A stretch of DNA of 64,000 bases from Bolinopsis microptera (taxonomy: Eukaryota > Ctenophora > Tentaculata > Lobata > Bolinopsidae): positions 6,404,858-6,468,857 of the forward strand of contig NC_087075.1 of the NCBI RefSeq assembly GCF_026151205.1, given 5' to 3'. The translations under genes were made by a program, and so were the position numbers. Numbering within the stretch: the stretch's first letter is position 1; every line of letters begins with the position of its first letter. Below the pieces are notes generated by a model. The model searched no databases. It saw only the letters and a list, made by a program, of their open reading frames with translations, and was not told the origin of the DNA. Shown here piece by piece: positions 1 through 64,000 of the stretch.

Positions 1-131
1 CGTTTGGCTTGAAACTTTTATACAGCTGATGATCGTCGGCGTAACCCTGGATGGAGAAGTTCAAATCATGTGCTGCTGAGTACAAAGAGCGAATGTAGAT
101 GTTGAACAGGACCGGACCCAGCACAGAGCCC
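1..131 (-). pseudogene. LINE reverse transcriptase fragment
   Basis: Read on the minus strand, this stretch encodes the central part of a non-LTR retrotransposon reverse transcriptase: GSVLGPVLFNIYI, then a spacer, then the catalytic YADD motif followed by HQLYKS. This is the usual palm-domain order (PQGSxLGP...FxDD). The fragment runs off the left window edge. At the right it stops at a short duplication of 'cccagcacagagccctaac' (about 118-155). It is a truncated piece of an element that cannot be sized here. The family is probably CR1/L2/Rex-like, judging only from the motif context. Confidence 0.75.
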
Positions 132-453
132 TAACCCAGCACAGAGCCCTAACATTGGGCCCTAGCAAAAAATTAATTAATCAATGAATTAAAACATATA
201 ATATTGTACTTATAGAAAATATATCACTCTTAAGGCTCCTTCTCCGAGCTAATGACTCTAAAGTTCCTGATAACATGAACTTTGTCAGGCTCTGCTGTCC
301 TTTTATTGAGTAGTTGGTCGACAACTTTCTTTCTTGAAAATAAAACTGTTGTAATTTGTAACTCTTCTGGTAGTTGTTCTCAGATTTTGCCACCATAAGT
401 ATGAAAGTGATACAAAACTTAAACTAAAACTGAAATAACTTAATTTTGTGCAG

Positions 454-3169
454 ATATCAGAGAAATTGGATAACTTGCCTGCCAGACCTGACAAACCGTG
501 GACAAATCCTGGGGATAGAACTCGCAGAGCCAGTAGCACTCACCAGTTCAACGGTAACATATAATTGTATATAATGTAGTGTATGGTCTGTATACGTAAC
601 ACTGTAACGCTGTAACGCTGTAACGTTACTTATTCATGTTTTATGGGAAACCGTGGACAAATCCTGGGGATAGAACTCGCAGAGCCAGTAGCACTCACCA
701 GTTCAACGGTGAATTAGTGAAACACGTAACCATTTGGATTTTATTTTAAATTAGCTGATATCAAATTTAAAGCAATCAATAGATCTAAATAGTGCACTCG
801 GTAATTAAGTGATAGCCCCCAAAATGCCGAATTTCAATTGTGTTTTCAGCTGATCTCAAGTCAGAACTATTGGAAATGCAGGAGAAAAACCTGATATGGT
901 ACCCGATAATAACCCAGAACAGCAACCATTGGTACACCCCTAGTATCACCCCTGAAGCACTTCATAAGGTCAGATTATTACAGGATTGCTGTCTAAAGGT
1001 CCTGGTTTAAACCGGAACCTTCTACAATCCTCACAACCGGGGACGTTTATCTGTTCGACCCATATCTGTAATTCCTGGAATTTGTGTGCAATTCTGATCA
1101 AAATTACATGAGTTAGTCAAGGATTGCTTCTGATTTTGAGGAGATCTCATCTTGGAATTTCCGTAGGTGATGTCGTGTTATGCCCGAAAGAAGAAAGAGA
1201 AACTACATGAAACATTCGTGTCCCTCAAGATCAACTCCCGCGATCACTATTATCCATGTAACTTCCTCCAGCCTATTAAGTTTGATAACCTTGGGCTCCG
1301 TCAAAAGGACATATTACCCCAGGTGATTAAACCAATTAATAAAGATTTTATGTTGAGGAGTTGTATTTGTAAGATAGTAACAATATAAGTTTGTAAGATA
1401 GTCACAATATAAATTTTTATACGTTATTTTCGTCATGACATTTTTGTTGTGTCCGAAAATGTATTATGTCGTTCATGTTTGACATACATAACGAAGAATT
1501 ATAATTTTGTTCATTTAGTCCTGTTTTAATTGATTAGTTATTATACATGAGGGCAATAATTTCAGAATATTTATCATGAAGTTAAGGAAACAGTGGAGAT
1601 TTACAACATTAGGAAACAGCCAACTTATATTGGGAAGATTTCTGCTAGGGGGAACTTTATTGTCAAGAGTACACTTGTATCAAGAGGAAAATTTCTGAGC
1701 CAGGTAAAATAAGCTGGAAACTTGCCAAAATAAATTGTTTATTATTTTTCAGTTAATAGTTAATAGTACTCTGATCTCCTCGACCGAGAAGATTGCATAG
1801 ATCCAATGGATCCTTAGCTACTCCCTAGACTAGGTGACACTGGGATTCAAACCCTGAACCTTCTGCGCAGAAGGCGGATGCTCTAACTATCAGGCCACCT
1901 AGCCCCTTATTTTTGTAAAATATTTTGATAACAATTTAACTTACTAAAACTGCTAAAACGTACTAAAACTGCTAAAACGCATTCTAAATCAGAATTAACT
2001 AGGAAAATTTCACGAATCTATAGTACCCAAAAGAAGACCAGGAAAGATTCTGGGATGAAAAATGCTTAATTATATCTGACAACATGTTCAGGTGGAACTG
2101 GCAATTCACTGCAACATAAAGCTGCCCCCAATAAACACGGTGATAGACCTCACTAAAAACATGTCCATCAAATATGCACAAGTAAGTTACATTTTTTCTT
2201 AAAATGGTTATTTTTGGGACCTTTTTAAGAATAAATTATAAAATTCACTTGTTAATATATCTAACTAATTCTAGATTTCTATTAAATAGAACCTGCAAAA
2301 TCATGCACATATTTGGTGAAAGTTTGGTTCAATCATGCCCAATCACCTTAAACCATGCCCAAACCCGAATATATCACCAAGTTACACTCCCTCAGACGAT
2401 ATACAAGAAGATGAAGTTTTCGACCCCTCCTGTATTCAACGTTAACGACAGACCTATCCGGATGAATGGACAAATAATCGTGTACAGCGAGCTGCGGCCT
2501 ATTAATGATATCTACGACAACTGTTCTCATCTCCAAACCTTCTTGTATGCTAAACATCTGATTGCAGTCGCAGGTAAATTCCATTGATATGCAAAAACAG
2601 CATAATGTGAGGTGATAGTGATAGTGCATGATCATTGAGCCAAGGGTAAGGTACACGAACTACAATATTCCAGTGCAGTGCAGCTTAACATTGCCTTTAA
2701 ATGGAAAACAGATTACATACCATTGTAACAAAGAGTATTAATTAATGTGACTATCATATTACAAAATTCTCATTTCATAAAGTAATGAAAAAGTCAAAGT
2801 TCGATTAATCTTAAATTTTTACCTCAAATACGTGATCATTATGTTATTACAAAATTTATTAGGGTTTTTCCATTTCTCAATAGAAAAAGTCTCCATTTTA
2901 TGCCATTTTATGCTATTGGTCCCCCCCCCCCCCCATTTCAATATTACAAAATTCCCTGAATTTCAGAAACACCCGACTGCGTGATAATGATAACACCCAA
3001 CTCTCCCCTGACACGTGAATGGGGGGTGACGTGCAGGAAGCACCCAATGCAGCTTCACGCTCTGATATCCTGGAAGGATGCCTTCTTTAAATCAGCTACC
3101 AGTAACAGTAACAGTTATCATAAAGAACAGGGTCTGATTAATCAGAGGATTTCTGATCTAGTGGGGTAG
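454..3169 (+). CDS. Unrecognised multi-exon gene, 3' part
   Basis: Seven exons join in one phase: 454-553, 850-968 (the end may lie up to about 35 bases further right), 1167-1322, 1587-1703, 2092-2181, 2396-2573 and 2967-3169, ending in TAG. Each is bounded by AG and GT and stays open only in the frame demanded by its neighbour (phases 1,0,0,0,0,1). Upstream exons must lie left of the window or in 131-453. The product fragment is about 320 residues. It is soluble-looking, Lys/Asn/Ile rich, with no signal peptide or membrane segment in view. I see motifs such as RPDKPWTNPG and ITPNSPLTREWG but cannot assign a family; a cilium or sperm structural protein is only a guess. An AATAAA sequence lies directly after the stop codon at 3170. 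The next gene starts 540 bp downstream on the same strand. Confidence 0.72.
648..710 (+). repeat. Partial duplicate of the preceding exon
   Basis: These 63 bases repeat 493-555 exactly: the 3' two-thirds of the exon at 454-553 plus its GT donor. The copy has a usable donor (gtgaat) but no AG directly in front of it, so it probably cannot be spliced in as an exon. A run of 'gctgtaac' repeats separates the two copies. Confidence 0.85.
1830..1902 (-). repeat. tRNA-like SINE head or tRNA pseudogene
   Basis: On the minus strand a 73-nt tRNA-like fold is visible. A perfect 7-bp acceptor stem (CTAGGTG with CACCTAG) encloses an A-box-like GGCCTGATAGTTAGAGC and a B-box-like GGTTTGAATCC. The anticodon arm is CCTTC-TGCGCA-GAAGG with a 6-nt loop instead of 7, so this is not a normal tRNA. 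Flanking sequence to about 1770 may be the body of a short SINE. Confidence 0.6.
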
Positions 3170-3708
3170 AATAAAAGATGTCTTGACTCTGTGGAATTAC
3201 GTTAACAAAGTCAAGATGACACGTGATACTCACGTAGTCAGTAACAAATCTACACAGTAAGACGGTGATCATTATTCAGAATTTATTTAAAGGTACCACT
3301 ATTTTAATAAGAACCGAGATGTCCCCACTTGCACTTAATTGGAGCTGATAACAGAGTAAAATGACCCCTTTTTTTACAATGATGTTGAAATTCATATGTG
3401 ACAGTTCTGTGCTGTTAATATCAGTCTTAAGCAATGTGACGAGAATTTGTTTTGTATCATAAAGAGGACCAATTCTCTACAAATTATTTTATCATTTGAA
3501 TGATGTTAATTTTATTTATATTTTGATTTATATTTCATTCATTTTTATCTTGCATTCTGACTGCTTATACACCTTATGTTGCAAAAACAACCCTCGATTT
3601 AAATACAATTAAAATATTATCAACCATTAAATATTTGCATGATAATTCCACTTAGAAGTTTGCTTTAGAAGATAAACTTTAAATTAAACCACCTTAGAGT
3701 AACATGAC
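3170..3708. other. Intergenic region, presumed ATP9 promoter
   Basis: This 540-bp stretch lies between the stop of the upstream gene and the ATP9 start. It holds the AATAAA of the upstream gene at its left edge. The rest is AT-rich and I see no TATA box or other site that I would defend. Confidence 0.4.
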
Positions 3709-6700
3709 ATGGTTGAAGTTGTCATTGCGTTGGAGCCGTATGAGCGCGGCGGCTCAGTGCTAGGTAACGGTACCGACTCTAACACAAGGAACAGAAGTTC
3801 GGCTACTCCACTTCTCGATAAGGACTCTGATAGGTTAGTTTTCAATCCTCATTACTTTATTTAATACTAAGTCAATACTCATTACCGTACTTTGTTTAAT
3901 TAATTATGTAATATTCTGCTGTTGGAGTGATCATTGGTTGAGCACATTAAGCCCCGTATTAGTATGAACAGTATTACACTGAATTCAAGGAGGAATATAA
4001 AATATCGAATCTAAGTCCATTGTTAGCATTAATTCCTTATATAATATAATATAGAATTCTAAAGAATTCAAACCAGCTCGCAACGTATCAAAATATGTAC
4101 AAGTTCTGTGAGTTATGCCAGCAATCTAATATTATTATATAATATAATATACCAGTAACTGGTTACTGGTTACTGGTTACTGGTTACTGTTTACTGGTTA
4201 CTGGTTACTGGTTACTGGTATCCAGTTGAACAAGTAACTGTACTGGTTACTGGTTACTGTTAACTGGTCACCAGTTGAACAAGTAACTGTACTGGTAACT
4301 GGTAATTGGTAACTGGTAACCAGTTGATCAAGTAACTGTACTGGTTACTGGTAACTGGTTACTGGTTGAACAAGTAACTGTACTGGTAACTGGTAATTGG
4401 TAACTGGTAACCAGTTGATCAAGTAACTGTACTGGTTACTGGTTACTGGTTACTGGTTACTGGTTACTGGTTACTGGTTACTGGTAACCAGTTGATCAAG
4501 TAACTGTACTGGTTACTGGTAACTGGTTACTGTTAACTGGTAACTGTACAGGGTAGGTTTTAAGATGGGTTTGTGCAGCGTCCCAACCCAACCGAGCTGT
4601 TGTTTTCTTGTTTTTAGTTTTTGTGATGTAATATATTTTTTTCGCTACTACAAAAGTTTTACTCATATTTCAGCTGAAATAACTAATACGTCATGCATGT
4701 GCTTCTCCAATAATGGATGTTTGTGTCACCGACCGTATTACTTTATTAGTCATGATTACGACTGATTTTGTTCTTGAAACTAATTTTGTCATTGGGCAGC
4801 ATCCAGTTCATAAATTATTTTTCCGGAATTTGTATCAGAATTTGTAAATGTAATATATATCTCCAAGATCACCTACACTTATAAATATGAGTCTAGCATT
4901 CAATTAAAACTATTATGATTCCTAATTTACTAACCATTAAATATCTGTTCAGGATGTCTAGAGTTATAGTAAAGAATCTCCCTAAGACAATCACAGTCGA
5001 TCGTCTCATAAAGCACTTTTCTTCCCATGGGACTGTAACTGATGTCAAACTCATGAAGACAAAAGATGGTGTGTTTCGCAAATTCGCATTCGTTGGTTTT
5101 CAGAACGATGATGAAAGTCACAAAGCAATGGGGTTTTTTAATAAAACTTTTATCGATTCCTCAAAAATTGTTGTAGAAAGTGCCATCCCCTTTGGAGATG
5201 GGAATCTTGCTAGACCTTGGAGTAAGTACTCGGCAGGTAGCAGCGCCAATGATGCAAATCAAGGTAGCACTGCGATCGAAAAAAAGAGAAAGAAACTCAA
5301 GTCTGGCAATGAAAGTGACTCGGAGGATGAAGAATTTCAGGAATTTTTGGACGTTCACAAAAAAGATCGAACTATTTGGGGTAACGATGAAACAGTTATG
5401 TCTGGGAAGAAAAGGAATGTCGACGAAGCAGTTTCAGACTCCTCCAGTGATGAAGAATACGACCAAGAAGTTACAGGCTCTTCCAACAAGATTAAAAAAT
5501 TAGAGCCTTCAAAAGTCCCAACAACAGATGAAGTCAGTGGTCCAGAAATACCATCCCATCGCTACACCGTGGTGCTGAAGGGGATCCCATTTGCTGCCAC
5601 TGAGGCTGATATCAAAAAGTTCTTCCATCCCCTAGCATACAGAACAGTCAGGATGACTCTAGACAAAAAGGGTAGACCTTCTGGAAAATGTTTTGTTGAC
5701 TTCAAATCGGAATCAGATCTGCGCAAGTCTTTAAAATACAACAAGAAGTACATGGGTCCTAGATATGTTGAGGTATTCAGGGATACTGGAACCAAAGCTG
5801 AGAAAGATGGTGTTCCCCAGAATCAGCGAAAAAACTTTACATTCAGTTCCAATCTACCCGATGAGTCTAAAGATTCTGCAGACTCAGGGTGCTTGTTTGT
5901 CAGAAACTTACCTTATGAATGCACTGATGAACAACTGAAATCTCACTTTGAAAAGATTGGTCCTGTATCAGTTATTGATTTACCTCTGACAAAGAATAAC
6001 AAAACAAAAGGTTTCGCTTATGTGACATTCCTTTTCCCAGAACATGCCATAAAAGCAACGAATGAATTAACTTTTAAACCATTTCAAGGCAGACTCATTC
6101 ACATAATCCCTAGTAATAAAGTTGATGAAGAAGGTAATGAAGACGACAGCACTGATTTTAAGAAAAAGAAGCTGAAGAAACAAAAACAGTCGTTGCAAGA
6201 CGGAAAGTGCTGGAACACTCTTTTCTTGAACCAGAACGCAGTTTCAGAGTACTTAGCTCACCGGTTGAAAGTCTCTAAAAGCGATGTCCTAGATCCGAAC
6301 AGTGAAAATTCCGCAATTCAACTAGCTCTGGGAGAAACTCAACTTTTACAAGAAATTAAAGAATTCTTAACAAATGAGGGTGTCATCCTGGACGCTTTTA
6401 CAAGTTCAAAACGCAGTAAGAGGATAATCGTCTGCAAGAACATTCCATTCGGTACACAAGAACGTGAACTTAATGAGCTCTTCAGTGAACACGGTAGTAT
6501 AGGCCGACTAGTTCTACCCCCTACTGGTACCATTGCTCTTATAGAATATCTCGATCCTTCAGAAGCAATGAAAGCTTACAAAAAACTATCCTACTCCAAG
6601 TTCAAGCATATTCCTTTGTACTTAGAATGGGCACCCGAGGAAACCTTTTCAGAACAGTTCAAACCATCCGACAAAAAAGTGTATAAAACAGTTGATGAGG

Positions 6701-9700
6701 ATCTTGAAAATATGGAACATGCTACGCTCTTTGTCAAAAACTTAAACTTTGATACGACCGAGGCACAGCTGAAAGCTTTCTTCGAGAAGAGTGGCAGTGT
6801 CACAAGTGTTTCCATTGCGAAGAAGCCAAGTCCTAAATCAGCAAATGGTTTCTTGTCAAGAGGCTATGGCTTTGTTGAATTTGGTTCTAAGGAATCAGCT
6901 AAGGATGCCATGAAAAAGTTAAATGGTAAGCTCCTTCAGGATTATGCGGTAGAGTTAAAACTTTCTGAGAAGCAAATATCGAAAGTACCTGAAACTGTAG
7001 AAAAGGCACGTAACCTCAAAGAGGCTTCAGCAAAACTCCTCATTAAAAACATTCCGTTCGAAACCACAAGGAAAGATCTCCGCAAACTATTCAGTGCCTT
7101 TGGTGACATTAAGCATATTCGCCTACCTAAAAAGCTGGCAGGAACTGGAGACCACCGTGGATTTGCTTTTGTGGAATTCTCATCCATCGCAGAGGCTCGC
7201 AAAGCATTCGAAGCAACCGGTGACAGCACTCATATCTACGGTAGAAGGCTTGTGGTAGAATGGGCTAAGGAGGACGCTACTGTTGCTGAGATGAGAGAGA
7301 AAACTGCAGAAGTGTTTGTTCCGACAGAGGTGGAAAAGAAGAAGAAAACTGTTCAAGGATTGGAGATATCGTGAAAACACAAAATCTTTTTCAGATGGAA
7401 TTTTAACAATCGAAAATGTATGAATTTTCTTTTAATGGAGTTAATTGGAATTTTAGGCCTTTACAGCTTTTCAATGATAGTTGATTTCATATTTTAGGGA
7501 CACTTTTTAGAGGGAGATTTAAGTTATTTTATGATCATCTCTGCAAGCAGTTTTTACTTTAATTTATTGACATTGTCTCAGCTTTACAAAACTTACTGCT
7601 TATCATTGATTCTATCAACTCAATTACATAATATTCGCTTGCTAAATGAGAAAGTGTAGTTACCGAGTAGTAAATGATGGATAATTCTAAAATTTAAAAA
7701 TATCAATCTTATCAGCATTCGCTTTAATGGATCTGACTTAGTGACAAATATCATTCTCTGAGTGAAACAATTCGTGCATAATCATTACCGTACATAATTA
7801 TAACTGTGGATAATTTTAAGTTAACCGTTTTGATGATAACCTAAAATTGAAGCAAGTACTGACAGAATGACTCCAAGTTCAATACAAATCAGATGATGGT
7901 GAATGTAACTACACTTTTTCTTCCAGCGACGACTCATTCGACGAGGTTATCTACCAGATACAAGCTAGAAATAAGAAATACCAGCACAAGAACCAGTACT
8001 CCAAGCCCGGCATGTCTTGCACTCAGAGGTAGTGAATTAGTGATCATTAGTGATCATTAGTGACCATTAGTGATCATTGTTATGATTTCTCTTGCTGATT
8101 CTGTGTGAATTTTTCTTTGTCTTTGTTGATTTCCGCCATTTCATAAACAAATAATACGTCATAGATGATAATTTGCTGGAAACCTTCTAAAAGAATTCAC
8201 ATTGAATTAATTTTTCGGTTTGTTATTTTCTTTCTATTCCTATAATATCTCACTGCTGATTTCTAAGCATAAATGCAATATTTGAAAGTTATAAGCTTGT
8301 TACCATCATGTCAGTTCTATCGTCAGTTTCTTAAATCTTTCAACAGGACGAGACATGCAATGCAATTGTTGTGTCATTTATTTCCATACATAATCAATTA
8401 ACTTTATACATTATAAATAGGTAAAAAACGTTACCATTTTTATCACGTCATACCCGATTAATTATTTCTCACTTCTACTCATGAAGATAACTGTTGCTGG
8501 CTGATGAGGAAATATGAGCTGTGTAAACAAGTGTTGCATGTTGGGCTCTTAGCATAAATAGAGAACTGGTTTGCATGGTTCATTTCTCCTGTATCATGTT
8601 GTTCTTTGTTGTTCAGTGATTAATCAAGATATTCGACGAACCGGGTCATTAAAATTCATGGACACCACCCTTTGCCTTTTGTGAGTTCTTTAGATTGTAT
8701 CAATTGCTGCCATTATTTTGTTAAAAAATCTACGGCAGCAATGTTGAATATGTACACACTATACAGTATACACTATACACTATACACTATACACTATACA
8801 CTATACACTATACACTATACACTATACAGCAGTCGTAAGTTATTACATACCTCTTAATCTATTCAATAAAATAATACACAATATTACTGTATTACTTAAA
8901 TCTTACTTAGGGGTCGTTCACATATTGCGTAATCAGTCGAGGGGGGCCGGGGGGGGGGGGGGTTCTAAATGATTACGCTAGTGTAATTTTGACACAAAAG
9001 AGCAAAAGCTATGTGTAAAACTGATTACGGAGGGGGAGGGTGGGGGTTAAAAATCGGCCAAAAATTGATTACGTAATATTATGTGAACGACCCCTTATTC
9101 AGTAAATTATGGGTATAATCTACAGAGTTATGCTGAATTGCATTCCTTTGCACAAAGAAGGGGGTTATGTAATGTTAGGAGTATATTGTAATTTGTATGC
9201 AAACAATAGAGGCTTTAGCCCACTTACATTGTACATTGCATTGTACATTGTACATTGTACATTGCTCCTGTACAGTGTACACATTGAACATGTTTGTTGT
9301 GTTACTGTTTACTTTTGTGAGTGTGTATTTTGTTTTGTTTATGCTGACTATAATAAATGATGAACTGTGTGATCTGCGGGAACTGTGTGAACTGTGTAAT
9401 CTGTGTGAACTGTGAACTGTGAAGATGTCCTCTTTAACAAATGAAATCAATTCATACAGTATAATATCATTATTAAATCTAAGACTATATTTTAGATTAA
9501 TGCCCCCATCGTTTCTAAGGTAAAACCTGACATAACATTAGCAACAACTGCAGTTGTGATAGTGAATTTATTTTCCAAAATTATTAAAAATTTTTAAGTT
9601 TGAAACAGCCTCTTTATTAACTTAAAAAGATATCTAACACGTTTAAGTAAAGTTTTCATATAGTTTTCAGTTCTTTACAGCTATACCACGTGACCAGTGA

Positions 9701-9874
9701 CCACGTGACCAGTAACGTTTCTTTATATTTTAACCATGTGACCAGTAACGTTTCTTTATATTTTAACCATGTGACCATTAATGATGAAACTTTTTCAGTT
9801 GCGGACAATGCCTGGGTAGTATGAACTGTTGTAAACCTCCTGAGCTATTGGAGAGGAAAGTCTTCCTTGGTCAG
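3709..9874 (+). CDS. ATP9: ATP9 exons 1-3: cytosolic N-terminus
   Basis: Exons 3709-3833 (phase 2 end), 7927-8028 (phase 2) and 9799-9874 (phase 0) encode about 101 residues. They hold an acidic [13 protein letters not shown] stretch and a Cys-rich [11 protein letters not shown] segment, then the LERKVFLGQ lead-in to the conserved core. The same order (acidic leader, Cys-rich patch, 'TVxLG') is found in animal ATP9 proteins. An overlapping frame from the ATG at 3704 stops quickly and is not used. Confidence 0.85.
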
Positions 9875-12800
9875 GTATATAATTTGGAATATAACTTATT
9901 TCTTAATACTTTATGGACATCTTGTTTTGTGTTGTACAGTTGTACTGTCAGTACATCATGTATCTAGTTTTCTGCTTTAGTTTTATTTGCATAAGCGTGA
10001 ATCAATAGAACATTTTTATCGCTAATTAGAAAAATCTGAATTATTTAAAACTAGACAATAAACTAAAACTATAATAATCCTATATGATATATAAACATCC
10101 TATATTAGGGGGGGGTCCACGTTAAAAAAGTTAAATTCTAAGATCGAGATTTTGGAATTTAACATTAATTACTTTAACTTTTTTAACTTTTTTAACATAA
10201 ATTAAAAATCAGATTTTGGCTGACTAATCGGTTCAAATTTTAACATAATTACCCAAATTAAACTCAATTATGAGTGTTGGCCTTTAGTACTAGTAGTACC
10301 TCGCTCTTGCAATTGTTTTCTGTAGTTGTAACTGATTTGATAACTCTACAAAAAAAAACACCTTGTATCTATATATATACACATAATTGTATAATTTACT
10401 AATATAATCATTCATATAATACGAAAAAAGAATATGGCTTGGCGGAAGGGTTATGGAAAGTCTCACATACGACAGATGTTTACGTTGCAATTTAGCGAAG
10501 GCATCAGGAGAGTCGCTCATTCGCTTGAAGGGTTCCTGTAGCTGTAATCCCTGTACCCGAACCATCTACTGAGGACACATCATCAGGTATTGATACTCCG
10601 GAGCTTCCTCCAGCTGTAATCCCTGTACCCGAACCATCTACTGAGGACGTATCAGTTGTTGTCAACACTTCAAAAAGGGCTGCTGATTCATCAAAACCTA
10701 GAACTCAATATGATTCTGAAGACGAATCATCTGCTGATGTTATCACTACTGCGATAATAACAATCAACTCATTCAAGAGGAGAGCTGTCCCTACTTTTAG
10801 GATTCCAAAGATTAAGAAACCGACGGTGCAAAGCAAATTGACGATTATGGATAAATCTTCATCGACGGGTCTGAAGAAGAAGGAGCATTTGCAGGCTAAC
10901 ACTGATAATTTAACCACGAGAACTCCCACAGTAGACAATTCTAAATTCACAATTGGACGACCAATTGATGTTGATAAGATAAACAGCAGCAAGAAAGTGT
11001 TAAATTCAAAGAAGGAAACAGCACTTAACACTCCGGTGAAGTAGAAAGTATACCTAACCCACCACCTCCGGTAAGATTTTTGGACTGTGACTTTGGTGAA
11101 CTTTCTTTTGATGAAATCTACCGCGAGCTTGACTTTAACATGAAACACCCGGGGGGCCGTTCAACGTCATATTTTGGCTCGGTACCTTACAGTTATGGCA
11201 GAACCAACCACCGTGCATCCCATGATAAGCCCTTGCCACCTGTCCTACAGCGCATTTTTGATTGTTTGCATAAATCCGATCCTGACATTACTCCCACGAA
11301 CTACACCTGCCTCTGTACTTACTATAAGGACGGGTCAGTTGGTATTCCATTGCATAGTGACAGCGAATCTAGCATTGTAGAAGATAGTCTGATTTACACT
11401 GCATCATTTGGCTCTACCAGAATTATGAGAATGTCAACGTCGACAGGCCCTTTCGTTGAGCATAACATCCCGCTTGAGCACGGCTCTGTCTTTGCAATGT
11501 CTCGATCTGATCAGAACCACTGGCAGCACGGCATTGAACGTGATCCTATGTTAAGGCAGCCACGAATCTCGCTCACTCTTCGCAAGTTGAAACAGCCTGA
11601 TCCCACGGCCTTGCCAGCACCTGCAGCCCCTACTCGGGTCCCGCCTGTTGCACCACCTACACAGATACAGTCACCAACGTCCCGTCACTCCAGAGTCCTC
11701 TTTATTCACGACTCAATACACCGAGAAACACCAGAATGGCTGTTCGACCAGATACCTGGCCACCGATGTCAAAAGCGCCTTAACTATCAACTAGTGAACT
11801 CACTGGAACATCAACATGAGTTCAAACATTCTAAAGCAGTCGTACTTTCCTGCGGCATTAATGACCTAGCTAGGTATGGGCAGTCGGCCAGGAGTCTTGC
11901 GGACAATTTCTGTCCCCGTTTTATAGACTCTTGTAACAATAACAAGAATACCGAGTTTATGTTTTGTGCTTTATCTATGACTAAATTTAACTGGTTGAAT
12001 GCAGAGATTGACGCTTTTAATATCATAATGTTGAACCTGGCTAAGGATATTCCAAATCTGAGTTTTTTCGATGCCCATGCCGTGATCAAGCGTGTTAACT
12101 CATACTACGTATGGGACCGCAACGACAGACATGGCATCCACTTATATCACGAGGTGCAAAGGGTAGTGGCACATGAACTTGTTAACTGCGTTGGCAAGTT
12201 ATGTGGATCTGAACAGAGACGTCACAGGAACTGTGAGTGGCTCTATCACCACAAGCCTAACAGTCTCTCCAGATATAACCGAAGCTGAGCGCTTTACAAA
12301 TCATTGATACCATTCTGATTAAAAAATACGATTCAATTTTTTCTCAACTTCCAGTCCACCTTTAACAGATCGTTACCAAGATAGATCATATAATGAAATG
12401 ATCTGATTGGTGGAATTTTTCTCATTATCTGATAAGCTCATCCATTATCAGTATCTCTTATCACCCGATCGCACACAAAACATCTTACTCTACAAATCTG
12501 TATCATCCTAAATCAATGAGATTTCATAACTCTATACAACATTCAAAATTCACATACAAATCTATAAATAATCAAGTGCGCTCTCTTCAGTATTACTCAA
12601 GTTCAGTGCGATAGTCCCTTATTACGTAAACGCTACAAACAAATCAAATACAAATAACACCTCACAAAACTACACAACACAAAAGCAACCACTTTATTCG
12701 ATTTCTATTTTTTAGCCAAATCAGTTATTTAAATCATACTGATAAGGCCCTAGATAAGGACACTTTATTTCACTTAATTATCCGATTTTAGCTTAAAATA

Positions 12801-15800
12801 ATATAATTTACTTTTAAATCATATCACGATTCTGTAGCATACAGGACCTCCGGTTCTCGTGAAAGAATCTGATTTGAACTATAGTTTTATATACTATCAG
12901 TATCATAATCATAATATTTAGTTATAAATGGAACCCACTGTTACATCTGAAAACAAAGTCAAGATCAAATGTTCAAGCTGCAGCGGCTGGTGTTACTCTA
13001 TTAGAAATATTCGCACATGCTCATGGTGTCAAAGTAATGTCCATGTCAAATGTTTTAAGGATAATTTAGGCTGTACGAGTTGCTGTGAAAGTATCATTCC
13101 TGGATTTCACGCAACCTACTATGAAATCTATGACGACTACAGTAAACTTAATAGTGACATATTTAATCCGTACGATCAGAATAGTCGATTTAATCTTATT
13201 GGCGACGCCATGACCAACGAAGAGCATCAAGATTCAACTTGGAGCAATATTTCATCTTTCCTAACTAGTTGTCAGTATAAACAACAACGTAACGTGAAAA
13301 AATCTACCTGCTCTCAACTTAAAACATTTTCTATGAACATAAGATCCCTTATTAAGAATATAGATCAACTACGTGATGATATTGAGACTTATGATAAGTA
13401 TGATATATTGTGTTTTAACGAAACTAATTGCACTTTAGGGAAATTACCGAACGGAATAAACGACGTTACCTTAGATGGATTTCATGAACCATTTATCCAG
13501 GATCCAATTCGCCCATCTGGAAAAGGTGGGGGGCTAGCCACTTATGTACACAAACGTGTAGTCGATTATGATAAAATTGATATTTTCACTCCAAACCCTG
13601 AACCAACTAATACTAGTGGCGAATTCCAATTTATCAAGCTCCATCAGTGCAAAGGATACAACAGAACGAAAATAATTGGCAATGTTTACCGTTCTCCCGC
13701 TAGGAGACCTGAAGCGTTTCTAGAAATTTTCAAAAATACGCTGCACAACCTAGGGAGACACACCCGTAAACATATGACGCTTCATGGAGATTTCAACCTT
13801 GATTTACTGAAGCATAGCAGCGACCAAGCATGTCAGAACATTATAGATATTGCGTCCTCTTACGGTTTTATTCAAATTGTATCACGCCCAACTCGCCTAA
13901 CGGACCATAGTGCCACGCTTATTGACCACATCTACACAAACAATCTTGAGGATACAATAAGCTGTAACGTCTTAACGACAGATATGTCTGATCACTTAGC
14001 AATAGTCACTACAATAAATCTTGATAACACGCCAACCAGCAGCTACCGCTCTGCGTCTAACTCACAAAATGTATCTCAAACTGAAACACGTAGATTTAAC
14101 GACACCAACAATCAAAAATTCAGAGACTTAATTACAGATGAAAGTTGGTCAGAAATTTTTAACAATACCAATGATGCCAACGAACAGTTCAATAATTTAA
14201 ATACGGCTTATAATAAGATTTACGAGTCTGCCTATCCCACAAAAAGACAATCACGAAGACAAAATGAACGTGTTAATCCGAAACCATGGATGCTGCCCTG
14301 GCTCGAAGAAGCTATAGAACGTAAAAATGAGTCATATTATGATTTTGTTAAGGAACCATCTGATAGTAACCGCAGTAAATATGACCGTCTGAAGAAGTTT
14401 TGTAATAAACACATCGATAAAGCTAAAAACAAGCACTTCAAAAAATTTTTTGAGCAAAACAAAGAAAATTCTAAGAAGCAGTGGCAAATGATAAACAGTC
14501 TTCTTAATAGGAAAAAATCTAAACATACTTCAATTAAACTGACTGACGAAGACGGCTCAATCAGCACTCCGGCAGCTGTAGCAGAAAAATTTAACGATTA
14601 CTTCTCAAACATCGCTCCTAAAATTAAGTCTGAAATTAGTAGTAGGACCACTTTTGATCCTGGTGGAACCCATAGCACACTTCGCAACGCCACTCCAAGT
14701 AGTATTTACTTAAAGCCAGTCACTGCCACAGAAATTCAGGACGTCATAAACCTGCTTAAGAATAAAGCCACACTAGACACTAAAATTGAACCTCTAAAAA
14801 TCGCTAACAGCTGTCCCAGTTTTACTAGTGTACTAGCCCACGTTGTCAACAGTTCTTTTGAACAGGGGATCTTTCCACAGGCTTTAAAAGAAGCGAAGGT
14901 GGTCCCAATTCACAAAGGTGGATCTAAATCTGACATAAAAAATTACAGGCCAATATCTCTTCTTGCTTCTTTCTCTAAAGTATTTGAAAAGCTAATGCAT
15001 AACCGAGTTATAAGTTTTTTAGATAAATACAGCATACTATGTGAAAACCAATACGGTTTTCGCCCGGGTAGGTCTTGTGAACATGCTCTTCTCAACGCAA
15101 AAGACACCATTCTTAATTCAATGTCTAAAAAGCAGGTAACTTTACTTCTTTTAATCGACTTCAGCAAAGCTTTCGACCTTGTGGATCATTCCATACTCTT
15201 GCGCAAGCTGGACCATTACGGCATAAGGGGTCAAGCCTTAAACTGGTTTAAGTCATATCTCACTAACAGGAAACAGTTTGTATCAATTGGCTCGTCAAAA
15301 TCTTCAACCAACCAAATTTTATACGGCGTGCCTCAAGGGTCAATATTAGGACCTTTACTTTTTATAATCTACATAAACGACCTGCCTCAAATATCAGATA
15401 TAGCAAATTTCATTATGTACGCAGATGATGCCAACATCTTCCTGATAGGAGAAAATCTTAATGAAGTTTACGATAAACTAATAACTCTTAGCGATGCTTT
15501 AGTTAAATGGGTAGATAATAATGGTTTAGCTCTCAACCTTAAAAAAACAAATTATATGATCTTCTCTCGACAAAGAAATCTTAATTATCGTGATGTGGCA
15601 ATTTCTGGTGTCACAATTGAGAGAAAAACAGAAGCCCGTTTTTTAGGAGTTATAATAGATGATAAACTAAACTGGTCCCATCATATTTCTGCCATGAAAA
15701 TGAAAATGTCCAGATACATAGGAGTCATGTACAAACTTAAAAAATATCTGCCTCTCGAAGCACGTCTTCAAATTTATCAAAGTTTTGTGCAGTCACACCT

Positions 15801-18800
15801 TAATTATTGCAGCCTTGTATGGGGCTTTGCTGCCAAGTCTCATATTGAATCGCTTTTTGTAAAACAGAAAATGGGCCTTCGAGCAGTATTACCTGGTTTC
15901 GTCAATTACTGGTACAAGGACGGTATCCCCCCAGCAAGTACCAAGTCTGGCTTTTATTCACATAAAATATTGACAGTACACAGTATCATTGTAAAGAACG
16001 CACTCATTTTAATGCATAAATTGAAAAACTTTCCTAATCTAGTACCATTGTCTCTCAAGAAAACAATTCCCAAAAGTGCACCATTATTTAATACTAACCT
16101 GGATTCTATTCTCACTACACAATGGTCAGAAAAGTATGGTCAACACCCTTACAACAACTCAGTATTTTTTAAAGGTCCATTATTAGCAATAAACCGATAT
16201 AATGTTGCAGCAACTTCCCCGCCTAGTCTATTTAACCTGAACATTTACAAAACTTGTATAAAAACTATGCTCATCGATCAGCAAAATGAAAACATCGAAG
16301 ACGATTGGCCTAATTTCATGTTATATGTATAACAGGACTAAGAAAATCAAAGCGTAACATAAACCAAAATGCCGATAATAACCTTGTCTCTACATCTTAG
16401 ATTACATGCACACACTTATGCATCACTCAATAAACGTCGCATATCTCATCAATTACACTGCCAACATAGGACATTATTTTTTATCGCCGCGATTTCAAAT
16501 CAAGTTACAAATTCTACAAATTTTGAAGTGCTCAGTCTTGTTTTACTTTTCTTATCTTTATCTATTAACCATTGGAAAATAAAACTTTAAATTATAAACC
16601 TTCATTGCATACTTTACCGGTAGAATCTAAATTGAATAGTTTGAGATTTCCTTTACATTTTATATTTATGCATGTGCCCCACGGGGATGAATTTCTTATT
16701 ACCATTGATATTATATATATTTTTTGAGTAAACATTGGCTGGTACCACGGGCCAGTCCCCAACCAAAACAAGTTGTCTACACGACTCATTGAAGGTGGAA
16801 CTGCAATCAAGAATGAGAATCAGCAGGGAAATCGGGACAAATTGAACTCTAGAAATACTCCTCCAACAAGTTCTCTGAGTACAATTAGACTGCCAGTACA
16901 CGATGGAAAAGGTGATAAGCCTGTGATTGCGAAGAAAGAGACTGTTTTAAACAAACTTTCTACAAGATTCGCCACAGAAGATGGCACTTCCACGCCGAAA
17001 AACAAACTTTGTAAGGAGAAATCCGGAAGAAAGGCGCTCGATGCCGAAACGATTAAAGATAGATGCACGGTCAGGACGAATTTTGAAATTGAATTGTGGA
17101 AGTGTAACGACATGGTACCTGGCCAGATTATCAAGGCCAAAGCAATTCAACGGGTTTTATTCAGACTTGGGTGTTCTTTAGAGGAAGCTTGCCTACAGAA
17201 TATATACAATATTTTCGGAGGAAAAAAATCCAGGTGTCCTACGTTATCAATTGTGCGATCCATGGAGCGGGTATTAAGACTAAAATCTAAGAAAAGACGT
17301 CGTCGGATGATGAGTATTTTACCTACCCCGGAATGTCAGAATGGAACAAAGAGTACAGATGATGTGGTGCAGAATACTGTGCATCAGCCATGCCCAATAG
17401 CTAGAGTGAAACCAATCTTGTCATCGGAAACTATTCAATCTATTCCAAAAATACAAGGAAAGCTGTCTACTAATTATGTCCATGCAAATGTGACAGGGAA
17501 GCATTCTTTTGCCTTTATTTCCCACATTGCGGTAATGCTAGAGTTAACTAGATCACTAGGTCTAAGCAATTTGAAAAGTTGTGACGATGAGGAACTTGTG
17601 CATAGATCGTTGAATGAAATAAAAAATAATCAGGATTCAAAGAAATATCTAAATGTAATTGATAGCGCGGAAGATATTGAAAATGAAGTCCCTGAAGTCT
17701 TAAAGCAGGTAAAGAACCTATTGGGGTGTGTGAAAGTGAAACAACCAGATCGAAGTTCTGTTTCAAAACATAGATGCTCTCATAATCTAAAGAGCCATTT
17801 AGCCAGTTATATAATATAATAACATCTATAAACAAAAGAGCACCTAAAGAGGCTCAGCAAAGTGCTGGCCTATTTACGCTTACGAAGACTCATTCGTTCA
17901 ATATGTCTCAAAGTAAATAAACTCCTCCATCCTACTCTATCTCTTGCTAAGTTCACTAAGTTGGTAAAATCATCTTCATTTTTTAAATAAATTTGTCTCT
18001 TAAATAGGTCCTTTTTCACAATAATATCATACAAATTAGTCCTGTGTCTACCCACTCGTCCCTTTAGTGTTTGACATCCTAGTGTAGCAAATAACAGAGA
18101 CTGGTAGGCAGGTGTGTCGTTGTCACTGCGTAGAACATGACCTAGCATTGCCCACCGTGCCTTTTCCACTCTCTCGTAAAGGGGCCTGGTCTGGGTACGA
18201 GCGTAGAGGGCCTTGTTAGATATTGAGCTAGGCCAATATATGTGTAGGATGCGCTTGAGGTGCTTCCTCTGAAGAACATCTACAGACTCTAAAACATGCT
18301 GAGGTACGGCCCAGCAGCAGCAGTTGTACAGGAGCACTGATACTACTAGTGAGTCGTAGAGTTTGATCTTTCTCTTCTCAGTTATCTGACTCCTCTCTGA
18401 TCCCTGGCACCACAGCTTGTCAAATGACCAGAAGGCAGAGTTAGCTTTATTTATTCTATTAGTAACATCCTGCTCTGATCCAAGCTTAGTATCAAGAAGC
18501 GTCTCGTTTCTCCACTCCTCTTTTCCTCTTAGTTCATTATCCCACTCGTCACAGGCACCAACTTCTTCTAAATACACTCTGGTAAACTTTGTCTTTGTGT
18601 CATTGACAAAGAGACTCCATTCACTGAGAATATTCTTGGAGATCTGAAAGATATCCTGTAACTCCTCCATATCTTCACCAATCTCCTCTAAATCGTCTGA
18701 ATAGCCGGACTCAAGAGGCATGTGGTTATCGGCTATCGGAGGGTTGGGTCTTGAGGGGAGGACTGCTCTTATGTGCACTACAGCTCCAGCTAGATTGAGG

Positions 18801-21800
18801 GTAAACAATTTACCAGCTGTGCTGTCTCCTTGGGAGGCTCCTATGTTGAAAGAGAACATCTCTGAGTCAGTAGAACACACTCTGACTACTAGAGTGGTGT
18901 TAGCCATGAGGTATTGTACAAGCCTCAGGTCGTCTCTGGAGCATCCTGCAGCTTCTAGTAGTCTGATTGTTGTACCTCTGCGGATGGTATTGAAGGCAGC
19001 TGACATGTCGATACTAACTTTGTTCCATTCAAACTCCTTCTTCATTACTACAGATATGAGCATGCTCTGTGCCCAAACTAGGTCGGCACTGCTCCTGCCA
19101 GCTTTGTAGGCAGCTTGGAACGGTCCAGTGAAGTTGTCCACAGCTCTCTCTATTCTGTTTAGCACTATCAGTGACAGGATCTTTCTAGAAACATTCAGCA
19201 GGGTCAATTGCAATGGTCGTATCGACTTAACTGGGCCACGAGTTTTACCAGGCTTAGCCAGTGGTGTGAGGATGCCTGCTCCTATTGCTTCAATGTGAAT
19301 GTTTTTCTCGAAAGACTCGTTGAACACATTAGCCAGCTCTTCATGAAGGAGGGGGTTGTTCAGGGCTTTCATGACCTCGCCAGGAACTTTATCAATACCC
19401 ACTGCTTTACCAGACTTGAGTTTACTGATGGCTCTCTCTATCTCTGCAACGGTGATGGGACTGTTAAGGCTAGATGGGGGGTCAAGGAAGGCAGGAAGGG
19501 TAGGCTCATCAGCGTCATTGAACTCAGCTTCAAAGTACTCCTTAATAATCCTCGCTTTCTCCTCATTAGTACCTGCGATATTCCCAGCAGGGTTGTGGAC
19601 GGTTAGAGCTGGTCTAACATATCCTTTGGCGAGTATCTTAGAGGCTCCAAAGTATCTCCGGGCGTCGTCTGTGTTGTTTACCTCTTCGACGAGTGTGTCA
19701 GCACTGCGGTTGTTGATATCTCTGAGTCTCTTTGTAATCTTACGTCTCAGCTGGTTGATGTTGGTCTTGACATGCTTCCTGTTGGTCGGGAATTTGTTCT
19801 GCATATTAGCAATCATCAGCTGCTTGCGTTCAAGTGACAGTTCAGCGATCTCAGGATCAGTACTGAAGGATTTGTGCTTTTTTTAGCCAGTTGTTTGGCC
19901 ATAAGAGGTAGCCTCCCTAGTCTTGGGACATCAGGAATGTCCGAGGAAGAGATTATTGAGGAACATCTATTTTCATTACTGAATAATGATGTATGTCGTG
20001 ATATAATGAAGATTCCTCAACCGTATGATGTTAATCGTATTACAAGTGAAGTTCTAAAATATATGAACGACGATAAGGACTCGGCTGCACTATAGTGAAA
20101 ATTATTTTAATGATAGACTTTTATATTCAAGTTAAATGATATAAGTAACTTCAAATTAGAACCTCAAGTTCTTTTATTTACGTTATTACAGTAACACCTG
20201 TAAAATTTTTACTTCATTGACACTGTTTTTTAATTTTGTAATATAATATATTGACAAATTGTTTGAGCGATAACTTTTACATTGAAACATCATTAGACGT
20301 GACTCTTTTTAACTTTGTAATATAATATCGTGACAAATTGACTCATTGTTTGAGCGATAACTTTTATGAAATATCATTAGACACTATTTTAAATTTTGTA
20401 ATATAATATCGTGACACAGTGACTCTTTATTCAGTTATTAATTCATTACGATTAGTATCACTAGATTTAATGATATAGATTATCATAGCCCTATTTTCAG
20501 TGTTGACACTGTGAATGGAATCTGTTGTTTTTTAAAAATTATTTATGAATCAGCTGTTTATATTTCTATGAATTATAATTTTTTATTGTAATGATCAAAT
20601 GTATCAATTATTTATCGGTTGTACCTATGTTATATGACTGTTTTACTCTTGTCATGGGCATTCCTATATTCCTACATGTAATGACTAATGAAGTAATGAA
20701 CAAAAATACCAACGCATGACCTAAAAGTAAACTAGTCTAGAATATTCACTCCATTGCAATGTCAACCCAAATTTGAATTTATGTTAAAAAAGTTAAACTT
20801 TCTAAGCCTGAATTTTGAAATTTAACATTAATTAGTTTAACTTTTTTAACTTTTTTTAACGTGGACCCCCCCCTATATTATATCTTTTTAGCCGACACCA
20901 ACGAAGTTTGCTAAGAATGAAGTGAGAAATACCAAATATAACCTGTTGACATTCATCCCCAAAGTTTTGTGGGAACAGTTCAAGGTAGGTTTTGATTTAA
21001 TTTAGTTAAATAATTAATTTAAACTTTTTAATTTTTGTATTCTTTGTGCGCTGACAATCACTATTCAAGTACTTAATTTAATTTTCTAACGTATTTTGAT
21101 GAATTTCTTGTCTTATCTTATCTTATCTTATGAGGATTCGTTGCGACGCAACAAGGCCATCGAATGAGTCGACCACATTTGTTATTTTATTTCGGCATTA
21201 CCTGCATTACAATGTAAACCAGCACTTTCAAGGAAGAGCTTTACAAGAAGCCGAAGGATCGTTCCTAAGGCCAGCGACGGTTAAGGCACTATGCCACACT
21301 TTCTTCGCCCGTGGCTTCGCTGTGTTGATCAAGCACAGCTCCTCATTTAACCCTCACACCCGATTTCTCGAGCATTCGGCTGAGTGAACCGTGGGGCTAC
21401 ATAGACCACTCGGGATCCTTAGCAGAGCGTCAACGACGCTCACCCCACGACTAGGCAGGCAGTGGGATTCGAACTCGCAACCTCACGATTACAAGGCCGA
21501 TGATTAACCAACTGATTAACCAACTGCGCTACCTGGCCGTTTTTTTCTCTCACCAAACTTACACATTATGATCATGCTATCATGTTGGAAATATTCAGTT
21601 TTACTAATTGGTTAATTAATCAAATAACTAATTAATTAACGAATTAACTAATTAACTAACTAACTAACTAACTAACTAATTAACTAACTAATTAATTAAC
21701 TAATTAACTGATTAATTAACTAACTAATTAATTAACTAATTAACTAATTAACTGATTAATTAACTAACTAATTAATTAACTAATTAATTAACTTACTAAT

Positions 21801-24800
21801 TAACTTACTAATTAACTAACTAATTAACTAATTCCCAGGTGTTTATCAATCTCTACTTCCTGGTAGTGGCAATCACTCAGCTGATCCCCTCACTGCGTGT
21901 AACGTATGTTTACACTTCGTGGCTCCCCCTTGGGTTTGTTATCTTTATAACCATGTGCAGAGAAGCGTTCGATGATATCAAGGTAGGTTTAACCTTAAAA
22001 CACAAGAAAATATCTTGAGATATTTTTATTATCACTTCGAGATGGCCAGGCCTACTCTCATGTGACAGCATGTAGTAGGCCTGGCCATCTCGAAGTGATA
22101 ATAATAATTAAATGTTTCGCAGATTGGCAATTGATCGGTGTAGTTGGTGTTGTACACACTGCACTGATAACGATATCACGTTGAACGTGTAATGTAAATA
22201 TAGTGTGGATTCATGCGAATATATATTCTAAATAAGAGATATTTTTAGTTTGATAAATAGATCTTTAATACTAGCCTCACCACATTCCTCATATCCCTCT
22301 TCCTTGCAGAATGCAGCAACTATATTAAACCAAGTTGGCAACCATATTCGAAGTCACATTCTCAAAATGAGCTAAACAATAAACATGACTGTTTTTACCC
22401 CTAAAAAGCTTTATTTAGTATACGTATGATGATGAGCCAAAATTTGATAAAACTTATTATTATTAATTAACAGAGAAGGTTGAGAGATAATGAAGTAAAC
22501 TAATTAACTAGTTCTAATTAACTAACTAATTAACTAATTAACTAATTAACTAACTAATTAACTAACTAATTAACTAACTAATTAACTAACTAATAAACTA
22601 ACTAATTAACTAACTAATTAACTAACTAATTAACTAATTAACTAACTAATTAGCTAACTAATTAACTAACTAATTAACTAAATAATTAGCTGACTAATAA
22701 ACAGAGAAGGTTGAGAGATAATGAAGTAAACTAATTAATTAACTAACTAACTAATTAACTAATCAATTAACTAATTAACAGAGAAGGTTGAGAGATAAAG
22801 AAGTAAACTAACTAATTAATTAACTAATTAACTTATTAACTAATTAACAGAGAAGGTTGAGAGATAACGAAGTAAACTAACTAATTAATCAACTAATTAA
22901 CTAATTAACAGAGAAGATTGAGAGATAACGAAGTAAACTAATTAATTAATTAAATAACTAATTAATCAACTAATTAACTATTTAACAGAGAAGATTGAGA
23001 GATAACGAAGTAAACTAATTAATTAATTAACTAACTAATTAATCAACTAATTAACTAATTAACAGAGAAGATTGAGAGATAACGAAGTAAACAGTGCGGT
23101 TTACAAGAAACTAACTCCGGGAGGCGTTGTCAAGATTTCCTCTGATAAAATCAAAGTTGGAGACCTCATCTATATTGAGAAAGTAAGTTATTTTTTAGGT
23201 TTAGCTTTTCAGATTACTTTGATAAATGTCTCGTAATTGAAAAGTTTTAAAATTGGCATATACAACACATAGCAATATAATAGTATCATGCAGAAATAAA
23301 ATGCCATTAAAAATTTTACAGCACACTTTGAAGCCAAAGAATTAATATTCTTGAGGAAGGAGTACTACGTTATATATAACAAGAATTGGGCCCGTTGTTT
23401 CGTTTTGGCGGACGCTAGATTTCCGTTCACTATAACTATAAATATAAGCTCCAATCAGCTCACTTCATAATAATAATATTGATACACATCAGTACACTAT
23501 GCTACGCATGCCACGTACAAATTGGGCTTATAACCCAATACTATACATTGCATAGTATACATTAAAATACACTCCCGCCGCGCATTCATCGACAGGCTAG
23601 CTATATACATCACATCTCCACAAGCAATACTCGCGCGCTGCACTGCGCGCTAGTTGTCATGGTAACTAACGGAAGGAAGGAATGACACCATATTTAAACC
23701 CACCTACTGCTACCTCCAAAATCCACGTTTTTCTGCAAAAACGTCCATTCGTAACCTTTCACTATTGCCTTTTTACAAAAGGGTGAACGGAAAAAATAAC
23801 ACGTGACCAGCACTTGATGATGTACACAATGTGTACAATGTACACGTCATGTACATTGTACAGTGTACACATGTACAATGTATACAATGTAACCTCCTCT
23901 CAGGACGAGCGTGTTCCTGCAGATGTGATCCTGCTGAGCACGACAGAAAGGGCAGGTTCCTGTTTTATCAGGACTGACCAACTAGACGGGGAGACCGATT
24001 GGAAACTAAGGCTAGCCGTGGGAACCACTCAAAAACTACCGGTCAGTAAGTGGGAATGTTTCGTTTTTATATTGTAGTTTTATGGTCTGTATACGCTGTA
24101 ACGCTGTAACTCTGTAACGCTGTAACGCTGATTGTTAACCAATGGATTATTTTATATTTTAAATTTATCTTTATTTTCTACAGTCTGATGCGGATGTGTT
24201 AAGGTGTGGTCCCTCAATATACGCTGAGAAACCCCAGAAGGACATCCATAACTTTATTGGAAACTTCTATTCGGTAAGACGTTCATTTCACTTGAATATT
24301 ATTTAAGCTATCGAATAATTGCTGATATTATTCATGTTCTAGATGGGATATAAAGATATGAGCCTCTTCACATTTATCAGTTTATCGTATTTTATTTCTC
24401 AACTTTAAATTAATTGATTAAAAAATTAATTAGCTTTAAATTCACAGGCGCTGCCGGTAGATACAGAAGAGCCTTTAAACATAGAAAACACCATGTGGGC
24501 CAATACAGTGGTTGCTAACGGAACCGCACTTGGAGCTGTAATCTACACTGGTAGAGAGACCAGAAGCAGCATGAACACCAGTGATGCACCCAGCAAGGTA
24601 CTGATCTACATTGTTATATTTTATAAATTTAGAGTGTTAAGTTTTCTGGCTTTAGTATTGACGATATGTTTTCAAGCATAAGTTAATTTTCTTAACTTAG
24701 TATTCATGTTATTTTCTGGGGTGACTAGTTTAAACACTGCTGAGTATAAGTTTATCTTAATAGCGGTGTTATTATATTATTAGTTAGCAATTAATGAGAT

Positions 24801-27800
24801 CAGTGATAAGAAAGGTTAGGAATAGCAAAATTAATGATACTTCAGAAATCAGAATACATACAAAACAGCTACACAATTCACAAGTCATTTAATATGATTT
24901 AACGAATAAATTTACATGACGTAATAATGTGGTTGGTAACACATAAACCATTTTAGTTTAGTAGTGGATTTATCAGATCCTTGTACAGCGCCTAAATAAA
25001 GTTGACACACGTATCTGAAATAATTGATAAGGCTCCATATTATCAGGTCTTTATAATAACAGAGAGTAATCCTAGAACAGCGCAGGAAAGAGTTGCTCCT
25101 ATCAGAGTCATCAGAATAATTTTCTTATCTCTTGAAGATGATGGTTGTAAGATCTTTTCGGCCCCTTCTTCCTCAAGGTTATCTGTACCTGTATTTGTCC
25201 CTTCGGTTTCTACAACCTCATCGTCCCCAGCTTTGTAAGCCAGATTAACCGTACCTGTCCGATCTTCAGAGTCTTGATTTCTATCGAATGTTGATTCTTT
25301 TATCCTGATACTTGCCTTGTGAACTTCACTTCTCAAATCAAGCTTCCAAATTCTGTAGCCCATCGTCAATGATTGGAGGATTCCAAAGGATAAATAGCTT
25401 ATATAAAGTCCCGCAACCTCTAGGTCGGTTAAGAACACAGTTATTGCTACAATCGGCACGCAAACACCATAAGCAACTATACTGCTTGCCACCGCTATGT
25501 AACGTTGTTTCCCGAACGGAACAAGGATTCCTTTAGCTAGCACACATTGTAAATGGTCAAATGGTAGCTGTAGACACAACCACCACATGGTGTCGCATCC
25601 CATTATAATAACATCCTCGTCAGCAGTAAACAGCATCATAAATGGTTTCCGAACTAGATAGATGATAATGATGAGGACCAACGATTCTATTATTACGTTG
25701 AAAATGGCCAGCTTCATGTGCAGTTTAACTTCATTCAAATCACCTCTGCTTAAAGACTTTCCTATGAGAACCGCTGCTGAGTAAGCTATGCCCAAATTAG
25801 GAGTGAACGCAAAACTTATTAAACGGAACTGAATCAGAAAAGTTGAAAGAACAATTGTTCCATCAAATTTACTGAGAAATACTGCAAGTTGAAACAGTCC
25901 TATTTCTGCCATTATCGACACAACCCCAGAAAGTCCAAGTTTGATCATGGGCAGCCAATTTGTGTATAATCCTTCATGTATACCTCCCCATAACAAAGTT
26001 CCTTTCTTTATCATGACGAAGCAAATCATCAGCAATACTGCCAGAGTCGTAAGATTACTCCCCAATACCGCCAACGCAAGGCCACTAGTCTCCAAGGATA
26101 GTATCTCCACTAGTATGTAGTTGAAGAGCAAGTGAGATGAAAAGCTGATTACAGCGATTACATAGACAAATTTTGTCTGCTTTTGGATCGCTAAATAGTT
26201 TCCAAGTATTTTTATAAGATAGTATATGTAACCAAAGATGCATGTCATTCTAAGGTACTCTTTTGCCACGTCTTTAAAAGCTGAGGCATCACCCACGGAA
26301 TTGTCATCGTTTGGAAGAGCATCTATTATGTAGACAGCAAAAAGATATGGTCCCAGAGTCAGTAAATACAAGATCAACCCTTGAAGTATACACTTTAATG
26401 TGACTGTGCTCAAATCCTTCTTGTGCTTTGATCCATAAACTTGTGGACCATAAGTGTCAAAAACGTTAGCATAACCCACAGCGAATGCAAACACTACAGT
26501 ACTGGAAATAGTGCTTGCAAGACCTACACCATCAAGAACATGGCTGCCAATCCGTCCAGCATACAAAAGGGTAATAGAGGTAGCACCACTATTCAGAAGA
26601 CAGAGGAAACTGATTGGTGTGATCAGTTTTAAAGCTTCCCATTCAGCCTGTAAGGTTGGATATGATGCCCGATTCTGCAGTGATGTCATGGCATTTGAGA
26701 ACTGAAATTTATGGGATATTATTGAGTTGCCATGGACAGGCATTCAGACGTTTAATTAAACACGAATGATTTTATTGCGAACGTTTCGGATTTGTAGCAT
26801 CACGCATTTTACCATTTGTACTTTGAAGGGTCGAATTATATATGTATAAGAGAAACTAAATCGTAGAACAAGAACCAAACTGATTAAGATAATCTCTATC
26901 GTAGAACAAGAACCAAATTGAAATATTTTGAACTGCTTGCCTTGCATTGCATATCAAATAACTGTTTTCTTATCTATTTTGAATTTCACTGGTTGAATCT
27001 CAAACAACATGTTTGTTATCTTTTTCGGAAGCATCTGATATACAACGTACGTTTTGCAGAAACGCCATCCATGTAGGCTAGTTGTATCTCGAGTTCAGGA
27101 TTTATCCCTTTTTATTTGAACAAATTGGGGCATTCTGTACGTGATAACGAGTTGTGTGGGGGGGGGGGGGGGGCCGGGGTTGACAGCAAGCATTCTGTAC
27201 GTGATAACGAGTTGTGTGGGAGGGGGCCGGGGGTGACAGCAAAGTCAGGTTGCCGCACACAGACCATTTTAGTTCATCATATTCATCAGATTCTTTCACA
27301 GCGCCCAAATAAAAAAATAAAGTTGATACTAGAATTTTAGATTAGGTAAGATTTATATTCTCAAAATGACATCGATGTGAACGGCAGTGTAGTGCACTGT
27401 AAACAAGGGCGGTCAAACTATTAGATGACCCTGTAGAGTAATCTACTAACTTTCCAAATTATCCAAATTATAATTATGTAATTGTTCTGAAATGGCTCCC
27501 CAGTAACTTCACAACATGATTATCCTCCCTCAGATAGGACACACTGACGCCGAGATTAACAACCTGACCAAGTTGCTGTTCCTACTAACGGTAGCTCTGT
27601 CCACTGCTCTAGTGCTGCTCAAGGGTGCCACCAAGGAGTGGTACAAATACTTCATTAGATTCATCGTCCTTTTCTCTTATATCATCCCCATCAAGTAAGT
27701 TTGGATCTTGTGTCGGTATCTTGAAATAAGATTAGAAAGGTTTTGTGTTTTAAATCGATCTTTAAAATATACAGTCTCAAGTTACCTAAAATCTGAACAA

Positions 27801-30800
27801 TTCAGATCTCAAACATCTCAATAATGTGTAACACCTTAACGTATTTTTTTCAGTCTGCGAGTGAACCTGGACCTCTCTAAGATATGGTACAGTATATGTA
27901 TCCACAAGGATGATCAGATACCGGATACGGTGGTAAGGAACACGACCATACCTGAGGAACTTGGCAGGATAAGTTATCTTCTCTCCGACAAGACCGGGAC
28001 TCTCACCCAGAACGAGATGGTCAGTGACGTCATATTATGTCTTTATGTTCTGTGACGTCATGATATTTTCTGTGACGTCATAATATGTTCTGTGACGTCA
28101 TAATAGGTTCTGTGACGTCATGATATTTGATAAGTCGTCATATTAATAAAACAAAAGTTAATAAAACAAAAGTTAAATTTATTACCAATTATTCAATCAA
28201 TACATATCATAAATTCTAATATTGGAAACACAATGCAAAATGGATGTCTTAAACTATAATTTCATTGTGACTAATAATCTATTGACTTTCAAAGTTGAAT
28301 TTTAGTTAAGTATGAAATGCCACCACATCATAGTTAGGGTAAAATGTTATTTTTAAATTTTAAAATTGAGAAGATTGCTCTATGGCTTAAAATTTAAAAT
28401 TCTAGCAAAAGATATCTTATTTTTAAATAGTTGGTTACAGTTTATGACAGTACTGGCATGACTAGTTTTATTGTGGCTGGTAAAAGGACCCAGTTGCCTG
28501 TAAGGGCTTTACCGAACCCCAGGGGACCACAATGTGATAAGATCAGGCCAGATGTTTCTATGTAGAGCAATTTATTTATTTTGGAGCTATGGTTACGTGG
28601 TATAGCTGGTGGTCATGTTTAAAGGTCAGTTTATCCTTGTGTGCTAATTATCCATCCAGATGCTTAGTGATGTGGGTAAATCATGCCCTTCTACGATATA
28701 TAATGTTTGACCATAAATTTGTTTTTACCACATAAACTGTGGCACTAATGTCAATTAACAATATTTACATTCATTGATATTTAAAGCGTGTTTTTTCCCC
28801 AGCACTACTACACAACAAAAACCTGTCGGCCCACCGAGGAAACACGATCGCAGAACAAAGAGCCCAATTGTGCTCTTCTATTCTGTGATCGTGTGTATCT
28901 ACTATAAACTAGCTAAATATACTAAGAAAATTTAATGGAATCATTACAGTCGTTTGATAAGTTCACGTGTCAAAGTAATGTTCATGGTGATCATATTTTT
29001 CGATCCCCGGTGGGCAAACACTCGTCCGAAAGGTCAAGGCAAACCTGTCAATGTTTCACCATACGAAGTAAGGCGATTTGAACATATACTCAGCTTACAA
29101 CTCAACCCATGGGACGAGACGTCGTGAGCCTCAAAATTCTTCAAAATATACAGCACATACCTAGTTAGCAAACACTAAACACAACATACATACGATACCA
29201 AATAATGTATAATGCCATTACTAATTCGAAAGAAAATATATCTGCTATCTAATTTTAAAAATTAAAGAATAAACCTGAAGAAAGGAGAAGGAGAGGGGTT
29301 TGGGAGAGGCAGAGAAGGAAAACAACAGGATCCTGTGCCGCAGGATTTTAAAATTTGTTGTATGATGATTCGTTTTGTTTCGTCTCTTAGATTAATATAG
29401 GTCTGATACCCTTGTCATGGTTCTTTGCAATAACACCGTGGTTTACTCATATGATTAAGTTTAGTTAATTAACCTATTTCAATGATAATTCATTTGCATC
29501 AAAGTTGTAACTGCACCATAGTTGTCTGTCATATTTAGATTGTAGTTCTAACAAAGCTTTCTTAAGATTATTCTTGAATATACTGATAGGAGTGGAGAAG
29601 TCTATTTCACTCGTTGACTTACGGCAGTGATTCCAAATACTGGTTGATTGGTAAATGAATAGTGAGGACGGAGTGGGTGGGATGAAGTAGTTGTCTCGTC
29701 TTGGTGACCTGTTGAATAAAGAGAACATTGAGACTGGTGATTGGAACTTATTAATTTTAAACATTTCCAGTAAACAGTGCAACTTATGAAGATTGTGGAC
29801 AGTCAGGAAGTTATACTCGTTACAGATTGGTTTACTGTGTTCTAGTTCAAAGAAATCTTTGCCTAACATCTGCTTGATAACTTTACCGGTCTTATCCCTA
29901 GTGATAGGCCTTACTCTGGCACATGTTTTGAACTTATTGAAGTACGCATCATTATCACCAAAGAGAATTCTTATGCATTTCTTTTGTGTTTTAAATATGG
30001 CTTCTAGTTTATTATTTGATACACCTCGCCAAACAGATATTCCATAACATAGGTGTGATTCAAAAAGGGTGTGGTACAGGTCCTTATAGAGTGTTTTAGG
30101 TACACAGCGTCTGATTCCACATAGTCTACCAATCTCACATTTCAATTTACGATTTAACGCTCTCAAGTGAGCATCCCAGTTCAGTTTTTGGTCAATAATG
30201 ACTCCAAGAAACTTAGTTTCCTCTGTTACAACCTATTCCTGATACACAATTAAAAGGAATGTTAATACAAAATAAAACTCGGAATTATAATAAATAAACT
30301 GAAATAGAAGGTGTTAATAAATTAACACTAGATATTATAATAATTCACTTACTCACTAACCTCCCTAGACCTGTACCCGATTCCCACTATAAACTAACTA
30401 CTAACTAACTACTTACTAAAACTACTACACTAAAATATCACCAAATAATATCCGAACTAAAAGTCTTTACTTCCTACTAAAATATATTACTAAAACTATG
30501 TTTATACAAATTACACTTCTTCGTTACTATCTTCTTTCTTCTAGTTGACTACTACTTACACTCCTAGCTACTGTTTACTATATCTTCTTATCTTCGTTCC
30601 ACACTCCACTACAATACTACACACACACTAAAAACACCTGAAATATGATTCATAAGTAATACAATAAATATGAATCATCTACAACATAAGAGATATATAA
30701 ACCTACAACTATCATCAATCAATATAAAAGAATAAACCTAAACTATAACCTACACTAGAACCTACCGGTGTTCTACTACACTATCCACGAAGGACTTCGC

Positions 30801-33800
30801 AGGCTGGTACACCTTCTACACAGCACTGTTACTCTAACACACCTTCTGTTACTCCTTCCTCGTTGGATCTCTTCTTTACCTCTTCTTCACCGTGACACCT
30901 TCTCACATTAGCTATAATATATATTTATAATACAAAGAATAATCTTAGAACTCATATATTATAACACTCATCCCAATTTTAAAATTTTTTTTTTTAAAAA
31001 TGCCCGAAAACCGATCCACCAAAATACAAAAAGAACTGTCGTGCACAACACGCCGCGCCGTTCTAAATCTCAAATTTTGCTAGTAATAAGTAAAATTTTC
31101 CTCTCACAAAGGAAAAAGGTCTACTTAAAAAATCGTTTAAAATCCACGTCATTTTAAAACTTCCGTCTCAATCATCTGAATCAAAAATTATCAGATTTAC
31201 AAAATTCAAAGTACCCCATAATACTGCAGAATTCTGCAAAATCATAACTTACGATTAAAATTGGTGTTTTCACCGAAACTCCCTTTTAAAACATACCGTA
31301 TTTCTTGAGAAATTGCTGTGTTAGAATTTTACTAGAAAACTGATTAAACTGGAGCTAGGTCAATATTCCGAAGAATAAGCCGACAGTTTAGCAAAACCTC
31401 TCTTAGTTGAACTGGAAAAAGGCTTCCACCAACTGTAACAATCAAAATATAGGTTATTGCTCAACTGTTTCTAAAACTCAGTTTTCCAGTAAGATACAAA
31501 CTAATCAACAGCTTTAACAATATCTTAACATGCACACTCGATATTTATATTTTATATGAATTGATCTATTTGTTAGCAGTGTTAAAATTGATACTGACAG
31601 GTACTGACTAACTGACAAGAAATTAACTGCGAAAAAATAATAATAAAGTGATGTTAGGAGATAGGACTTTGGCACTGAAAATTTGTTGTTAATAGTTACC
31701 AGTTCGAGATCATATACTCGACCTGAAAGTTTAAAAAGTTTCCGTTCATGAAGATAGGGATCTGTAATTCGGGGTTAAAATTATAGGAAAATACGTAAAT
31801 GAGGTTAACTTTACACAGTGAATGTATCCAATTTTCTTAGTTTAAAATACCCAACTTTCTAAAATTTTAAAATCTAACTGTTAGGAAACACTGCCACACT
31901 GCAGTTATCAACATCATAACAGGTGATGTTTGAAATATTACAAATTTCCCTGTCAAAACACTCGCTGTTAAACAGGTTACAAAATTGAAAATATACATGA
32001 ATATTAAAATAAGCTTTTAAATATGCACGTAAAAAGTATATAAAATTCCCGTTAAAAGTTGTAGTTTTGAACTACAATACAAAACTATAAATAAATTCTT
32101 GTAAAACAAATCTGTTAAAGTAATTATTAATAAAATGACACAAATTGGTAAATTACATTACACGTGTTGGTAATTAAAATGACATGAATGGTGCTTTGAC
32201 ACTCCTGAGTATAAGCTCAGGTCTTTGGTTCTTTGACACTCCTGAGTATAAGCTCAGGTCTTTGGTTAAAACTGAGAGTTCTGGAACAGTCCGGTCTCTA
32301 TAACTCTACAAAGATCCTCAGAGTTGGCACCTTTTTTAGTAAGGCAATCTGCTAGCATTTTCTGTGTGGGTACCCAGGTAATAGATTCAATATCCCCACG
32401 CTCGACACATTCCTGAATTTCCGACACATCCAATCGGAGCCTTTTCTCTTCACACTGCTTGGTAGACTGTATGCTTTGTAATAGTTGGTTTGAGTCTATA
32501 AAACCATGGATAGGAATGACCCTTAGCTTGGGGTCTCCATACAAAATCTCAGAGAGAATTTGTCTCACATAGATGGCTGCTCCCATACCGTCGTTACAGG
32601 CTAGTGTCTCTGCAGCAAAAGCTGAATGTACCACTCTTTTAATCTTCCTGCTTGACCAGTCCACAAGATTTGCTGTCTTGCCATTAGAGACAAACACCAA
32701 GTATCCACGTCCACTATCTGCCTGATTACCTGACTCTGTAAACAGGTTACCAACACTTGCATCTGAGTAGAAAATTATATGTATTTTTTCTTTGTCTAGA
32801 TCCATAGCTCTGTACGATAAGCACTGCGGTCCTCCAGGTATCTTCTTTACAACTTTGTTAAGGACTTTAACGTGTTTTATACACGGCTTGTTGGCATATG
32901 TGGATAGCTCTAAAGTGTCGAAGCTCAGATCTGGTCTTGATTGACCGCTGAGCCATAAGAGTTTCCCTAGCTGTCCTTGGTAATTCTTTTTTTCTTCTTC
33001 ATTAAGAATACTATCTACTTCTTTAATCCTCGTAGGCGAGATTTCTATAGGTTGAATCGTGTCGCCGTAGTTTCTCTGGTCTATCTTTATAGTTTCCAGT
33101 TCTTGGTGCACATTCCATCCCAGATAGGTGAAAATACCAGCGTTCATTCTGGATATCTTGAACTTTTTCCGAATACCTGCTATTATCTCTTTTTGGAATT
33201 TTGCTGTTCCGGCATACAAAAGATCATCCACATGGGTCACCACTACTCCTTGTAGTTTACCGTTCTCCATCTGCTTGAAGACACATTTGTCTAATTTTGA
33301 CATAATGCAACGTTCTTTCAGGTATTCACTGAGAGTAAGATACCATTTTCTTGCTGAATCCCCGAGTCCATATACCGGTTTCCTCAGTTTCCAAATGATA
33401 CCATTTTTTCTGATGTCTGCAGGTGGTTTGAGATAGACATCTCTGGATATCTCTTCCGATTGCAGGAATGCGGCTGTAATGTCCAGCGATTCTAACTGCC
33501 ATCTCTTGCTAGTTGCGATAGTAAATAGCAAACGCAAACTGGTCTTGTTAATGGTAGGGGCATCAGATCTTGGGTAATTCTCTTCAAATCCACGTGCTAC
33601 CAAACGTGCTTTAACTTTGCTATCCTTTTCTGTTATTATCCACCTGGACGACACCACACTTTGACCAGTGTCCTTGACTTCTTTGTAGACTTCAAACTCT
33701 CCAAATTTCTTTATCTCTAGTTCTTTTGCCTCTCGGATCTTTGTGTTACTTTCCTTTGACATTTCTACATTAAATGTTAGGTTGTCTTCTTCTATACAAA

Positions 33801-36800
33801 GTAACCTTTCTACCTCTTTATCAGTAAAATCGATAACTTGGGCTTCATCTTCTCCATCAATTTGCACATTATAGCTGTTCTTTAGTGTGCCTGTAGCCTT
33901 TCCTGCTCGACTATCTATTAGTCCATTTGTCCATTCTGCATTGTCACCGTCTTTGTATCTTATTACGTCGCTCTTTTTTAGTATTACTACATTTTTCTTT
34001 CTTTTAAGTTGTTCAAAATTAGTCAAATTCTGTTGATTCTCTTCATCTTCGACTGATGGAGTGGCTTCTTGTGGTAAAGGTTCAGTCTCCGCTTGATGTA
34101 CTTCTATAGACGAAGTATCAATTTCGTCGTTAACTGCTGAAGTAGATGTTGAGACTCCGTCTTCTTCTGAGTCTGAATTATACACGCTCTCGTATAACTG
34201 TGTCTTCTTCTTTGAGGAATTTCTTTTCTCTCCCTCACTCTCATGAGAGTCATGAGCCTTTGTCTCTGGGTGAGGTCTTTGCTCTTTCTCTGGTTCTTCA
34301 TCAGTAGGTGAGCTCTCTCCATTTATCATCTCGTCAGCTCTTTTCTTTAGCACTATCTTGCAGGGGTTAACACGGATTAGGGCTCCTCCGTGTTTAATCA
34401 GCACCGAATTGGCTAACTGACCAACTACATACCCAGGACCAAGGAAAGTTTTGTCTTTCTTGTAGTATACTTGATCTCCTGCAGTGTACTTAGCGTTATT
34501 GGACTCATATACTCGTTCACGAAGCACTCTTTTTAACTTTGCAGAATTCTCCAATTCTATAAATTTCTTCCGGGCTGTTTCCATAGCATACAGGTTCTCT
34601 GCCACTATTTTACTAGCTGTGGTCCCGTTTAGTACAGGTAGATTTTCATATTCTAGCACTGATGGTACTGAAGGGGTCCTCCCAAAAACCAGCTGATACG
34701 GTGAAAAACCGAATACGTTATTTAATGAGTTCTTCGCATTACATGCCCAGGCAATAGCAATCTCGATGTTACAGTTTTGTTCTTCAAGTATAGCATTAAC
34801 CATCCCAGATAGCAGAGAGTGATGTCTTTCGATCATACCATTGCACCAAGGTGAAGATGCAGGTGAGGTTTTAAAGTTAATTGAGCACATTGAGCACATC
34901 TCAAGAAAGTCATCATTTACAAACTCTCCTCCATTATCACTCATCAAGGTGTTCATTCTCCCGAAGATTGAGATCCAGTGATTGAAGGTCTTTGTCATTA
35001 TTTCTTTTCCAGTCTTTGTCTTTAACGGAGCTGCCACAGTAAATCTGGTCACAGTATCTATATAATGAACAATCCAAATTCCGTTATCTAGCTTCTTCAA
35101 GTCTACCGCTACAACATCGTTAAATGTGTTTCCGCTAGGGATAGCAACTTTACGGTGGGGCTTCTCACGTGACTTGTATTTCATGCACCAGTCGCAAGAT
35201 TTTTCACATATTTCAAGTTCTTTAATTACCTCAGTAACATTGGGAATCTTTGTCGTCTTTATCCATTCTCCGATCTTTGTGGTAGAACCATGAGCAAAAT
35301 ATCTATGGAGATGATTAGCTGTTTTCTTTGAGTCGTTTATATCCACTAAAAAAGCAGTCTCTTCTTTTACTGAAGATACTGTGTCTTCACTCCTTCCAAT
35401 AGACACTACTAGATGCCCTGATTGAGTATCTAAAATGTGTTCTTCTCCTCCCATTGCAAAGACTTTCTTCTGCCACATGTCTATAACGAAACGAAATTCA
35501 TTCATCGTTTGTCTTGATAGTAACAACGGTATTTCACTATCTACTACGTAAGTTTTTAGAGTGATGTTTCTTCCGAACATTTTTACTGGTAGCGAAACCA
35601 GCTGAGTAGATTTGACTCTGTTTCCGTCTCCAAAACGGAACGTTGTTTCGCAATGTTCACTTTTTATCTTCATAGTCTCTTCTGGCGATAATGATTCTTC
35701 ATAGATCCTCAACCATTGTTTTCCACAGACAGTAGAACTTGCCCCTGTATCCAGTAGGGCTTTATTCACCGTTTCTCCGATGAAAAATGTGTATCTTTCG
35801 TCTCTCTCTGGGAGAGCAACTTCAGATTCCAATTGTATTACATTTGTTAAGAACGTTAATCTTTTGTTATCTTCTTTCTTCTTGGCATTGAACGTGTTAT
35901 AGGGACACCCAATTACTCTATGTTCTGGCGATCCACATATTAGACAGGTTGTTTTCTTGAAATTCTCTGCCTTATTCATAAAACCTTCTCTCTGATAGTA
36001 GTTTGGACTTTGTCTTTGGTAGGATTGTCCAGTAGGTCTTTGTCTTTGGAACGGCTCTGTAGAGTTGGGTCTTTGGTAGGATTTCTCTTCTGGTCTTTGT
36101 GTATTTCTTACCTTTTGGTACTTACCACCTTGGAAATACAGAACATTCTCTTCATCTTCTTGTTCTCCGTCACTTGTACTGCTATGCTGGTTTCTTTTGT
36201 CACTACCAGACGAACAATATCCACTTCTGTCACTTGCTGAGCTGCTGCTGTGGTAAGAATCTTTTGTATAAAATACTGGTTCTTGTTTGATTTTTAGACC
36301 ACTAGAGCTAGCTTCAGAGAAGTAAGGATTTGTGCTCTTCCCCTGATCATTGCTTGAACTGGATATTATTCCAGAACCATCTCCAAACGTACGTTTTAGA
36401 GCTTTCACCATGCCATCATACGTCAGTGTTTCTGTTGTTGCTCGTATGAGTCTTTTCTGTTCTGATGTTAGGCTTGCTTGGTGAAGTAACTTGAAGGCCT
36501 TGATCCCGTCTTCATAAGCATCTTTGTCTTCTCGAAGAGACTTCAGTCGTTTGTATCTCTGTTCGAAGCCTCTGATGTAATCATCAATACTATCTTCTTT
36601 AGAGCGATTGTACTGCTCAAATTCTTCGATAGCTTGAAACAAGCTTTGTGTGTCATCTTTCAAGAAGAGTTTGTCCAACTCACTTGTCAGCTTCGCTACA
36701 GTTCCAAGTTCTGCAGGTAGAATCTGTATAGCTGCTTCATGAGCTTTTCCAGACATAAATCCAATCAATCTGGCCGCCTGTTGTGCTTCTTTAGCTTGAG

Positions 36801-39800
36801 TTCCAAGTACCCATATATTGACTTCTTTCTTCCATAGACCATAATCTGTCGCATCATTCAATACTGGTATTCTTTCACTACCCATCTTTACTTTACTTTA
36901 AACTTTACTTTTCTTTTACACTTTACTTTTCTTTGACTCCTGATGGTTTTCTTCCTGCTACCACTGTTACAACCTATTCCTGATACACAATTAAAAGGAA
37001 TGTTAATACAAAATAAAACTCGGAATTATAATAAATAAACTGAAATAGAAGGTGTTAATAAATTAACACTAGATATTATAATAATTCACTTACTCACTAA
37101 CCTCCCTAGACCTGTACCCGATTCCCACTATAAACTAACTACTAACTAACTACTTACTAAAACTACTACACTAAAATATCACCAAATAATATCCGAACTA
37201 AAAGTCTTTACTTCCTACTAAAATATATTACTAAAACTATGTTTATACAAATTACACTTCTTCGTTACTATCTTCTTTCTTCTAGTTGACTACTACTTAC
37301 ACTCCTAGCTACTGTTTACTATATCTTCTTATCTTCGTTCCACACTCCACTACAATACTACACACACACTAAAAACACCTGAAATATGATTCATAAGTAA
37401 TACAATAAATATGAATCATCTACAACATAAGAGATATATAAACCTACAACTATCATCAATCAATATAAAAGAATAAACCTAAACTATAACCTACACTAGA
37501 ACCTACCGGTGTTCTACTACACTATCCACGAAGGACTTCGCAGGCTGGTACACCTTCTACACAGCACTGTTACTCTAACACACCTTCTGTTACTCCTTCC
37601 TCGTTGGATCTCTTCTTTACCTCTTCTTCACCGTGACACCTTCTCACATTAGCTATAATATATATTTATAATACAAAGAATAATCTTAGAACTCATATAT
37701 TATAACATCCTCTACCTTTTTAATTATTATATTATTCAATGTCAGTTCTAATTCATTGGTGTTTGAATCTGGTTCATTTCTACAGTTCGGCTTAAAGTGG
37801 ATATAACAACATTTCTTTGTGTTGATATGCAGCAAGTTACTCTTCATATATTGATGAACAAGTTTAAGAATTTTGTTAGCTTTGCAGTAAAGTGTTTTTA
37901 TACATTTATCTACAACAAATATGTTGGTGTCATCGGCAAAAAGTATAAACTTACCTAGGTCTGATACTCTATATATTTCATTGATGTAGATAATGAAAAG
38001 CAAGGGACCTAATACTGACCCCTGAGGCACACCAAATATTACAGACAGTTTTTCGGATTCTTCTCCAAGTACTGAAACATATTGCTGTCTATTAGAGAGG
38101 TAACTGGCTATTAATTTATTTGCAGTCCCTCGAATTCCATAATTATTCAGTTTTTTAAGCAGTTTATCATGACAGATTGTATCAAAAGCTTTACTTAAAT
38201 CAATGAAGATGCCTAGTACATGATTTTTATCTCTTAGTGATTTTTCAATGTAGTCGACAGAGAAGTTAAGTGCATGGCTTGTCGAATGATTTTTTCTGAA
38301 GCCATATTGATTTCATATAATAATCCTTGCGACTGAAAGAAACTGTAAAGCCTGGAGAATATAATTTTCTCAAGTATTTTACCAAATATCGCTAAGGTTG
38401 AGATAGGCCTGTAATTTTCAAGAAGCTCAGCATTTTCTTTCTTATATATTGGACTTATTTTACCTACTTTTAGGTCGTCTGGAAAAACTCCCTGTTGCAT
38501 ACATTCGTTATACAATACCGATAGTAGTGGACTAATTTTGCCTGATACTGCCTTTACTATATGTACTGGTATATCACTAGCCTTGCCATTCTTAAGTTCC
38601 GATATGATCTTAGCCACCTCTTCAGGTGAGCAGTCATGTAGATATATATATTAGCTGTATTCGATTTAGGTAAGAGGTCACAGAAACTTGGAAGCTGATT
38701 AATTTGTATTTCTCCTAGTTCTGTGTAGGCTGCATTAAGGTTAGATGCTAGGGATACAAAATACTTATTGAATTCATTCGCTATAACTCTGCGATTAGTT
38801 ATCTTTTCATTGTCTATGGTAAATATAGGTCTGATATCACGTTTCTGTTTGCCACGAATTTTATTTATAAGTTCCCAGGTTTTCTTGGAGTTTCCCTGAG
38901 TTTCAAGAAACTTGTCAGAATAATATTCAGATACAGCCTTTTTACGAACCTTTTTTAGAGTCTTTCTATATTCTTTGTAGTCATCATAACGGTTTCTTTT
39001 ATTACAGCAGATAGAACACAGGCATGTGCCCCCTTTTGTGTCAGTTTCGCCTTGTTTACACTTAACTTTCCTGACTTTCGCCCAGGCATCATACAGTCCA
39101 TGGCAGTGGTTTACTGAGGCTATAATCCCGCCAGTAATCCAGGGGTTGTTCTGCATAGTGCGCTTAGTGGTTTTGGGTACAGCTAGTTTGCAGGTTTCGT
39201 CAATGCTGTTTTTAAAGATATTATGAAAGTTGGTAAAATCTATAATTGGTTCATTATCTAGTTTATTACCCAAGACTTCAGCAAATTTATCAGTGTTTGA
39301 CTTACAATAGTCATAATATTGAGTGTGCTTATGAATATTTTTGGTCTTGCTAATTTTCCAGTCAGATATATTAAATATAGGGAGGTGGTGAGATATGTGA
39401 TCAGTTATGACTCCAGAGGCAGTAACAGAGTCTAGGTCATTTGTAATGATGTTGTCGATGCATGAGGCATTACATCCAGGCTTTTCATGAGTTGCTAATG
39501 ATATCAATGGGAAGAAGCCTCTACTGAATAGGACGTCTTCATACTGTGCAATAATGTTACTGTGTTTACCATGGAGATTAATGTTAAAATCACCTGCAAT
39601 GTGTGTATGTTTTGGTGCTTTATCAAGGATTGACGACAATTCTTGGAGAGCTTGCTCAGCATTGCCACTTGGAGGGCGGTATATTACTCCTATAGAAGTA
39701 GAATTTCCTATACTTCCTATGGTTACAAAGAGGGTTTCTAGATTTTCTGTTACTTGTGACAGGTTGTTATTTTTAACAGCATTAAAGGAGTTAAGGACAT

Positions 39801-42800
39801 ATAGAGCTACTCCTGAGCCTTTTACTTTCGAGTCAAAGGTATCTTGATAGAAGCTCTCATAGCCTGTGAGTTCGTACAAGTTTTTCAATTCAGGGCCAAG
39901 TGCCAACATTTGTTTCAGCAAGACCAATTACAGAGAATTTGTTAGTAAATCTAGCTATTTCAATTGCCAGCGAGTCAAAGTTTGATTTGTTGCCATCAAG
40001 ATTTTGAAATATTAGTGAGTTTTGCACTTGTAATTCGTGAGCAAAGGTGTGGTTTATGCCTTTTACAGAATATGAGTCACAGCTTTCAAGTACCTCAGAG
40101 ATTTTACGTGTAACATCATCTGCATCAGTGTTATCATCATTGTCATCATTCAGAAGCTTGAATGGGTTATAACGGATTACTGCTAGGTGGAGACAATTAT
40201 TGCAGTACAAGTCAACTTTTTGATTTTGTTTGTCACTGGTGTTATAGCATCTAGAGTGAATGGGACAGTTACAGTTGTAGCATTCAAATATAGATTGACC
40301 TAGATAGATACTTTTTAAACAGTGGGCACAGACCTCTTTTTTAAGAACATTCATACTGGAGGCTGATAGCCTTCAACATGAGGCTGTCCTCCGGCGGCAT
40401 GAGAATAAAGTGTTGAACCAACCTTACCGTCCCTCCTCCCCCTCTTCCTCCTATCAGTCCCTCCATGCATCCTAACAAGGACAGTATTACGGATTAAAGT
40501 AGCAAGTTTGGCCACTCCCTTCCAATTAAGGTGCAGGTAATCCGTCCGGCCATATTTGTCAAACTCCCTGGACAAGGTTGGGCAAAGTAAGCCAGTGTTA
40601 TTATCCAGGAAGTCATCAAAGCCATCAACGAACTGGACACCAAAGTTTTTGGGAAGTAGCTCACGTCGAATAAGCTCTATAAAGTATAGAACTTTCCTAT
40701 TTAAGTCAGTATTTCGAGTTGGTAAAAGTGGACAAAGAAATACTTGAGCAGTTGGATTGGCCTCTTGGATTTGCTCAATCTTGAATTCTAAAAGACTAAA
40801 TATAGCAAAAATTTCACGTTGAGATTTAACAGATGGTCTTCTAACATCATTAATACCACACATAATAACAACGTTCTTGTATCCACATGCAAGATATGGG
40901 TTAATGTCATCTATTGTCGGAGTCCAAACATTCCGACCAGGCAGCCATTTACCAAAGCTCCTCTTGTGATCCTCTCCAAATTTCATACCTGATCCGTTTG
41001 AATCAGAGAAGATACAAGTACTAGCACGATTCTTTCCGTCTATTGATCTGAAAGTAAAACTATATCGTACTGCACCAGTGACTGACCCCTTCTGGATAGA
41101 GTGCTTGTAGTGAGCCTGACTCCTTCTGGTCATCCTGTAAACTGACCTGGGGGTACACTTGTGTGTGTGAACTGAGTTGTTCATTTCAGTGAAGAGGACT
41201 TCGCATTCACCTCCAATGGAAAGAGTCAATATGCTAGATTCTGGATGTATCACTGGTTCGTTGTCAGAATGTTCTGGCAGGTAACCCTCGCCTTCTTCGT
41301 AGCGGTTGATCAACACGCTATTCGTTACAGGATTTTCTTCTGCACAGAACTTCTCATTAATTTTCAGGATGAGCGCAGCCAGTTTCTCCGGTATTTCTGC
41401 ATTTTTCTTGTTCTCATCCCTGGATCCACTGTATTTGTATTTCTCTCCAAACGAACACACTGAGTGCCCATTCTCCTTGCTGAACTGAAGAGATTCGCAG
41501 TACTGGAGAAGATCTGATTCAGCATCACTGTCTATGAATTCTTCCACTGTGTCTGCCACAGGTTTTTCTTCATTTTTAAAGATGGTCTTTGATAGAAGGT
41601 GCTTATCATTTAATGCAGAGCCAGATGATGGCTTATCGTGAGGAATTGTAGTCTGTTGGGTAGACAGTTGGTCTAGAGACTGCTTGATTCCCTTCAGTTC
41701 AAGAGAAATGTGCGGTTCCTGCCGAGTATGTTCATCAAGCTGGTCAATGATATCATGTATCAGTTTCTCAGTGTCAAGCTTGGGAGCAGTAGATGAGACA
41801 AGACCTTTGGTGGAAAGATCAGTGATTTGTTTCTGAAGGTCCTCAATAGCCGTTTTAACACCATTCACATCTTCACTTAGTTCTCCTTTACAGTGGTCTT
41901 CTATGCTTTTGACCCGGTTTTGATGGTCTTTCAAACCATGTTCATTGGTTAGTAGGTGTTGCAAGTGAAGGTCGAGGTTTTGGATCACCTGGATTGACTC
42001 TTTCATTTTATCAACATCAATTGTTGATAGTGATTTTGTCAAGGTTTCCATGTCTTTGAGGTTCTGACAGGCAGAGTGTACCTCATAATCACTATTGGAC
42101 TGTTGTAGACTCAGGGTGTTCCGACATTTGTAGCAGAAGTTGTCGTGTGAGTTGGTTGGTACAGGTGCTACGTAGCAAAATGGACATAACCACTGTTCCA
42201 GCTTCAATATTGACGGCTTCGTGATACCCTTTAGTCCCAGACAATCTGCATGCCAGTTCTGTTTGCATCCTGTGCATACTAGCTTGAAGCTTCCAGTATT
42301 CGACTGGCTACATGGGCATCTATCAACATTATGATGCTCTTTTTTAGTGTTTTGCCCTGTTCCTGTCACAGAGCCACGTCTATTTCCGGTAGATGGTGTT
42401 TTTATACCTGTACCTGACATCACACAGCCAAGCAACACACAGCTAATAAAGACAGCACAGCAAACAAACAACGAATTACTCACGGCTCCCCTTTGGGGGT
42501 ACTAGTACATGCTATTCCTGAACTAAAATTATTTGTTATATAGCAGCGCTGAAAGTATAAAAAAGTATTGTTATAAGTGTATCATGAAAATAGTCCATAA
42601 ACTTCTGTATTTAAATATTCGTTCTTTAACGTCACGATTTCAGGTTTTGGAAAAATTGTCAACTAAATTAATGAATTTTGCTCAATGATATTGATTCCTC
42701 ACTTCATCATCTCACTAACAGGTATTTAAGAAGTTACACTTGGGAACAGTCTCGTTTGGTACCGAATCCTTTCCTGAAGTAAAAGAACATCTTACCAATG

Positions 42801-45800
42801 AGTACGATAACGGGGCGAAACAGGGAACCAAGGTATTTAATCCTATGCTACTAGATACCATTATATTGTATTTATACTAGTATTTATATAGTATTCATAC
42901 TAGATACCATTATAATTAGCCATTAGAGCATTAGATCCGATTTTAAATATTTGATGTAAATTGAGCAATCTTAGTCATGTAAATAAATATTTTTATCAAG
43001 GTCCACATTTTAAACCTTTTCGATTTTACAAAACCAACATTTTGTCTTGTTCTGTAATAAACCGCCCCAACAGGTTCGTAAAACCCTGGCGTACCGAGTA
43101 AAGGAGTCAGTGCGAGCACTAGCTGTGTGCCATAATGTTACACCCAGTGGTACTGACGAGTCTGCTGAGGAGGAGGGGAAGGAGGGCGAGATCAACCAGA
43201 GTGAGTATTGTCGTCAATCTGTCGTCAAACTGTCCAGTACTGTCGTCGTAACAAACCACCCAGTACAGTCGTCAATCTGTCGTCGTAACAAACTGTCCAG
43301 TTCTGTCGTCGTAGCAAACCACCCAGTACAGTCGTCATCCTGCCGCCGTAACAAACCGTCCAGGCATTCTTGATATTTTCTTTTAGCCTTTATTAAAGAT
43401 TTTCTCGTGATGATTTTAAGTTATGTACATGTAGATTTAAAGAGAGCGGACAGAGTGGTGAATAAGATCCGCCAGTTCAGAAACTCAACTTTAACTTACA
43501 ACAGTCTCAACACTGACACCGGTTCTGACTGTAAGTCACACGTGCTACTCGTCACTATTGTCTGTTAGACACGTGATGTGCTGTGTCACGTGATGTGCTG
43601 TGTCACGTGGTGCTACTCGTCACTATTGTCTGTTAGACACGTGATGTGCTAGTCACACGTGGTGCTACTCGTCACTATTGTCTGTTAGACACGTGATGAG
43701 CTGTGTCACGTGGTGCTACTCGTCACTATTGTCTGTTAGACACGTGATGTGCTAGTCACACGTGTTAGACACGTGATGTGCTGTGTCACGTGGTCACGAC
43801 GTGATGTAATACTGTGGAAATGTGCCCGTGATAGTGTTATATTATAGTTAGAGGGAGCTACTGAATATTGTTTGTCAAATATACAGACGTGCTTCCAGCT
43901 ACATGTTTCAAATGTCGCATTATTTCTTTTTATTTTTTGTGCAATTATAGTGGACTAGGAAACACATCGTACGCATCGTAGTAGAAAGGCAAGGCCTTAC
44001 TAATCTTACATATTCAGCTAAAGAGACGCAATATCACAGCTCTAAGATGACCTACACAAAATTTTGTACCCCAGGGTCCTACTCCCAGACCCACGTGATG
44101 ATTTCACTCAAAAATTCAACCGGAAATTATTTGCATTTTAAAATCTTGGCTAGTTACTTTGAATATGAATGAGTGGATGCGGTGGGAAGTTAATATGGTA
44201 GTTTTAATATTAATTGAAGCATATTTTATACTCGATACCAAAATGTTGGTTGGTTATTAATGAAGTCGACGATTAATTTACTTAATTAAACTATGTAAAC
44301 GTTTTCAGCGTTCGATCACTCTGTGACGGAGAAGATGCAATATCAGGCTGCCTCCCCAGACGAAGTAGCTCTTGTAGAGTGGACAGAGGAGGTGAGAATA
44401 ATATTAATTAATAATTAATATAATAATTTAAAACACAAATTATTAATAATCTAATTAATCATTTTTGTTTAATCATAATTGTCTTAGTGAAGCCTACAAT
44501 CATTGTCCATACGACCATGTTTTTATTTCCCACTCACCGCTTTTGCAGTACCTAAATAATCACGTGACTTCCCTCCAATAATCACGTGACTTTCCTCCAA
44601 TAATCACGTGACTTCCCTCCAATAATCACGTGACTTCCCTCCAATAATCACGTGACTTCCCTCCAATAATCACATGACTTCCCTCCAATAATCACGTGAC
44701 TTCCCTCCAATAATCACGTGACTTCGCTCCAATAATCACGTGACTTCCCTCCAATAATCACGTGACTTCCCTCCAATAATCACGTGACTTCCCTCCAATA
44801 ATCACGTGACTTCCCTCCAATAATCACGTGACTTCCCTCCCAAGGTAAACCTAACACTGGTCTACAGAGACCGTCAGATAATGAGACTGCGAACACCAAA
44901 TGGTGAGATAGAAGAGTTTGAGATCCTCCTTATATTCCCCTTCACGAGCGAGAGCAAGAGGATGGGCATTATTGTCAAGGATACCGCTACTGGGGAGATC
45001 ACTTTCGTTATGAAGGGGGCTGATGTGGTTATGGCTAATATTGGTAATGATTTGATAATTATATGTAACGTTTTGTATCATTAATTTATCATGATTTTAT
45101 ACAATATAGATACAAAATCGTTAGTGTTGACTGTGTTGCACAGCGTTTGATATCCAAGCTCTACTATAAAGTTTTTTATCAAACCTCAGTTCAGTACAAT
45201 GACTGGCTGGAGGAGGAATGTGATAACATGGCAAGAGAAGGACTCAGGACCCTGGTAGTTGCCAAGAAGATGCTCTCTCAGGAACAGTATGATGACTTTG
45301 AGAGACGGTACACGGAGGCTAAACTCAGTATTAATGATAGGGCCAGACAGGTTAGTGGTAGATTATTTTGTTAAATTACTATTTTAAATAATTACTACTT
45401 TTAAAGTATTACTACTAAAATAAATTACTACAATGTTAGACTGCTATTCCTATTTCCTAGCTGTAGTGACAATGTATCAGACTTCAAAAATATAATCCTG
45501 AACCAGTAAATATAATTAGCAAACGGAATGGGGGTCCGAAAATTAGGGGATCATTGAGAAAACCCCCAAAATATGCTGGACCTAAGCCCTAAGGTGTTCG
45601 AAAATATTAATTAACCAACTAAATGTAGATGAGACAAGTACAGCTGACAATGGAAGGAGACATGCAGTTGCTGTGTGTAACCGGTGTGGAAGATAAGCTG
45701 CAACCTGATGTCAGAACAAGTCTTGAACTACTTGCTAATGCTGGCATCAAGGTAATTAATTAAATATTTAATTAAAATATCAATTAGCGTAATTAGATTC

Positions 45801-48800
45801 GCCAGGATAATTGGCTAATACCATGCATTGTTTGCCAGGTGTGGATGTTAACGGGAGATAAGTTGGAGACTGCTACTAACATAGCCATCTCATCACGACT
45901 GGTGTCTCGCATGACTCCAATATACCAGTTTAAACCTGTCAAGACCAGAACTGAGGCTCATAACGAGCTCAACAACTTTAGAAAACACAAGTTAGTATTT
46001 TGCTTAAATAATCATTATGTAATCTAAGTTTTTACTTTTGACGTGAAAAATGTTGGTTGGATTTTTCATGGGTAAAATAGCTGGGCTTGGCCGGGAATTG
46101 AACCCGGGACCTCTCGCACCCTAAGCGAGAATCATACCCCTAGACCACCAAGCCGCTGTCTATATGTCAATTTGAAAGAAATTATTTTCAATAATATTTC
46201 CTTAGTGAAAATGCTCTTATAATCTTGGGAGATTCACTGATGACCTGTTTGGAGCACTACGAACAAGAATTTGTTGGTAAGTTGTAGCAATTACTTATAT
46301 AACTGTTTACTGTTGTAGCAATGTGTTCCATGCTTTTCAAGCATCTTCTGCCGTAAAATTACTTTAAGGCCAGAACTTTGTTTTTGGCCGCAAAACCCTC
46401 TGGCCTCTTGAATAGTGAATACAGCTTTTTCCCAGCTAATTTCTCAATACATGGTTGAACAATTTCTATACTGCTAACTTCTAGAAAACATACAAACGTC
46501 CACCTATCAGACCTGTATTTCAGAGTTAGCCATGATGTCGCCAGCAGTTGTTGTATGCAGATGTAGTCCTACTCAGAAGGCTAACATTGTATACCTTATC
46601 AAGAAACACAGCAACAAACCTGTCGCTGCTATTGGTAAGTTTATTATTCACTTACGATAGATTGGTGAGGATATTTTCAGGTTTTAGTATTTCCTCTGTT
46701 ACCATTACCTAGTCTAATGCCTGCCTTGTAAATGTATTGCTATATTGTATACCGAGGGGCGAGGTTTATTATATCTGATGTACAGATCAAATATAACCAG
46801 GCTATTGCCATACTCGGTAACCGCTACACAGAAAGACATACCAACATTCAATGTGGCACATTCAACCACTTGGAGGGTATGCTGCACGCCATTGACAAGC
46901 GCATAATATCTGTGAAAAGCTTTGTCGCGCTAAATTACCTCATTCCAATCATATCGTCCTCTGACATGATAATATGGAAGAGCTCAAAAGTGTCTCGAAA
47001 TTAAGATATTATCATTATGTTGTAACTTATCGTTGGTGACTACAGACTTGGAGATCGCATGCTGTATGATAACTCACTTCCAATTTCGCCCGGCCCTTGA
47101 CAGTCCTGGTGTGACCCAGATCATGATTCATGGTACATAATGATAACACACTTCAAATGCCTGTAAAATGTAAGTCCTAACATGTGTAAGTCATAACGTG
47201 TTTAAGTCCTAACATGTGTAAGTCATAACCCCTTGTGATTCCAGGAGATGGAGGTAACGATGTGAGCATGATACAAGCAGCAGATGCGGGTATTGGTATC
47301 GTGGGAAAAGAGGGCAAACAGGCCTCGCTAGCTGCTGATTTCTCAATCACGCAGTTTAGTTATGTGGGGAGATTATTGCTGTGGCACGGCAGAAACAGGT
47401 GGGTTTAAATTTTAGATTTGTTTAAGATTGTGTTTGATATCCAAACTTAGGACGAATCTTTTATTTTATAAGGTAGACCAATGAGAGCCCCCACTCGCAG
47501 TAGAAAATGCATCAAATTTTTAGACGTTTTGGCCCAATGGGCAATGCCTTCGTCATAGGAGACGAGTCGAAATGATAGCGCGGACTATAGGGCCAACTTC
47601 AGATCAAACGTAAATCCTCTCGCCAAACTTCATGTTTTAACATCTTTTTCAATTTCAGTTATAACCGATGTGCGTCTCTGTCTCAATTCATCATTCACCG
47701 TGGTCTTATAATCTCAGTAATGCAGGCTATCTTTTCTGCAGTCTTCTTCTTTGTCTCTATTTCGCTCTACCAAGGAGTTTTACTGATCGGGTACGTTATT
47801 GTAATTGTAATTTTGTTTCCTCTGGAATCTTATTTTGTAAAGACTTACCAATAATAATTATCTTTTATATATATTTTGTAAATTCCAGAAATTTGTGTCA
47901 TCATTTGACAATGTTCTTGAAAAACCTCTATGCCCATAAACTGTCACCTTCCTACCTCACTGTTTCCAGTTACTCCTCCTTCTTTACTATGGGCCCCGTG
48001 TTCCTGCTGGTCCTGGACGTGGACGTGGAAGCTAAGATTGCCATGATGTATCCAGAGTTGTACAAAGAAATGCAGAAAGGTACATTCCTCGCAAATCACT
48101 TTTTAATGTTCCTTTTTAATGTTCATTGATTTTACTTTATAGATAACAATTCCAACTGTGGATTTATCTCAGTGCAGATTATCATTAACAGGATCCTGTA
48201 TTTAACAACAAACCTTGCACACGATTCTTAATTCTCCCTCGCCCTCTAGGTCGGGTGTTGTCGTACAAAACATTCTTCATGTGGATTCTTGTGTCAGTCT
48301 ACCAGGGAGCTGCTATCATGTACCTTGGTATCCTTCTCTTTAAAGAGGGTAAATAATACCATTACGGAATTTTTATCGGATATGGGCGATGGGTTTTCAC
48401 ATTTCTTTCAAGATTGTAACTTCTAAGTACATTTGTTTTATTTCATACGCGTAGGTTTTGGACTTGTCATCCAATATACTCGATACATTTTAACCACTAA
48501 TTAATAATTAATCAACACAAATCCGCTCAGATTTTATCCACGTGATAGCGATCACGTTTACTGTACTGATAGTTACGGAACTGTTGATGGTGGTGGTTAC
48601 TGTGCGCACGTGGCATTGGCTCATGGCTGTAGCTCAGGTATACCCATGGTAGTTTTTAAATGTTCATAATTTCGAGAAATTCTCAGTTGTTGGTGGTGAT
48701 AACGCACAACCCTTCGTTTTGACGAAACTATTCAATTAACTGACTTAATCTTTAATTATCCATGTCAATGTATGCTCTGGTAAATTTCACTAACTCCTTC

Positions 48801-49000
48801 AGATATTCTCCCTGGGATGCTACTTCCTAGCGCTAGTTTTCCTGCCGGAATACTTTGACCCAGAGTTTCTCACCTCTACCAACTTTCTGCTAAAGTTTGT
48901 AGCACTCACTGCTGCTAGTTGTTTACCCCTCTTCATTATGAAGTACCTCCGTACACGATTCGCTCCTCCCATTTACGCCAAGTTACAGCAGTCCGGATAG
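3709..49000 (+). CDS. ATP9: P4-ATPase class 2, ATP9A/B-Neo1 orthologue
   Basis: Spliced CDS of 3396 nt (1131 residues) in 27 exons: 3709-3833, 7927-8028, 9799-9874, 20892-20984, 21839-21982, 23066-23182, 23904-24041, 24184-24273, 24448-24597, 27534-27694, 27854-28019, 42722-42832, 43074-43200, 43435-43530, 44309-44391, 44845-45043, 45190-45350, 45629-45751, 45839-45990, 46206-46276, 46524-46634, 47245-47398, 47659-47790, 47970-48079, 48250-48348, 48531-48637, 48803-49000. All joints are GT-AG and phase-consistent. The product matches the ATP9A/ATP9B/Neo1 branch, which acts at trans-Golgi and endosome membranes and needs no CDC50 subunit. P-type ATPase signatures are complete: DGET, the phosphorylated Asp in DKTGT (residue 444), [12 protein letters not shown] and [10 protein letters not shown]. 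Length is usual for the family. The start is the first ATG of the only open frame in exon 1. Confidence 0.95.
4151..4549. repeat. Minisatellite of GGTTACT / GGTAACT units
   Basis: About 400 bases are built from 6-7 bp variants of ACTGGTTACT and its near-palindrome ACTGGTAACC, with longer repeats of the type 'caagtaactgtactgg'. The array lies in ATP9 intron 1, about 400 bp upstream of the nested RBM19 gene. Confidence 0.92.
4954..7374 (+). CDS. RBM19: RBM19/MRD1, six-RRM ribosome biogenesis protein
   Basis: An intronless frame of 806 residues from the ATG that gives [12 protein letters not shown], the family's conserved start; the frame is open for 13 more codons upstream. Six RNA-recognition motifs lie near residues 2-77, 203-280, 313-388, 490-560, 591-672 and 693-775, each with RNP2/RNP1 cores (for example VRNLPYECT and KGFAYVTF in RRM3). 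Acidic-basic linkers separate RRM1-2 and RRM3-4. The family acts in the nucleolus on pre-rRNA for 40S maturation. The length is slightly under human RBM19 (about 960). It lies inside ATP9 intron 1 on the same strand. A pyrimidine-AG directly before the ATG (4946-4952) could be the acceptor of a 5' UTR intron. Loss of all coding introns suggests a retrocopy or intron loss. Confidence 0.93.
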   Translation: MSRVIVKNLPKTITVDRLIKHFSSHGTVTDVKLMKTKDGVFRKFAFVGFQNDDESHKAMGFFNKTFIDSSKIVVESAIPFGDGNLARPWSKYSAGSSANDANQGSTAIEKKRKKLKSGNESDSEDEEFQEFLDVHKKDRTIWGNDETVMSGKKRNVDEAVSDSSSDEEYDQEVTGSSNKIKKLEPSKVPTTDEVSGPEIPSHRYTVVLKGIPFAATEADIKKFFHPLAYRTVRMTLDKKGRPSGKCFVDFKSESDLRKSLKYNKKYMGPRYVEVFRDTGTKAEKDGVPQNQRKNFTFSSNLPDESKDSADSGCLFVRNLPYECTDEQLKSHFEKIGPVSVIDLPLTKNNKTKGFAYVTFLFPEHAIKATNELTFKPFQGRLIHIIPSNKVDEEGNEDDSTDFKKKKLKKQKQSLQDGKCWNTLFLNQNAVSEYLAHRLKVSKSDVLDPNSENSAIQLALGETQLLQEIKEFLTNEGVILDAFTSSKRSKRIIVCKNIPFGTQERELNELFSEHGSIGRLVLPPTGTIALIEYLDPSEAMKAYKKLSYSKFKHIPLYLEWAPEETFSEQFKPSDKKVYKTVDEDLENMEHATLFVKNLNFDTTEAQLKAFFEKSGSVTSVSIAKKPSPKSANGFLSRGYGFVEFGSKESAKDAMKKLNGKLLQDYAVELKLSEKQISKVPETVEKARNLKEASAKLLIKNIPFETTRKDLRKLFSAFGDIKHIRLPKKLAGTGDHRGFAFVEFSSIAEARKAFEATGDSTHIYGRRLVVEWAKEDATVAEMREKTAEVFVPTEVEKKKKTVQGLEIS
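7375..7926. other. RBM19 3' flank and end of ATP9 intron 1
   Basis: AT-rich sequence that must contain the RBM19 3' UTR and the ATP9 exon 2 acceptor (TTCCAG at 7921-7926). I see no clear AATAAA, repeat or further exon. Confidence 0.4.
8033..8080. repeat. 10-bp array at the ATP9 exon 2 donor
   Basis: Four to five copies of AGTGATCATT begin within five bases of the exon 2 splice donor (8029). Confidence 0.8.
8755..8827. repeat. ACTATAC microsatellite
   Basis: Seven-bp units ACTATAC repeated about ten times in ATP9 intron 2. The short open frame through it is an artefact of the repeat. Confidence 0.92.
8910..9094. mobile_element. MITE with TTA target duplication
   Basis: A 185-bp element with imperfect terminal inverted repeats of about 27 bp: GGGGTCGTTCACATA at the left and its reverse complement at the right, with TACGTAATCA-like inner parts. 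It is flanked by TTA on both sides (8907-8909 and 9095-9097). A 3-bp TTA duplication is typical of PIF/Harbinger-type DNA transposons. It has no coding capacity, and its interior contains two G-rich runs. Confidence 0.82.
9222..9420. repeat. TGTACATTG and CTGTGTGAA microsatellites
   Basis: Two adjoining low-complexity tracts: TGTACATTG-type units around 9225-9292, then CTGTGTGAA-type units around 9363-9422. Overlapping open frames on both strands here are repeat artefacts. Confidence 0.8.
9685..9780. repeat. Array at the ATP9 exon 3 acceptor
   Basis: Repeats of 'accatgtgaccagtaacg' followed by 'tttctttatattttaacc' (unit about 38 bp, two full copies plus parts) end about 20 bases before the exon 3 acceptor (9798). 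Confidence 0.8.
10434..11044 (+). pseudogene. LINE A ORF1 N-terminal part, frame-broken
   Basis: An ATG at 10434 opens [14 protein letters not shown] and runs to a TAG near 10540. The coding sense continues in another frame from 10529 to the stop at 11044. That frame is low in complexity, rich in Pro, Ser, Thr and Lys, with a tandem copy of [12 protein letters not shown] (10543 and 10612). The AlkB frame then opens from about 11029. Each shift moves the frame in the same direction, and I see no classical slippery heptamer, so decay is the simplest reading. Confidence 0.5.
11029..12288 (+). CDS. LINE A ORF1: AlkB dioxygenase + SGNH hydrolase
   Basis: No ATG precedes the domain; the frame opens at about 11029 after a stop. 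Numbering from the TTG at 11080 gives 402 residues. Residues about 1-170 look like an AlkB-type 2-oxoglutarate/Fe(II) dioxygenase: H92-S-D94 and H150 (Fe ligands) and R162-x5-R168 (2OG and substrate side), with the HWQHGI context usual for AlkB. A Pro-rich linker (172-200) leads to an SGNH/GDSL hydrolase: D211-S212 (nucleophile block), G259-I-N261-D262 (block III) and H351-G-I-H354 where DxxH is usual. Esterase modules are known in CR1-like LINEs. AlkB proteins oxidatively remove methyl groups from bases or proteins; the role in the retrotransposon is inference. Confidence 0.85.
   Translation, partial: HSGEVESIPNPPPPVRFLDCDFGELSFDEIYRELDFNMKHPGGRSTSYFGSVPYSYGRTNHRASHDKPLPPVLQRIFDCLHKSDPDITPTNYTCLCTYYKDGSVGIPLHSDSESSIVEDSLIYTASFGSTRIMRMSTSTGPFVEHNIPLEHGSVFAMSRSDQNHWQHGIERDPMLRQPRISLTLRKLKQPDPTALPAPAAPTRVPPVAPPTQIQSPTSRHSRVLFIHDSIHRETPEWLFDQIPGHRCQKRLNYQLVNSLEHQHEFKHSKAVVLSCGINDLARYGQSARSLADNFCPRFIDSCNNNKNTEFMFCALSMTKFNWLNAEIDAFNIIMLNLAKDIPNLSFFDAHAVIKRVNSYYVWDRNDRHGIHLYHEVQRVVAHELVNCVGKLCGSEQRRHRNCEWLYHHKPNSLSRYNRS
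12928..16332 (+). CDS. LINE A ORF2: zinc finger, endonuclease, reverse transcriptase
   Basis: An intact frame of 1134 residues. A C4HC3 PHD-like zinc finger lies at the N-terminus (C15, C18, C31, C34, H39, C42, C49, C52). An apurinic-type endonuclease follows from about residue 130 ([28 protein letters not shown]). The reverse transcriptase is near 650-900, with [46 protein letters not shown] and the catalytic YADD. The C-terminal thumb region has [12 protein letters not shown] and [10 protein letters not shown]. It nicks target DNA and primes reverse transcription there. All key residues are present, unlike in LINE B. Confidence 0.95.
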   Translation: MEPTVTSENKVKIKCSSCSGWCYSIRNIRTCSWCQSNVHVKCFKDNLGCTSCCESIIPGFHATYYEIYDDYSKLNSDIFNPYDQNSRFNLIGDAMTNEEHQDSTWSNISSFLTSCQYKQQRNVKKSTCSQLKTFSMNIRSLIKNIDQLRDDIETYDKYDILCFNETNCTLGKLPNGINDVTLDGFHEPFIQDPIRPSGKGGGLATYVHKRVVDYDKIDIFTPNPEPTNTSGEFQFIKLHQCKGYNRTKIIGNVYRSPARRPEAFLEIFKNTLHNLGRHTRKHMTLHGDFNLDLLKHSSDQACQNIIDIASSYGFIQIVSRPTRLTDHSATLIDHIYTNNLEDTISCNVLTTDMSDHLAIVTTINLDNTPTSSYRSASNSQNVSQTETRRFNDTNNQKFRDLITDESWSEIFNNTNDANEQFNNLNTAYNKIYESAYPTKRQSRRQNERVNPKPWMLPWLEEAIERKNESYYDFVKEPSDSNRSKYDRLKKFCNKHIDKAKNKHFKKFFEQNKENSKKQWQMINSLLNRKKSKHTSIKLTDEDGSISTPAAVAEKFNDYFSNIAPKIKSEISSRTTFDPGGTHSTLRNATPSSIYLKPVTATEIQDVINLLKNKATLDTKIEPLKIANSCPSFTSVLAHVVNSSFEQGIFPQALKEAKVVPIHKGGSKSDIKNYRPISLLASFSKVFEKLMHNRVISFLDKYSILCENQYGFRPGRSCEHALLNAKDTILNSMSKKQVTLLLLIDFSKAFDLVDHSILLRKLDHYGIRGQALNWFKSYLTNRKQFVSIGSSKSSTNQILYGVPQGSILGPLLFIIYINDLPQISDIANFIMYADDANIFLIGENLNEVYDKLITLSDALVKWVDNNGLALNLKKTNYMIFSRQRNLNYRDVAISGVTIERKTEARFLGVIIDDKLNWSHHISAMKMKMSRYIGVMYKLKKYLPLEARLQIYQSFVQSHLNYCSLVWGFAAKSHIESLFVKQKMGLRAVLPGFVNYWYKDGIPPASTKSGFYSHKILTVHSIIVKNALILMHKLKNFPNLVPLSLKKTIPKSAPLFNTNLDSILTTQWSEKYGQHPYNNSVFFKGPLLAINRYNVAATSPPSLFNLNIYKTCIKTMLIDQQNENIEDDWPNFMLYV
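17809..19881 (-). mobile_element. LINE C, 5'-truncated insertion
   Basis: A minus-strand LINE fragment flanked by an 11-bp target-site duplication TTTAGCCAGTT (17798-17808 and 19882-19892). It begins inside the coding region (5' truncation, as is usual for target-primed reverse transcription) and ends about 60 bases after the stop. It interrupts a gene of the larger TIR element, so it inserted after that element. Confidence 0.85.
17870..19879 (-). CDS. LINE C reverse transcriptase, partial ORF2
   Basis: The frame is open from 19879; the first Met, at 19816, gives 648 residues. Reverse transcriptase blocks: [77 protein letters not shown] and YSDD in place of the usual FADD/YADD. The C-terminus has [12 protein letters not shown] and [15 protein letters not shown], typical of non-LTR ORF2 tails. 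The endonuclease is missing because of 5' truncation. The YSDD catalytic motif and the divergent block E (GASQGDS) set it apart from LINEs A and B. The frame is intact, suggesting a fairly young insertion. Confidence 0.88.
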   Translation of the reverse strand, partial: KHKSFSTDPEIAELSLERKQLMIANMQNKFPTNRKHVKTNINQLRRKITKRLRDINNRSADTLVEEVNNTDDARRYFGASKILAKGYVRPALTVHNPAGNIAGTNEEKARIIKEYFEAEFNDADEPTLPAFLDPPSSLNSPITVAEIERAISKLKSGKAVGIDKVPGEVMKALNNPLLHEELANVFNESFEKNIHIEAIGAGILTPLAKPGKTRGPVKSIRPLQLTLLNVSRKILSLIVLNRIERAVDNFTGPFQAAYKAGRSSADLVWAQSMLISVVMKKEFEWNKVSIDMSAAFNTIRRGTTIRLLEAAGCSRDDLRLVQYLMANTTLVVRVCSTDSEMFSFNIGASQGDSTAGKLFTLNLAGAVVHIRAVLPSRPNPPIADNHMPLESGYSDDLEEIGEDMEELQDIFQISKNILSEWSLFVNDTKTKFTRVYLEEVGACDEWDNELRGKEEWRNETLLDTKLGSEQDVTNRINKANSAFWSFDKLWCQGSERSQITEKRKIKLYDSLVVSVLLYNCCCWAVPQHVLESVDVLQRKHLKRILHIYWPSSISNKALYARTQTRPLYERVEKARWAMLGHVLRSDNDTPAYQSLLFATLGCQTLKGRVGRHRTNLYDIIVKKDLFKRQIYLKNEDDFTNLVNLARDRVGWRSLFTLRHIERMSLRKRK
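20195..20430. repeat. Tandem repeat near the TIR element right end
   Basis: Three diverged copies, about 70-95 bp each, of a unit with 'ttgtaatataatatcgtgacaaattg', 'tttgagcgataactttta' and 'catcattagac'. They lie between the end of the split gene and the right terminal repeat. No coding frame passes through. Confidence 0.75.
20892..24597 (+). CDS. ATP9: ATP9 exons 4-9: M1-M2 and actuator domain
   Basis: Exon 4 carries [12 protein letters not shown], the conserved entry to the first membrane pair. Exon 5 carries that pair ([18 protein letters not shown], then [11 protein letters not shown]). Exons 6-9 carry the actuator domain with [10 protein letters not shown], where the DGET loop drives dephosphorylation, and IENTMWANT with the RSSMNTS motif. 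All of exons 4-9 are phase 0 at both ends, so skipping any one of them would keep the frame. Confidence 0.93.
21107..21538 (-). mobile_element. tRNA-derived SINE, about 430 bp
   Basis: On the minus strand a tRNA-like head starts at 21538 (GGCCAGGTAGCGCAGTTGG, A box) with a B box GAGTTCGAATCC near 21470. An unrelated body of about 330 bp follows, then a tail of (ATAAG)n repeats at 21110-21131. The head resembles a tRNA-Thr type by its anticodon arm. The D-arm carries a 12-bp tandem duplication of GTTGGTTAATCA. It lies in ATP9 intron 4. I could not settle the target duplication. Confidence 0.8.
21600..21832. repeat. TTAACTAA array at the ATP9 exon 5 acceptor
   Basis: Four-bp-based repeats (TTAA, CTAA in varying order) fill more than 200 bases and run to within five bases of the exon 5 acceptor (TTCCCAG, 21832-21838). 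Confidence 0.9.
22026..22104. repeat. Perfect 31-bp inverted repeat (hairpin)
   Basis: The arms 22026-22056 and 22074-22104 are exact reverse complements, around a 17-nt loop. The arm contains GATGGCCAGGCCTACT. It lies in ATP9 intron 5, about 45 bp after the exon 5 donor. It could be a fold-back transposon, a small-RNA hairpin, or a recent inverted duplication. No coding frame. Confidence 0.92.
22440..23065. repeat. Array with six copied exon 6 splice acceptors
   Basis: A TTAACTAA-type satellite in which the intron-exon boundary of exon 6 has been copied. Six units contain AACAG followed by the first 27 bases of exon 6. The copied exon starts are at 22474, 22705, 22782, 22851, 22912 and 22989; the true one is at 23066. 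Each copy encodes RRLRDNEVN (RRLRDKEVN in the third) and is then stopped by an in-frame TAA from the satellite. The rightmost two copies match the true exon best. Confidence 0.93.
23183..23903. other. ATP9 intron 6 with TGTACA repeat
   Basis: AT-rich sequence without a recognisable gene. A GC-richer patch lies around 23380-23660 that may be an unidentified repeat. At 23811-23892 a TGTACAATG/TGTACAC microsatellite ends about ten bases before the exon 7 acceptor. Confidence 0.5.
24947..25008. repeat. Direct repeat left of the MATE gene
   Basis: About 62 bases (ACCATTTTAGTT, then ATCAGATCCTTGTACAGCGCC, AAATAAAGTTGACAC) recur in diverged form at 27263-27329. The pair brackets the nested MATE gene, just beyond its 3' end here and upstream of its 5' end there. 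Confidence 0.75.
25043..26743 (-). CDS. MATE-family multidrug/toxin extrusion transporter
   Basis: An intronless frame of 566 residues, antisense inside ATP9 intron 9. It has the MATE (SLC47/NorM) pattern: about 12 hydrophobic helices in two six-helix halves. The first half has the typical LVGRIGS-like segment ([19 protein letters not shown]), [16 protein letters not shown] and [16 protein letters not shown] long acidic cytosolic tail (about 475-540) and a final helix ([19 protein letters not shown]) resemble the 13th helix of animal MATE proteins. These exchange organic cations for protons at the plasma membrane. I chose the first Met of the frame; others follow at residue 18. The lack of introns and the flanking direct repeats suggest retroposition or transposition. 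It is not clear whether it is expressed from its own promoter. Confidence 0.9.
   Translation of the reverse strand: MPVHGNSIISHKFQFSNAMTSLQNRASYPTLQAEWEALKLITPISFLCLLNSGATSITLLYAGRIGSHVLDGVGLASTISSTVVFAFAVGYANVFDTYGPQVYGSKHKKDLSTVTLKCILQGLILYLLTLGPYLFAVYIIDALPNDDNSVGDASAFKDVAKEYLRMTCIFGYIYYLIKILGNYLAIQKQTKFVYVIAVISFSSHLLFNYILVEILSLETSGLALAVLGSNLTTLAVLLMICFVMIKKGTLLWGGIHEGLYTNWLPMIKLGLSGVVSIMAEIGLFQLAVFLSKFDGTIVLSTFLIQFRLISFAFTPNLGIAYSAAVLIGKSLSRGDLNEVKLHMKLAIFNVIIESLVLIIIIYLVRKPFMMLFTADEDVIIMGCDTMWWLCLQLPFDHLQCVLAKGILVPFGKQRYIAVASSIVAYGVCVPIVAITVFLTDLEVAGLYISYLSFGILQSLTMGYRIWKLDLRSEVHKASIRIKESTFDRNQDSEDRTGTVNLAYKAGDDEVVETEGTNTGTDNLEEEGAEKILQPSSSRDKKIILMTLIGATLSCAVLGLLSVIIKT
26744..27533. other. 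MATE upstream region and rest of ATP9 intron 9
   Basis: Holds a doubled 'cgtagaacaagaaccaaa' (26862 and 26899), a doubled 60-bp unit starting CATTCTGTACGTGATAACG (27131 and 27191) with G-runs, and the right-hand direct repeat (27263-27329). I see no exon or defined promoter element. Confidence 0.6.
27263..27329. repeat. Direct repeat right of the MATE gene
   Basis: Diverged copy of 24947-25008. Shared blocks are ACCATTTTAGTT, ATCAGAT, ACAGCGCC and AAATAAAGTTGA. Confidence 0.75.
27534..28019 (+). CDS. ATP9: ATP9 exons 10-11: M3-M4 and DKTGT
   Basis: Exon 10 (27534-27694) holds M3 and the start of M4. Exon 11 (27854-28019) continues with INLRVNLD and ends just after the phosphorylation motif [12 protein letters not shown]. 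The Ile-Asn-Leu M4 context replaces the Pro-Glu of ion-pumping P-types, as expected for P4 enzymes. A 14.7-kb intron follows directly. Confidence 0.95.
28022..28130. repeat. TGACGTCA-containing array at the exon 11 donor
   Basis: Five copies of the palindrome TGACGTCA, most in a 26-bp unit 'ttctgtgacgtcataatatg'. The array begins two bases after the exon 11 splice donor. TGACGTCA is the full CREB/ATF site, but nothing shows that it is used as such in this intron. Confidence 0.88.
28131..29390. other. ATP9 intron 11, left part
   Basis: No gene seen. It contains an imperfect hairpin at 28843-28893 (CACGATCGCAGAA opposite TTCTGTGATCGTG around the loop CCAATTGT) and a GC-richer patch near 28480-28560 that may be a short interspersed repeat. 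LINE B sequence begins somewhere before 29474. Confidence 0.45.
30224..30966 (-). repeat. Copia left LTR (3' LTR of the element)
   Basis: 743 bp, TG...CA ends on the plus strand (TGTTACAACC to TATTATAACA). By eye it is identical to the LTR at 36965-37707. Flanked on the outside by TCCTC. On the minus strand a purine-rich tract (TTGGGATGAG) sits directly before it. Confidence 0.95.
32190..32265 (-). repeat. Doubled hairpin right after the gag-pol stop
   Basis: A 36-bp unit containing CCTGAGTATAAGCTCAGG (6-bp stem, 6-nt loop) occurs twice in tandem (about 32193-32228 and 32229-32264). It lies within a few bases of the stop codon of the copia gag-pol frame, on its 3' side. It might serve in translation, RNA packaging or 3' processing; this is speculation. 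Confidence 0.8.
32266..36885 (-). CDS. Copia gag-pol polyprotein
   Basis: One frame of 1539 residues, start [11 protein letters not shown]. In order: gag region (1-300), CCHC zinc knuckle [14 protein letters not shown] near 312, aspartic protease [12 protein letters not shown] near 377, integrase with an HHCC-type region ([16 protein letters not shown]) and the DDE block SDNGGEF near 652, Ty1/copia-type reverse transcriptase ([35 protein letters not shown] near 1219; usual YVDD reads HVDD) and RNase H (FYSDASVGN near 1375, ending ADCLTKKG). Integrase before RT is the copia order. The frame has no breaks. Confidence 0.97.
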   Translation of the reverse strand: MGSERIPVLNDATDYGLWKKEVNIWVLGTQAKEAQQAARLIGFMSGKAHEAAIQILPAELGTVAKLTSELDKLFLKDDTQSLFQAIEEFEQYNRSKEDSIDDYIRGFEQRYKRLKSLREDKDAYEDGIKAFKLLHQASLTSEQKRLIRATTETLTYDGMVKALKRTFGDGSGIISSSSNDQGKSTNPYFSEASSSGLKIKQEPVFYTKDSYHSSSSASDRSGYCSSGSDKRNQHSSTSDGEQEDEENVLYFQGGKYQKVRNTQRPEEKSYQRPNSTEPFQRQRPTGQSYQRQSPNYYQREGFMNKAENFKKTTCLICGSPEHRVIGCPYNTFNAKKKEDNKRLTFLTNVIQLESEVALPERDERYTFFIGETVNKALLDTGASSTVCGKQWLRIYEESLSPEETMKIKSEHCETTFRFGDGNRVKSTQLVSLPVKMFGRNITLKTYVVDSEIPLLLSRQTMNEFRFVIDMWQKKVFAMGGEEHILDTQSGHLVVSIGRSEDTVSSVKEETAFLVDINDSKKTANHLHRYFAHGSTTKIGEWIKTTKIPNVTEVIKELEICEKSCDWCMKYKSREKPHRKVAIPSGNTFNDVVAVDLKKLDNGIWIVHYIDTVTRFTVAAPLKTKTGKEIMTKTFNHWISIFGRMNTLMSDNGGEFVNDDFLEMCSMCSINFKTSPASSPWCNGMIERHHSLLSGMVNAILEEQNCNIEIAIAWACNAKNSLNNVFGFSPYQLVFGRTPSVPSVLEYENLPVLNGTTASKIVAENLYAMETARKKFIELENSAKLKRVLRERVYESNNAKYTAGDQVYYKKDKTFLGPGYVVGQLANSVLIKHGGALIRVNPCKIVLKKRADEMINGESSPTDEEPEKEQRPHPETKAHDSHESEGEKRNSSKKKTQLYESVYNSDSEEDGVSTSTSAVNDEIDTSSIEVHQAETEPLPQEATPSVEDEENQQNLTNFEQLKRKKNVVILKKSDVIRYKDGDNAEWTNGLIDSRAGKATGTLKNSYNVQIDGEDEAQVIDFTDKEVERLLCIEEDNLTFNVEMSKESNTKIREAKELEIKKFGEFEVYKEVKDTGQSVVSSRWIITEKDSKVKARLVARGFEENYPRSDAPTINKTSLRLLFTIATSKRWQLESLDITAAFLQSEEISRDVYLKPPADIRKNGIIWKLRKPVYGLGDSARKWYLTLSEYLKERCIMSKLDKCVFKQMENGKLQGVVVTHVDDLLYAGTAKFQKEIIAGIRKKFKISRMNAGIFTYLGWNVHQELETIKIDQRNYGDTIQPIEISPTRIKEVDSILNEEEKKNYQGQLGKLLWLSGQSRPDLSFDTLELSTYANKPCIKHVKVLNKVVKKIPGGPQCLSYRAMDLDKEKIHIIFYSDASVGNLFTESGNQADSGRGYLVFVSNGKTANLVDWSSRKIKRVVHSAFAAETLACNDGMGAAIYVRQILSEILYGDPKLRVIPIHGFIDSNQLLQSIQSTKQCEEKRLRLDVSEIQECVERGDIESITWVPTQKMLADCLTKKGANSEDLCRVIETGLFQNSQF
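36955..36963 (-). promoter_or_regulatory. Copia primer-binding site
   Basis: On the minus strand TGGTAGCAG follows the 5' LTR after one base. It is complementary to the 3' end of an initiator tRNA-Met (CTGCTACCA), a known primer type for LTR retrotransposons. Confidence 0.7.
36965..37707 (-). repeat. Copia right LTR (5' LTR of the element)
   Basis: 743 bp, same sequence as 30224-30966 as far as I can compare by eye. It should carry the promoter of the element; I did not find an unambiguous TATA box. Confidence 0.95.
40351..42483 (-). CDS. LINE B ORF1: PHD finger, AlkB, SGNH hydrolase
   Basis: An open frame of 710 residues; Met22 (MSGTGIK) may be the better start because residues 1-21 are hydrophobic and atypical. 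A canonical PHD finger (C56, C58, C70, C73, H78, C81, C100, C103) is followed by a helical, probably coiled-coil stretch (about 130-280). Next is an AlkB-type dioxygenase (about 360-482) with H405-S-D407, H461 and R473-x5-R479, in the order and spacing of the family. An SGNH hydrolase (about 485-680) follows with D494-S495, G543-I-N545-D546 and D648-Y-L-H651, all catalytic blocks intact. The C-terminus is basic ([10 protein letters not shown]). PHD fingers bind histone tails; esterase and PHD are known in CR1-like ORF1 proteins. The AlkB module is the unusual part. Confidence 0.9.
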   Translation of the reverse strand: MSNSLFVCCAVFISCVLLGCVMSGTGIKTPSTGNRRGSVTGTGQNTKKEHHNVDRCPCSQSNTGSFKLVCTGCKQNWHADCLGLKGITKPSILKLEQWLCPFCYVAPVPTNSHDNFCYKCRNTLSLQQSNSDYEVHSACQNLKDMETLTKSLSTIDVDKMKESIQVIQNLDLHLQHLLTNEHGLKDHQNRVKSIEDHCKGELSEDVNGVKTAIEDLQKQITDLSTKGLVSSTAPKLDTEKLIHDIIDQLDEHTRQEPHISLELKGIKQSLDQLSTQQTTIPHDKPSSGSALNDKHLLSKTIFKNEEKPVADTVEEFIDSDAESDLLQYCESLQFSKENGHSVCSFGEKYKYSGSRDENKKNAEIPEKLAALILKINEKFCAEENPVTNSVLINRYEEGEGYLPEHSDNEPVIHPESSILTLSIGGECEVLFTEMNNSVHTHKCTPRSVYRMTRRSQAHYKHSIQKGSVTGAVRYSFTFRSIDGKNRASTCIFSDSNGSGMKFGEDHKRSFGKWLPGRNVWTPTIDDINPYLACGYKNVVIMCGINDVRRPSVKSQREIFAIFSLLEFKIEQIQEANPTAQVFLCPLLPTRNTDLNRKVLYFIELIRRELLPKNFGVQFVDGFDDFLDNNTGLLCPTLSREFDKYGRTDYLHLNWKGVAKLATLIRNTVLVRMHGGTDRRKRGRRDGKVGSTLYSHAAGGQPHVEGYQPPV
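42541..42721. other. End of ATP9 intron 11
   Basis: Short stretch between the approximate 5' end of LINE B and the exon 12 acceptor (42720-42721). Nothing recognisable. Confidence 0.4.
42722..45043 (+). CDS. ATP9: ATP9 exons 12-16: nucleotide-binding domain
   Basis: Five exons encode the first part of the N-domain. [13 protein letters not shown] follows the DKTGT exon. A variable Glu-rich and Lys/Arg-rich stretch covers exons 13-14. The ATP9-type core [15 protein letters not shown] comes in exon 15 and [11 protein letters not shown]...MKGADVV in exon 16. Exons 13 and 14 are the least conserved, and tandem arrays begin directly at both of their donors. Confidence 0.92.
43205..43370. repeat. 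GTCGTC-rich array at the exon 13 donor
   Basis: Units of about 35-50 bp built from 'cagtactgtcgtcgtaacaaac' and 'cacccagtacagtcgtcaat' begin within ten bases of the exon 13 donor (43201). An open frame across it is a repeat artefact. Confidence 0.85.
43537..43800. repeat. CACGTG-rich array at the exon 14 donor
   Basis: Repeats of 'gctactcgtcactattgtctgttagacacgtgatgtgctgtgtcacgtg' type begin six bases after the exon 14 donor (43531). About ten CACGTG hexamers occur within 260 bases. Confidence 0.88.
43801..44308. other. Rest of ATP9 intron 14
   Basis: No gene or clear repeat seen up to the exon 15 acceptor. Confidence 0.4.
44556..44842. repeat. 22-bp array at the exon 16 acceptor
   Basis: Thirteen near-identical copies of AATAATCACGTGACTTCCCT + CC. 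The last unit runs directly into the exon 16 acceptor (CAAG, 44841-44844), so the pyrimidine-rich half of the repeat unit is itself the polypyrimidine tract. Each unit carries TCACGTGAC, an E-box of the USF/MITF/TFEB type. Confidence 0.95.
45190..47398 (+). CDS. ATP9: ATP9 exons 17-22: P-domain
   Basis: These exons carry [28 protein letters not shown], the hinge [11 protein letters not shown] (exon 19), [11 protein letters not shown] (exon 21) and the Mg-binding [11 protein letters not shown] (exon 22). They are the most conserved part of the protein and fix the orthology to the ATP9 branch. Confidence 0.94.
46083..46154 (-). tRNA. tRNA-Pro (anticodon AGG)
   Basis: A 72-nt cloverleaf on the minus strand, without encoded CCA. 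Acceptor stem GGCTTGG with CCAAGCC, A box TGGTCTAGGGGTATG, anticodon arm TCTCGCTTAGGGTGCGAGA with loop CTTAGGG (anticodon AGG), and B box GGTTCAATTCC. The interior matches animal tRNA-Pro closely. It lies in ATP9 intron 19, antisense to the host gene, and should have its own Pol III promoter. Confidence 0.95.
46635..47244. other. ATP9 intron 21 with an unassigned open frame
   Basis: A plus-strand frame at 46732-47004 (about 90 residues) with fairly normal composition (for example [16 protein letters not shown]) lies in this intron. It could be a decayed gene or element fragment; I do not recognise it and it has no splice signals in the ATP9 frame. Confidence 0.3.
47659..49000 (+). CDS. ATP9: ATP9 exons 23-27: C-terminal membrane domain
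   Basis: Six membrane helices (M5-M10) are spread over these exons: [81 protein letters not shown] and [17 protein letters not shown]. The protein ends [19 protein letters not shown], the usual short cytosolic tail of the family. Confidence 0.93.
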
Positions 49001-49030
49001 AATTGACGCCACACACGACGAAGTCCGTCT

Positions 49031-49118
49031 TATGTGACGTCACAACTACTCACGTGACGTCACTACCCTTTACGTGACGTCACAACTACTTACGTGACGT
49101 CACTACCCTTCACGTGAT
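49031..49118. repeat. CACGTGACGTCA array after the ATP9 stop
   Basis: Four 20-bp units such as TACGTGACGTCACAACTACT lie in the presumed 3' UTR, starting 30 bases after the stop. Each contains TGACGTCA, in several cases fused to CACGTG. Confidence 0.88.
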
Positions 49119-50636
49119 CTGTCCGGCCCTAGTTTGCCAACAAACTGAATTTTCGTAGAAGAATAACGGGGTTTTTAAAAAGTTTTTGGGATTGATCAGC
49201 TCATAATTATGGCCACTTAAGCTGCATTTCACCAGATTAGATTTAGGGCTAATAAGGTAATCTAGAACTGCATGTAAAATAGGCATGGAAATTCATGAAG
49301 TGTTCATGGTTCATTCTAGCATCAAGTCACAAGATTGGGTAAGCTGATAGTTCATAGTTGGTATACTGTATTATAGTTTTACGTTAATCAGCGATAAGAG
49401 AAGTGACAATAATCATCGTATTAGTAAAACCTTACTATCTTACCAAAATTGTATTTTCGTTGTGAATATTGAAATCTAAATTCATTTTGTAATTGAAGTA
49501 GGGATTGTATTTGATTTGAGTTGTGTAATTTTGCGAAGTGGCATTCGATATTTCATATAAACGAATTGATTTCTGTTTTAAAACTTTAAAAGTATAAATG
49601 CAGTGCATTTCAAGCTATACTAAAACCATGTCTTAGAAAATTAAGTGACTACCACAAAAGTTATAAATCGTTAGTCATTAAGATAATTTTCCTAGCCACG
49701 GTATTCGCCTTTTTTTCAAAGTGTGCAACGTTTTGAAGTTGAAACCAGGTTTAATTTGAAGTTTAATCTTGATGTGTAATTTAACTTTTTGAATTGGTTT
49801 GACACCACTTATTTCAATTGTGTTTGTTTTATTTTGTAACGCAGACTGGTTTAAAGTCTGAGTTGGCATTAACTTTTATTATCGACCGAGATTCTTAATG
49901 GTCGGAAATTACAAGACTACTAGAAATCCTGGTAAGGCTACGCGAAACTGAGGATTTCTCAAAAACCTGAATATTGCAAAGTTGAAAATACATCTTATCT
50001 TAACACACGTACGCCCACCAAAGCAAGCCCACACTCACTTCACACTTTGAGATTGTTTACCGGAATATATTGACCAAAACATTCTTGCCTTACCACATTC
50101 CTAGTTTCCAGTGTAGATTTGTGTGTTACAACCCCACACCTCACACTTTAGGATGTACTATTCGCATACTCACCATGTTTTATGTACTCAAGTTCATTTC
50201 TAGTATAGTAGTATCTTACTCATTTATTGTAGTTTCGTACTCATTTATTGTAGTCTCCTGATCGCACTCATTTAGCTAGCATGCGTTTTGTAAGTATGAC
50301 TAGGTTTTCGACTTTCGTATGATCACTGTACAGACGTATATATTTGACCAAAACCCATAATACCGTATTTCGGGATAAGGGTGGTAGTTAGTGTCCAATT
50401 AGCTGATGTTCATTGAATGTTTATTGCCCAAAAGTAAAACAGCTGCCTTCGGGTAGTTCTTCTTAATCTATTACAATTGTATATGAATGGGAAAAGGGAG
50501 CGACCGATTTTTATTCTCGGTATCATTTTGCATTTGCGGACGGTTATTCAAATTATAATATCATTTCCTTTTGTTTGGGAAAGAGAGACACTGGCAGCGA
50601 TCCACTCTACCCTTGATTATGGGTTTTGGTCAAATG
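49119..50636. other. ATP9 3' UTR/downstream region
   Basis: AT-rich sequence in which I see no exon, RNA gene or mobile element. The ATP9 polyadenylation site must be here, but I find no unambiguous AATAAA near the stop. Confidence 0.4.
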
Positions 50637-50745
50637 AACAATAACAATAATGAATTTTTAAAAATCTCGTCACAACTATTTCTCCCAAAACCCTGCACAC
50701 TGATTGTGAACAGTACCGTTCCCGGTCACAGTACCGTTTACCTGG
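50637..50745. repeat. Duplicated flank of the 12-bp minisatellite
   Basis: This stretch (ACAATAATGAATTTTTAAAAAT to GTGAACAGTACCGTTCC) is repeated with small changes at 51077-51180, where it runs into the large 12-bp array. It carries two array units itself. Confidence 0.8.
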
Positions 50746-51144
50746 GGACCCCAGGCTATTATGTTCATTAACATAAAATAGAGATTAGGCGGAATGACAG
50801 GCTGAGCGCGGCCCATGCCAGTAAAGTACCGTTCGAGTGCGAGTGGACGCAACAGTGAATTAGCTTAAACCGCGTTATTTTTGAAGTGCTGTTCAATTCT
50901 TAGTCCAAAACGCTAACAACCATTTTAATTTTGAAAAAATATTTAAGTATTGAAACTGCATCATCATCAACAATAAATATTCAAGACAAAGTGAAACAAT
51001 GGAATACCGGGTCCCGAAATTCAAAAGTGTAGCCAGTGTTTGGTATTGTTCTCTTTTTTTGTTTTTTTGAAGAATATGAACAATAACATGAATAATGAAT
51101 TTTAAAAATCTCGTCACAACTAATACTATTTCTTCCAAAACCCT

Positions 51145-51795
51145 GCACACTGTGAACAGTACCGTTCACAGTACCGTTCACAGAACCGTTCACAGTACTA
51201 GTCGCAGTACTGGTCACAGTACTGGTCACAGTACTGGTCACAGTACCGTTCACAGTACCGTTCACAGTACTGGTCACAGTACCGTTCACAGTAATGATCA
51301 CAGTACTTTTCACAGTACCGTTCACAGTACTGGTCACAGTACCGTTCACAGTACTGGTCACAGTACTGGTCACAGTACCGTTCACAGTACCGTTCACAGT
51401 ACTGGTCACAGTACCGTTCACAGTACCGTTCACAGTACTGGTCACAGTACCGTTCACAGTACTGGTCACAGTACTGGTCACAGTACCGTTCACAGTACCG
51501 TTCACAGTACCGTTCACAGTACTGGTCACAGTACCGTTCACAGTACTGGTCACAGTACCGTTCACAGTACTGGTCACAGTACCGTTCACAGTACCGTTCA
51601 CAGTACTGGTCACAGTACCGTTCACAGTACTGTTCACAGTACCGTTCACAGTACTGGTCACAGTACTGGTCACAGTACAGGTCACAGTACTGGTCACAGT
51701 ACCGTTCACGGTACCGTTCATAGTACTGTTCACAGTACCGTTCACAGTACCGTTCACAGTGCTCTTCACGGTACTGGTCACAGTGGTCTTCACAG
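51145..51795. repeat. 12-bp two-letter minisatellite
   Basis: About 54 units of two main types, ACCGTTCACAGT and ACTGGTCACAGT, in an irregular but recurring order. Because 12 is a multiple of three, several frames stay open on both strands (encoding HSTV/HSTG or NGTV/TSTV repeats); I do not regard these as genes. The array ends a few bases from the stop codon of the coiled-coil gene. Confidence 0.95.
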
Positions 51796-51800
51796 TACTG

Positions 51801-53274
51801 CTAACATAGTACAGAGCTCCGGGAGAAGTAGAGGAAGTTAAAATATAAAACAAAAAAGATCAGCTGCAAAAGAATAAAGTGTGTTTTGTGATTTTGAGAG
51901 ACCTTCCTTTTTTTTGGCCATTCTGTGAGGCATATACCCGTACTGCCAGTCGTAAAAGTTGAAGCATCTTGGAATTCAGCTTGGACTTGAAGGGCACATT
52001 CCACATTTTTTACCTCCTTGTTTATAGATGACGCTTTCATCTCAAAATCCTGTAATAAGTTGAATCATTTAAGTTATTGTTAGTGTAAATTAACGTAAAA
52101 GTCATAACTACCTTTATTAGTTTAAACTTATTGGACATTATTTGAACGGACATTAAAATGAGATCCTTCAGCGTCCAATTAATCTCCGTTCAAATTAAGT
52201 CCGAGCTTCCGAGAAAGGTAAAAGTTAAGCATTTATGATTTACTGATTTAAAATTACAATTGTCTGTTTCGAAGCCATTATACAGAACTAGACCAATTTT
52301 CCAACCAACCAATCATTCTTGTAGATTCCGAGATTAAAATTTAATTGACTTTTACATTAATTCAGCTCACCTTTTTGAGATTTTCAATCTCATCCTTGTA
52401 AGCTGCTAAATCTTCTTTAGCCCTCGTCATAGCTAGGTCTAACTCCCGCGCTAAAGCATCTGCTCTTTTAGTAGCGGCTGTTAGGTCCTCTTGTCTATTC
52501 AGTCGTGATTGTAATATTAGTGATCTCGATGTTTCAAAGGATTGCTCCTCTTTAGCCAGCTGGCGTCTTAGACCAAAAATTATGTCTTTTTGGCTCCACT
52601 TTTCCTGAGGAATAAATTAGTTATTGCATTGCAATGAAATTGTATTTGTACTAATCACTATATTTATATATTTGATATTATATTTTCAGAAATAATAAGG
52701 TTCGACAGCAAATTGATTTAGATTAACCTTTATCGGTTGACGGTTATCCTATAATTGTTTATACTTATGTCGTGAACACTATAACAAGTTGAGCAATATA
52801 TTTTAATTTAGTATGGTGACTGGTGGTTTGATATAAAAATAACCCTCTCTGTCTCACCTTTTCGAGAAGCTCTACTTTTTCTTTGAGCAGGTCGTTCTCG
52901 GTTGTTAAGATTTCAATCTCGTCTTTAAGGACACCTTTTTCGTTCGTTTCAAACCAAATTTGGCATTTGTATGCGTCCTTTTCCTCGATCAGCTGCCCCA
53001 GTTGTTGAAGAGCTATTTCTCTTCTTTGCTCTGAGTAAGAATTTTTGTCAGTCTCAGTAATTCAGTATGAGCATCAAGTGCTAAACAAAATAAAAATATA
53101 TGCAGCATGACCAATGACTGGTGACTGATAAAAGACTAAATTAATTTTCAAGTCGAAAATTGTCAACACAGTTTGAATATAGGTACCTATTCCTAAAGAG
53201 TTGAGCGGGGCTGGTCGTCTTGCTCGAGAACATCTTCGAATAATAGCAGTTTGGATTGCTTTTTGGAATCCCAT
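51801..53274 (-). CDS. Coiled-coil protein with PKKRKV and C-terminal hydrophobic segment
   Basis: Four exons on the minus strand: 53274-53187, 53030-52858, 52604-52371 and 52049-51801, all with GT-AG joints and matching phases (1, 0, 0), giving 247 residues. Exons 2 and 3 are a continuous heptad-rich coiled coil (IEEKDAYKCQ, LLKEKVELLEK, KRADALARELDLAMTRAKED). The last exon has EWPKKRKVS, identical to the classical monopartite nuclear import motif, then a hydrophobic stretch FILLQLIFFVLYFNFLYF close to the C-terminus. That layout would suit an inner nuclear membrane or other tail-anchored protein. The family is not recognised. Met at 53274 is chosen; an in-frame Met at 53343 would add 23 residues. 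Confidence 0.75.
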
Positions 53275-53343
53275 TGAAAATATTATATTTTCAAGATTTA
53301 GGATTATAGTGGTTAGATAACTGTGTTTGATAGCAGAAAACAA

Positions 53344-54700
53344 AGCAAATTAACTATAGTGTGGGAGTAAATATGACCCGCGTGCATTCCAGGGGGTTTC
53401 AGCACATTTGTCGCGCGCGATTTTGTTCGCCATGACAACACGACCAACACGTGCTAACGCGTATAAAACAAATCATATATTAATGGGATTAAAGATGGTC
53501 ATACAAATTACAAGGTAGCTCAGAAATACATGCCCACACGCGACCCCTTCTTAGAATTGCACAGAAATTTCGGAGGATAGATAGATATGGGTCAAACCTA
53601 GCATAGATTGTAGATTTCCTGAAAGTCTCGTCAAACTTAATTAATTACAGTGGGTGTGGCACGCCACTCCCTCTTTTTCACTATTGTAACCATAAAGTGA
53701 GAACACTTTCACCTAGGAACTTTTAAGTTTCTAGACACATTTGGTTTGATAATTGAAGTGCTTTCCCAAAATTTCAAGTTGGTTGTTCACAATTTAACCG
53801 AGTTATGACCCTTTTAAGATCTTGCAGATACGTGATCCAGCACTTAATCAGTGATATCTTCACTCAATCAGTAATCTCATCAGGAGCTATTTGCTAGCCA
53901 ACAACAATGAGCCTCATTAGGCAGTAACGAGCATGTTGGTGGATGACGATCTGATCACTTCGAGTGAATACTTATAGAGTTATAGTGGTGTTAAGCCGAA
54001 GAAATTTGCGTTATAGCGCTTCGGTTGCTGTCCTATGGCTATAAGCATTAAGCAGTCTCCAATGAGACTTTTAACTTGCCCTTACACAATTTAAATAAAT
54101 GCGCTCAAAACGTACTCCACTAATTAAGCCTATGAATTTGAACTAAGCGTGAGAAATTCCTGAAATACCATCAGTTTCAAATTTAAGAACAAATTGAAAT
54201 ATACTGCCATAGACTGTACCCCTCATAGCCAGTTAGCGTTTCTTGATCATTATATGAATTGTTTATAATGTTGTCAATTTGAGGCAGGTGCAACTTTTCA
54301 CAGTTTAGAATTCATATTCTCTTCAAGAATTATGCAAGAAAGGTTGACAGGCATTGCGAATGAAGTTGGAGGGTTTTTAGATATTCAACTATTGACGTGT
54401 TTGCAGACTTACTCCGTAGTCTGAGCTAAAGCGATCAGTTTTGTTAGGCTATAAAAAGTTTTAATACTTTAATACTTTCAACACTACTATATAACAAATA
54501 AACTTTGAGCATAAATACGAAATTGTTACTTTGAAACGTCGTTTATCCTAACAGTGCAGTATGATTTGTCGCAAAAAATCAGAATAATTAGAAATTATTT
54601 TGAACTCCCAAAGACTGGCTATAAAAAGGTGTGGTTATAAGGATCTGAAAGAAATTTTCAGTTTATTTTGGTTTTTATTTTTGTATACTTATTACTTAAA
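53344..54700. other. Region upstream of the coiled-coil gene
   Basis: Presumed promoter of the coiled-coil gene at the left (CG-rich patch 53395-53460). The rest holds no gene that I can see. Positions 54154-54251 match 55287-55408 in diverged form, on either side of the LINE scrap. Confidence 0.45.
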
Positions 54701-55177
54701 TTAGTTAAAGTTTTTCCAGTTCAGCTCTGGCAACAGAGCCATAGGACAAACTGAATTTATGGATTCCGATATCGATTCAAAGGTAGCAATACGAATCCAC
54801 TTCTTTGAAATGGACGACTTCTGATATTGCAGTTGCGTGATGGTTGACGGTGTCAAATTTCGAGTTAAACTTGATGAGTTTAGTTTTGTCCAGTTTAATT
54901 GAGAGGTAACTGAATCTAACTCCACAAGAATTAAGTTATCTGCCCAAAGTAAGTGGCTAACTATTTGGTCAGTAAGTTTGGAGCAATTTTTGTTCTCTAG
55001 TAGATCTGAAAGGTCCCTTACGTAAAATATTTTCAATAGGCCCGCAGTAACAGGATGTGTCTGTTCTGTGCTATATGAATAGCGTATTTGTCGCTGAGAT
55101 CCTCCGACATTGGACATTGGACATTTTGATTTGGGTCCTATCGTTTTGTTTTTGATGAGAGAGAGCAACATATACAC
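54701..55177 (-). pseudogene. Old LINE reverse transcriptase fragment
   Basis: A 158-residue frame with a decayed reverse transcriptase palm: LSDLL, then a spacer, then IVSHLLWADNLILVELDS, which corresponds to the usual (I)SHLLFADDLVL block with FADD changed to WADN. The catalytic second Asp is lost. Right of 55177 the sequence CAGGGTGTACCATAGAAAG may be the end of this or another element. Confidence 0.6.
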
Positions 55178-56101
55178 TATACAGGGTGTACCATAGAAAG
55201 TGTGACTTTTTTGAGAAAATATTATGAAGGAGCATGTGTGCTCAAAGCGAACTTCACGACAGCTTATGAAGAAACAATGAGCTGGTAAATTCCTGAAATA
55301 CCACAGTTGTCAACTTCAATTATAAGAACGATAAAATTCCAAAGACAGTACCCTCTTAAAGATCATTCCCCTAACTGAATTCCCCTAATTTAGCATTTCT
55401 TGATCGTAGACGTAATGTTCACGTTGTCGATGCCGTCAATTTTATATGGGACAAGTTAAGGTATGAGCTTTTCTTGATGCCTATAATTTTAATATAGCTA
55501 ATTGTTTGTAATTGTAATGATTAGTAATACATAACCATCGTGTGTTTAATAGTTTAATTGCTTAGACCGAAACTACCTCAAATTAAATCACAATTCACAG
55601 ATCATCGGTTGATTTTTACGCTGATGTGAGCCACGTAGATGAAAACCGCTGAATTGACATGATATATAGCAGAATATCTCTTAAAGTAGGCATTAAATAC
55701 ATGTTAATTCATTTAACTTGAACCAAGCTAGTGCTACGATTACAGACACTTGTGTGAATTGGCATTGTAAAAACGTCACCTCACAGTAACTTTAACTCTA
55801 TCAGCTTCCCGCCAATCAGCCTACAAATAATTCGATAACCCGACTTAAACTATCCTAATATGCATTCTTGGCTCTCATCCCCATTCAAATACCAGACCGT
55901 AGTCCGTACGCGTCACACTAGCATGACGTAATTAACCACAATGTAAATATTTGAGATCCTAAGAGTGTGCACTGTGCACCGAATCTATTTTTATTGTTTA
56001 TAACTCGTGTGTGTTTGTTCACTGGGGCTTCTGTGTGTATCTTGGAAGAGTGTCTCGCTGTACTTTTAAGTGGAGGAACTGTATCTGTTTAATTATTGTA
56101 T
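55178..56101. other. Intergenic region
   Basis: Contains the second copy (55287-55408) of the diverged direct repeat; otherwise nothing recognisable. The last 200 bases could be a promoter/5' UTR for a plus-strand gene. Confidence 0.35.
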
Positions 56102-56111
56102 GTTTAACGGT
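56102..56111 (+). CDS. Possible tiny first coding exon
   Basis: ATGTTTAACG is followed by a perfect donor GTAAGT at 56112 (phase 1). No following exon could be linked, so this may equally be a non-coding first exon or chance. Confidence 0.2.
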
Positions 56112-56202
56112 AAGTACATCCTTAATTATTACTTATAGACTAGTTATTATTTAGACTATTTAGACTCTTCCTATTGTTGTTTATAGTTTTGGGCTCTAGT
56201 AT

Positions 56203-56640
56203 TGTGTCCTCTAGTTGTGTCCTCTAGTTGTGTCCTCTAGTTGTGTCCTCTAGTTGTGTCCTCTAGTTGTCCTCTAGTTGTCCTCTAGTTGTCCTCTAGT
56301 TGTCCTCTAGTTGTGTCCTCTAGTTGTGTCCTCTAGTTGTCCTCTAGTTGTCCTCTAGTTGTGTCCTCTAGTTGTGTCCTCTAGTTGTCCTCTAGTTGTG
56401 TTCTCTAGTTGTCCTCTAGTTGTGTCCTCTAGTTGTGTCCTCTAGTTGTGTCCTCTAGTTGTCCTCTAGTTGTGTCCTCTAGTTGTCCTCTAGTTGTGTC
56501 CTCTAGTTGTCCTCTAATTGTGTCCTCTAGTTGTCCTCTGTTGTGTCCTCTAGTTGTCCTCTAGTTGTGTCCTCTAGTTGTCCTCTAATTGTGTCCTCTA
56601 GTTGTCCTCTAGTTGTGTCCTCTAGTTGTCCTCTAGTTGT
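56203..56640. repeat. Minisatellite of TCCTCTAGTTG(TG)
   Basis: About 35 units of 11 or 13 bp (TCCTCTAGTTG with or without TG) in irregular order, starting about 90 bases after the possible donor at 56112. Confidence 0.95.
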
Positions 56641-57912
56641 AACTTGTATCACATTTGTGGTTTCTTACCAAAAACCCGTTAGTAAATACGAATCTGTGTT
56701 CGAGAAATTTTAAAATAATTATGTTCTGATTTATTTTCGTAATACGCCACATTACATGTAAACCGTATATAACAGTTGTATTAATCGAACTCTTATGTCG
56801 CGCCAAGCTATAAATCATGGTTTTGTAGCATTTAAAAGGTGAATTCAGTATTGGTTCCATTAGAGATCAAATTTATAATTGCAGGTAACGGGTCACTTTA
56901 ATATCTCTATATCAGCTAACTTAACTCTCGAGTGAAAAGATCATGGGCCCACAAAATTAGTAAATTCTGATTCTATTTGTCAAAATTCAACACACATTTT
57001 ATGATCATTTGTGATCCAAATGCGTGGGAGTAAAATAAAATATCGAAATAAAATGTATATTTGGCCGGAGCTATCATCCTCAAGATGATTGTGTAATGTG
57101 TATTGTTTGTATATTTAACTACTTTCTCGGATCACCTTATTTGGGCGGGTATATAAAGTGGCCGAGCATAATTATAGGCGCAACTTCGAACAATCATTAA
57201 TTATTCTTCGAACAATCATTAATTATTATAATCAATTCTTATTCTATTAGTCATACTGACACTTTGAGAATATACAACCTTTTGACTAAGAGTATACTTT
57301 GTATACTCTCATACATCAAAACATTTTACCGAACTTTTAACGGACTAATGAACGGAGAAACTATAATTTAGAATCGTCCTAAATTTGTCCTAAAATCCAG
57401 TTTCTCGTTTGACAGTGTTTTTATTCTTGCGCTAGCTTATTTCCCCAGATGTTGGCACGGAATGCTTATAGAAGATGATCAGTTCCTGAACCCGAAACTA
57501 TTATTGACACAATCTTCATCGTAATTTCAAGTATGTACGGTATTTATACCCTCCATGTGGTAGGATGCATGTTGGTGGGATCAGTCTGAAGTGTGGTGAT
57601 TAATGGTCTTACTGACTTGGCATGCTTTGTAATGATCAGCTATTGTGTTATGATATTTGAGTGTCTTGTTTGTTGGGCCGCTCTCTCCAAAAGTTGGATC
57701 GAAACTTTTTGAATCTGTCTCAGCTATACTTCCTCTCTCAACTATGAAATGGTACGAACTTATTGTGTTGTAATTTTATTGTTATTCAGCAATATTGACG
57801 GCATTTTAGGTTACAGTTTCTCGTTCGAATAAAACCTAAAAAATCAGCTTATACATCGCGTGGATGATTATACGGTTTAACGTCGAAGCACACAACCTTT
57901 TAAAATTCATAG
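56641..57912. other. Stretch without recognisable genes
   Basis: AT-rich. A doubled 'cttcgaacaatcattaatta' occurs at 57184 and 57208. Nothing else is supported. Confidence 0.4.
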
Positions 57913-58124
57913 TAGATACATTAGAGACATTAGATACATTAGAGACATTAGATACATTAGAGACATTAGAGACATTATAGACATTAGAGACATTAGAGAC
58001 ATTAGAGACATTAGAGACATTAGAGACATTAGAGACATTAGAGACATTAGAGACATTAGAGACATTAGAGACATTAGAGACATTAGAGACATTAGAGACA
58101 TTAGAGACATTAGAGACATTAGAG
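57913..58124. repeat. 9-bp ACATTAGAG minisatellite
   Basis: About 23 units of ACATTAGAG. The minus-strand open frame of Met-Ser-Leu repeats is a product of the 9-bp period. Confidence 0.96.
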
Positions 58125-59905
58125 AAAGCAGTGGTATATATAATTGAGAAATATAAAACATCATATAATGAGTTTGCGATCGCTGCATGACTGCATGGGT
58201 ATTGGGTATGTCTCTATAATTGTCAATTGATACAGGAGAAAGGCAATTTTAGGACGCGAGGAGGATTAGGACTCCTCGAACTATCATATTCTTAACATAT
58301 ATAATTATAAATTATACGTTCCCTCTGCATCATCCTTAATAACTGTAATAGATGTGAGTAATAAGTTTGTTTTATTTGTACCATTATAATATGGTGTAGT
58401 GGTGCCTCATGTCCTGTTTATGTTAAATAGTTTCATATTAACAAGTTAACAGGAAGCGATGTGACAGAGCCAATATATTTAATGATGCCATGAGGTGGCC
58501 AGTCCCCATTCATCGCAATTCGCAGCCCGCTATAGTTCTACTGCCTCTACTCCTACTATATTAAACTCAAACTGTATTCATAACCTATCATAGTAACCTC
58601 TTATTACTTATACCTGCCTAAATATGTCTAACGCAAGCTTATTGTAAGCGAATACATGCAATACAAGCCAGTAACTAGTTATACCTGTCCCTAACCGCTA
58701 GACTTAATCACAGCCTTCCTTCTGCTTTTAACTCGTCCTTTTGCCAAAATTACTTAATCCTATTAATTAATGACCATTCTGTTATCTTCCATACCTAGTC
58801 TCCCCGACCTGCTTCAAACGGTTCGTCTACAATAAAGGGTTTATCTGGTCTAGGCAGATTGGAAGCATATAGTATATGACATGCAGATAATTCGCTGACG
58901 ATGAAATCATCAGTTAAAGTCGCTCTAACGTTTGATTTCAGAACGTTAACCTATACTAATATTAATATTATAATATTAATTAAATACTATTGAATAAAGG
59001 AAACTCTAACCCATAAAAAGCATAACACTGCTGTCACACCTACTGAATCTTAATTGCCCCACAGAGCATCCCGGTCATAATCAAGCAGATCTAGTTTCTT
59101 AAATCTATTTTCATAATCACCACTATATTATGTGTCCTGTGAAGAAACTCATGATACCGACCTTAGTCTATTATAGACTGCATACATATCTCAGTCTCTT
59201 TGAGTCTTTGAGCATGACGGCTCATATTCAAGAAATATGCTAGACGCTAATAACCGAATTAATGCAAGTTATATTTGGAGATTTTATCCGGCCTGGGAAT
59301 GTTGATAATATTAAATTACCAGCGCTGTACCAGGCTATTTCCGGTAGAAATCGAATGTTATCAACATACGGGATTTAGATTTTAGGTGTCCCAGTTGTAC
59401 ATAGGTCTGGGCACTTGTCAGCAATAGCAAGGGTAGCAATAACAAGGGTATAACACGTACCGGGAACGTACCCGTAACCCGGTACGTGCCTTCAATAAAA
59501 CTGATAATTCTCCGGCATGCAGGTTTTGACTTTGATTCCGACCAAGTTCAAACTAGAGTTCCTGCCACAGTGTAAATCAGGGTAAATGTTATGTTCACAC
59601 CGGTGACAAGTCAGCGTATTGAGTCGACCAATCATGATTGAGCGTGCAGTCATGTGCATAGTCACGTGCATAGTCAGGTGTCACGTGTGCTTGAGCGCGC
59701 GTTACATTGTTTCACGTTCCTCATTCTACCACTGTGATGATGATTCCTGTATCCATAATTCCACTTCCTACACGCGTACAATTCCCTTGTCGGCTGTCAC
59801 TGCACCTTCACCTTGTCGACGTAGCCAAGTTTGCAAGTTCTCACTGTGATATTATATACATCTTGTTCCTAAATTGGTGATGTCTAATTCTTTAATTCTC
59901 GTGTG
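58125..59905. other. Stretch without recognisable genes
   Basis: No supported gene. There is a short perfect hairpin, CACGTACCGGG with CCCGGTACGTG, around 59456-59488, and GC-richer sequence at 59560-59860 that could be a promoter. Confidence 0.4.
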
Positions 59906-59956
59906 ATGGATGATCACATTGTTAACATTGTTAAAACTGTCTTCGCGCCAGGAAAG
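59906..59956 (+). CDS. Possible first coding exon
   Basis: An ATG opens 17 codons (MDDHIVNIVKTVFAPGK) that end exactly at a strong donor AAG|GTAAGG (59957). Codon use looks natural and the upstream 300 bases are GC-richer than their surroundings. No second exon was found before the window ends, so the gene would need a long intron. Confidence 0.35.
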
Positions 59957-60145
59957 GTAAGGTACCTGCGCAACAATTCATTTTTCTTGCCCACGGCCTT
60001 CTTCCTGTCGCAAATATTTACACATCCATAATTCCATTTATTATGTTGCATTTATTTTGTTTGTTTGGAGTTTATTGGGTTTTATAGAAACATTAATCAC
60101 GATCGAATATTTCTTGGGGTATTCGTCCTAGTCATGAGTTATGTT

Positions 60146-60190
60146 GTATCAACAAAGGAATTATAGGCCATTAAATTCCTTTGTTGATAC
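60146..60190. repeat. Perfect 17-bp inverted repeat
   Basis: GTATCAACAAAGGAATT and its reverse complement are separated by an 11-nt loop. Unknown function. Confidence 0.9.
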
Positions 60191-62014
60191 ACTTTGTAAA
60201 CGTCCCATATTCTTTAATTCGATGTGATTATAGTATACTCTAGGGCCATTGTTTTCTGCATACCACACAGTTTGTACTCAGTTGAGTGATCAAGGCACAT
60301 GGGTATCAAGGCCTCTGGCCAAGATCGTAAATGAGGGCAGATTTTAGAAACTCAGTTTCTAAGAAACTGAGTTCCCTTTTTATTATGTTCCAATGCTTAG
60401 TTCTCAGATATAACTTGTACCCGGTATAATTTATCTCATCGAGTTAAGTCCAATCGAATGTTTGCTTTTTCCCTCTATAACAATTAATTTGAGTTAAAGC
60501 CTGATTCGGTAACTCATATTAGTTGTTCGCCATGTATGCATTTGCTCATCCTGGTTCAATAGTCCAGTAAAGATATGATAATCTTTGTTTCGGCAGTATT
60601 CTGACTTAGTAGGTTTTGCGTGTTCTCCCTCGTTCCCATGATAGTTTGAACTTCATTAGTTAATGGAGTGGGGGATGTGCATAAAGTACATGTACATAAT
60701 TGGTACGTGTGTAACTGCAGTAGTCCCAACACTTGTTTGAATATATTATCAGCTGAACCTTTTGTTCTTCAAGTTGACACGTTCCTCATTTAAGTGTGCC
60801 TATATTGAGTTTAAAGCGTAGTGAAGTGCACTGTGTAGAACTGGCTTGAAATATAAAATATCATATTCATTGTGTAATTAATAATAATAACAAAAGGTGT
60901 TTAAAACACTACTAAAATAACTAATATATAACGGAGGCCTAAATACTAAGATTCAAATACAATTTAAAACCAAGAATACCAGTTTAAACTCTCAAAACTG
61001 CACACCGCACTGATACTCTATATCAGTAAATACTAAATATCCTACCCATTAAACTGATATAACGTCCTAGGAACAGAGCTTCTCTAAATCATATTGTGAC
61101 CTTTGAATTAGCAAGTCTTTAAACCATTTAAAAAATATAAATGTGTGGATTTTAACTGAGGTGGTAGACTGTAGTAAAACATGGGTCCAACAACACTGAA
61201 AGATCTTAGCCCAGCACGGGATACTGTGTAAATTTGATTTTCAGTATAATTCCAAACGCTAATTATGTGCTGACGAGGCGTGAGGTAACACTGACTACGT
61301 ATCTCAGACCCGAGATTGTTAGTTTGTACTTTGCTGAGAATGTTAGAATGTAGTCCCCTATAGCTAGTCCCCTAGCATAGCAAACCAGTGTTTCATTTGT
61401 TAATGTTCTAAGAACTTCAGTAAGGATCTTCAGGTTAATTTTCACTCAGGGCTAGGAAGTAGGAAGGTCTGGCAAGCAGTATTGTTCTGGATCGTGGTTG
61501 TCAGTCACCAGTCACCGTCTTGTTTGTTTGTTGCTTGCTTATATTTTCTTTATTTAGGTGATAGCGTGGTCCACTGATCTTGTGGTTTAATGGTTACTAA
61601 TTAGTTGCTTGCCTGTATATTATGGAGTGATTCCAGGCTTGTAATACTGTCGATTATTCTTTTGATTGACAGCTTTACTGTGTTATTCTCAAGACTAGAT
61701 GTTGATATTTTCTTCTCGATATACAGCACTATCATAACAGCACTATCATAACAGAAACGGTACGTTTAATTGATGCGGTATGGATGGTGGACTCTACAAA
61801 ACACGTACACTATCGTTTCTCAGTCTAACAAGGAGCGAGATGAGATCGGGGGGACCGCATTCCTTGTTGGTCTAACTCGGCAGCGTGCCATTGTCCTTGC
61901 TCTTGCCCTACTAATACCATGATACTGACAAATGTTCAGTAGAATTAGACAGGTTATAAGACAGCGATTTTATCACTATGAGAATTCAGGAACCTTTCGA
62001 GGTGTGATGTGAAA

Positions 62015-62162
62015 TTTGATATCAGTTTCAGATCTTTTGGGTTTTTAATCTTAGTTCGGCGTTGCTTTGTGCTCCTTGATGATTTGATCTCAGTTTCAGA
62101 TCTTTTATTTTGGTTTTTAATCTTTGTTCGGCATTGCTTTGATATGTGCTTCTTGGATAATT
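62015..62162. repeat. Tandem duplication, 68-80 bp unit
   Basis: Two copies of a unit containing TTTGATATCAGTTTCAGATC and GTTCGGCRTTGCTTTG. The open frames on both strands come from the duplicated sequence and show no similarity that I recognise. Confidence 0.8.
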
Positions 62163-64000
62163 TCATTGCTACACCTGTAATTGTACTTAATATCTACTTC
62201 ATAATACATATTCAATAGAGCTATAAGAGAGGGAGTTTGGAACCGGGAAAATGTTATCAAGTGTGTAAACAATATCTATAACTCCAGTTCCATGACACAA
62301 GCAGATTTTTTGTTGCAAGATCTGTAATGTGAAACACGATCCCTGTTTGAAACTCTACCATCTCAAGTTTTAATAAGCTACCTAGATAATTGAAATTTTA
62401 GCTCGAAAACAACTTTGTCTCTTTATATCAGTGCCTGGTGTAAGCTTTAGTCACAGTACATACTAATGATCATCGTTAACAATCATTCGCGCGTTACTCG
62501 ACATTCGACATTCGACTGATTTCCAACTGCTTCATCTTCAGAACGGTGCGGCATACCAGGCTCCATATATTCATTTGCACCTCAAAATGTTCCAATATTT
62601 TCGATTCCTAGGGACTTTTTGTCACCGGCTGTTTTATCTTAGCGGTACGGTTCCAGTTAAACGTTTACATTGCGTCTAGCTGTAAATAGCCCCTTGACTG
62701 CAGTAAAAACCCGTCCCCGTAATCACACGTTTTCTAAACGCACGACACGCATAACTCCTCATTCGTCGATCGTTAAATTTTTCGAATACCTTAGTAATCA
62801 GTATTTACGAGTTGCTGATTTTTTCAAATAGAGTTAACACCAAATCCTGATTGCACACAACGCAAGCATTCCATAGCGATTCTGTCATTGTAGGGGAGTG
62901 TGAAGAACAAACTGAAATTATCACACCATATCACCGGCCCTAGCCATGTAAACTCTACTTCATGCATGCTTTTCTCTCATATTCCTACTCTTTCCCAGAT
63001 TTACTCGGTGCATAAATTAATATCTGGGCAAAATTGATATCTGGCTGTTTGCCAGGAATCCCAAGTTATGTGTTGCAAGCATGATTGTAGAACTATTTAT
63101 GTGTGTCTGTTTGCTGCTGTTATTATACTAGATAATGTTAATGTGCGCCGCCTCACCATGTTTCAGTGGAGCAGGTCTTTGTCCAGTTAGATTGGTGTAA
63201 CGGTTGCCTCACCACTGGTGTCCTTGACGTTTGTGGATGTAAATTCCTTACTGTTGTTGAGCTTGTTGGTATATAGTTTACGTCGTCACACGGATCTACA
63301 TTCTACATATTCTATCAATAGAGCAACGTTAATAGAGATAATATTAAAGTTCAGCGACAGAACCGTGTTGTTAAGTTCAGATCATTCTATGTGGACGGTC
63401 AGGGGATTAGTCTATAATTGTCTGTAATTAATTAACCCGATTACAGATGAAGCAGGAAATTAAAGCTCGAGCTCGAGTCCTTTTCACTTTTCTTATATTT
63501 TCTATAAAATCTGTATTTATTTGAATGAATAAGCATGGCTTTCTAGGATAAATTATTGCTATAACAACCTCAGCTTCCTATTTTTCATTACAGTTTATCA
63601 GATCAGAGGACCACGCTAGTTGAAATTTTGTGAGCCCTGATACAGTGATAGTTACAGTGATAGTTACAGTGGTAGTTACAGTGATAGTTAATCGCTGATA
63701 ACTTTTCAATCTATATCCAGTGATCTCCAGCTCCTACATCTGATCGCCAGAAAGCTCATCAGTGATGAGCGAGCTTTTTGCGCTTTTTGCCGGCAAGTAC
63801 TTCATGTTGTAATTTTGTATCTTTTATTTTTATGGCTGAAAACTAATTGCATGTTAGCTAATTAATTAACAATTAATTACGATAGTTAAATTATTTCTTT
63901 GCTTTAGTGTCAAGTGAAGGAGCAAAAAGAACCTACTAGAATGATTTCTTTTGCTTTCGTAACCTGTAATAGATAATTTGTTCGTTATACGTATTGATTC

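Follow-up and report, generated by a model that had tools for sequence, protein, structure and literature searches.

The first open reading frame (ORF1) of a LINE in the ctenophore Bolinopsis microptera encodes a predicted fusion of an AlkB-type Fe(II)/2-oxoglutarate dioxygenase with an SGNH-like half, upstream of an ORF2 carrying endonuclease and reverse transcriptase (RT). Judged from sequence, the fusion is real. Many element families keep the AlkB domain intact, and the domain therefore probably helps their spread. We describe the copy designated LINE A, which lies in a 64,000-nucleotide stretch of DNA (the window), and its relatives across the genome.

Extent and setting of LINE A

Features of LINE A in the window, all on the plus strand, are as follows.

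11032..16766, LINE A (family A1), a 5'-truncated and nested copy; boundaries within a few bases
11029..12288, ORF1, the C-terminal 419 codons of a 593-aa frame
11185..11583, AlkB (2OG-FeII_Oxy_2) domain, residues 53-185
11353..11361, HSD with Fe(II) ligands H109 and D111, aligned to the HSD of ALKBH3
11527..11529, H167, third Fe ligand
11563..11583, R179-x5-R185, 2-oxoglutarate binding
11602..12285, Pro-rich linker and SGNH hydrolase-like half; PF13472 match weak, profile match to 4c1b and PAF-like hydrolases
11710..11715, DS, SGNH block I (nucleophile Ser)
11854..11865, GIND, SGNH block III
12130..12141, HGIH, SGNH block V; His kept, the usual Asp three residues earlier replaced by His
12928..16332, ORF2, endonuclease and reverse transcriptase, 1134 codons

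ORF1 is thus followed by an ORF2 with Pfam matches to RVT_1 (1.6e-36) and Exo_endo_phos (6.7e-7), its 1134 codons comparing with 1157 in many other copies. The 3' end, '...CCAGTCCCCAAC', is common to four copies. From its ORF1 domains, LINE A appears CR1/L2-like (Jockey superfamily).

The original prediction placed ORF1 at 10434..12288. We rejected the start at 10434 because alignment to the intact copy L065 begins at 11032 and because halves of another repeat's ORF lie on both sides of the LINE. L065 is 99.5% identical to the window over 5,627 columns, from 11032 to at least 16657 (the end of the L065 stretch compared), leaving 10434-11031 as sequence foreign to the LINE. Its ORF1 is the 593-aa frame, which is open in nine of 14 close copies among the matches listed, and its N-terminus is unlike that read at 10434. 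The window copy is truncated near 11032, inside ORF1.

The upstream frame (10529-11041) fits the other repeat through residue 167, equivalent to window 11029 (30 matches, 29 of 29 candidates scored), and the downstream frame (16728-17816) fits it from residue 14, equivalent to window 16767 (40 matches, 112 of 112 candidates scored). Both halves are united, with a 3-base overlap, in one 516-aa frame at C13:10980516-10982063 and in other places. By sequence comparison this uninterrupted frame is the empty site, and any target-site duplication spans no more than a few bases. Since the empty site holds both halves in one frame, LINE A is read as an insertion, truncated at its 5' end, within another repeat.

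The repeat that hosts LINE A (10529-11029 and 16767-17816) has no Pfam match, and most long copies of its 516-aa frame are 95-99% identical. A convergent RT ORF (17870-19816, minus strand) adjoins it. Elsewhere in the window, a single open frame of 819 aa (4915-7374) carries six RRM domains and is presumably RBM19/Mrd1-like, and a degenerate tandem-repeat array (51095-51841) is open on both strands, with frames of 248 and 290 aa.

The AlkB domain

The AlkB half of the predicted fusion was borne out by the profile match, by the predicted fold and by the alignment of its catalytic residues. The Pfam match reached 1.7e-19 and 71.2 bits, over the curated cut-off of 31.2, and comparison with ALKBH3 (3.6e-16) aligned both the HxD...H triad and R-x5-R, placing the predicted catalytic residues in the Fe/2-oxoglutarate site. 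Profile ranking gave ALKBH3, ALKBH2, ALKBH8 and AlkB, followed by '6mA demethylase' entries. On these grounds a chance motif was rejected. The residues first reported for both halves (HSD 92-94, H150, R162-x5-R168, DS 211-212, GIND 259-262 and HGIH 351-354) are right when counted from the TTG at 11080.

A fold of the LINE A domain, predicted from two aligned window sequences (pLDDT 65.2, pTM 0.65), is an AlkB fold, nearest in Z order to ALKBH2 and ALKBH3. A single-sequence fold of the whole 419-aa frame was too poor to use (pLDDT 37.8). By profile E-values and the Z order of the predicted fold, the nearest relatives of the LINE AlkB are ALKBH2/3.

Conservation was assessed in 14 of 18 transposon rows, leaving out the near-copies L065, L073, L079 and L029. 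The catalytic H, D, H, R and R are invariant in these 14 representatives, as are Y31, Y76 and E90. Three A2 rows read HND at the iron motif, which keeps the site. Such conservation bears on the suggestion that the domain has lost enzyme activity and serves only as a nucleic-acid binding module. Enzyme folds can persist for binding, and the SGNH protein Oskar is described as non-catalytic (PMC3905857). However, the five Fe/2-oxoglutarate residues would be unneeded for mere binding, and we regard a binding-only role as very unlikely.

The AlkB part appears to be evolving under purifying selection. We computed dN/dS by the Nei-Gojobori method for 15 pairs, four of which had saturated (infinite) dS and gave no ratio. 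A1-A2 comparisons gave 0.126 and 0.151 and the window copy against A2 gave 0.116, values that are rough at an A1-A2 dS of 1.7-2.0. Other pairs gave 0.159 (L007-L077), 0.158 (L007-L023), 0.057 (L066-L079) and 0.055 (L028-L017). Ratios across copies, a check proposed with the original prediction, thus stand at about 0.06-0.16 between diverged LINE subfamilies and at 0.25-0.33 in two close pairs (L014-L073, 0.251; L077-L023, 0.326). Within the Helitron group described below they were 0.215 and 0.180.

The SGNH-like half

The claim of an SGNH hydrolase held in part. Residues of blocks I, III and V are kept and profiles indicate kinship, but the GDSL cut-off is missed and the catalytic Asp is gone. 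Against PF13472 LINE A scored 0.0017, or 0.00046 for the SGNH-like half, both below cut-off, and none of seven ORF1 proteins scanned reached the curated Pfam GDSL cut-off.

Eleven of 14 listed rows were aligned (L065, L073 and L066 left out; L067, L029, L074 and L079 unlisted). Ser, Gly-x-Asn and His are invariant in all 11 representatives. Block II reads PG in eight of the 11, including LINE A, its Gly missing in L071, L072 and L078. The Asp three residues before the His is present in six (LINE B, L007, L014, L075, L076 and L077); the five rows lacking it read HGIH (LINE A and L045) or NGIH (L071, L072 and L078). The LINE A half is best described as kin of SGNH proteins, with putative hydrolase activity, and the missing Asp suggests that the A-group hydrolase may be weak or non-catalytic.

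A second fusion in the window

The same window holds a second AlkB-SGNH fusion, LINE B, on the minus strand.

40351..42501, ORF1 of LINE B, with PHD, long linker, AlkB and SGNH
42175..42318, PHD finger, 4.4e-5, 23.8 bits against a cut-off of 24 (just under)
41047..41448, AlkB domain, PF13532 2.2e-14, over cut-off
40516..40899, SGNH match keeping Asp-x-x-His, PF13472 (GDSL) 1.3e-5, under cut-off
37686..40372, broken ORF2, with a Cys/His-rich start (by eye), endonuclease and RT pieces

Its AlkB is 25% identical to that of LINE A over 183 columns, and its ORF2 resumes as an RT remnant at 29960-30220. What interrupts it is a young Copia-like LTR element (30220-37707), whose 747-bp repeats are 99.9% identical and whose 1539-aa polyprotein lies on the minus strand.

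Spread across the genome

Other LINEs with the fusion, a search for which was proposed at the outset, are LINE B and many families across the genome (264.65 Mb, 232 contigs), which 17 matches to Wnt exons mark as that of an animal. PF13532 gave at least 151 AlkB matches (150 of 587 candidates scored). Thirty loci were fetched, of which 27 lie in repeat ORFs and three are host-like single genes (L001-L003). The repeat loci comprise 13 in the L007 group, seven in a Helitron group, six in the L028 group, and L014, which has a close copy (L073) and a PHD in its ORF1, under the Pfam cut-off. Nine more representatives were fetched and read.

The ORF1 query returned at least 101 matches (100 of 773 scored), including 14 A1 rows at 98-100%. 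Also listed are a family at about 69%, whose frames are 607 aa long, and families at 34-39%, many of whose alignments span both domains. The ORF2 query returned at least 44 matches (41 of 7235 scored). In 18 of 26 A1/A2 ORF1 matches the same strand has an ORF2 match 633-808 bp downstream; the other eight have none among the matches listed, one of them (L033, C6) having an internal deletion. Searching viral contigs for relatives of the LINE A ORF1 and ORF2 and of the L007 ORF1 found none.

These copies also bear on whether the fusion is an artefact, be it a motif arising by chance, a faulty join in the assembly or a LINE lying next to a host ALKBH gene. The truncation and nesting of the window copy speak for an artefact. 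Against it, some twelve nearly identical copies on several contigs, as well as diverged families, have the fusion within a single open frame, and the host-like genes L001-L003 stand apart. We rejected the neighbouring host gene on these grounds and consider an artefact of any kind virtually inconceivable.

A different LINE (L066 1052-7121; kin L017, L020, L021, L026-L028 and L079) shows AlkB, a long linker and SGNH motifs, and its ORF2 is 25% identical to that of LINE A over 466 columns. In the AlkB tree (19 rows), the L066 and L079 LINEs sit with three host copies, separate from the remaining transposon rows (99/97), with long branches flagged. The AlkB of the L066 group may be a separate capture, as its grouping with host ALKBH copies suggests. 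Separation of all 16 transposon rows from the hosts drew weak support (83/78). The trees took in three host copies and are poorly resolved; the ALKBH2/3 kinship is drawn from profile and fold.

The domains in a Helitron

L067 (383-10000) has a frame of at least 3,206 aa, which runs off the fetched stretch. In order, it matches GDSL_2 (1.2e-5, under cut-off), AlkB (7.1e-21), DUF6570, Helitron_like_N (5.1e-22) and PIF1 (1.1e-21). Helitron_like_N (Rep) and the PIF1 helicase thus share one frame with the two domains (F24 group; one copy scanned), and the SGNH-AlkB order is the reverse of that in the LINEs. Helitrons in general end in TC...CTRR with a hairpin. By similarity the group also includes L005, L015, L019, L022, L024, L029 and L030. 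A LINE-only clade without the Helitron was not rejected (p-AU 0.099 with 14 LINE rows; 0.312 with 12, leaving out L066 and L079).

Helitrons transpose without an RNA template. Since this one has both domains, repairing an RNA template cannot by itself explain why both element classes carry them. With AlkB reused in the Helitron, the candidate substrates shrink to those that LINEs and Helitrons have in common, for instance mRNA or ssDNA intermediates; a host target would likewise suit both. AlkB and SGNH might even form a portable module, shared and rearranged by LINE lineages and the Helitron, as a counter-modification kit against an undescribed ctenophore defence that marks elements by base methylation, an idea we hold to be doubtful.

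A possible role in transposition

No part of a LINE is less well understood than its ORF1 protein. ORF1 proteins bind element RNA, and m1A/m3C-type methyl groups stop reverse transcriptase. The ORF1 protein has the layout N-terminal region, AlkB dioxygenase, linker and SGNH hydrolase. In our model it would coat the element RNA, its ALKBH2/3-type domain would strip Watson-Crick-face methyls (m1A, m3C) from the RNA template and/or first-strand cDNA, and its SGNH domain would tether the RNP to lipid membranes, in the manner proposed for the LINE ZfL2-1. Removing these methyls would pay, since they block reverse transcription or label the molecule. A catalytic action on nucleic acid is favoured by the kinship with ALKBH2/3 and by purifying selection. 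That AlkB clears m1A/m3C-type methylation from the element's own single-stranded nucleic acid while SGNH provides a membrane tether is a tentative proposal, to which we give slightly less than an even chance.

AlkB might instead erase a host regulatory mark that silences the element, either m6A on element RNA or a mark on DNA, for example 6mA. Ty3/Gypsy elements of the orchid Phalaenopsis carry an ALKBH5-like ORF whose product is reported to demethylate m6A in vitro (PMC9289625), the presence of AlkB in a Helitron suits a mark faced by all elements, and PHD fingers lie in the same ORF1 of LINE B and L014 (both under the Pfam cut-off). Yet the kinship is to ALKBH2/3, not ALKBH5, and m6A is reported to help L1 in human cells, where ALKBH5 suppresses L1 (PMC7873242), so that an m6A eraser would bring a LINE no obvious gain. 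We consider erasure of a host mark somewhat unlikely.

The domain could also act on a host protein, on a tRNA, or on target-site DNA that carries alkylation damage at the time of integration. The substrates of AlkB homologues are diverse, and the profile also matches ALKBH8, which is reported to modify tRNA. The closest profiles, however, are those of nucleic-acid repair members and no feature points to a protein target, making such targets distinctly improbable.

Clearance of methyl groups from the element's own nucleic acid is the reading we prefer. AlkB domains under selection in many families suggest that transposition in this animal is held back by methylated or alkylated bases in element nucleic acid, a limit for which AlkB in ORF1 offers a direct assay.

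Comparison with known systems

We are aware of no previous description of AlkB in a LINE or Helitron, and a limited literature search, judged by titles and the starts of abstracts, found none for LINEs. Plant RNA viruses carry AlkB and fungal transposons carry TET/JBP; these too are selfish elements with 2-oxoglutarate dioxygenases that act on nucleic acid, but they involve other hosts and element classes and are not known to have an SGNH partner. The repair dioxygenases ALKBH2 and ALKBH3 give the best sequence, profile and fold matches and share the same Fe/2-oxoglutarate residues. They are stand-alone host enzymes, whereas here the domain is part of a selfish element's ORF1.

Type IV (esterase) ORF1s of CR1/L2 LINEs such as ZfL2-1 likewise place SGNH in ORF1 upstream of an endonuclease-RT ORF2, and PHD fingers are known in CR1/L2 ORF1s too (PMC3905857, PMC4120745). 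They differ in having no AlkB, the words alkb and dioxygenase occurring 0 times in the main texts of these two papers. The SGNH part of ZfL2-1 is argued to bind membranes (PMC3905857). Metcalfe and Casane sorted 448 Jockey-superfamily elements into five ORF1 types and placed esterase ORF1s in two vertebrate groups only (PMC4120745); LINE esterases from cnidarians and sponges are also shown elsewhere (PMC3905857).

The closest parallel for the dioxygenase is the orchid Ty3/Gypsy family, where AlkB is again retrotransposon-encoded with intact Fe/2-oxoglutarate residues (PMC9289625). There it is an ALKBH5-like protein from a separate extra ORF of an LTR element in a plant, whereas the present domains are ALKBH2/3-like, fused to SGNH, and carried by LINEs and a Helitron in an animal. 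This would be a second, separate use of AlkB by retrotransposons, differing in kingdom, element class and AlkB subfamily.
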